Position numbers and translations under genes: made by a program | DNA from: Gammaproteobacteria bacterium 45_16_T64 | GTDB lineage: Bacteria; Pseudomonadota; Gammaproteobacteria; Pseudomonadales; Ketobacteraceae | Length of the DNA: 35,487 nucleotides | Assembly (NCBI GenBank): GCA_002162955.1 | Contig: MABD01000034.1 | Coordinates: forward strand, 135,941-171,427 | Reading direction: 5' to 3' | In this document: positions 1-35,487 of the stretch, piece by piece | Position numbering within the stretch: position 1 is the first letter of the stretch | Layout of the letters: each line of letters starts with the position of its first letter | Notes under the pieces: generated by a model | What the model saw: only the letters and a program-made list of their open reading frames with translations | Told to the model about the DNA's origin: nothing | The model's database searches: none

Positions 1-1
1 T

Positions 2-961
2 ATAAAACGTATGGTTATCCACCAGAACAACATGGTGCATTCCGCCAAACGTGTGATCCCTATCTTGTTAGCAATAATGGCATGGGCATTCACCACCTAC
101 CTTTGCCTTAAGGGCCTGAAGAAAATCTGGAAAATTGATTTTCAGACCGCCGCATTATTTGGCTTTGGAGCGGCTGTTATCACCGTCTTTGTCACCGGTA
201 AATTAATCGAAAGGGCTGCCAGTAAGCTTAAAAATGAGCGCATGGATGTTGCAAACCTGTTTACCATACCCCTCATCTGCTCTGCTGCCTTGCTCAGCTT
301 TGCGCATGGCGCCAACGACGTTGCGAATGCGATCGGTCCTCTGGCCGCTATTAATGACGCCATCGTCAATGTGGGTATTTCCCAGAAAGCATCGATTCCT
401 CTTTGGGTAATGCTGATTGGAGCCATCGGTATCGCTATCGGCCTTGCGTTATTTGGACCAAAGCTTATTCGTACCGTAGGTACAGAAATCACCGATCTTG
501 ATAAGCCACGGGCTTTTTGTGTCGCTCTCGCGGCTGCCATTACGGTTATTATCGCCTCTCAGCTTGGCTTACCCGTAAGCTCTACCCACATTGCCGTTGG
601 TGGCATCTTTGGGGTGGGTTTCTTAAGAGAGTATCTAAAGCGCACCTATCTTGCGGAAATGCACGTGATCTCTCATCAATTAGACGGTAAAGATAAGCAG
701 CGTGTAGAACACATATTAACCAACTATACAAATACCTCCGTTGATGAAATCAACAAAGTATTCCGTCGCTTGAAGCAAGACCGTAAGCAGCTTCAAATGA
801 ACAAGAAAGACATCAAACGGTTGAAGAAAGGGTACAAAGAAGAGCTGGTTAAACGCTCTGCTCTCTATAAGATAGCGGCAGCCTGGATTATCACCGTGCC
901 AGCATCAGCGATATTGGCAGCATTCTTATTCTTCGCTCTACGCGGTCTAATGGCGGCTTAA
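2..961 (+). CDS. Inorganic phosphate transporter, PiT family (5' truncated)
   Basis: C-terminal part of a PiT-type low-affinity phosphate permease of the inner membrane, which takes up phosphate or metal-phosphate with a cation. The frame is open to the left edge (codons ATA AAA CGT precede the first ATG at 11), so the true start lies outside the window. The PiT signature GANDVANAIGP and the second inverted-repeat signature GLPVSSTHIAVGGIFGVG are both visible, with several hydrophobic segments before, between and after them. A charged cytoplasmic loop rich in Lys, Arg and Asp (about 70 residues) precedes the last TM helix, and the protein ends in FFALRGLMAA. The gene is followed by a strong hairpin terminator. 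The family call is secure; substrate preference is inferred from the family. Confidence 0.93.
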   Translation: MKRMVIHQNNMVHSAKRVIPILLAIMAWAFTTYLCLKGLKKIWKIDFQTAALFGFGAAVITVFVTGKLIERAASKLKNERMDVANLFTIPLICSAALLSFAHGANDVANAIGPLAAINDAIVNVGISQKASIPLWVMLIGAIGIAIGLALFGPKLIRTVGTEITDLDKPRAFCVALAAAITVIIASQLGLPVSSTHIAVGGIFGVGFLREYLKRTYLAEMHVISHQLDGKDKQRVEHILTNYTNTSVDEINKVFRRLKQDRKQLQMNKKDIKRLKKGYKEELVKRSALYKIAAAWIITVPASAILAAFLFFALRGLMAA

Positions 962-972
962 GCGATAGCCCT

Positions 973-1005
973 GGCTAATCAGTATTTGAAACGTACTGAT
1001 TAGCC
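973..1005 (+). terminator. Rho-independent-type terminator after the PiT gene
   Basis: Perfect 12-bp inverted repeat: GGCTAATCAGTA at 973-984 and TACTGATTAGCC at 994-1005, with a 9-nt loop, followed by the pyrimidine-rich CTTTGCTTCCCTCC. It starts 12 nt after the PiT stop codon. The T-run is imperfect, but stem strength and position support termination. Confidence 0.8.
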
Positions 1006-1184
1006 CTTTGCTTCCCTCCTTTCTTGGCTACCTCCCTATTTTCCTTGGCTTTTTCTCAATAAATTCGCTTATTTCATCTTCCTGACCTTTCCCATAGGGA
1101 CAATGGCCCTACTTCTACTTTACAATTCGCCCTTCAGGATATTGTTATCAGACCGCATGCGCCTAGCGCGATATAGGAATTCGA

Positions 1185-2564
1185 ATGACGCCATTATCTC
1201 CCGCAGATCAGCTTTTCCTCTGGCTGGAAAAACGCCAACAGCCCATGCACGTGGGTGGCTTACAGCTATTCTCATTTCCAGAAGATGCTGGGCCCAAGTA
1301 TGTCACCGAATTAGCGGAATCCTTACGGGCCTATTCCAGCCCACAAAAACCGTTTGACCAGCACTTGGTCAGCCGATTCGGCCAACCCGGTTGGGAAACC
1401 GATCAGCACTTTGACTTAGAACACCACTTTCGACACGAAGCGTTACCCAAACCAGGGCGGATTCGAGAGCTACTGGCACGAGTCTCTGCAGAGCACAGTA
1501 ATCTGATGGATAGAGAGCGGCCGCTGTGGGAAGTCCACCTCATTGAAGGGGTTCGCGGTAAACGTTTTGCACTGTATTCTAAAATGCACCATTCCATGAT
1601 CGACGGCATCTCGGGCATGCGCCTATGTATGCAATCCCTATCGAATGACCCTAGTGCGCGAAATCTTCCGCCTATTTGGGCAATGGAACCCAAAAAACGC
1701 AAAACAGATGAGCAACCCTCACCAACCGACTTGTTATCCAGCCTTGCGCAATTTAGCACGGCAGCAGGCAAGCAACTCTCGACGATACCAGCCGTAGCAC
1801 GTGAGATCGCCAAATCCGTCAGCAAAGCCAAGCGTGACCCAAACTATGTTTCCGTGTTTCAGGCTCCCCAATGCTTGCTGAACGAGCCTATTACCGGCTC
1901 CCGTCGATTTGCCGCCCAGTCCTACCCCATCGAGCGCATCAAACGTATTGGTAAGGCCTTTGACGCCACCGTCAACGATGTTGTACTAGCCGTATGTGGT
2001 AGCGCCTTGCGGGACTACTTAATTAGCCAGCACGCATTACCTGATCAGCCGCTGATTGCCCAGGTTCCCGTCAGTATTCGACAGGATGACAGTATCGGTG
2101 GCAACCAGATCGCGATGATTCTAGCCAACTTAGGTACCCATATTGCTGACCCGAGCAATCGTATGGAAGTGATTAAGGCATCCGTCAATGAAGCGAAGCA
2201 ACGTTTTGCCAATATGACACCCGCAGAGATCCTAAACTACACCTCTTTGACCATGGCACCTTCTGCGCTTAACATTCTTACCGGATTAGCCCCTAAATGG
2301 CAGACCTTTAATGTGGTAATATCTAACGTGCCCGGTCCCAAAGAAACGCTCTATTGGAATGGGGCGAAACTCGAGGGTATGTACCCCGTATCAATCCCGG
2401 TTGATCGCGTCGCCCTAAACATTACTCTGCTAAGCTATGTAGATCAGTTGGAATTTGGCTTTACCGCCTGCCGACGCACATTACCCTCCATGCAGCGAAT
2501 GCTCGACTACGTCGAAAATGGCATTCACGAACTGGAAGTTGCAGCAGATATTAATCATCGTTAA
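1185..2564 (+). CDS. WS/DGAT-family acyltransferase (wax ester synthase / diacylglycerol acyltransferase)
   Basis: Predicted O-acyltransferase that moves a fatty acyl group from acyl-CoA to a long-chain alcohol or diacylglycerol, making neutral storage lipid. The 459-aa length is typical of bacterial WS/DGAT enzymes. The N-terminus carries the family start PLSPADQLFLWLEKRQQPMHVGG. The catalytic HHxxxDG motif is intact as HHSMIDG (residues 135-141). The C-terminal part has family features such as NDVVLAVCGSALRDYL, VPVSIR and NVVISNVPGP, and ends with a hydrophobic beta segment. The ATG at 1185 is chosen because TAGGAA lies 6 nt upstream and because the family start follows it. The gene stands alone between a terminator and the helicase gene. 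Wax ester versus triacylglycerol preference cannot be told from sequence. Confidence 0.92.
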   Translation: MTPLSPADQLFLWLEKRQQPMHVGGLQLFSFPEDAGPKYVTELAESLRAYSSPQKPFDQHLVSRFGQPGWETDQHFDLEHHFRHEALPKPGRIRELLARVSAEHSNLMDRERPLWEVHLIEGVRGKRFALYSKMHHSMIDGISGMRLCMQSLSNDPSARNLPPIWAMEPKKRKTDEQPSPTDLLSSLAQFSTAAGKQLSTIPAVAREIAKSVSKAKRDPNYVSVFQAPQCLLNEPITGSRRFAAQSYPIERIKRIGKAFDATVNDVVLAVCGSALRDYLISQHALPDQPLIAQVPVSIRQDDSIGGNQIAMILANLGTHIADPSNRMEVIKASVNEAKQRFANMTPAEILNYTSLTMAPSALNILTGLAPKWQTFNVVISNVPGPKETLYWNGAKLEGMYPVSIPVDRVALNITLLSYVDQLEFGFTACRRTLPSMQRMLDYVENGIHELEVAADINHR

Positions 2565-2608
2565 TGCCATAGCAATACCGTCATTTATTACTCATAGAGG
2601 CAACTTTT

Positions 2609-3955
2609 TTGTTTTCTGAACTCGCTCTCAATGATCGCTTATTAAAAGCGATCACCAAACTTGGCTTTGAAAAAACCACTCCGGTACAAGCGCAAGCAAT
2701 CCCACTGGCCCTCGCCGGTAAAGACCTATTAGTCAGTGCCAAAACGGGCAGTGGTAAAACAGCCGCATTCTTGCTGCCATCACTGCATCGTTTTCTAGAA
2801 AACCCGGCCCCCGATAGTGGTACCCGCGCACTTATTCTGGTGCCAACACGAGAGTTAGCTCGTCAGGTACTAAAGCAATGCTCTCAGTTCGCCGACTTTA
2901 CCAACATCAAATCCACGATGATTATTGGCGGAGAAGATTTTAAATTTCAGAAGTCCCAATTTCGCAAGAATCCTGAAATCGTTATCGCCACACCCGGCCG
3001 ACTGGTAGAGCATTTAGATGCAGGCTCTATTGATTTTAAAGACCTTGAAGTATTGGTATTGGATGAAGCTGACCGCATGCTCGACATGGGCTTTGTGGAA
3101 GATGTGATGCATATTGCAAAGGCCTGTAACAACAAACGACAGACCTTATTGTTCTCCGCTACGCTGAAACAGCGGGGTCTCGAAGAGATCATTGGTGAAG
3201 CGCTGAATGAGCCTGAAAAACTCATTCTAGACACCCATAAAGATGAGCATAGCCAAATTCGACAGCAGGCAGTACTTGCCGATGATAACGATCACAAAGA
3301 TAAACTGCTGGCCACACTTCTAGAAAACGAGACCTATAATAAGGCCTTGGTTTTCACCAACAAGAAAGTACAAGCCACTCGACTGTGCGGATTAATGCGA
3401 TATAAGAATAATCGCGCGGGTGTACTTCAGGGTGACCTAAGCCAAGAAGAGCGTAACCATGTTATGAGCCTGTTCCGCAACGGGCAGGTCAATGTACTGA
3501 TCGCGACCGACGTCGCAGCACGGGGTATCGATGTCGACGGCATTGACCTTGTTATTAACTATGATATGCCTCGCAACGGTGATGATTATATTCACCGGAT
3601 TGGCCGAACGGGCCGTGCTGACAGCGAAGGTGTTGCGATCTCATTCGTCACCTCCTTCGAATGGAATCTTAAAGCCGCCATTGAACGTTACTTACGACAT
3701 AACTTCGAAAAGCGCACTATCAAAGGTTTCGAAGGCAAGTTTAAAGGCCCTAAGAAACTTAAATCTTCCGGTAAATCTGCTGGCGCTAAAAAGTTCAAGC
3801 AAGAGAAAAAGGGCGAAGCGGAGAAAACCAAGAATCGCTTAAGGGATAAGAAAAACGTCGGTAAACGTCGTAAACCCTCGACAAAGCCAGAGCCAGGTAG
3901 CAATACGCATAAACGTAGCGATGCCGGTTTTGAGCCACCTAAAAAGCGTATTTAG
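2609..3955 (+). CDS. DEAD-box ATP-dependent RNA helicase (SrmB/RhlE-like)
   Basis: ATP-dependent RNA remodelling enzyme, probably acting in ribosome assembly or RNA decay. All helicase motifs are present: the Q motif near residues 17-27 (GFEKTTPVQAQAIP), motif I AKTGSGKT (44-51), PTRELA (79-84), TPGR (128-131), DEAD (152-155), SAT (183-185), then ATDVAARGID and HRIGRTGR in the second RecA lobe. The tail after about residue 370 is very rich in Lys and Arg with low complexity, as in SrmB-type RNA-binding extensions. The start is a TTG at 2609, preceded by AGAGG with 9-nt spacing. The protein begins MFSELALNDRLLKAI, as usual for the family. The stop codon lies in the loop of a terminator hairpin shared with the convergent gene. 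SrmB versus RhlE assignment is not certain. Confidence 0.95.
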   Translation: MFSELALNDRLLKAITKLGFEKTTPVQAQAIPLALAGKDLLVSAKTGSGKTAAFLLPSLHRFLENPAPDSGTRALILVPTRELARQVLKQCSQFADFTNIKSTMIIGGEDFKFQKSQFRKNPEIVIATPGRLVEHLDAGSIDFKDLEVLVLDEADRMLDMGFVEDVMHIAKACNNKRQTLLFSATLKQRGLEEIIGEALNEPEKLILDTHKDEHSQIRQQAVLADDNDHKDKLLATLLENETYNKALVFTNKKVQATRLCGLMRYKNNRAGVLQGDLSQEERNHVMSLFRNGQVNVLIATDVAARGIDVDGIDLVINYDMPRNGDDYIHRIGRTGRADSEGVAISFVTSFEWNLKAAIERYLRHNFEKRTIKGFEGKFKGPKKLKSSGKSAGAKKFKQEKKGEAEKTKNRLRDKKNVGKRRKPSTKPEPGSNTHKRSDAGFEPPKKRI

Positions 3956-3965
3956 ATACGCTTTT
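3942..3965. terminator. Bidirectional terminator between convergent genes
   Basis: Perfect 10-bp inverted repeat AAAAGCGTAT (3942-3951) and ATACGCTTTT (3956-3965) with the tetraloop TTAG. It has A-runs on one side and T-runs on the other, so it can end transcription in both directions. The helicase TAG stop codon sits in the loop, and the convergent gene's TAA begins inside the right arm. Confidence 0.85.
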
Positions 3966-5310
3966 ACTCTTGATCAAGCGCCTTCATTATATTTGCCATA
4001 GCTCCATCGGCAATATTACGAATGCGATCGCGGCCTAACATGGAGCTACCACTGAAGCTCCATGTTAGTTTTCCATTAAACGTCGCGGCGGACGTATTAA
4101 AATAGTTCAACACATTAGTATTGGTGGCAAACGCAAATTCGGTAACCTGCAACGGGCTATCCTTCACATCAATACTCACCCTACCTAGATTCGATACCGA
4201 CAATCCTTCTGGATGCATTTTACTGATCATTTGACTAAATCGCTTCATGTTTCCATTCCCCATAGAGCGCCCTAGCAAAGCATAGCTTTTATGCGTAGCG
4301 GAATGAAAGAAAGGTAATGGCGTTTCCATCGTCTCCAACATGCAAGTATGAATCTCTCGCGCCAACGACCAAAAATCATTATCAGGGGAAATTCGGTGCA
4401 TACTCGTTGAACCTGACACAAAACAACCACAATCCTCCCCCACCGGAGGAATTAATCGCGCTCGAATATCCAATACCTGCGTGCTCGTCGTCGCATGAAA
4501 CATACTCGCCGGTGAATCTTGAGCCACGGTGAGAGACAACGCCGCATTAAGTACACACTGTACCGATGTGCCTTTTTGTTTTGCCTTATGCGCAATACGC
4601 TGCATTAATGCCGCGTCAAATACACGGGGCTCCACTTGAAGCTCTTGCGCACTCAGCGACAAATCACTTTTGTTTCGGATACCTTTAGGCAACCCGGCAC
4701 GGCCCACAAATTTGACCGATGCTTGCAAGGTCTTCCAGGCCGTACGTAATCCATCCAGATCCGCATACTGGGCCATTTTAGGTATACGGTCACCGTAATA
4801 CCCTACCGGTGCCAACGTAGGTAACGTCGCCGGCTCACCTTTTTTCAATTGTGCTAATGACGTTAATATATCTCGCAATAAAAACACGGCAGAACGCCCA
4901 TCACACACGGCATGGTGATAAGTAGAAATTAGTGATGCATTGTTATGATCATGTTGAACTAATATGCAGCGAATCAATGGACCTACATCCGTCTCAAACG
5001 GTGTATTCAGCTCTTTTTCTAGCAGCGCCCACTCGCTACCTTTCGCTTGAGTCAGCAACCCTAGCGTAATACTTGAATCCACTTCCCGGAACCAAGGCGC
5101 GCCTTTTTCATCGGCACGAATAGCGACGCGTAATAAGGGGTGTCGTTGTTGCAACGCCACCAAAGCACCACGTAGTTCACTCACATTCACAGCACCCTGC
5201 AAATGCACAACGGAACCAAAATTAAGCGGCGACACCGAATCAAATCGCCAATACATATCTTCCGTTGGGCCCAGGAGGCGCTCAACAGACACTGATTTTT
5301 CCGGTGCCAT
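3964..5310 (-). CDS. Condensation-domain / PapA-like acyltransferase
   Basis: A 448-aa protein of the CoA-dependent acyltransferase superfamily (condensation domains, PapA, alcohol acetyltransferases). The catalytic HHxxxDG motif is present as HHAVCDG (residues 132-138). The N-terminal segment reads like family members (MYWRFDSVSPLNFGSVVHLQG, then QQRHPLLRVAI), and GLSVSNLGRV near the C-terminus matches the conserved structural stretch close to the DFG-like site. There is no carrier-protein or adenylation domain, so it is a free-standing acyltransferase. The ATG at 5310 is preferred over the upstream TTG at 5313 because AAGGA lies 8 nt before it. It sits 51 bp downstream of slyD on the same strand and could be cotranscribed. 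Substrates are unknown; a lipid or wax-like ester role is only suggested by the nearby WS/DGAT gene. Confidence 0.8.
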   Translation of the reverse strand: MAPEKSVSVERLLGPTEDMYWRFDSVSPLNFGSVVHLQGAVNVSELRGALVALQQRHPLLRVAIRADEKGAPWFREVDSSITLGLLTQAKGSEWALLEKELNTPFETDVGPLIRCILVQHDHNNASLISTYHHAVCDGRSAVFLLRDILTSLAQLKKGEPATLPTLAPVGYYGDRIPKMAQYADLDGLRTAWKTLQASVKFVGRAGLPKGIRNKSDLSLSAQELQVEPRVFDAALMQRIAHKAKQKGTSVQCVLNAALSLTVAQDSPASMFHATTSTQVLDIRARLIPPVGEDCGCFVSGSTSMHRISPDNDFWSLAREIHTCMLETMETPLPFFHSATHKSYALLGRSMGNGNMKRFSQMISKMHPEGLSVSNLGRVSIDVKDSPLQVTEFAFATNTNVLNYFNTSAATFNGKLTWSFSGSSMLGRDRIRNIADGAMANIMKALDQE

Positions 5311-5361
5311 CAACGTAATCCTTACTACACGCTAAGAAAACTGCAATAGAAACACTAGGGA

Positions 5362-5880
5362 CTAGTGGTGATGACCACCTACGCCATGAGCATGGCCGTG
5401 TGAGATTTCATCAGCACTGGCTTCTCTAACACTTTGCACCTCGACATCAAACGTAAGCACTTTGCCCGCTAATGGGTGGTTGCTATCTACATCCACATTA
5501 AATTTGCCGACTTTAACGATTGTCACCTGCTGTGGACCTTTCTCAGTCTCCACCCCTACGATCATACCAGGACGTAACTTGGCCTTTTTAGGTACTCGTA
5601 AGTGCTTAATAGGTACACGCTGCTGCTTCTCTTCGTTACGCAAGCCGTAACCATCAGCAGGCTGAACCGTCGCGGTGAATGAGTCCCCAGCCACTTTACC
5701 GACCATTGCGGTCTCTAGGCCACGGATGACACCTTTGTGGCCATGCAAGTACGCCATCGGATCACCGCCATGGGAGTTTTCCAGCTCATTGCCATCTTCT
5801 GTGCTTAAGCGATAGTGAAAGGTCACTACAGTATTCTGCGCAACAGCGATATTTTCCTGGTTTGAAGACTCAGATGTCAT
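5362..5880 (-). CDS. slyD: FKBP-type peptidyl-prolyl isomerase SlyD
   Basis: Cytoplasmic prolyl isomerase and chaperone. The N-terminal FKBP half includes VVTFHYRLSTEDGNELENS and PMAYLHGHKGVIRGLETAMVGK; the central part is the insert-in-flap chaperone domain (GYGLRNEEKQQRVP through the QVTIVKVG region). NHPLAGKVLTFDVEVQSVR is the classic SlyD end of the FKBP fold. The short tail SHGHAHGVGGHHH is a metal-binding His stretch, shorter than the E. coli tail. Length is 172 aa. The start is supported by GAGGAAAA upstream of the ATG. Known SlyD proteins bind nickel and assist hydrogenase maturation or folding; no hydrogenase genes are seen here. Confidence 0.95.
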   Translation of the reverse strand: MTSESSNQENIAVAQNTVVTFHYRLSTEDGNELENSHGGDPMAYLHGHKGVIRGLETAMVGKVAGDSFTATVQPADGYGLRNEEKQQRVPIKHLRVPKKAKLRPGMIVGVETEKGPQQVTIVKVGKFNVDVDSNHPLAGKVLTFDVEVQSVREASADEISHGHAHGVGGHHH

Positions 5881-6444
5881 AACTTTTCCTCATTAAATCT
5901 CGGTAATAAATGCGCGCTATTATCAGCTCAGACAAGGACTAAAGCAATAAGCTATTACGAGACTTGGTGGGGCTACTTGAGGCATAACCTCTAGAAAGCA
6001 TTTGACTGCTAAACTGTTGGCTCGTGGCTCACGAGGCTAAAAATGACGAAATCTAGACAAAATCTGGCCTCACCCTACAGGCAATACAAAGTGCTTAATG
6101 TATTCTGTGATATTATAGGCGCCGAAAGAGGCTCTCGTGTTTTTATACTTGGCTCTATTGAGGCTAAATAACCACAAAATCTGCGGTATACGCAGAGGTA
6201 TAGCCAAAAAACGGCGTCAAACTTTAACCGCTAAGATGTTGAATTATAACGGAATTATACGGTTACAGTGAGTGTAGAATAAGAGCTTTAGTAGAACAGG
6301 TATCATTGCAAGTGCAGTATCGCTAAAATCAGGAAAAACAGCCAAAGAAACGTTATGTGTCTTTAGCCGATTTTTTCGTTTTATATCCGAACCGGTGAAT
6401 TCGGATATAATTTCTATATTTCACCAACAAAATGAGTAAAGAAA
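5881..6444. other. Long intergenic region between divergent slyD and the cold-shock gene
   Basis: 564 bp without a convincing gene. It holds a small perfect hairpin (CTCGTG 6021-6026, CACGAG 6030-6035), a repeated GAGGCTAAA motif (around 6033 and 6155), a 42-codon open frame at 6043-6171 without a good ribosome binding site, and the cold-shock promoter region at its right end. Cold-shock genes often have long 5' leaders, so part of this may be transcribed leader. Confidence 0.6.
6381..6410. promoter_or_regulatory. 11-bp perfect palindrome upstream of the cold-shock gene
   Basis: TTATATCCGAA (6381-6391) and TTCGGATATAA (6400-6410) form a perfect inverted repeat with an 8-nt spacer. A -10-like TATAAT (6406-6411) overlaps the right arm. 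It is either an operator covering the promoter or, if transcription starts further upstream, a leader hairpin 34 nt before the start codon. No -35 match is evident at standard spacing. Confidence 0.55.
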
Positions 6445-6651
6445 ATGAGTAAAGGAACAGTTAAATGGTTCAACGCCGATAAAGGCTTCGGTTTTATTAC
6501 ACCTGAAGATGGCAGCAAAGATTTGTTTGTTCATCATTCAGAAATTCAAGCAGGCGGCGGGTATGCCACATTGAGTGATGGCCAGGCTGTTGAATTTGAA
6601 GTTGGCCAAGGTCAAAAAGGTCCTTGTGCAAACAAAGTTGTTCCTGTTTAA
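6445..6651 (+). CDS. Cold-shock protein (CspA family)
   Basis: A 68-aa single cold-shock domain that binds single-stranded RNA or DNA and melts RNA structure. The start [18 protein letters not shown] is canonical; RNP1 is KGFGFI and RNP2 is LFVHH. It ends [13 protein letters not shown], typical of CspA/CspE-type paralogues in marine gammaproteobacteria. A 13-nt tandem duplication (AAAATGAGTAAAG at 6429-6441 and 6442-6454) places an earlier ATG at 6432 that opens an out-of-frame 6-codon ORF overlapping the true start. The real start is at 6445 by homology. A GC-rich hairpin follows. Confidence 0.95.
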
Positions 6652-6673
6652 GCGGCAACACGTAGTAAGCAAT

Positions 6674-6709
6674 GCAGTCGGACGGCTTCGCCGCCCGCTG
6701 CTTTGTTCG
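6674..6709 (+). terminator. GC-rich hairpin terminator after the cold-shock gene
   Basis: GCAG (6674-6677) pairs with CTGC (6698-6701), enclosing CGGC-TTC-GCCG (6683-6693). The stem is interrupted but GC-rich and is followed by TTTGTTCGTT. It begins 22 nt after the stop codon. Confidence 0.6.
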
Positions 6710-6758
6710 TTACCAATATCACATGTTAGTAATCTATATATTATTAAGACGACCTAGC

Positions 6759-7391
6759 TCAATCCAGTGACACCGATGCAATAGCTTGATCCAGCTTAGA
6801 TTGGGGCCACATCTTAGCATCACTTGGCGGAGCCCCTGCTGTGCTATTTGTCACCGTAGTACCCATCGACGGTTGCGTAAACACCTTGCCCGACAAGACC
6901 GTTACATCAAGCTGATCGCCAAAAATGAAACCACCCCAGAAATCTGTACCACGAACACCAATAGTGGCAACAGGAGTTTCTACCTGATAACGATGTTGGG
7001 ACATTTGCTGAATCTCCCCGGTAAGCACTCGAAATGCGCCCTTAGTAACGCGAAACAACGCCGACCCTCGACTACTGACAGCATCAAATTGATATTCCTT
7101 AATTGCCAGATCAGAGCTTTCCCCCAAGGTAAGTACACTACCATCTAGTAGCTTTGCCGAAAAACGAGAACCTTTACCCGTACTTACGTGATCGCCCTCA
7201 AACAACCTATCCCGTCGTTTTACGATAACAGGTGCATCAGCACGTAACACTTGAACCTCACCGCGTAAGAACACTACCTGACCGATCACCGCAGGTTGCT
7301 CAGCAAAAGACACAAAAGGCATACCACACAAGAACCACCCCAAACACCACGTCACTACGATTCTTGCCAACACCGCCGAACATCTCATCAT
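6759..7391 (-). CDS. Exported FecR-domain protein
   Basis: A 210-aa predicted periplasmic protein. It starts with a signal peptide (MMRCSAVLARIVV, a hydrophobic core, then FAEQP), followed by a FecR domain: GEVQVLRAD, GDHVSTGKGSRFSAKLLDGSVLTLG, ETPVATIGVRGTDFWG and VLSGKVF are the usual beta-strand motifs. The ATG at 7391 is preferred because GGGAG lies about 5 nt upstream and gives a proper signal peptide. It lies 42 bp downstream of topB on the same strand and is probably cotranscribed. FecR domains of this free-standing type occur in envelope proteins of unknown function; no TonB receptor or FecI partner is adjacent, so iron signalling should not be assumed. Confidence 0.85.
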   Translation of the reverse strand: MMRCSAVLARIVVTWCLGWFLCGMPFVSFAEQPAVIGQVVFLRGEVQVLRADAPVIVKRRDRLFEGDHVSTGKGSRFSAKLLDGSVLTLGESSDLAIKEYQFDAVSSRGSALFRVTKGAFRVLTGEIQQMSQHRYQVETPVATIGVRGTDFWGGFIFGDQLDVTVLSGKVFTQPSMGTTVTNSTAGAPPSDAKMWPQSKLDQAIASVSLD

Positions 7392-7433
7392 TGCGACTCC
7401 CAGCTCAATTCTGCCCACCTAGGAGTATAGGTG

Positions 7434-9389
7434 CTACGCTGTTTTCGGTGCTGCTTTTTTAGCCGTTTTTTTCTTATAGCTTTTTCGCTTCTTGTAAGCT
7501 GGCTTCGTACCTTTTAACCCCCTTAACCCTGTTGGAAGCTCAGCCAAACTCTGGCTGATAAGCTCCCCTAATCGAGACGTCAACGGTGCCATAAAGCTCT
7601 CATAATTCACCTGTTTTAGGCTAATGGCCTCTAACGTTGCTTCCCACTGGGCGGTCATATCCGGTGTTGTTGCGGACAAAGGTAGGCTATCCACAAGACC
7701 TCGGCCGGCAGCGGTGGATCGCACCTGCTTCCCTTTACGTTCCAAATAACCTCGGGAAAACAATAATTCAAGGATCCCGGCCCGTGTGGCTTCTGTTCCC
7801 AGGCCATCGGTATCCTTCAATATCTTCTTAATCGATTGATCTGTGACAAAACGCGCGATACCAGTCATCGCCGCCAACAACGTCGCATCAGTAAAGTACT
7901 TCGGTGGCTGGGTCTGTTTCTCCAATAATTCGCCACGATCACAGTGCAACGTTTGACCTTTACGTAATGCTGGCAACGTTGTATTTTCGCCTTGCTCTTT
8001 ATCTTTGGCCCCACCAGACTCCTTTGACGCTGAATTTAGTACCTTCCACCCAATGACTGTGACCTGATTCGATTTGGCGGTAAACACGCCCCCTTCAATA
8101 TCGATGGTCACTACCGTTTCTAGGTATTCATGTTTGGGGTAAAACTGATACAGATATTGGCGGGCAATCAGCTCATAGACCTTCCGTTCATTTACCGCGA
8201 GCCGGCTAGTATCCATTTTCTTTTGCGTAGGGATAATAGCGTGATGGGCGGATACTTTACTGTCATTCCAAGCTTTACTCTTAATACGGATATCTGCATT
8301 GAGCGTTCCCTGTCGCAATGCCTCGGCATTTTTCTCTATTGCTAGCACTACCGAAGGGGCTTGTTGGAAGTGCTCTTTCGGTAAATAACGACAGTCCGAG
8401 CGGGGGTAGGTAATGAGTTTATGCTTTTCATATAACCCCTGACACACATCCAATACCGCTTTGGCTGACATGCCGTAACGTTTAGCCGCGTCTATCTGCA
8501 AACTTGATAAGTTATAGGGAAGGGGTTGTAGCTGAGATTTATTTTTTTTCTTCTGTTCAATAACCTGGGCGGGTTTATCAGTAATACGTTTAACCACATT
8601 TTCCGCAAGACCTTGGTTAATGATACGGCCTTCCTCATCTTGATGTGGAACACAGGCTTCACTGGGCACCCACTTAGCGGTAAAACACTCTTTTTTTGCG
8701 GTTTGTAGATGGGCAATCACCTCATAAAAGGGCTTAGATACGAAACGCTCAATGTCCTTATCACGGCGTACTACCAATCCCAATATCGGGGTCTGTACCC
8801 TACCAACGGATAATAACCCTTCGTACCCAACCTTTTGTCCCTGTAACGTATAGGCCCGCGTCATGTTAATACCGTATAACCAATCCGCACGAGACCGGGC
8901 TAATGCCGATACCGATAACGGCATAAAATGCTGATTATCTTTTAGATCATCAAGGGCACGCTTAACCGCAGGGCGATTCAGGTCACTGATCAGGCAGCGT
9001 TGAATACTGGTTTTTTTGGCCCCTTTCACCCCTAAGTGATCAATCACTTGATCCACTAGCAACTGCCCCTCACGGTCAGGGTCACCCGCATGCACCAGTT
9101 GATCGGCCTCTTTTACTAACTTGCGTAACACTGCTAGCTGCTTACGGGTTTTCGGTTTCGGCTTAACCTGCCATTGCCCCGGCACAATAGGAAGATCTTC
9201 TGTACGCCAGCGCTTATAGGCAGGATCATAGGTTTCAGGTTCTGCTTGCTCTAATAAGTGACCAATACACCAGCTTACACAGTCCCCATTGCCGGCCCGG
9301 ATAAAACCATCACCTTTTTGGTGTGGACCAGGCAACGCGTCAGCAATCGCCCGACCTAAACTGGGTTTCTCTGCAATAAAAAGCTTCAC
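7434..9389 (-). CDS. topB: DNA topoisomerase III (type IA)
   Basis: Type IA topoisomerase that decatenates DNA and resolves recombination intermediates through a single-strand break. The TOPRIM domain is at the N-terminus: KLFIAEKPSLGRAIADALP and HAGDPDREGQLLVDQV hold the acidic metal-binding residues. SVGRVQTPILGLVVRR is the classic domain-II entry. The active-site tyrosine is in LITYPRSDCRYLP (Tyr338 from the chosen start), and DGLGTEATRAGIL is present near the C-terminus. The tail is basic (KKRKSYKKKTAKKAAP) and lacks zinc-finger cysteines, as in TopB. Start choice: GTG at 9389 gives MKLFIAEKPS, matching the family, and has AGGAG 9 nt upstream; the GTG at 9395 would have only 3-nt spacing. 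A LexA-like palindrome overlies the promoter. Confidence 0.95.
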   Translation of the reverse strand: MKLFIAEKPSLGRAIADALPGPHQKGDGFIRAGNGDCVSWCIGHLLEQAEPETYDPAYKRWRTEDLPIVPGQWQVKPKPKTRKQLAVLRKLVKEADQLVHAGDPDREGQLLVDQVIDHLGVKGAKKTSIQRCLISDLNRPAVKRALDDLKDNQHFMPLSVSALARSRADWLYGINMTRAYTLQGQKVGYEGLLSVGRVQTPILGLVVRRDKDIERFVSKPFYEVIAHLQTAKKECFTAKWVPSEACVPHQDEEGRIINQGLAENVVKRITDKPAQVIEQKKKNKSQLQPLPYNLSSLQIDAAKRYGMSAKAVLDVCQGLYEKHKLITYPRSDCRYLPKEHFQQAPSVVLAIEKNAEALRQGTLNADIRIKSKAWNDSKVSAHHAIIPTQKKMDTSRLAVNERKVYELIARQYLYQFYPKHEYLETVVTIDIEGGVFTAKSNQVTVIGWKVLNSASKESGGAKDKEQGENTTLPALRKGQTLHCDRGELLEKQTQPPKYFTDATLLAAMTGIARFVTDQSIKKILKDTDGLGTEATRAGILELLFSRGYLERKGKQVRSTAAGRGLVDSLPLSATTPDMTAQWEATLEAISLKQVNYESFMAPLTSRLGELISQSLAELPTGLRGLKGTKPAYKKRKSYKKKTAKKAAPKTA

Positions 9390-9410
9390 CTGCACCCACT
9401 CCTAGTGGAA

Positions 9411-9444
9411 TCTAAAATACTGTATAATTAACCAGTATTTTAGA
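9411..9444. promoter_or_regulatory. LexA-like operator over the topB promoter
   Basis: Perfect 12-bp inverted repeat TCTAAAATACTG (9411-9422) and CAGTATTTTAGA (9433-9444) with a 10-bp spacer. The core CTG-N10-CAG with an AT-rich centre fits the gammaproteobacterial LexA box. On the minus strand, a -10-like TTATAC (9427-9422) and a -35-like TTTACT (9451-9446) with an 18-nt spacer flank or overlap it, so a bound repressor would block topB transcription. Another dimeric repressor with a similar palindrome cannot be excluded. Confidence 0.65.
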
Positions 9445-9472
9445 CAGTAAACAGGCCATAAGGCAAGACGAC

Positions 9473-10219
9473 TTAGGATATTTTTTTCAGCTGACTAGAA
9501 TATCGAGCCACCGAGTAATTCAATGTATCACCCAGTACCTTGGCTTTTTGCCCTAGCTGCTTATCGGTTTGGGTATTGATTTGCTTGCCGGCAAAAATGA
9601 TCCAATTCCCACTTGTCGTACTAGAGACCCTCACGTCCGCAAATATGTCAGTGATCATCTTCAGCGTTTCCTTATCCTTGCGGTGGTCATTCCAACAGTT
9701 AAGCACCAACCAGCCATCATCCATGAGTAGTTCATGACAACGCTCTAAAAACCAGGATGTAAGTTGCTGTGGGTCCAATCCGTCAGCCCCATACATATCG
9801 GCCAAAATCAGTTGCGCGGGCTCAACATCCGGCTCCAGCAAGTACTGCCCAGCATCGTCCTCGATCACCGTCAGGCGGTCTGTTTTTGGCAAGTAAAAAT
9901 ACTTCTTTGCAATCTTGATCACAGAACGGCGCAATTCCACCGCTCGCAATCGCAGCTCTGGGTTAAGGCCTAATAAACAGGTTGCCAGGCTACCCCCTCC
10001 TAGCCCCAATAGAAGCACTTCGGTCGGCTCGACAAATAACAGAGACAACAACATGGCACGGGTATACTCGTGCTGAATATGTCCGGGGTCTTCCTTTAGC
10101 ACACAGGTCTGCTCATCATCTTCTTCAAACGCCAAATAGCGCTTAATACCATCATCAAACACTTGAATCGGGCCGTATTCATCGTAGCAACGGTATATTT
10201 CTTTTCCTAATAAAGACAC
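9473..10219 (-). CDS. Spermidine synthase-like methyltransferase-fold protein
   Basis: A 248-aa protein of the polyamine synthase / SAM-methyltransferase fold. The nucleotide-binding motif LLLGLGGGSLATCLLGL is followed by an acidic strand end (RAVELRRSVIKIAKKYF) and by VIEDDAGQYLLE and LILADMYGADGLDPQQL, the usual order for the SpeE fold. The catalytic DxxD region is not the typical speE sequence, and many such proteins in gammaproteobacteria have no shown activity. The start is GTG at 10219, with TAGGA 8 nt upstream. It reads toward topB, with 83 bp between them holding the LexA-like site. The polyamine reaction is a family-based guess. Confidence 0.75.
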   Translation of the reverse strand: MSLLGKEIYRCYDEYGPIQVFDDGIKRYLAFEEDDEQTCVLKEDPGHIQHEYTRAMLLSLLFVEPTEVLLLGLGGGSLATCLLGLNPELRLRAVELRRSVIKIAKKYFYLPKTDRLTVIEDDAGQYLLEPDVEPAQLILADMYGADGLDPQQLTSWFLERCHELLMDDGWLVLNCWNDHRKDKETLKMITDIFADVRVSSTTSGNWIIFAGKQINTQTDKQLGQKAKVLGDTLNYSVARYSSQLKKIS

Positions 10220-10347
10220 GAGATCATTCCTATAACACTGAAGTTACCTAACAAGATAAATTGCATTGTACGCATTCACCTTTTCGAATTATGCTTAAGA
10301 GAAGCACAGAGAACATTTTTCACAATAATGACGGAAGCCATTAGCCT

Positions 10348-12747
10348 ATGAAATTATCTGTCGAACAACTTTTCCATCCTGTACACAGCGATGATATTGC
10401 CGTACCCAGCCTTCCGCCTGGGGATTCTACCGGTAATAGCGCAGAGGATGAACATATTTTAGGACAACGTCGCGCAACGGAGGCACTCGAATTTGGCATA
10501 GATATTAACCAACCCGGCTATAACCTGTATGTATCCGGCGAGAACGGTACGGGTAGAGTGCAATATGTGATGGACTACTTATCACCAGTCGCAAGCCTCG
10601 GCGCACCACCGTTAGATTGGCTATACGTCAACAACTTTGACAACCCTCGTGAGCCCCGCGTACTATCGTTGCCGCCACAACAGGGAGCGAATTTACTGAA
10701 AGCATTTGATGGATTAATTGAATCCCTCGTTGCGACCTTCCCCGCAACCTTCGATCACCCCACCTTTCAACAACAAAAATCCAGCTTACAACGACTGTTT
10801 GATCGTAAATACGACACTGCGATAGATGAGATCGAACGCCAAGCGAATAATCGTTTGATCGCAGTCTATCGAGAAGAAGGCACCATTTCTTTTACCCCTC
10901 TGGTTGATGGGCAAGCCGCAGACGAAGCCGTGTTTGCACAACTCGAAGAAGAACAACGGAATAAATTCCAAAAAGATGTAGTGGAATTAGAAGGATTACT
11001 AAACAAAACCTTACTTGAGCTGCCCCAATGGCAACGGGATCTAAATGACCAACTCAAAGAATTACGAGAAGGGACCATAAGGCAAGCAATCAAACCTCTG
11101 TTTGATGATATTCAAAAAAAATACCCTGGCAATACCGCGATCTTATTATACGTTGCCCAAGTGCATAGCCACCTCCCTCGAATTATTGAAGAATATTTGG
11201 GAGAAGAACAAGAATCAAAAAATGAAATCAATATCAACAAACGTTCACTGTTAGAAGATCTCTATCGTCCCAATCTTATCATCCGCTCTATACCAGACAA
11301 TGGCGCGCCTATCGTCGTAGAAACCAACCCGCACTTTGGTAATCTGTTTGGGCAATTAGATGCACCACAAGAAACTACTCCGTTTAATACTCACTTCCAA
11401 CAACTCAGTGCCGGTGCACTCCACAGAGCAAATGGCGGTTACTTAATCTTACATGTTGAAAAGGTATTACGTGAGCCATCAACATGGGAAGCATTAAAAC
11501 GTGCACTACAAAATAATCGCATCAGTTTTGAACCGCCTATACACGAAGCACAACTGGGCATTCCCAGCACGCTAAGCCCAGAGAGCATTCCTCTATCAGT
11601 AAAAATAATTCTTATTGGGCCCCGGGATATTTACTACACCTTAGCCCAACTGGATTCTGAATTTGATGAACTATTCAGAGTCTTGGTGGATTTTAGCGGC
11701 GAATTTAATCGCACAAGTAAAAACCTTTATCAATTTTCACAGTTGCTTCAACACAAAGCCCGCAAGAAAGGATTAGCCGAACTCTCTGATTCCGCCATTG
11801 CGCATTTAACCGAACATGCCTGTCGGTTAGCGGAGCATCAACAAAAGTTATCAGCCCGTATTGAGCATATTATGGAGGTAGCTATTGAGGCAGATTATCT
11901 ACGATCCCAAGAACAAGATGAGGTCATTAAACAACAACATATTGTTAACGCCATTGATGCACGCGAATACCGAAACTCTCGCTTAAGTGAGCAAGTGCGT
12001 GAGCAAATCCTTGACGGTACCATCGTCATCTCCACCACTGGTGTCGCGACAGGACAAATGAATGGTTTATCCATTATTGAAGTGGGTGAAAGTGTCTTTG
12101 GTTGTCCCAGCCGCATTACCGCCTCAGTACACCCTGGGAACAACGGTGTTGTGGATATTGAACGTGAAGTTGAGCTTGGCCAGTCTGCACACTCAAAAGG
12201 TGTATTATTACTCGGCGGTTATCTTTGTGGCCGTTATGCCAAAGACTTTCCATTAGCCATATCTGCACATATTGCGATGGAACAATCTTATGGGTACATC
12301 GATGGTGACAGCGCATCTCTAGCAGAACTGTGCGCATTAATTTCTGCACTGGTCAACATTCCATTGAGGCAAGATATCGCGATAACCGGCTCCGTTAATC
12401 AACGGGGTGAGGTACAAGCCATTGGCGGTGTGAATGAAAAGATAGAAGGGTTCTTTGACATCTGTCTAGCACGTGGATTGACAGGTAACCAAGGCGTCAT
12501 TATTCCAGCCACCAATCAACCGAACCTGATGCTTGCTAAACGCGTTGTAGAAGCGGTAAAGAATAAAGAGTTTTTTGTTTACACCTCAACCTCCGTTGAC
12601 CAGACCTTAGAACTACTCACTGGGCGAAACATGGGAAAAGAAAATTCACAGGGAAAATTCCCCACCAACAGTGTGAATCAACAAGTGGTAAAACGACTGA
12701 AAGAATTCTCCAAAATCATGAAACATTCAGAATATGAAAAAAAGTAG
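10348..12747 (+). CDS. Lon-like ATP-dependent protease (LonB/COG1067 type)
   Basis: A 799-aa soluble AAA+ protease-like protein. The N-terminal part has a P-loop of the form VSGENGTGRVQYV (GTGR in place of GKT, as is usual in this subfamily), a long coiled-coil insert (about residues 130-290), then AAA motifs including ALHRANGGYLILHVEKVL and ILIGPRDIYYTL. The C-terminal Lon proteolytic domain has the Ser-Lys dyad: Ser655 in DGDSAS and Lys698 in NEKIEGF. Their 43-residue spacing equals that in E. coli Lon. There are no TM helices, unlike archaeal LonB. It is monocistronic and ends at a bidirectional terminator facing the T3SS translocator operon. Physiological substrates are unknown. Confidence 0.9.
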   Translation: MKLSVEQLFHPVHSDDIAVPSLPPGDSTGNSAEDEHILGQRRATEALEFGIDINQPGYNLYVSGENGTGRVQYVMDYLSPVASLGAPPLDWLYVNNFDNPREPRVLSLPPQQGANLLKAFDGLIESLVATFPATFDHPTFQQQKSSLQRLFDRKYDTAIDEIERQANNRLIAVYREEGTISFTPLVDGQAADEAVFAQLEEEQRNKFQKDVVELEGLLNKTLLELPQWQRDLNDQLKELREGTIRQAIKPLFDDIQKKYPGNTAILLYVAQVHSHLPRIIEEYLGEEQESKNEININKRSLLEDLYRPNLIIRSIPDNGAPIVVETNPHFGNLFGQLDAPQETTPFNTHFQQLSAGALHRANGGYLILHVEKVLREPSTWEALKRALQNNRISFEPPIHEAQLGIPSTLSPESIPLSVKIILIGPRDIYYTLAQLDSEFDELFRVLVDFSGEFNRTSKNLYQFSQLLQHKARKKGLAELSDSAIAHLTEHACRLAEHQQKLSARIEHIMEVAIEADYLRSQEQDEVIKQQHIVNAIDAREYRNSRLSEQVREQILDGTIVISTTGVATGQMNGLSIIEVGESVFGCPSRITASVHPGNNGVVDIEREVELGQSAHSKGVLLLGGYLCGRYAKDFPLAISAHIAMEQSYGYIDGDSASLAELCALISALVNIPLRQDIAITGSVNQRGEVQAIGGVNEKIEGFFDICLARGLTGNQGVIIPATNQPNLMLAKRVVEAVKNKEFFVYTSTSVDQTLELLTGRNMGKENSQGKFPTNSVNQQVVKRLKEFSKIMKHSEYEKK

Positions 12748-12775
12748 TCGTTTTTATTGGATGATCTAATAATAG

Positions 12776-12815
12776 GCTGGAAAGAATAACAGATTTTTCT
12801 GCAATTCTTTCCAGC
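12776..12815. terminator. Bidirectional terminator between the Lon-like gene and the T3SS translocator operon
   Basis: Perfect 12-bp stem GCTGGAAAGAAT (12776-12787) and ATTCTTTCCAGC (12804-12815). The 16-nt loop itself contains a small hairpin CAGA-TTTT-TCTG (12790-12801). It lies between the two convergent stop codons at 12747 and 12827. There is no long T-run on either side, so efficiency is uncertain, but stem length and location are typical. Confidence 0.7.
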
Positions 12816-12826
12816 GCTATTTAGCG

Positions 12827-13636
12827 TCACACTCGATTAGCGTTCTTTTGACTTTCTGCGTGCTGATCAGTCAGTCTGGATATCTGGTCCAAACTTTTAT
12901 CAAGAATCTTCATCGACTGATCTATTCGTTCGTCCTGATCTTGAACAATAGAACGATGCGCCGTTTCAAATGCTTCATGTTTCCTCACATCGGCATCGGC
13001 AATGGCCGCATTATGCTCAGCACCTGCGCTCGATACTTGACCTAAACCATCTGTCAACGTGGTAATACCTTGCCCAATAATCAATGCAGAGCCGGTATTG
13101 CTTACCAACGGTGCCAATCGACTGGTAATAGCGCTAAGCATACCCGGTTTTGACGCCACACTTGCAGCACCACTTGCCGAACTAGCAGCACGGCCAGCGG
13201 CACTAGCAGCAGTGATCCCAATCCCCATCGCGAGCGCACCCCCCACAATCGACAGTGAGCCAGTAATCAGCTGAGCCGTCTTGCGTTCAGAGGCTGCCTC
13301 TCGCATCTTAGACGATTGATCAATCTGATCTTGCACCACTTGTTTACGATCTTCACGTCGACTAATTTTTTCGCTTTCATTACGTTCAATCTGTAACTTG
13401 GCGATTTCATAAATCATACTTTGCGCCTGAGTAAAAAGATCCTTACCCGCAATGCTGCTACTTTCTAGCTCCGGCGCATTGTTCACAGTACCACTATTAC
13501 TTCCTGAGGTACGACTTGACGATACCAACGGTTGATTATTGTTAAAGCTCGACGTGACGCGTGCATCTGCATTTGGCAGATCATTCACACCGCCGAGCGA
13601 TGGTTGTACTTCTTGACCAACACTTGCTATATCCAT
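12827..13636 (-). CDS. sctB: T3SS translocon pore subunit SctB (YopD/SseD/EspB-like)
   Basis: Predicted minor translocator that inserts with SctE into the host membrane to form the entry pore. Architecture fits the YopD/SseD class at 269 aa: a polar Ser/Asn-rich N-terminus, a coiled-coil segment (about residues 65-118), one hydrophobic Gly/Ala-rich segment (about 121-160) and a C-terminal amphipathic coiled coil (DQDERIDQSMKILDKSLDQI). It has no Sec signal peptide, as expected for a T3 substrate. It is the last gene of the leftward operon, directly after sctE and downstream of an SycD-type chaperone gene, the fixed position of this subunit. Sequence identity to any named homologue is not obvious by eye, so the call rests on architecture and order. 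Confidence 0.78.
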   Translation of the reverse strand: MDIASVGQEVQPSLGGVNDLPNADARVTSSFNNNQPLVSSSRTSGSNSGTVNNAPELESSSIAGKDLFTQAQSMIYEIAKLQIERNESEKISRREDRKQVVQDQIDQSSKMREAASERKTAQLITGSLSIVGGALAMGIGITAASAAGRAASSASGAASVASKPGMLSAITSRLAPLVSNTGSALIIGQGITTLTDGLGQVSSAGAEHNAAIADADVRKHEAFETAHRSIVQDQDERIDQSMKILDKSLDQISRLTDQHAESQKNANRV

Positions 13637-13672
13637 AGTTCTATTTCCTAATAGTTATTTTTAGCGAAACAG

Positions 13673-14956
13673 TTAAATTCGCATGGCGGCTGCATTGCTT
13701 TCAAATGACCCTTCAAACATTGATCGGACGAGAGAAAAACCACGATTCATATCGTTAATGGCGGTATTGTAATCCTCAATACCCTCACGAACTTTATCTC
13801 CATACCAAGTAATCAACGAATCAATCTCTACAGTATCCGCTTGAATATTTCCGGCTTCTTCAGTAATTTTACCCACGGTAATCTCACTGCTGCCTTTTCC
13901 AACACCTCCCACGCCGGTAGTGACCATACCCAAACTAATCACTTTATTGGCCACCCTTTCAAAGTCATCCGCATTTTGCATGGTTTTCAAACCCACCTTC
14001 TCAGCGATAGATGCCGAATTGCTGGATAATTTTGACCCCACATAAGCACCGCCATTGGCCATACCTTTTAGCACGTAAACAATTATGTCGATAGCCTGCT
14101 TTACTACAGGGGCATTACGTATTTGAGAACCCGCTGACATCAATATTTCAGCGACATCATCCAGTAACTTAAGTGCTGTTTTAGGTAATTCTGTCGCTAG
14201 CCGTGCGCCAACATCTTTAACATTTTGAGCCATTTTTGCAATCATCTGCGCGCCTTTCGCACCTGCGCCAGCCGCCGCACCACCTAAGGATAAAGCGATT
14301 GATACGCCAGTGATTAACCAATTGGCCGCCTCTTCCTTTTCTTCTTGCGTCATGTCAGAACTTGCAAAGAGTTCAGCAACTCCCTTTGCAAACCAACCGC
14401 CTGTTTCCATTGATATTTGGTTCACTAGGCCAATCGTTGCCCCCGCCATTAACGCTGCCCCTGCTGGTGCACCCACAACGGTTAACGTAAGTACCGCAGC
14501 AACAATAAACGATGCAATTGTCGCAACCCAACCAAAAATACGGGATAGCTTGCCTGCTTTTTCTTGTTCAGCCATTTTGTCGCGCAGTTCATCCATTTTT
14601 TCCGACAAAAATTGCGTCTGATCCGCTGATAGCTGAGAGTTTACTTTTACCGTAACTTCAGAATTTTGAATCTTCTGTTGTGCCGATTCGGTTTTGGCGA
14701 GCAATATTTCAAATAACAATGCTTCATTACTATGTCCGCTAGGAAAATGGATGGGTGCTTGAAGCACAGGCGCCCCTCCAGTATTACCCGCGGAAGCCGC
14801 AGATGTATTCGCATCCTGTTGCCGCGTAATGGCTGGATTCGGTATTCGCTCATCTCGATTAACACCACGTTGATCAGACGTCTGATCCAATGTGGTTACA
14901 CCACTGTCTGGCCCCGATAAAGCGACTACACCATCCGATGCAGTATTTATATCCAT
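13673..14956 (-). CDS. sctE: T3SS translocon pore subunit SctE (YopB/SseC/IpaB-like)
   Basis: Predicted major translocator of 427 aa. A polar N-terminal region (1-75) precedes a coiled coil (about 85-135, with SAQQKIQNSE and FLSEKMDELRDKMAEQEKAGK). The conserved hydrophobic block RIFGWVATIASFIVAAVLTL (about 139-158) leads through a glycine-rich hairpin to GWFAKGVAELFA. A second hydrophobic segment follows at about 212-235 (NWLITGVSIALSLGGAAAGAG). This two-helix pattern and the W/G-rich turn are diagnostic of the IpaB/SseC/YopB family. The start has GAGGAT 8 nt upstream. It begins 34 bp after the SycD-like chaperone gene, its expected partner. Both translocators start with MDI, possibly a shared secretion or translation-start feature. 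Confidence 0.88.
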   Translation of the reverse strand: MDINTASDGVVALSGPDSGVTTLDQTSDQRGVNRDERIPNPAITRQQDANTSAASAGNTGGAPVLQAPIHFPSGHSNEALLFEILLAKTESAQQKIQNSEVTVKVNSQLSADQTQFLSEKMDELRDKMAEQEKAGKLSRIFGWVATIASFIVAAVLTLTVVGAPAGAALMAGATIGLVNQISMETGGWFAKGVAELFASSDMTQEEKEEAANWLITGVSIALSLGGAAAGAGAKGAQMIAKMAQNVKDVGARLATELPKTALKLLDDVAEILMSAGSQIRNAPVVKQAIDIIVYVLKGMANGGAYVGSKLSSNSASIAEKVGLKTMQNADDFERVANKVISLGMVTTGVGGVGKGSSEITVGKITEEAGNIQADTVEIDSLITWYGDKVREGIEDYNTAINDMNRGFSLVRSMFEGSFESNAAAMRI

Positions 14957-14990
14957 TTATTCAATCCTCGATTGCTAGTTCGTGTTTTGT

Positions 14991-15503
14991 TTATGGTTTA
15001 GTTTGTAATTTATTTTGCAATTTCGTCTCCAGCACCGTCATCATGGTTTCTGATTTTCCATGTAACGTGCTGTGAATTTCAATTCCAGCTGACCACTCAT
15101 AAGCTGCCGTAAATCCGCTGAGGGCTTCCTGCATATTTCCCATAGCCATATGGCATTCAGCAGCACGAAAAGGTGGAATCGGATCATTACAATCCAATAC
15201 CATGGCAAAAGAATATGCCTCAATAGCCTCCTTATACTGCTTTTCCATTTGTCGGCAAGCCGCTAAACCAAGGACATATTTTTGATCATACGGGCTTATA
15301 AGACAAAGAAACTTGAATACGTCTAATGCATCAGAAAAACGCCCGCTTTGATAAAAGTTAAAGGCAACGCCATAGCAGGCCTCAATTGACTTTTCATCAA
15401 TTCCTTTCGCGTCTTTAACCGGGACTCCCGTCGCATAAAATTCTTCAATCAAACGTTGTATGGCTTCTTTGCCGACCAATGTACTGGTCTGAGTCGCTGT
15501 CAT
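14991..15503 (-). CDS. T3SS translocator chaperone, SycD/LcrH/SscA family (TPR)
   Basis: A 170-aa cytoplasmic class II chaperone that keeps the two pore-forming translocators soluble before export. Three tandem tetratricopeptide repeats are visible: CYGVAFNFYQSGRFSDALDVFKFL, KYVLGLAACRQMEKQYKEAIEAYSFA and PFRAAECHMAMGNMQEALSGFTAA. The start of the second (YVLGLAACRQ) and the DP-PPFRAAEC stretch are hallmark SycD/IpgC sequence. It lies immediately upstream of sctE and sctB. In Yersinia the homologue also feeds back on regulation; whether it does so here is unknown. Confidence 0.92.
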   Translation of the reverse strand: MTATQTSTLVGKEAIQRLIEEFYATGVPVKDAKGIDEKSIEACYGVAFNFYQSGRFSDALDVFKFLCLISPYDQKYVLGLAACRQMEKQYKEAIEAYSFAMVLDCNDPIPPFRAAECHMAMGNMQEALSGFTAAYEWSAGIEIHSTLHGKSETMMTVLETKLQNKLQTKP

Positions 15504-15516
15504 GGTATATTCCTTA

Positions 15517-15999
15517 TTAACGCATATTTCCGATCAATGTACCTTTCGATTGATTCGATTTGGATAGCACATTCGATAACATTTCATTGGTTTGGTTGTA
15601 TTTACTTACTGCCGCCTGAAGCTTAACCATATCCAATTGGGAGGTACTGGTAAGGCTTTCATTCTTCGTTTTCAATTTCTCGATATTATTTTCCCAACCA
15701 TTATTCGGTGGATCATCATTTAGTCCACCGGTAGTCACATCTAACCCCATTTCCGCAAAAAAATCTTTTACCTCTTGAGGGACACTACCGCTCTTATCTT
15801 GTTTAAGATCCCGTAGCTGATTCAATATTTCATTGGATTGCTTAAGAACAACATTCTTATTCTTAATCTCTTCTATTTTTGATCGGACGTCCTGATTAAG
15901 AAGGTCTGACCTTTCTGCTAACACCGCCGTAATTAATGCATCCAGTGACAATTCACCCGCCGCTTGCGCAATACCGATTCCGCCAACTGCTTCTACCAT
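15517..15999 (-). CDS. EspA/SseB-like T3SS tip or filament protein, short paralogue
   Basis: A 160-aa protein with the layout of the EspA/SseB family, the extracellular filament or platform between needle and translocon. It has an N-terminal helix (LLNQDVRSKIEEIKNKNVVLKQ), then VPQEVKDFFAEMGLDV (73-88), which resembles the EspA/SseB VPxxVxxYxxxxGI segment, and a C-terminal coiled coil ending LSNVLSKSNQSKGTLIGNMR. The C-terminus and N-terminal helix are clearly shared with the 341-aa protein upstream, so the two are paralogues; this one lacks the DUF1521 insert. No signal peptide. It sits 13 bp before the SycD-type chaperone gene. An LcrV-like tip is the alternative, but length and the VPxxV segment favour EspA/SseB. 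Assignment is by my own alignment. Confidence 0.65.
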   Translation of the reverse strand: MVEAVGGIGIAQAAGELSLDALITAVLAERSDLLNQDVRSKIEEIKNKNVVLKQSNEILNQLRDLKQDKSGSVPQEVKDFFAEMGLDVTTGGLNDDPPNNGWENNIEKLKTKNESLTSTSQLDMVKLQAAVSKYNQTNEMLSNVLSKSNQSKGTLIGNMR

Positions 16000-16058
16000 G
16001 ATATTTCTCCGTGTCTTTTTGATTACGTTGTTGTTTACGTTGCTGTTTTCGTTATTAC

Positions 16059-17084
16059 CTAGCGCATGTTACCTATAAAGGTACCCATGGATTGATTCTC
16101 TTTCGACAACATATTCGATAACTGTTCGAAGGCCTGCTTTAGCAAGTTATTGGCTTGCTGCATTTTTATGGTCTCCAGACTGCCTGTTTGGCTTAACCCT
16201 TCCTTAAACGTATCCAATTTTTCAATGACGTTTTCCCATTGAGATGGCGTTAATTTTTGGTTTACCGACAAGTCGTGACTGATACCGTTGCTATTCATAA
16301 AGTTAACCAGATCTTGTGATACACCAGGAATACTATCCTCTGCACTGGCTACTTCAGCGGTGCCAGGGCCATTCATTGCCTGATTAACGGTAATTTCATC
16401 GCCACTTGCGTTAAACCAATCATTTGCCCCATCAGCGCCTTCATAGAACACGTACCCGTCCACCGTATTTTTATCGGTGTTTTCAGTAATCGCATTTAGG
16501 TTAACGCTACCTATATTCACCTGGTTGTCGCGAATACCGGTAACGCTGACTTGTTGATTACCTTTAGTAATGGTTAACGTATCAGAGTAAGAAACACGCC
16601 CGTTTGGACTCAACTCTGTGCCCACCGTAATTTTGGTGCCATCTTTCAACACAAAGGTCGCGTCGTGCTTAAAGTCCCAGTCCGTACCATTAGCCCCATC
16701 TTCATCCACATGGGGGTCACCCCAAATACGTGTCTGATTGCCCTGGTCATCCTTGATATACCATTCCTGACGAGTATCCGAAAAACTCAGTTCATAGCCA
16801 TTATCCAAGGCAATGGATCTATTTCCATCCACCACCCAAGTCGGCTCATCGACCATAATTCCCTGGGATTCTCGACTAATATCCCGCACATCCAAACGGC
16901 TATCCAACGATTGTTTAATGCGTTCATTATTATTTTTGATCTTATCGATTTTTTCTCTAAGATCTCCTGTTAATAAATTGGCCCTATCCATTAATGCTGT
17001 CGATATCTCTGCCATCAACGTTGCACCATCGATTGATTCTGCTACCGATGCCACCACGCCACTTGAGGTTGCTTCTATACTCAT
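16059..17084 (-). CDS. EspA/SseB-like T3SS protein with inserted self-cleaving DUF1521 (MIIA) domain
   Basis: A 341-aa predicted T3 substrate with three parts. Residues 1-62 are an N-terminal helix (LLTGDLREKIDKIKNNNERIKQ) shared with the 160-aa paralogue. Residues about 82-235 form a DUF1521 domain with the motif WGDPHVDEDG (121-130); by homology to NopE1 of Bradyrhizobium, the chain is cut between Asp123 and Pro124 when calcium or another divalent metal binds. Residues about 253-341 return to the EspA/SseB-like scaffold (VSQDLVNFMNSNGI, then a coiled coil ending LSKENQSMGTFIGNMR). The acidic Asp/Asn-rich stretches around the motif suit metal binding. It has no signal peptide. Gene position matches sseB/espA. 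Cleavage would leave fragments of about 123 and 218 residues. The DUF1521 call is strong; the filament role is inferred. Confidence 0.8.
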   Translation of the reverse strand: MSIEATSSGVVASVAESIDGATLMAEISTALMDRANLLTGDLREKIDKIKNNNERIKQSLDSRLDVRDISRESQGIMVDEPTWVVDGNRSIALDNGYELSFSDTRQEWYIKDDQGNQTRIWGDPHVDEDGANGTDWDFKHDATFVLKDGTKITVGTELSPNGRVSYSDTLTITKGNQQVSVTGIRDNQVNIGSVNLNAITENTDKNTVDGYVFYEGADGANDWFNASGDEITVNQAMNGPGTAEVASAEDSIPGVSQDLVNFMNSNGISHDLSVNQKLTPSQWENVIEKLDTFKEGLSQTGSLETIKMQQANNLLKQAFEQLSNMLSKENQSMGTFIGNMR

Positions 17085-17120
17085 CCTTATTTCCTTTTTT
17101 TAATTAACCTACTATCACAT

Positions 17121-17152
17121 GCTATTGCCACCGATAACCCGATAGGCATAGC
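17121..17152. repeat. Intercistronic inverted repeat upstream of the DUF1521 gene
   Basis: GCTATTGCC (17121-17129) and GGCATAGC (17145-17152) can pair with a single bulge across a 15-nt loop. It lies in the 124-bp gap between the small leading gene and the DUF1521-protein gene. It could stabilise or process the mRNA so that the structural protein is made in excess over the putative chaperone. Confidence 0.4.
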
Positions 17153-17208
17153 GCTTACTACCACTTCCCGATATACCCTACTAAAAAGGCATATAAAAAA
17201 TATTTAGC

Positions 17209-17553
17209 TTAAATGAACGATCGGTGTCGGGATCGCTTTACTCTATTATTCACCCCGTTATTTTCTATAGAACCAGCATCCGTTGAGGAATGACTCACCT
17301 GTTGATCCTGCCCGGATGATTTTTCCAATTGGTTGAGCATAAGACGTACTTTATTCTCATCGACAGCGTTATAACCGTAGGCTTTTCTCACGCGATCCAG
17401 TGTAGAATCCTCTACCCCGAGGGCACCCATAATTCTCAGCTGCTCTTCCAATTGCTGTTCTATTTTTCCGATAATAAGTTCATTCTCATAAACCAATGCC
17501 AAAAGATCGTCATCACTGAGTGACGAATCTCCATATTGAGGGTTATGTTTCAT
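17209..17553 (-). CDS. Small T3SS-operon protein, putative chaperone (SseA/CesAB- or LcrG-position)
   Basis: A 114-aa acidic-to-basic protein that leads the translocator operon. Residues about 13-75 are predicted helical and coiled-coil (LLALVYENELIIGKIEQQLEEQLRIMGALG, then LDRVRKAYGYN and KVRLMLNQLEKS). The tail is polar and ends in the basic RVKRSRHRSFI. No domain is recognised. In SPI-2 the gene before sseB is sseA, a roughly 108-aa helical chaperone for SseB and SseD; in Ysc systems the equivalent place holds lcrG, also small with a basic tail. Either role fits. The function is inferred from position only. Confidence 0.5.
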   Translation of the reverse strand: MKHNPQYGDSSLSDDDLLALVYENELIIGKIEQQLEEQLRIMGALGVEDSTLDRVRKAYGYNAVDENKVRLMLNQLEKSSGQDQQVSHSSTDAGSIENNGVNNRVKRSRHRSFI

Positions 17554-17755
17554 TCTCTGTCTCCGGCGGTTTTGGGTTATGTCAATTATTGGTAAAGAGA
17601 GAAATTAACCTATACACCAGCCGATCTATTTTTGAATTTATTCCAGTTATATCCACCGATCTATTTTTCTTTCGGTACGAATGGCATCAACGCGAGCGTG
17701 TTAACGTGCCTATCGATGTCATTCACACCCATTAACCAAGCATCCGGAATAGGAT
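17554..17755. promoter_or_regulatory. Shared regulatory region of the two divergent T3SS operons
   Basis: 202 bp between divergent operon starts. It contains a 13-bp perfect direct repeat CCGATCTATTTTT at 17621-17633 and 17656-17668, start-to-start 35 bp. The arrangement suits two binding sites of an AraC-type or response-regulator activator placed on similar helix faces, serving one or both operons. Known ExsA sites are A-rich on one strand, and the complement here has AAAAATAGATCGG, but no ExsA match is claimed. Confidence 0.5.
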
Positions 17756-18913
17756 ATGTCTACCCCGCTACACGCTATTGCTCAGTTACAACACACCGCC
17801 TCGTCAGTGGACAAGCCTGCGTCCCAGCAAGCGACCGGTCAGTTTCGAGGGGAAAATGTAAAGGTTGAGGTTAATACTAAGTCCATGCTTGCTTCCGCCG
17901 CTGAGGAAATGTCGTTTATGCGGGCGGAGAAAAAAACACTCGATGTATCCAAACGAAAAATCAATGACAAAACATCGATCGATCTAAATGCCATCGAGAA
18001 AGCCCAGGACTATCTTGAAAAAGCCAACGACGTCAATAAAGACAAACATCTAAAACCGTTGCTTGATCAGTTATTACGGCAAACCGATACCTCACCGCGC
18101 CAGCTCCAACAAAACATTCAGCAGGCATTTAAAGACCCATCACAGCAGTACGTAGCATTGCTGTATATCAAAGCCGAACTGGAGAAAAAGAGACGCAGGT
18201 CACCGTTATCAAGCCACGAAGAATCCTTGCTCTCTGCAACTGAAACCTTGCTGGATGAGATGGCATCAAGCCAGGCATCAGCAATTGCAGCGGGAATTAA
18301 TATTACTACCGTTGCCTCTAGCAACGCCTCCGACAAGCTTGGATCAATCAATGGTTTACGCCAATTTTATCGCGATTCCGTACTCGATTACGGCGGATTA
18401 TCCGCCACCTTCAAGACCATTATTGAAGAGCACGGGGAGGAGAGTATTGCGGGTTCCATTATGTTCCTTATTAAAGCCCTGGGTGCAGATATTTCCTCCG
18501 AGGGCCCATCCATTCCCAAAGCCCGTTTACAGATGATCGTTGACGACATGTATAAGCTGCAATCCCTCGGTAGCATACATAATGAATGTACCGAGTTACT
18601 GCAACAGATACAGCGTATCTATGCCCATGTAGACACGCCAACAAATGTGACATTGATGGATAAATTACTGGAGTTAGTGGAAAAAAAATGGGTTAACGGC
18701 ATTAAAATATCGCAAATGGCGCAACAATTGTTATCCAATGCCTCCGATGTAGAACCTTATTTTTTACGGGGTATGAAAGAGATCATTCGTGCCATTCCCA
18801 TCAAAACCTTTGCCGATCCCTTCGACCGAGACAAACTGATTTTGTCTGTCCAAGAAGCATTGGATATTGTTGTCGATGCCGAGGAATCCCGCTTAGAGAA
18901 TAGCAATCCATGA
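17756..18913 (+). CDS. sctW: T3SS gatekeeper SctW (YopN-TyeA fusion type; MxiC/SepL/InvE family)
   Basis: A 385-aa cytoplasmic switch protein that blocks early export of effectors and sets translocator-before-effector order. The N-terminal 60 residues are polar and may carry a secretion signal. The middle is all-helical, with the HrpJ-domain pattern (RQLQQNIQQAFKDPSQQYVALLYIKAEL). The C-terminal about 90 residues (MDKLLELVEKKWVNGIKISQMAQQL to FDRDKLILSVQEALDIVVDAEES) look like TyeA. The length equals YopN plus TyeA, so this is the fused form. The start has GGAATAGG just upstream. It heads the export operon and overlaps the next gene by 4 nt, suggesting translational coupling. Confidence 0.85.
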   Translation: MSTPLHAIAQLQHTASSVDKPASQQATGQFRGENVKVEVNTKSMLASAAEEMSFMRAEKKTLDVSKRKINDKTSIDLNAIEKAQDYLEKANDVNKDKHLKPLLDQLLRQTDTSPRQLQQNIQQAFKDPSQQYVALLYIKAELEKKRRRSPLSSHEESLLSATETLLDEMASSQASAIAAGINITTVASSNASDKLGSINGLRQFYRDSVLDYGGLSATFKTIIEEHGEESIAGSIMFLIKALGADISSEGPSIPKARLQMIVDDMYKLQSLGSIHNECTELLQQIQRIYAHVDTPTNVTLMDKLLELVEKKWVNGIKISQMAQQLLSNASDVEPYFLRGMKEIIRAIPIKTFADPFDRDKLILSVQEALDIVVDAEESRLENSNP

Positions 18914-19284
18914 ATACAACACAGCATTACTCAGTCATCGATCATTTTCTCCATCAACTGGGTATCGATACCCTCCATTGGGATGGTTCACCACTGACTC
19001 TCACCTTCGACGAAAATGGCACCCTTAATCTTGATGCTAATCAACGAGGAGTGATATTGGCGCTAACGCAGAAAATTGACGACTATCAGCTAGAGTCCAT
19101 CGCCTCCAAGGTCTTGCGTGCTATTCATCTTGATCAACGGCTACCTTTCCCCGTTCAAGCGGGGTTAAAAGGCGATCACGACTTGGCATTGATTATCGTT
19201 CTTAGGGATGAAGACGTCGACCTATCAAATGTCAATCAAGCACTGTCTCTTCTCATTCACTTACACGAACACGTAAACCAATAA
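18910..19284 (+). CDS. T3SS chaperone, SycN-like
   Basis: A 124-aa small class I-type chaperone. By my alignment it follows Yersinia SycN across its length: IDHFLHQLGI at the start, a short beta strand with GTLNLD, an RLPFPVQAGLKGDHDLALIIVLRDEDVDL segment matching the [22 protein letters not shown] region of SycN, and a C-terminal helix of the type QALSLLIHLHEHV. SycN with YscB binds the N-terminus of YopN to help hold the gate shut. Its place directly after sctW and before the yscX-like gene is the Yersinia order. No yscB-like partner is seen in the window. Confidence 0.72.
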   Translation: MNTTQHYSVIDHFLHQLGIDTLHWDGSPLTLTFDENGTLNLDANQRGVILALTQKIDDYQLESIASKVLRAIHLDQRLPFPVQAGLKGDHDLALIIVLRDEDVDLSNVNQALSLLIHLHEHVNQ

Positions 19285-19297
19285 CAAGGGTATTTTT

Positions 19298-19690
19298 ATG
19301 GACCTTATTACATTTAATCAGGGCATAGAAGGGATACAGCCTTATGATACCGAGCAACACTCCCCGCAGTTACCCAAAGAGTCTTCTTTTGTTCCTCTTG
19401 GGCAGAGCATAGAACAACACACACAAACACTGTTCAATAATGATTCTCTCAACAGTGAGCGGTTCTCATCTCTTGCCAATCCAGATACTTATCTTTCCGT
19501 GGACGCCGACCGATTTACCGATCTTATTCGAGACACACTCGCCACCTTACAGTCAACAGTCCAATCACCGAGTCCCCCTGACAATCCGCGGGAGCTCGTG
19601 ATATTCCATCAAGCCATCACTGTTATGGCAGAATTATCCTCGGACAGAGAATTGCTCCTAACCCACCTCCATGCACTCAATCGTGTATAA
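19298..19690 (+). CDS. YscX-like T3SS protein
   Basis: A 130-aa protein matching YscX by position and by weak similarity: a polar N-terminus, a central LANPDTYLSVDADRFTDLIRDTLATLQS that aligns with the YscX FASPGYTF segment and following helix, and a C-terminus LLLTHLHALNRV like LLQIILNLLHKV of YscX. YscX is an early secreted protein needed for export by Ysc injectisomes; it binds YscY and SctV. AAGG lies 11 nt upstream of the ATG. YscX/YscY pairs are known only from the Ysc class, so this gene places the export apparatus in that class. Similarity is low and judged by eye. Confidence 0.65.
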   Translation: MDLITFNQGIEGIQPYDTEQHSPQLPKESSFVPLGQSIEQHTQTLFNNDSLNSERFSSLANPDTYLSVDADRFTDLIRDTLATLQSTVQSPSPPDNPRELVIFHQAITVMAELSSDRELLLTHLHALNRV

Positions 19691-19703
19691 CGCAGGCCAA
19701 CTT

Positions 19704-20036
19704 ATGTTAACAACAGAACAACAACGCTTGCTGCAAACCACCGCCAGTGTCTATCTACAGTATCAGCAATACGACAAGGCATCCCCTTTATTACAACTAT
19801 TACTTTTTCTGTTTCCTCATGATGAAAGTGTACATCGCCAACTCGCTTACCTTCACTACCAACAAGCCGATTATGACACCGCCATACGTGGTTGCGACCT
19901 ATTTTTGAGGTCAGGCCATGCCCCACAATCAGCTTGGCCCTATTTAATAAAGAGTTTCAGCTTTCACAAACTGCATCAACCAGATGATGCTCACACCAAC
20001 TATCAACGTTACATCGCCGCAGGACCCTTCTCATGA
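19704..20036 (+). CDS. YscY-like TPR chaperone of YscX
   Basis: Predicted 110-aa TPR protein. The ATG at 19704 gives [20 protein letters not shown], parallel to the YscY start (TKRQQEFLLLNGWLQLQ), and has AGG 7 nt upstream; the alternative ATG at 19671 lies inside the preceding gene. TPR-like helices follow ([39 protein letters not shown]) and the end [13 protein letters not shown] resembles the YscY end KARHAYQHYLEL. YscY binds YscX and the cytoplasmic domain of SctV. It overlaps sctV by 4 nt (ATGA), indicating tight coupling. Confidence 0.7.
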
Positions 20037-22123
20037 ACGTGAGCCAGCTCAATCATGCAGTGCGGTTTATCACCGCTAGAAAAGATATCATGATCGCATT
20101 AATGCTAGTCGCCATGATATTTATGATGATTCTTCCATTACCCACTGAACTGGTTGATGTGTTGATTGGTCTCAATATGGGGTTAGCCGTTGTACTGCTT
20201 ATGGTAGGCGTATATATTGGCTCACCATTAGAGTTTGTCGCCTTTCCCTCCGTACTGCTGATATCCACGTTATTTCGATTGTCACTATCCATTACCACTA
20301 CCCGTCTGATTCTTCTTGAAGCGGATGCCGGATCTATTATCGAAACCTTTGGTAACTTTGTTGTGGGCGGTAATCTTGTGGTTGGCCTGGTTATCTTCTT
20401 GATTATCACAGTTGTGCAATTTCTTGTAATCACTAAAGGTTCTGAACGCGTGGCCGAAGTCAGCGCGCGGTTCTCGCTAGATGCCATGCCTGGCAAGCAG
20501 ATGAGTATAGATGGAGATCTTCGTGCTGGCGTGATTGATGTCGACGAGGCACGACACCGCCGCTCAATGGTACAAAAAGAAAGTCAGCTTTACGGCTCAA
20601 TGGACGGCGCGATGAAATTTGTGAAAGGCGACGCCATTGCCGGTATTGTGATTATCATTGTGAATATACTTGGGGGTATTTCCATCGGCACCATGCAGCT
20701 GGGCATGTCTACCGGGGAAGCACTGGAACTGTACTCGATACTCACGATTGGCGACGGACTCGTGGCGCAAATACCCGCCCTATTTATTGCGATTACCGCC
20801 GGTATTATTGTCACCCGAGTTACCACCGATGAATCGGAAAACTTAGGCACCGACATTTCCAATCAGATCGCCAGTAAACCCCAAGCCCTATTGATTGGTG
20901 GTGGAATATTATTCGCCTTTGCGTTAATCCCTGGGTTCCCTACCCTCACCTTTATTGTATTGGCCTTGATGGTGACCGCCACCGGTTATGGTATCTTGCG
21001 TAAAGAAAAACGCGCTCGTGCCGATGTCGGAGCGAATATTATGCCAGCCCTAGCCGCCGCCGGACAGCCCGCTCCCAAAGCGCAGCTTTCAGAAACTGAA
21101 GAATTTACCATTACCGTTCCTCTGTTAATTGAGATTTCCAGTGATTGTGAAACCTCTTTTGATATTAACGAACTCAACGACGAGATACTCAAGATACGCC
21201 GCGCACTCTATCTCGACCTTGGAGTACCCTTCCCCGGAATTCACCTGCGTTTTAACAGCCAACTCGCCAGCGGCCATTATGTCATTCAACTACAAGAAAC
21301 ACCGATCGCCGAAGGCACATTACGCCCCAATCAGATTCTTGTGCGAGATCAAAAAGAGCAACTGGAATTATTGTCCATCGAGCATGATCAAGAAATCGAA
21401 TTCTTGCCAAATACTCCCGCTCACTGGGTACCGCAAACCCATCAACATTCACTCGACAAAATGGCCATTAATTATCTCACGCCGCCGCGAGTACTCAGTT
21501 ATCATCTCTCGATTATTCTGCAAAAGTATGCCAATGATTTTATTGGTATTCAAGAAACCCGCTACCTTCTTGAAAAGATGGAAGGCCCCTATAGCGAATT
21601 AGTAAAAGAAGTACAACGATTGCTACAAGTACAGAAAATCACAGAGATATTTCAGCGTTTAGTGTCGGAGGATATTTCCATTCGTAATCTTCGCAATATC
21701 CTCGAAGCCTTAGTTGAATGGGCCCAAAAGGAAAAAGAAACGGTATTACTCACTGAATACGTACGCAATAATCTACGACGCTATATCAGTTACAAATACA
21801 GTAACGGTCAAAATATACTGCCTGCTTACTTAATGGATCAGCAACTAGAAGACACTATTCGCAATGGTGTGCGTCAAACGTCTGCCGGATCATATCTCGC
21901 ATTAGACCCAGATACCACTCGACACATAGTAGAAACTACCAAGCGGATTGTCGGTGATATCCATCTGCAAACCCATAAACCCGTGCTCGTCACCTCCATG
22001 GATATTCGCCGCTACATTCGTAAGCTTCTCGAGAGTGATTTGCGCCAACTCCCGGTGCTTTCCTATCAAGATCTAACGCCTGAGATTACGGTACAACCAC
22101 TCGCGAGAATCACGCTCTCATAG
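20033..22123 (+). CDS. sctV: T3SS export gate SctV (LcrD/YscV/FlhA family)
   Basis: A 696-aa inner-membrane export gate protein that forms a nonameric ring and uses the proton gradient. The N-terminal half has about 7-8 TM helices, including [20 protein letters not shown]. The FHIPEP family core [22 protein letters not shown] and the cytoplasmic loop [21 protein letters not shown] are both clearly present. The C-terminal half (from about residue 345) is the soluble ring domain, which includes [10 protein letters not shown] and the [17 protein letters not shown] region. Length matches LcrD (about 700 aa). Confidence 0.97.
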
Positions 22124-22230
22124 CGTGGTCTTCGCCTAATGGAAAATAGACCTCCAGGCTGATATTGCCGCCCCCTCGATTCCCTTATTCTAGCGATCAA
22201 TCCATCGAAAAGAATAAGCCTTCGAATCCT

Positions 22231-23574
22231 ATGCAGACTGTCCCAAGCACACATTCACCACTTGCATCACGAACAACCAAGTTACGACAATTGGTGGAGC
22301 GCACCGATTTTACCCAGGTGCGCGGCAAAGTCAGCGAGGTGGTCGGCACCATCATTCGCGCCTCGGTGAATGGTGTCAAAATTGGCGACCTATGCCACCT
22401 GGTTGACCCGAACACCCAACAACGTTTCGTTGCCGAAGTAATCGGCTTTTCCAAGCAAGAGGCATTACTCACGCCGATTAATGATATCGACGGGTTATCC
22501 GCGAACACCGAGGTAATTCCCAGTGGGCAAAGCCAACAAATGGCGATGAGCGACGCGCTATTGGGCCGAGTGCTCAACGGACTGGGTGAACCCATTGATG
22601 GCGCTGGACCGATCGATACAGGTCAGCCATACCCCATTATCAACCGTCCCCCTAACCCCATGACTCGCTCGCTGATTGACAGGCCCATCCAAACCGGTGT
22701 TCGTGCCATTGATGGGTTACTCACCTGTGGTCAAGGCCAACGGTTGGGTGTATTCGCGTCGGCTGGCGTGGGTAAAAGTTCATTACTCTCCATGATCACC
22801 CGTGCAACCGATGCCGATATTATTGTGATTGGTTTGATTGGAGAGCGCGGCAGAGAAGTTAGGGAGTTTATCGAACGCGACCTCGGTCCTGAAGGCCGGA
22901 AAAAATCGGTAGTCGTGGTGGCAACCTCCGACAGGCCCGCTATGGAACGGGTCAAAGCCGCCCACGTTGCCACTGCCGTAGCAGAATACTTTCGTGATCA
23001 AGATAAACGGGTCCTGCTATTAATGGATTCAGTCACTCGGTTTGCCAGAGCACTGCGTGAAATTGGACTCGCCGCCGGTGAGCCCCCCGCCCGACGTGGC
23101 TTTCCCCCCAGCGTATTTGCCAGTTTACCGAAACTATTAGAACGCGCTGGCCCTGCGAAAAAAGGCTCCATTACCGCGCTGTATACCGTACTCGTCGAAG
23201 GCGACGATATGACAGAACCCGTTGCCGATGAAGTACGCTCGATCCTTGATGGACATATTGTGCTTTCTCGCGAGCTGGCGGAAGCCGGTCATTTTCCTGC
23301 CATTGATATTCTGGCCAGCACAAGCCGTGTCATGAATGCAATTACCCAGCAAGATCATCAGGCCCATGCCACACGGCTACGCCAATTATTAGCAAAATAT
23401 AAGGAAATTGAGTTGTTAGTAAAAATTGGAGAGTATCAACCTGGTAGCGATGTAGAAGCCGATGCCGCCATTCAGGCAATGGATGCTATTAAACGGTTTT
23501 TGGTTCAGCGTAACGACTCACCCCAAACGTTCGATGAGACCTTGCATGAATTATCTAAAGTAGTGTCCTTATGA
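22231..23574 (+). CDS. sctN: T3SS ATPase SctN (YscN family)
   Basis: Hexameric cytoplasmic ATPase that strips chaperones and unfolds substrates at the export gate. Walker A is [10 protein letters not shown] (Lys182 from the chosen start), the [13 protein letters not shown] loop follows, and Walker B is [37 protein letters not shown], unmistakable for the SctN/FliI family. The N-terminal beta-barrel includes [27 protein letters not shown]. The ATG at 22231 gives about 447 aa, close to YscN; an in-frame TTG at 22165 would add 22 residues but has no homologous counterpart. Neither has a strong ribosome binding site, so the start is uncertain. The stop overlaps the ATG of the next gene. Confidence 0.96.
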
Positions 23575-24059
23575 TGCGAGATGTGGTCGAGCTAAGCCAA
23601 TATAAAACCCGCATTCAATTGCGTAAAGTCAATCAATCAACTCTCGCCGTAGTGGAATCAAAAGCCGCATGGGAAGAGATCAAACAACAACAAGAAGACT
23701 ATACCCAATGGCAACTGGCTGAGACTCAGCGATTATTTGATGCGTTGGCGGCAAAACCCGCCACCACCGAACAACTAAAAACCTACAACAGCACCCTTGC
23801 CACATTTAAGCACACCCTACTCTCACTGAACAAAAATCTGTCTATTGCAGAAAGTGAATACTCCCGGGATCGTGATCAACTGACACAAGAGAAACAACAG
23901 TTACATCAACTACAGAATAAACAAGAAAAATTCGAATACGTATCTCATCAATTGGACGACATCGTCGCAAACCAACGTCGACAAAAAGAAGAAGAGCAGG
24001 CAATGGATGATCACTCGTCTATCTCTCAAACAATCACCTTTATCTCCAAGGAGCGATAA
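23571..24059 (+). CDS. sctO: T3SS stalk protein SctO (YscO/FliJ-like)
   Basis: A 162-aa protein, almost entirely charged coiled coil, with two long helices ([20 protein letters not shown] to [10 protein letters not shown], and [29 protein letters not shown] to [18 protein letters not shown]). This is the layout of YscO and FliJ, the central stalk that couples the SctN hexamer to SctV. It sits between sctN and the sctP-like gene, as in Ysc operons. The ATG overlaps the sctN stop; a second ATG follows directly. Confidence 0.8.
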
Positions 24060-24062
24060 GTA

Positions 24063-24707
24063 ATGTCTGTCTCAACGCCACTATTGAATACGCCACAGGA
24101 TTCCCAAAGAAAGGCACCTAACCGCTCAGCTCAAGCCTCTATCAACCCACCGGATTCAGACGTTAATGAGCGCTTCCATCGCCATTTATCCCCCCAAGAA
24201 GACGAGGCAGCAAGTGCTACCGCCAAACACAACCGCGATTCCTCTGGAGAACAACAACAGCAACCCGATGACGAGCCGCACCAACGTGTACTGACCGCAG
24301 ATAGCCTTGGTTTATTACCCGGAGACAAAATGCTTAAAACCATTGGGATCTCGACATCCAATACCCCCACGCCGCTGGTCAACGATCTCAGCCATAAGAT
24401 AAGTCAACTCGTGGACAAAATGTGGGTAACCTCCTCCACCATAGCGGGTAATCAATCCGATATCATACTTCAGCTAAAACACGGTACGTTAACCAATACC
24501 GATTTACATATTCGCCAGTCTGAAAAAGGGCTGTCCATACAATTTGTCACCAGCGATAGCCAAAGCGCGCAACTCCTGGCGACAAACCAACTACAACTGC
24601 GAAGACAACTACAAAAAAAATACACCATTGACACCATAGAAATAGAACACACCGTAGCAGATCAGCCACACAACAAACACACTGAGGCTCATCCTTTATG
24701 GACTTAA
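24063..24707 (+). CDS. sctP: T3SS needle-length / substrate-switch protein SctP-like (short)
   Basis: A 214-aa protein. The N-terminal half is disordered, rich in Pro, Gln, Asp and Glu (DSSGEQQQQPDDEPHQ), and should serve as secretion signal and short ruler. The C-terminal half (about residues 105-205) fits the T3S4 / FliK-like switch domain: hydrophobic and polar strands SDIILQLKHGTLTNTDLHI, GLSIQFVTSDSQSAQLLA, then NQLQLRRQLQKKY. At 214 aa it is far shorter than YscP (about 500 aa), suggesting a short needle. It lies between sctO and sctQ, as in Ysc operons. The call rests mainly on position and layout. Confidence 0.72.
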   Translation: MSVSTPLLNTPQDSQRKAPNRSAQASINPPDSDVNERFHRHLSPQEDEAASATAKHNRDSSGEQQQQPDDEPHQRVLTADSLGLLPGDKMLKTIGISTSNTPTPLVNDLSHKISQLVDKMWVTSSTIAGNQSDIILQLKHGTLTNTDLHIRQSEKGLSIQFVTSDSQSAQLLATNQLQLRRQLQKKYTIDTIEIEHTVADQPHNKHTEAHPLWT

Positions 24708-25786
24708 CCACGGATCATATTATCCATGCGCTATCCCTACCCCGAGTGGATGCAATACCCTACGTACCGTTAAGGTTTGATCTCAGCGGGGCTAAAGTGA
24801 CGGCAACGCGCGTAGCGCCGCTACAAGAAGAACAACGCAACCTTCCCTATTGCATTCATTACCAGATCGACGGACACGCCTTCAGTGTCAGTATCGACAG
24901 CACCCTACTGGATCAACTGCTGGCGAACCTCCCCAGTGCATTGCCACTCGCCGCTCTTCCCCCAGCGATACAATTTGCGTTGATGCAAACCGCGATGGCT
25001 CCATTCATTGAATCCATCGAGGCACACACCAACCTTGCCATTGCGGTATCGGGATTTGATTGTGTTGATACTGTAAATGACACTACAAGAAACATAATAG
25101 AAGACATTCCGTGTTCGGATTATTCAACGTCTTCAAAGACTACAACCCTAGAATTTCGTTGCGTACTCAATAATAGACCTTGCTTGGCGTCACTCTCTAT
25201 CAGCAGCAACGCGTTGCCTTCAATAACAACCTTATTTAGCCACGCGCAATCAACCCCAGTACGTATCGACGTCAATGCCATCCCCATTACCTTTTCCGTG
25301 CATCTGCCGGGTCTCAAAATTGGCTTACAAGAACTCACTGAATGTCGGGTACACGACATTCTTTTGCTATCGAATAGCCATGACCAATTATTACAGGCAG
25401 TCGAATTACGGATTAACTATCAACTAATTGGCTACGGCCGTATAGAAGACAACGCCATTCACATTACTCGCACCACAATAGGATCAGCTATGGAAACCTC
25501 ACTCGATGAACATCATCCCACCGACGAATCTATTGATACCTTGGACACATTTGATCATCTACCGGTAACCGTAACATTCGAAGTTGCACAACAACAGTTC
25601 AGTATTGCAGAGTTAAAAACCTTGTTTGAAGGGCACGTTATCCCGCTGGACAAACCTCTCACGTCACCTATCGTCGTGCACGCCAACGGTAAACGAATCG
25701 CCAGCGCTGAATTAGTCAACCTAAACGATCGTCTAGGCGCACGTATCACCGAATTGTTTGCCACACAAGAGATGCCTCATGACTGA
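24698..25786 (+). CDS. sctQ: T3SS sorting-platform / C-ring protein SctQ (YscQ-like)
   Basis: A 362-aa cytoplasmic platform protein. The N-terminal two thirds vary in this family. The C-terminal SpoA/FliN-like domain is visible: LPVTVTFEVAQQQFSIAELKTLFEGHVIPLDKPL followed by VHANGKRIASAELVNLNDRLGARI, the typical beta-strand pattern with the conserved Gly-Arg turn. An earlier SpoA-like segment is at ITFSVHLPGLKIGLQELTECRVHDILLL. It overlaps the previous gene by 10 nt and the next by 8 nt. An internal start for a short SctQ-C product, known in Yersinia, may exist, for example near the ATG at 25491, but this is not shown. Confidence 0.88.
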   Translation: MDLTTDHIIHALSLPRVDAIPYVPLRFDLSGAKVTATRVAPLQEEQRNLPYCIHYQIDGHAFSVSIDSTLLDQLLANLPSALPLAALPPAIQFALMQTAMAPFIESIEAHTNLAIAVSGFDCVDTVNDTTRNIIEDIPCSDYSTSSKTTTLEFRCVLNNRPCLASLSISSNALPSITTLFSHAQSTPVRIDVNAIPITFSVHLPGLKIGLQELTECRVHDILLLSNSHDQLLQAVELRINYQLIGYGRIEDNAIHITRTTIGSAMETSLDEHHPTDESIDTLDTFDHLPVTVTFEVAQQQFSIAELKTLFEGHVIPLDKPLTSPIVVHANGKRIASAELVNLNDRLGARITELFATQEMPHD

Positions 25787-26426
25787 GATGCCTGATCCGT
25801 TTTACTTAATATTTGGCTTGGCGGCGGTAGCATTGGTTCCGTTTGTTGCCGTCATGACCACGTCGTTTGTTAAAATTGCAGTGGTTATCGGTCTGCTGAA
25901 AAATGCACTGGGGATACAGCAAATACCACCCAACATGGCAGTGCATGGATTAGCGATTATTCTCACAGCTTATATCATGGCTCCCGTTGGCATAGCCACT
26001 TTCGAGGCCATCGAAGAAAACCCAGTATCATTAGAGAATACCGATGAACTCAAAGCGCTTCTAGAAACAGCCTCTGCACCGTATCGAGAATTTTTGGCAG
26101 AGCACGGCAATAAAGAAGAGCAGACTTTTTTTCTCGAAACCACGGCAGAAATATGGCCAGAGGACGTTGCTAAAACAGTTACCGAAGATAGTTTATTTGT
26201 GTTAATACCTGCTTTTACCGTCAGCGAGCTGACCAGCGCCTTTCAAATCGGATTTCTTATCTATCTTCCCTTTCTTGCCATCGACCTAATTATTTCCAAT
26301 ATATTGTTAGCCATGGGCATGATGATGGTGTCCCCGATGACCATTTCACTACCGTTTAAATTGCTGTTATTCGTATTACTGGATGGATGGACGCGATTAA
26401 TTCATGGCTTAGTACTGGCCTATTAA
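25779..26426 (+). CDS. sctR: T3SS export apparatus SctR (YscR/FliP family)
   Basis: A 215-aa inner-membrane protein that forms the export gate core with SctS and SctT. Typical segments: VALVPFVAVMTTSFVKIAVVIGLLKNALGIQQIPPNM, LIPAFTVSELTSAFQIGFLIYLPFLAIDLIISNILLAMGMMMVSPMTISLPFKLLLFVLLDGW, with an acidic loop between TM2 and TM3. The ATG at 25779 is chosen because AAGAG lies 7 nt upstream and it gives MTEMPDPFYLI; the ATG at 25788 is also possible. It overlaps the sctQ end by 8 nt. Confidence 0.96.
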   Translation: MTEMPDPFYLIFGLAAVALVPFVAVMTTSFVKIAVVIGLLKNALGIQQIPPNMAVHGLAIILTAYIMAPVGIATFEAIEENPVSLENTDELKALLETASAPYREFLAEHGNKEEQTFFLETTAEIWPEDVAKTVTEDSLFVLIPAFTVSELTSAFQIGFLIYLPFLAIDLIISNILLAMGMMMVSPMTISLPFKLLLFVLLDGWTRLIHGLVLAY

Positions 26427-26437
26427 AAGGATATTTC

Positions 26438-26710
26438 ATGTCTGAAGCCGACGTTATTCAATATACAACCAAAGCCCTGTTTCTGGTGTTATTGCTTTCA
26501 ATGCCCCCTATTATCGTTGCCTCGGTGGTGGGTGTATTGGTGAGTTTGTTTCAGGCACTCACCCAAATACAAGAACAAACATTGGCTTTTGCGATCAAAC
26601 TCGTCGCCATTGTTTTTACGTTATACCTCACTGCACGCTGGTTAGGGATAGAAATCTATAATTACTCGGTACTTATCTTCGACGCTATTCCCTCGGTTAG
26701 CAGCCTGTGA
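26438..26710 (+). CDS. sctS: T3SS export apparatus SctS (YscS/FliQ family)
   Basis: A 90-aa membrane protein with two TM helices (LFLVLLLSMPPIIVASVVGVLVSLFQALTQIQEQTL and IKLVAIVFTLYLTARWLG). The sequence QALTQIQEQTLAFAIKL is the FliQ/SctS signature. The ATG at 26438 is chosen because AAAAGG lies 7 nt upstream; the upstream in-frame ATG at 26387 is inside sctR and would add non-family residues. Confidence 0.96.
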   Translation: MSEADVIQYTTKALFLVLLLSMPPIIVASVVGVLVSLFQALTQIQEQTLAFAIKLVAIVFTLYLTARWLGIEIYNYSVLIFDAIPSVSSL

Positions 26711-27495
26711 ATCTTGTACCGGTCTACGACGCGTTTTACTTATTTATGCTCTCTTCCGCGCGTATCGCAGCCGTATTTACCATTATGCCGTTTCTCTCCA
26801 AACAAACCATGGGCAGCGCCATGATTCGCAACGGCGTGGTCGCCAGCCTTGCGCTGTTTATGTACCCCGCGGTGTCCGCCGACTACGCGTCTAGCTCACT
26901 CACTACGCTGGACACTGTAGTCACGCTGATTAAAGAAGTACTGCTAGGGTTAAGTATTGGTTATGTGCTTACGGTACCTTTTTGGGCCATCGAATCCGTC
27001 GGTTTTTTTATTGATAACCAACGTGGTGCTACGATGGCAAGTAGCCTCAATCCGTTATCCGGCTCACAGACGTCTCCTTTGGGCATATTACTCACGCAAG
27101 GGCTCGTCGCATTGTTTTTTATTAGCGGTGCATTTCTAGTCGCGTTAAGTGCGCTTTATCACAGTTACCTGTTGTGGCCCATTTTCGAATTTTACCCAAC
27201 CTTCTCTTCGCAAACTCCAGAGATTATGTTGGGCCAGCTCGACACCCTTATGCGCTATACCTTACTGCTAGGCGGACCAGTCGTCATCGCCATGTTCTTA
27301 TCCGAATTTGGTTTAGCCCTGGTGAGTCGTTTTGCACCACAACTCAACGTATTTATCTTATCGATGCCCATTAAAAGCGCCGTCGCCATTGCGGTTCTCG
27401 TGGTGTATATCCCCATCATATTTCATTTCTTTGGCGAGATATTGGCGGACCCCACGACGCTAATCTCTCCCCTCCACAGAATATTTTCCGGGTAA
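26707..27495 (+). CDS. sctT: T3SS export apparatus SctT (YscT/FliR family)
   Basis: A 262-aa inner-membrane protein with about 6-7 TM helices. Family motifs include LSSARIAAVFTIMPFLSK, LLGLSIGYVLTVPFWAIESVGFFIDNQRGA, PLGILLTQGLVALFFISGAF and FGLALVSRFAPQLNVFILSMPIKSAVAI. It starts with GTG at 26707, whose last two bases overlap the sctS stop. Confidence 0.96.
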   Translation: MNLVPVYDAFYLFMLSSARIAAVFTIMPFLSKQTMGSAMIRNGVVASLALFMYPAVSADYASSSLTTLDTVVTLIKEVLLGLSIGYVLTVPFWAIESVGFFIDNQRGATMASSLNPLSGSQTSPLGILLTQGLVALFFISGAFLVALSALYHSYLLWPIFEFYPTFSSQTPEIMLGQLDTLMRYTLLLGGPVVIAMFLSEFGLALVSRFAPQLNVFILSMPIKSAVAIAVLVVYIPIIFHFFGEILADPTTLISPLHRIFSG

Positions 27496-27501
27496 ATCTA
27501 C

Positions 27502-28542
27502 ATGAGTGAGAAAACCGAACAACCCACTGCAAAAAAATTACGTGAGGCCAGGGAAAAAGGTCAAGTTGCCCACAGCAAAGAAGTCGTGTCCACCGCGCTG
27601 CTGGCCAGTGTATATGCGTTGTTTTTTGCCAATAGTGATTATTTTCTGTCTCAGTTATTAGAAATTATCACCTTACCGTCTTTATATTACGATCTGCCAT
27701 TTTCCGATGCGCTAAAAAAAATCGTTGAAGGTATTATCGGAAAAAGTCTGAATATTCTTACTCCCATCGTAATACTGGTCATTATTGTTGGTGTTGTCTC
27801 AAACGTTGTTCAAGTAGGACCGCTACTTGCCTTTGAGTCCATCAAAATGGATATCAAAAAAATCAATCCCGCGGAAGGGGCAAAAAAGATATTTGCCATG
27901 AAGAACCTGGTTGAACTCATTAAATCCATATTCAAAATCGGATTTCTAAGTTCACTTGTCTATTGGGTTATTCATTCCAATCTCTATGACATTATTAAGT
28001 TACCCTATTGTGGATCATCTTGCTTACCCAGTTTAGTCGGGCACTTAATGGCCCAGATAGCCATCGTATCAGTGATCGCTTTTCTTATCGTCGCCGTCGC
28101 CGACTTCGTATTCCAGAAACACGATCACATCAAAAAACTCAAAATGACCATAGATGAGGTAAAACGGGAATACAAAGATAGCGAGGGCAATCCCGAAATT
28201 AAGAGTCAGCGCAAACAAATTCACCGAGAAATGCTCGAAGGCGGTATGATTGATGACGTTAAACGCTCATCAGTCATTGTCACCAATCCCACCCACTTTG
28301 CCATTGGTATTCAATATGATGGCGATACACGCACACTACCTATTGTCTGCGTAAAATCCACCAATCAACTGGCGCAACGGGTAAAAAAAATTGCCGCTGA
28401 GGCAGGTATACCCATGATCGAAAACGTCCCCCTCGCCCGTGCCCTCTACGCCCAGGCGGAACTCGATAACTATATCCCCTCAGAATTTATCGAACCCGTC
28501 GCAGATGTCCTCAAATGGGTGGCACAGCTCGACGACAAATAG
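27502..28542 (+). CDS. sctU: T3SS autoprotease / specificity switch SctU (YscU/FlhB family)
   Basis: A 346-aa inner-membrane protein. It opens with SEKTEQPTAKKLREAREKGQVAHSKE, the family hallmark, followed by four TM helices and a cytoplasmic domain. The autocleavage motif NPTH is intact (Asn262-His265, in VTNPTHFAIG); cleavage between Asn and Pro switches export from early to late substrates. The C-terminus VKSTNQLAQRVKKIAAEAGIPMIENVPLARALY is also typical. It is the last gene of the export operon, with 175 bp before the sigma factor gene; no strong terminator was seen there. Confidence 0.97.
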   Translation: MSEKTEQPTAKKLREAREKGQVAHSKEVVSTALLASVYALFFANSDYFLSQLLEIITLPSLYYDLPFSDALKKIVEGIIGKSLNILTPIVILVIIVGVVSNVVQVGPLLAFESIKMDIKKINPAEGAKKIFAMKNLVELIKSIFKIGFLSSLVYWVIHSNLYDIIKLPYCGSSCLPSLVGHLMAQIAIVSVIAFLIVAVADFVFQKHDHIKKLKMTIDEVKREYKDSEGNPEIKSQRKQIHREMLEGGMIDDVKRSSVIVTNPTHFAIGIQYDGDTRTLPIVCVKSTNQLAQRVKKIAAEAGIPMIENVPLARALYAQAELDNYIPSEFIEPVADVLKWVAQLDDK

Positions 28543-28717
28543 GCATCTTCACCAAACATCCCACTTATTTATTATTTTTTTGCTACAGCCTGCAACTTTT
28601 TGGCAATCCAAACGTATATCTGTTTTAGAGAAGGTTGCCACGTAGAGTGCCATACCGCAGAATACGCTTCCATCACTTGACGATGATACGAAGCCTTTTG
28701 CGGAACCCCCGAGTACT

Positions 28718-29296
28718 ATGCAAAACGATGACAAGCTCTACCAATTAATAGCGCGATGCGCAATTCGAGACCAACACGCGTTGGAACAGCTCTATCAAAC
28801 GATTGCGCCGTACTTGAATCATGTGGCTTTTGGCATTGTAAAATCGGAGGATCTGAGTAATGACGTTGTACAAGAAGCATTTATCCAGATATGGGAAAAC
28901 GCGGCCAGTTATCGTGTTGATAAATCCAAACCGATCACCTGGCTTACCAGCATTGTCCGCTACCGGGCCTTGGACCGACTCGCCAAGGAAAAGCGCTACA
29001 GTGACCCAATAAACAACGACAGCGACGAAGACAACGTATTAGACAACGTGGCATCAACCGACCGCCCCGATAAAACCATGATGCGCTCACAGGATATGGA
29101 TATTCTTGGAAAATGCATGGACACATTGAACGAACGAACCAAACACAGCATTGAGCTGGCCTACCTACAGGGTTACAGCAGAGATGAAATTGCCAGCCGA
29201 TTTAACACCAGCGCCAATACGGTCAAGTCGTGGTTACGTCGTGGCGCCAGCAGGTTGAAACAATGCCTAGAACATAATGTGGAGGTAACATCATGA
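28718..29296 (+). CDS. ECF-type RNA polymerase sigma factor (sigma-70 family)
   Basis: A 192-aa alternative sigma factor. Region 2 is QHALEQLYQTIAPYLNHVAFGIVKSEDLSNDVVQEAFIQIWENAASYR, followed by the WLTSIVRYRALDRLAKEKR segment for -10 recognition. Region 4 is LNERTKHSIELAYLQGYSRDEIASRFNTSANTVKSWLRRGASRLKQCL, a helix-turn-helix for the -35 element. The next gene is its anti-sigma factor, joined by a 4-nt overlap (ATGA). This resembles SigK/RskA-type pairs. It could regulate the downstream operon; control of the adjacent T3SS is possible but not shown. Confidence 0.94.
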   Translation: MQNDDKLYQLIARCAIRDQHALEQLYQTIAPYLNHVAFGIVKSEDLSNDVVQEAFIQIWENAASYRVDKSKPITWLTSIVRYRALDRLAKEKRYSDPINNDSDEDNVLDNVASTDRPDKTMMRSQDMDILGKCMDTLNERTKHSIELAYLQGYSRDEIASRFNTSANTVKSWLRRGASRLKQCLEHNVEVTS

Positions 29297-30015
29297 CAGA
29301 CAATGATAACAATGCCTTTGAGTATGTTGTAGGTACGCTCCTCAGTGATGAGCGAAAGGCAGTAGAACAATCGCTCAAACACGATGAAGCACTGGAAGCC
29401 GACGTTCACTTTTGGGAACAGCAGCTACAACCTTTGCACAGTACTGCTAACACGCGCCAGCCCAAACCCAGTACTTGGTCCGCGATTCAAGCCGCAACCG
29501 CCCCTCGTAGCACCACTCCCCATAGCACCACAACGACGACCAAACCCCGTTGGCTCACATGGCTACCCTGGGGCTTATCCGCAGCGCTTAGTTTTGCATT
29601 TCTATTAATGCTAAATATCGGCCAATTCTCCACCGCTGATAAACACGGCCTGCCTATTGATTATGTCGCCATTCTAAGTGATGACACAGGCAGCGCAAAA
29701 CTGACCGCCGTTACTGAAGGTGAGACCCAACACATGTGGTTACGCTGGCAGGATATCGAATTGGAACAAGATCAGGATTTACAGATCTGGGCGCTATCCA
29801 AAACTGACAACGAGATTCGTTCCGTTGCCGTCATCGACGATCCAGAGGTTGACCATATTCAACTATCTGATGCCCATTGGCGCCTCATAAAAGATGCCGT
29901 CTCCCTTATACTCACTGCCGAAGAAGAAGGCGGCTCCGCACTCGACGAGCCATCTGACATTATTGTTGCGCAAGGTATCTGCGTTCGCCTATCGCAAAAG
30001 GATAAGACAACATGA
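29293..30015 (+). CDS. Anti-sigma factor, RskA-like
   Basis: A 240-aa membrane-anchored anti-sigma factor. The cytoplasmic N-terminus starts NAFEYVVGTLLSDERKAVEQSL and contains EADVHFWEQQLQPL, matching RskA-type anti-sigma domains. One TM helix (about residues 92-114) includes LPWGLSAALSFAFLLMLNIG. The periplasmic domain has LTAVTEGETQHMWLRWQDIELEQDQDLQIWAL, typical of the RskA C-terminal domain. GGAGGT lies just upstream of the ATG. It shares a 4-nt overlap with the LRR gene, so sigma, anti-sigma and LRR genes form one operon. Confidence 0.9.
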   Translation: MTDNDNNAFEYVVGTLLSDERKAVEQSLKHDEALEADVHFWEQQLQPLHSTANTRQPKPSTWSAIQAATAPRSTTPHSTTTTTKPRWLTWLPWGLSAALSFAFLLMLNIGQFSTADKHGLPIDYVAILSDDTGSAKLTAVTEGETQHMWLRWQDIELEQDQDLQIWALSKTDNEIRSVAVIDDPEVDHIQLSDAHWRLIKDAVSLILTAEEEGGSALDEPSDIIVAQGICVRLSQKDKTT

Positions 30016-30689
30016 CGCATCCTAGAACCGCACCCCTATCAGTATGCCGCTATTTCACACGGTCATCACTCGTACTACTATTACTCACGCAGGTACAAAC
30101 CGCATGGGCGGATTTTTCAACCCTAGTCGACCCAGCCTTACGTACCTGCGTAACCCAATTAGCCAGCAAGCACCAATGGTCAGTCCCAGCAGAAGTGACT
30201 TCCATTAAATGCCACAACGCAAAAATAAAAAACCTAGCGGGCATCGCCTCTTTTACCCAACTCACCTCTCTATCGCTGTACAAGAACCAGCTAGAAGAAG
30301 CACACATTCCCCCGCTACCTCACTTAACCCACCTGAATTTATCAGGCAATCAACTCTCCACACTGCACTTAAGCGATCTACCCGCATTAACGGGTTGCTT
30401 TGTATTCAAAAACAAATTGCATTCTCTGGTTTTGGAGGGAGTACCCAAGCTAAAGAAATTAAAAGCCAACAATAACCAACTCACGTCGTTACGGTTTAAA
30501 AACAGTCCCTTGTTGAGCAAGCTGTATATCTTCGACAACGAACTGGAAAACGTCGACATGGATACGCTTCCTACGCTCAGTTACTTCGACGCGCGCCACA
30601 ACCCCATGCCTGATGACTTTTATGACTATTTAGACACATTGAACTCCGTCACGGTTCTACATGATGGCAATGCCGAAGATTGGCAATAG
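30012..30689 (+). CDS. Secreted leucine-rich-repeat protein
   Basis: A 225-aa protein with an N-terminal Sec signal peptide (VCRYFTRSSLVLLLLTQVQTAWA, cleavage likely before DFS). About six leucine-rich repeats of roughly 20-22 residues follow: IKNLAGIASFTQLTSLSLYKNQL, LPHLTHLNLSGNQLSTL, LPALTGCFVFKNKLHSL, VPKLKKLKANNNQLTSL, SPLLSKLYIFDNELENV, LPTLSYFDARHNPMP. The N-terminal RTCVTQLASKHQWSVPAEVTSIKCHN resembles a small cap. LRR proteins bind other proteins; being Sec-exported and cotranscribed with a sigma/anti-sigma pair, it is more likely an envelope sensor or surface protein than a T3 effector. Confidence 0.85.
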   Translation: MTHPRTAPLSVCRYFTRSSLVLLLLTQVQTAWADFSTLVDPALRTCVTQLASKHQWSVPAEVTSIKCHNAKIKNLAGIASFTQLTSLSLYKNQLEEAHIPPLPHLTHLNLSGNQLSTLHLSDLPALTGCFVFKNKLHSLVLEGVPKLKKLKANNNQLTSLRFKNSPLLSKLYIFDNELENVDMDTLPTLSYFDARHNPMPDDFYDYLDTLNSVTVLHDGNAEDWQ

Positions 30690-30709
30690 CGTCCCAAACC
30701 TGATCTAAT

Positions 30710-30738
30710 TTGCTCCGTTTTGATTATGACAGGAGCAA
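30710..30738 (+). promoter_or_regulatory. Leader inverted repeat that can mask the ribosome binding site of the porin gene
   Basis: TTGCTCC (30710-30716) and GGAGCAA (30732-30738) can pair across 15 nt. The right arm contains the ribosome binding site AGGAG (30731-30735) of the outer-membrane protein gene. In the folded form the ribosome binding site would be masked. Confidence 0.4.
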
Positions 30739-31979
30739 TGACTGTGCAGAGTTATTATCGATCACTGGCATTACTGATGCTAGCAAGTGTAAGTCACGGA
30801 GCATGGGCAGAAAGTAACCTGCCAACAGTGGATATCGGACTGAGAACCCGCTGGGAAACCGCCACCGTCGACAAAGATGACGCCCACGCGCTCACCGCCA
30901 AAGCACGACTTACCGTGAACTACCGGTTCCTCGAGCAATTCGACACCATGCTTGAAATTGATCATGTGGCAACCGCCAACGACGATCAACACAGTGACGG
31001 CGTTGTGCTCACTGATAAACCCACCATTGCCGACCCCGAAGGCACAGAAATCAACCAAGCCTTTATCCGCACCGAATGGCAAGACAACACCATTACCCTA
31101 GGCCGACAAAAAATCACCTATAGCGATGAGCGTTTTATAGGCAACGTCGGCTTTCGTCAAAACGATCAAACCTACGATGCCATTCAATCAGAGCGATATA
31201 TTCTAGAAGGCTCGCAACTCCACATCGCCTATATCCATAATGTGAATCGCATTTTTGGCGATGATGCTGACAGAGATCTGGATAAAGACGACCTACGTTA
31301 TGACGCCTTAAACGGCAGCCGCCCCGCCGCCCTGCTCGGCAACCACCATATTGATGGCTGGTTAGTACACCTCACATTAAAAGAATGGGACTACCTAGAA
31401 TTCAATACCTACGGATATTCCATTCACAATTACCATGTCAGTAACTTCTCTAACCAAACGGTAGGCTTTGAAGGCCACTTCCAACGTAAATTTGGTCAAG
31501 TAAAAATCGAATCCGGGGCAGAGTTGGCCTATCAACAACAGCCCGACCATAACAACGATAGAGTGCACTACCAGCGCATCAGCGGCAGCCTTACCACCCA
31601 GGGATTTACCCTTGGACTACGTCACGAACTGTTAACAGAAAATAATGGCACCGCTTTTATTACACCCTTAGCCACACTGCACCGATTCCAAGGCTGGGCC
31701 GATCAATTCCTGGTAACACCTTCTGTTGGCCTACGGGATAACTCAGTGAATATTAAATGGCGTGCACGCCCGTGGACCGTAGACATTCGCCACCACTGGT
31801 TCACCTCAGATGCGGGTAGTGTCGATATTGGACAGGAATGGAATGTGGATTTGATCTTTAAACCTAAACGCAAACATGAGGTAAAATTGCGTTATGCAGA
31901 TTTCAACCACGCGTCTGAGCAGACAATAAAATCAGTGGATGTGGAAAAGGTATTTTTGATGTATTCGTATAATATTTAG
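30738..31979 (+). CDS. Outer-membrane beta-barrel protein (alginate-export / porin-like)
   Basis: A roughly 413-aa predicted outer-membrane channel. The signal peptide is SYYRSLALLMLASVSHGAWA, then mature ESNLPTVDIGLRTRWE. Alternating beta strands with aromatic girdle residues run through to the C-terminal strand, which ends MYSYNI. ADPEGTEINQAFIRTEWQDNTITLGRQKITYSDERFIGNVGFRQNDQTYDA resembles the alginate-export (AlgE-like) family core. Start choice is between ATG 30738 and GTG 30744: AGGAG at 30731-30735 is only 2 nt from the ATG but 8 nt from the GTG. It lies 48 bp after the LRR gene. Substrate is unknown. Confidence 0.78.
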   Translation: MTVQSYYRSLALLMLASVSHGAWAESNLPTVDIGLRTRWETATVDKDDAHALTAKARLTVNYRFLEQFDTMLEIDHVATANDDQHSDGVVLTDKPTIADPEGTEINQAFIRTEWQDNTITLGRQKITYSDERFIGNVGFRQNDQTYDAIQSERYILEGSQLHIAYIHNVNRIFGDDADRDLDKDDLRYDALNGSRPAALLGNHHIDGWLVHLTLKEWDYLEFNTYGYSIHNYHVSNFSNQTVGFEGHFQRKFGQVKIESGAELAYQQQPDHNNDRVHYQRISGSLTTQGFTLGLRHELLTENNGTAFITPLATLHRFQGWADQFLVTPSVGLRDNSVNIKWRARPWTVDIRHHWFTSDAGSVDIGQEWNVDLIFKPKRKHEVKLRYADFNHASEQTIKSVDVEKVFLMYSYNI

Positions 31980-31997
31980 TGTGTGTGGGGATATATG

Positions 31998-32047
31998 AAT
32001 CTCACTACATCCAAGCAATAAGGTTGCCTAAGGGCTGCAGTGAGATT
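31998..32047. terminator. Inverted repeat between convergent genes
   Basis: AATCTCACT (31998-32006) and AGTGAGATT (32039-32047) form a perfect 9-bp stem with a 32-nt loop, placed between the porin stop and the convergent stop at 32074. Loop length is large for a classical terminator, but the position suits one. Confidence 0.5.
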
Positions 32048-32073
32048 TGTGTTTATCGTTATATCAGAAAGCT

Positions 32074-32445
32074 CTAGTCTAAGGCGTCCACTATCCTATT
32101 CGCCTCATCAATATTTTTAGCCGCAATAGAAAGATACGGAATACTGGACATTTCAGAGGGAACAAAAGGTGAATTAACTATTTGGTTATTAACAACCAAA
32201 TTAAGATAAACGTCTTTTTTTCCTAACATAAGTCCTTTGAATTTTTCCTGCCCTTCTTCACTAAACATTAGCTTGACGATATAACTATTATCACTAATTT
32301 TCGTGATGGTTTTTGAGGCTATATCGCCCTTATGCAAACTTTGTTTCTGAGAAACAATTTGAAATTCCAAGTCGTTCCCAGCAAAACAACCTTGAGAAAA
32401 TATAGTTACCGTGACTGCTAGAACAAGCGTTTTTAATGATATCAA
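32074..32445 (-). CDS. Small exported protein resembling the SecD P1-head subdomain
   Basis: A 123-aa protein with a signal peptide (ISLKTLVLAVTVTIFSQGCFA, cleavage before GND likely; a lipobox ending at the Cys is weak). The mature part IVKLMFSEEGQEKFKGL, then VYLNLVVNNQIVNSPFVPSEMS and ISLAAKNIDEAN-like ending IAAKNIDEANRIVDAL resembles the P1-head region of SecD, where an LxLDGxVxSAPxI strand is followed by FTLEEAxxLA. It is free-standing, without TM helices for translocase function, so it is not SecD itself. The start is a TTG that overlaps the upstream gene stop (TTGA), with AGAGG 8 nt before it. Function unknown. Confidence 0.65.
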   Translation of the reverse strand: MISLKTLVLAVTVTIFSQGCFAGNDLEFQIVSQKQSLHKGDIASKTITKISDNSYIVKLMFSEEGQEKFKGLMLGKKDVYLNLVVNNQIVNSPFVPSEMSSIPYLSIAAKNIDEANRIVDALD

Positions 32446-32735
32446 TGTGTATTCCTCTCAATACGTACTGTTTGCCCCAATGAATGGCTTTTCATTCTAA
32501 CTCGAACGGAGCATACACAGTTACCCGCCGTGAAGGAGTGTTCACCAGAACCGGGAATACTAACGCTATCAGTCTGCCATTGACCATTCCAATATTCAAT
32601 TTCAGCCTGAAAACTCGACTTAGCATTAGATTGTGTCTTAAAACTAATTTTATATGTAGAAGTTCCAAACAAATGATCAACTTCTACCCAAGGCCCCCAC
32701 ATTAGCGGTGGTGCCCAACCAGAAAATGTATCCAT
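32442..32735 (-). CDS. Hypothetical beta-rich protein, partner of the SecD-P1-like protein
   Basis: A 97-aa protein without signal peptide or TM helix and without a recognised family. It is rich in Trp and beta-strand-prone stretches (WAPPLMWGPWVEVDHLFG, TYKISFKTQSN, AEIEYWNGQWQTDSVSIPG) and ends with CVCSVRVRMKS and GQTVRIERNTH, suggesting a small beta-sandwich. AAAGGGA lies 8 nt before the ATG. Its stop overlaps the TTG start of the next gene, so the two are translationally coupled and probably act together. Confidence 0.6.
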   Translation of the reverse strand: MDTFSGWAPPLMWGPWVEVDHLFGTSTYKISFKTQSNAKSSFQAEIEYWNGQWQTDSVSIPGSGEHSFTAGNCVCSVRVRMKSHSLGQTVRIERNTH

Positions 32736-33515
32736 ATTAATTCCCTTTTATGTTGATACATCAATAAAAACCCGATAATGCAAAACCTATATACATTTTA
32801 CAACTGTTTTTTCTACACACTGGACATATGTCACTAGAATTTATTCGACTATAGAGTTTTTGGAGCAATAGTCATCATGAATAACGAATAAGAACCACCT
32901 TCTAGGCTAGACCGCTTCACGTCAACTATTTTAACCGGTTAGCGTGAAATGGCTTGTCCGATAGAATAATGGTAAAAATCGATATACATTACGAACATGT
33001 TGACATCACCTCTGATTGAAATTGGGAGTACTCAAAGTAGATTAGTAGAACTAGTGTTAGCTATCTGAAGTGCCTACGCCAACAGGACGTACGTGAAGTA
33101 CGGACGTCGCAGTTGCTGTTTTTGTTATATTTTTCCTTGTTTGATATCGCTAAACCCACAAGTAAGATTAATCCAAATATTCAATAGTGCTCAAATCATG
33201 ACGGTTAAAATGGACCAATTTAAACGACTACCCAGACAACTCCTTAACAAGATAACAAACAGATGATCTATCCTTTAAAAACTCCTTTTACTTGCCTAGC
33301 TCTAGAGATGAACTTGCTCGCGAACCATGGATACTTTAAGCGACATTAATCAGCCGCGCAACACACGCATACTTAGCAACCCAGACTTGATGAATGACAG
33401 TGTACGTACAGAACACATTTCCGCAGTTCCCACTGCAAGTCTCTAAAACATTAATAAAGCATAACTGTTTAGTTAAGATACGGCTTTAGGTTCGACTTTC
33501 TCTTAAGAAACATGC
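32736..33515. other. Gene-poor intergenic stretch
   Basis: 780 bp with no convincing gene. It includes a hairpin around 33080-33117 (GACGT and ACGTC arms around CGTAC-GTGAA-GTACG) followed by the T-rich CTGTTTTTGTTATATTTTT, which looks like a terminator or small RNA 3' end on the + strand. A 39-codon open frame at 33327-33446 has no clear ribosome binding site. Stop codons are frequent in all frames. Confidence 0.5.
33079..33134 (+). terminator. Hairpin with T-rich tail in an apparently empty region
   Basis: CAAC and GTTG flank GACGTAC-GTGAA-GTACGGACGTC-type complementary arms (CGTAC/GTACG inner stem), followed by CTGTTTTTGTTATATTTTTCC. It has the form of an intrinsic terminator on the + strand though no coding gene precedes it, so it may end a small noncoding transcript. 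Confidence 0.4.
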
Positions 33516-34553
33516 TTATTTAAGAGATTCCTTCACAGCAGTCTGGACAATTGGTTTTGATAGAATCTCAACTACAGACTTTTGGTTAGATAGATCTCCA
33601 TCATTAGATGGTGTATATCCCGTTGATTGAGGCGAGAATATACAACTAGCTGCCTGCAATAGAACCGCATCACGCACCCCATCCTCACCCGATGCCTCAA
33701 CCAGTGCCCCATGCGTCATCAATGCATTTTGCCTATGCTTATTGACTATCGCGTTATGCTTATGGTTTTGAAAATTCTTCATCGATAGAAACAACATATA
33801 GGCCATTACAAAAAAGATTAGAAATTTGCTAATCGATAGTTGAATCGCATCGTAAGTATTTTCTGGTACTAGAATTGGCACCTTATGCAAAAAGATACTC
33901 AAAATAGCATACAACCCTAAACAAAATGCAAACACTACACCTCGGAATTGCCATTTATCCGCCTCCTCTATGTGGTGTTCAAATTCCACATGGAAATGAG
34001 CAGCTTGCTTAGTTACCCCCTCCTCTGCCGCCACTTTTCTAATTTCACTAAGTACTTTTTTTGCATCACTTTCATGCTCATCGAGGCTACCAGAAACACT
34101 AGTTGCCTTATCCCCAATAGCCTGAAGCATAGCCCTAGCTTCTGTGTCTAGTGTCTGAAAATCAGCAGATCGATGCAATGAATACGAAATATACGGATGC
34201 AACGCCGTAAACGCTAGTGGATACCCCTTAATAACATTATTTATAATTGACGATCTAACGCTACTAGGATCTTGCTGGCCTATTTCAAAATCAAGTATTT
34301 GCGTGAACAACTGGTAAATACTATCAGCCTGAGTCTTTACTATGTTTAGGACAGCATCGGGAAAGTCTTTCAATGCAGTTAACGACAACCTCGTGCAAAG
34401 ATCAATCAACTGCTGAGCTGGATATACAACATCATCAAAATTCAATGCAGTTCCTAGCACATCCTCTCTCGGCAAGCTCGTCACATCAAATCCCTGTACT
34501 CTCTCAAGAGACTCTTTTGTTTCTTCGTATAGTTCTTCAGTTCCTACAATCAT
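33516..34553 (-). CDS. Hypothetical two-TM membrane protein
   Basis: A 345-aa protein with a soluble N-terminal part (about 1-200), ending in a charged helix or coiled coil (DEHESDAKKVLSEIRKVAAEEG, HFHVEFEHHIEEADKWQFR). Two TM helices follow: VVFAFCLGLYAILSIFLH and FLIFFVMAYMLFLSMKNF. The C-terminal part is soluble: HNAIVNKHRQNALMTHGALVEASGE and VLLQAASCIFSPQSTGYTPSND read like a conserved motif of bacterial hypothetical membrane proteins I have seen but cannot name. The ATG at 34553 is chosen because AAGGA precedes it by 6 nt; the upstream ATG at 34559 abuts that site. It is isolated in accessory DNA. A stress or defence role is conceivable but not shown. Confidence 0.7.
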   Translation of the reverse strand: MIVGTEELYEETKESLERVQGFDVTSLPREDVLGTALNFDDVVYPAQQLIDLCTRLSLTALKDFPDAVLNIVKTQADSIYQLFTQILDFEIGQQDPSSVRSSIINNVIKGYPLAFTALHPYISYSLHRSADFQTLDTEARAMLQAIGDKATSVSGSLDEHESDAKKVLSEIRKVAAEEGVTKQAAHFHVEFEHHIEEADKWQFRGVVFAFCLGLYAILSIFLHKVPILVPENTYDAIQLSISKFLIFFVMAYMLFLSMKNFQNHKHNAIVNKHRQNALMTHGALVEASGEDGVRDAVLLQAASCIFSPQSTGYTPSNDGDLSNQKSVVEILSKPIVQTAVKESLK

Positions 34554-34632
34554 GACCATTCCTTGTACTGAAATAATTTAGAGTTAATATCATCCACAAA
34601 TGATTTCCTAAGTTCTAGTACACATCAACAAC

Positions 34633-34716
34633 ATGGATAATCTTACAATGCTTACCGGTATCGCGGCAGGAGCTGTTGCTGCTTTCTATGGCACAACATT
34701 AACCCGTCGCGAGTAA
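34633..34716 (+). CDS. Very small membrane peptide candidate (27 aa)
   Basis: A 27-codon frame: MDNLTML, a Gly/Ala-rich hydrophobic stretch (TGIAAGAVAAFYGTT) long enough for one short TM helix, and the charged end LTRRE. The peptide looks like a membrane miniprotein, but no clear ribosome binding site precedes it, so it is tentative. A hairpin 20 nt downstream is shared with the convergent small gene. Confidence 0.35.
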   Translation: MDNLTMLTGIAAGAVAAFYGTTLTRRE

Positions 34717-34736
34717 AACACCAGACATAAAGGAAG

Positions 34737-34757
34737 CCCATAGCACGTACTATGGGC
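34737..34757. terminator. Hairpin between two small convergent genes
   Basis: GCCCATAG and CTATGGGC form a perfect 8-bp stem with a short loop (CACGTA) at about 34737-34757. On the minus strand it is followed by TTCCTTTATG, weakly T-rich, so it may end the 38-aa gene; on the plus strand no T-run follows. Confidence 0.5.
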
Positions 34758-34764
34758 GCATCAC

Positions 34765-34881
34765 TTACACGAGATTATGAGTATACGGCGCGAGATACAA
34801 CACGTAATGCATAACCTGCACCATCAACAATACTGTACTGGCTCGAAAACTGAATTTAACTGTCAGCTCTACGTTAACCAT
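34765..34881 (-). CDS. Small hydrophobic protein (38 aa) with consensus ribosome binding site
   Basis: A 38-codon frame beginning MVNVELTVKFSFRASTV and continuing with a hydrophobic stretch (VLLMVQVMHYVLYLAP) that can span a membrane, ending YTHNLV. It is preceded by the full AGGAGG site (34893-34888 on the minus strand) with 6-nt spacing to the ATG at 34881. That is a much better start signal than most genes here. No family is recognised. A type I toxin-like or membrane regulator peptide would fit size and character but is speculation. Confidence 0.55.
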   Translation of the reverse strand: MVNVELTVKFSFRASTVLLMVQVMHYVLYLAPYTHNLV

Positions 34882-34948
34882 GGTCATCCTCCTATCTTGT
34901 ATAGGAAAGACAGATAATTCGAACCACTGGTTGAAGGAGGTCTTAGTA

Positions 34949-34981
34949 ATGTACTACACTCCCCTTAGATTTAGCAGATAG
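34949..34981 (+). CDS. Possible 10-aa leader peptide with perfect ribosome binding site
   Basis: AAGGAGG (34934-34940) lies 8 nt before an ATG that opens only MYYTPLRFSR, then TAG. A 9-bp hairpin CGATGAATG (35026-35034) / CATTCATCG (35054-35062) follows downstream. The combination resembles a translated leader with downstream structure, but no structural gene follows closely. Confidence 0.3.
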   Translation: MYYTPLRFSR

Positions 34982-35445
34982 CGATATTATCTCTACGTCT
35001 TGCCCTAGCGGTTAATATCTCGGGGCGATGAATGAATATCCGACCAAGAATGCCATTCATCGTCTCGACTTATCCCTTCTGAAATACTCCCCAGAAAACA
35101 TATTCGTATAAGTTACCAAACACATCATCTAGTGCGATTTTAGTACTTATGGCTTGGTATTTTCGTTGATCATGGAAAAATGTCAAAAAGAAATTTTAAA
35201 TGAACAACCTATTTCCAATGCAAAAACTAACTGAATTTATATCTCAAATAGCCACCCCACAAAGTACGCGGCCTTTACAAAAATCAACGGCTAAAAAATT
35301 TATTTATACGTGTTTTTTGAAAAGCCCCTGAACGTAATAACATTTTATATTCTAAATATCATTAGGTCGAAAAACACTCAAACGAACGGGATTTTAAGGA
35401 TTAGTGGGTAGTGGGTTATACTACGTGTACTAAATGGAGTTAGTC
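34982..35445. other. Gene-poor AT-rich stretch with one hairpin
   Basis: 464 bp. The 9-bp inverted repeat CGATGAATG (35026-35034) / CATTCATCG (35054-35062) is the main structure. A 43-codon frame at 35200-35331 (MNNLFPMQKLTEF...) lacks a ribosome binding site and is not called. The right end appears to be the promoter and leader of the gene starting at 35446. Confidence 0.45.
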
Positions 35446-35487
35446 TTGTCGTTTTTTAACCAAAATAGACAGCGTAAACCAGCATTG
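35446..35487 (+). CDS. Possible start of a gene cut by the window edge
   Basis: TTG at 35446 opens MSFFNQNRQRKPAL to the right edge without a stop. GGAG (35436-35439) lies 6 nt upstream and a -10-like TATACT occurs at about 35417. Too short to identify. Confidence 0.35.
   Translation, partial: MSFFNQNRQRKPAL

Follow-up and report, generated by a model that had tools for sequence, protein, structure and literature searches.

Organization of the locus

The window, by which we mean the whole stretch of 35,487 nucleotides analyzed here, carries on its minus strand an open reading frame for a 341-aa protein in which residues 121–130 read WGDPHVDEDG. An initial annotation, made from the sequence, had proposed this protein as a type III secretion system (T3SS) tip or filament subunit with a built-in self-cleaving DUF1521 domain; the reading frame is real, and the motif lies where the annotation placed it. 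The gene and its surroundings contain the following features.

12827..13636, minus strand: minor translocator, SctB-like by position and by two matches under their cut-offs (NF038055 E = 2.9e-4; PF04888 E = 0.0017)
13673..14956, minus strand: major translocator SctE, SseC family (PF04888 E = 2.5e-19)
14991..15503, minus strand: SycD/LcrH-type translocator chaperone (TIGR02552 E = 6.4e-40)
15517..15999, minus strand: DUF-less paralogue of 160 aa, putative main tip/filament subunit
16059..17084, minus strand: tip/filament-type (SctA-like) protein with inserted DUF1521, 341 aa, ATG start
16062..16346, minus strand: C-terminal helical half, residues 247–341, LcrV/VcrV-like by paralogue HMM and profile comparison
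16386..16835, minus strand: DUF1521 (MIIA) domain, residues 84–233 (PF07481 E = 1.8e-24)
16707..16724, minus strand: predicted self-cleavage motif WGD/PHV, residues 121–126, cut at D123/P124
16848..17084, minus strand: N-terminal half, residues 1–79, helical from sequence pattern
17209..17553, minus strand: small protein of 114 aa with a basic tail, perhaps a tip chaperone, its likeness to LcrG/CesA being one of position only
17756..18913, plus strand: gatekeeper SctW, HrpJ and TyeA (PF07201 E = 1.2e-26, TIGR02568 E = 7.1e-41)
18910..28542, plus strand: export apparatus genes with homologues in related clusters

The minus-strand genes follow one another in the order 114-aa gene, DUF1521 protein, 160-aa paralogue, SycD/LcrH, SseC-family translocator and weakly matching SctB. 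As the assignment to a T3SS tip or filament would have it, the DUF1521 gene occupies the tip slot of a translocon operon, beside SycD, SctE and SctB. The arrangement is that of the known translocon gene order lcrG-lcrV-lcrH-yopB-yopD, but with two paralogues in the lcrV slot. The 114-aa protein has no family match in Pfam or NCBIfam, and the small genes that adjoin tip-type genes elsewhere share 9–23% identity with it. Among the export apparatus genes, SctX and SctV exceed their profile cut-offs and SctQ falls just under the NCBIfam cut-off but over that of Pfam FliMN_C, while SctY, N, O, P, R, S, T, and U were named from sequence and order, without a family search, and one 124-aa ORF carries no name. 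The needle protein is encoded at a different place in the genome (G000:C10, PF09392 E = 2.8e-21), next to genes read by eye as SctD, SctG, and SctI. The SctU-like protein of the window (27502–28542) contains NPTH, the known self-cleavage motif of the SctU family, and two self-cutting proteins, SctU-like and DUF1521-bearing, may hence serve this system. A leucine-rich-repeat-like ORF, recognized by eye only, lies near the T3SS genes at 30012–30689.

Architecture of the DUF1521 protein

DUF1521 is the sole Pfam family detected at E ≤ 0.1 in the 341-aa protein, with 87.1 bits against a cut-off of 23.6, and its GD/PH(V) site is intact (residues 122–126), in keeping with the domain originally assigned. 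A cut at the predicted D123/P124 position would yield pieces of 123 and 218 aa. Residues W121–V126, E128, and W136–F138 are invariant in all 15 aligned full-length relatives (alignment A3), a conservation that is partly selected, WGDPH being one of the two scan patterns behind most of the rows.

The flanks of the domain had been described as matching the 160-aa neighbor, and both pairwise identity and profile searches bear this out. The C-terminal end of the 341-aa protein is identical to the neighbor at 33 of 59 residues (E = 2e-16) and the N-terminal end at 27 of 81 (E = 8e-9); only these two ends match, the middle being absent from the neighbor, and in the alignment with relatives DUF1521 separates two conserved segments that follow directly on each other in the proteins without it. 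An HMM built from nine of the DUF-less paralogues, including the 160-aa neighbor and no DUF1521 protein, matches the 341-aa protein at residues 9–59 (E = 5.3e-9) and 247–341 (E = 4.9e-17) through complementary parts of the model. Applied to 108 ORFs, this HMM found the two flanks in 25, which stand for 22 distinct loci, three being represented twice; eight further matches are DUF-less paralogues themselves, and 75 ORFs, including near-copies and the tip-type protein of genome G948, gave no match at E ≤ 0.1. Comparison of family profiles half by half links N with N (E = 1.8e-21) and C with C (E = 2e-36), the crosses giving no match. At the level of sequence comparison, an architecture with DUF1521 inserted between two predicted helical halves of a tip/filament-type scaffold is confirmed.

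The family to which this scaffold is closest differs from the one first named. The profile of the paralogues matches that of seven VcrV-type tips (VcrV being the name given to tip proteins such as L118, which matches Pfam LcrV at E = 2.1e-29) with a probability of 92.8 (E = 4e-7). The C-terminal half of the paralogues reaches a probability of 94 (E = 1e-7) and that of the tip-type proteins 72 (E = 3.3e-5), whereas profile comparison found no link between the N-terminal half and the VcrV-type profile. Against six T3SS controls (SycD, SctE, SctW, SctV, SctR, and SctU), the VcrV profile stays at probabilities of 0.5 or less and the paralogue profile at 0.7 or less, except for SctE (15.4, E = 0.0017). 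Single-sequence matches to Pfam LcrV are sparser: two of the nine paralogues match at E ≤ 1, and one of the nine, that of L025, barely passes the cut-off (25.5 bits against 25, E = 9.5e-6). A 415-aa protein of another genome is matched by both Pfam LcrV (E = 8e-8) and the paralogue HMM (E = 1.3e-7), and the same HMM also matches needle proteins, among them one of 90 aa (PF09392 E = 9.2e-12) at 9.7e-7. The 341-aa protein itself (P0001) has no Pfam match above cut-off to LcrV (PF04792), EspA (PF03433), or IpaD.

The resemblance to EspA/SseB that had been claimed is marginal. It consists of the size range of the paralogues and a single EspA match among the nine (L017, E = 0.0065, 16.8 bits against a cut-off of 23.4), so that the PF03433 search suggested as a check did not reach its cut-off, membership in EspA was rejected, and LcrV/VcrV provides the better link. 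To our knowledge, there is no EspA protein with a DUF1521-like domain. The scaffold thus appears related by profile to LcrV/VcrV rather than to EspA, through its C-terminal half, and it shares with LcrV/VcrV the tip slot before SycD/LcrH and the translocators; it differs in the DUF1521 domain in its middle, the DUF-less paralogue alongside and the unlinked N-terminal half. Searches of the PDB returned no sequence match for P0001 or P0010, nothing relevant with family profile A1, and only weak matches with profile A4 (PrgI-containing chains at E = 0.16–1, keratin and other coiled coils at E = 0.13–0.5). An EF-hand in the C-terminal flank was considered and rejected as a general feature, the pattern occurring after residue 200 in only six of 22 tips, five of them canonical at one place and L024 elsewhere; the canonical EF-hand-like loop of these five relatives is absent from the window protein.

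Distribution and recurrence

The genome_contigs scan with alignment A2 kept the best 80 of 197 relatives, from which 15 loci were taken: L017, L019–L030, and L073, where the match covers most of the protein, and L018, which has the most similar domain. The genes for the DUF1521-bearing tip-type protein, its paralogue, SycD, and SctE are consecutive in the window and in eight of these 15 loci (L017, L019, L021, L022, L025, L027, L030, and L073), whose hosts are Photobacterium marinum, Sulfidibacter corallicola, a Pseudomonadota MAG, Acanthopleuribacter pedis, a Competibacteraceae MAG, a Holophagae MAG, Algicola sagamiensis, and Thalassomonas. The second copies L139 and L140 show the same order. 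In L020, L023, L024, L026, L028, and L029, neither SycD nor the paralogue was found on the stretch examined, some of these contigs being short. In the five of these six that were followed further (L020, L024, L029, L026 of G736, and L028 of G719), both genes lie on another contig together with translocator genes, which indicates that the DUF1521-bearing gene can stand apart from the translocon operon. The DUF-less paralogue is present in all 10 genomes searched for it.

Overall, 34 distinct tip-type loci were collected (22 from the scoring of the 108 ORFs, 11 from a search of the order to which the window belongs, and that of G948), spanning Gammaproteobacteria and Acidobacteriota. Both halves of the scaffold are matched in order at E ≤ 0.1 in 32 of 33 loci, the N-terminal flank of L184 reaching E = 0.24. 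The search of the order covered 390 genomes; a match to the paralogue profile is present in 22, and 18 of these 22 encode a split, insert-bearing protein, none being seen in G413, G414, G475, and G502. Four genomes of the same genus (84–96% complete) gave no match, which suggests that the system is accessory there, and PF07481 was found in one of 369 genomes of the class, the window's own. In the family of Photobacterium marinum, 16 of 329 genomes match the tip alignment at E ≤ 0.001, with full tip-type proteins in G754, G801, and G832; that of G948 is divergent. The initial annotation knew of no described tip or filament protein with this domain, and none was found in the literature either, as covered by titles and abstract openings and with most subscription journals outside that scope.

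Insertion into a second scaffold

The locus of G948 (L193, Vibrionaceae-type) presents an independent view of the insertion. Here, a 188-aa gene is followed by SycD-like and SseC-family genes, and a 373-aa copy lies about 5.5 kb downstream of it. The two products are identical at 61 of 80 aligned N-terminal residues and 88 of 109 aligned C-terminal ones, and between these halves the 373-aa protein carries DUF1521 (E = 3.8e-23) with GDPH, interrupting the 188-aa sequence at its residue 80, a place equivalent to that of the insertion in the window protein. The 188-aa protein matches neither the paralogue HMM nor the Pfam tip families; its position and a weak CesA match of the preceding gene (E = 0.015, below cut-off) make it a putative tip protein. 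These comparisons provide good evidence that more than one scaffold of this kind has received DUF1521 between its two halves. A 538-aa ORF of L193 (7078–8694), located between the two tip-type genes, has a weak IpgD match (E = 1.5e-4, below cut-off).

Beyond tip-type proteins, the 601-aa DUF1521 protein of L018 (3940–5745), which has no tip flanks and is not tip-type, has a domain 56% identical to that of the window protein over query residues 82–237, suggesting that DUF1521 moves between scaffolds.

Calcium and the published DUF1521 proteins

The described DUF1521 proteins NopE1/NopE2 (Bradyrhizobium) and VIC_001052 (Vibrio coralliilyticus) have the domain, the GD/PH site, and a T3SS association in common with the window protein, and the literature credits them with calcium-induced self-cleavage. 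The NopE1 cleavage site is GD'PHV (PMC9185962). In VIC_001052, the domain has no ordered structure until metal is added; it binds two Ca with a Kd of at most 3.6 uM, folds, and is cut after Asp116 of GDPH, efficiently so at 100 uM (PMC6506597). The ORF of L113 is probably VIC_001052, since the spacing of D133, W189, and W240 is that of D116, W172, and W223, and a start 17 residues later gives a protein of 370 aa. A tip architecture had been expected for VIC_001052 and was not found, L113 having no match to the paralogue HMM.

The calcium values reported for the Vibrio domain (PMC6506597) count against seawater calcium, to which the initial annotation had pointed, as a needed trigger. With cutting already efficient far below seawater levels, leaving the cytoplasm may suffice. 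Members from a WHONDRS metagenome (L021), WHONDRS being a river project, and from the Competibacteraceae MAG (L025) likewise count against a need for seawater.

Profile comparison also reveals a core that DUF1521 has in common with bacterial VWD domains, WGDPH...(D)G..DF....F.L, through a match that is local only (probabilities of 76 over 61 columns and 69 over 42 columns in two comparisons, made with six of eight VWD loci after two without GD[PA]H were dropped). A PF00094 search of five genomes with DUF1521-bearing tips did not find the tip genes, and PF00094 is not among the matches listed (25 of 32 families). With the VWD domains of mucins and FCGBP, the likeness lies in the GDPH core and in Asp-Pro self-cleavage, which in the FCGBP VWD stabilizes the protein (PMC10880436).

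A proposed calcium-responsive tip subunit and its alternatives

The explanation that we favor, with a probability of roughly 0.66, is that the 341-aa protein is a head-bearing subunit of the needle tip or filament and that, once exported, its head folds in the presence of calcium and cuts its own chain. It rests on the domain and its intact site, on the homology of the scaffold and the place of the insertion, and on the operon slot, the recurrence of the architecture and the insertion into a second scaffold. The two ends would make up a helical scaffold, that of a tip protein related to LcrV, pairing with the 160-aa paralogue or assembling like it, so that the protein would be a second subunit of the injectisome needle tip or tip filament, with DUF1521 filling the connection between the two helical parts. 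By analogy with the published DUF1521 work, from which metal-induced folding, self-cleavage, and a place on the needle are inferred, the head would stay unfolded and uncut at the sub-micromolar free calcium of the cytoplasm, a state suited to export through a narrow channel. Outside the cell, calcium would bind, the head would fold, and the chain would be nicked between Asp123 and Pro124, leaving 123-aa and 218-aa pieces that may stay joined through their helices. Such a post-export switch could lock the head, prime the tip or link it to other proteins; the outward-facing position and the remodeling or release proposed in the initial annotation are likewise conjectural.

This explanation has to be weighed against the fate of the cleavage site. 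GDPH is kept in 20 of the 34 tip-type proteins, across Acidobacteriota and several gammaproteobacterial families, and absent from 14, all of them in family f8 (taken as Endozoicomonadaceae), where three proteins with GDPH are also found (G702, G719, and G736). In a sample of the order drawn without reference to the motif, through the paralogue profile, and dominated by f8, GDPH is present in four of 18 insert-bearing proteins and absent from 14. These losses indicate that cutting is dispensable in f8. Furthermore, the proteins of L175 (932–2998), L176 (845–2887), and L177 (1010–3049), of 679–688 aa and without GDPH, carry an extra insert of about 300 aa inside the DUF1521 remnant, which in L175 and L176 is detected only by the whole-protein profile. 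The retention of a domain remnant in the proteins without GDPH, the enlarged heads of L175–L177, and the stabilizing effect of the FCGBP cut would all fit a DUF1521 that acts only as a structural, outward head, its self-cleavage incidental or lost in many lineages. The breadth of lineages that keep the site speaks against this reading, as does the WGDPHV..WDF pattern in every row of A3, selected in part as noted above, and we regard it as rather unlikely.

A secreted effector of the NopE kind, released or injected, with the tip-like ends serving as an export or chaperone signal, is improbable. NopE1 and NopE2 are listed as effectors (PMC9569860), VIC_001052 is described as a putative effector (PMC6506597), and in the five genomes mentioned above the gene is on a different contig from the paralogue and SycD. 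However, both halves of the tip scaffold are in order at almost every locus, the gene holds the tip slot in the window and eight other loci, and the other DUF1521 ORFs scored, including L113 and the NopE-type ORFs of Bradyrhizobium, are unmatched by the paralogue HMM and have no tip-like flanks; outside DUF1521, NopE-type effectors have no architecture in common with the window protein.

A third possibility is suggested by FrpC, in which a calcium-triggered Asp-Pro cut can be followed by isopeptide links (PMC7078468). That a reactive Asp anhydride likewise couples the N-terminal piece to a lysine on a neighboring subunit, on a translocator, or on a protein of the host, and thereby welds the tip, seems very improbable: the FrpC module cuts alike but is a different domain, found in RTX proteins, the available part of PMC7078468 does not mention NopE, titles and abstract openings yielded no report of DUF1521 cross-linking, and the GDPH core is common with VWD, whose cleavage is called hydrolytic, without the word anhydride, in the available part of PMC10880436.

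A calcium-responsive tip subunit would bear on the old question of how injectisomes sense outside calcium and contact. If true, such a subunit, with its self-cleaving domain triggered by calcium, would place a sensor at the very spot where one is needed, and the idea can be tested through the pair of paralogues, only one of which has the domain, through the lineages from which the site has been lost, and through the second insertion. The finding is broader than first stated, comprising a recurrent tip-type architecture and a second scaffold, and suggests that the MIIA domain, until now discussed in connection with effectors, is a mobile component of T3SSs. More tentatively, and with doubt, one may propose that in some injectisomes a duplicated tip subunit has acquired a self-cleaving, mucin-like head with GDPH, and that this has happened on two scaffolds or more; by folding and cutting itself the tip would sense export or the calcium of the host, possibly welding itself to a neighbor. 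T3SSs would then have a protein that directly accounts for their sensing of extracellular calcium.

Other DUF1521 and tip-type loci

In a quick tree of the domain, from which near-copies (L010, L012, L013, and L014) and domain matches shorter than 80 aa were left out, a single origin of the tip type was weighed: four label changes are needed, two of them forced by starred branches; the tree has long branches, and L112 is labeled "other" in it. Most tip-type domains share a large clade with those of Myxococcota. The Myxococcota DUF1521 proteins were considered as tip-type and rejected, their profiles matching neither the paralogue nor VcrV. Their genes directly precede a SycD-like gene in L060, L063, L064, L066, L067, L071, L074, L082, L087, L089, and L093, and in several of these loci T3SS-like export genes are close by; wherever the flanks of the DUF1521 proteins were compared, they bore no relation to the tip scaffold. 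In L067 (4912–7142), several near-identical ORFs of about 93 aa ending in MAMSVIRNIGG adjoin a myxobacterial T3SS-like cluster. Lastly, L116 (G1089:C27), from a genome in the family of Photobacterium marinum, contains four tandem DUF-less paralogue-like genes encoding 168–189 aa.
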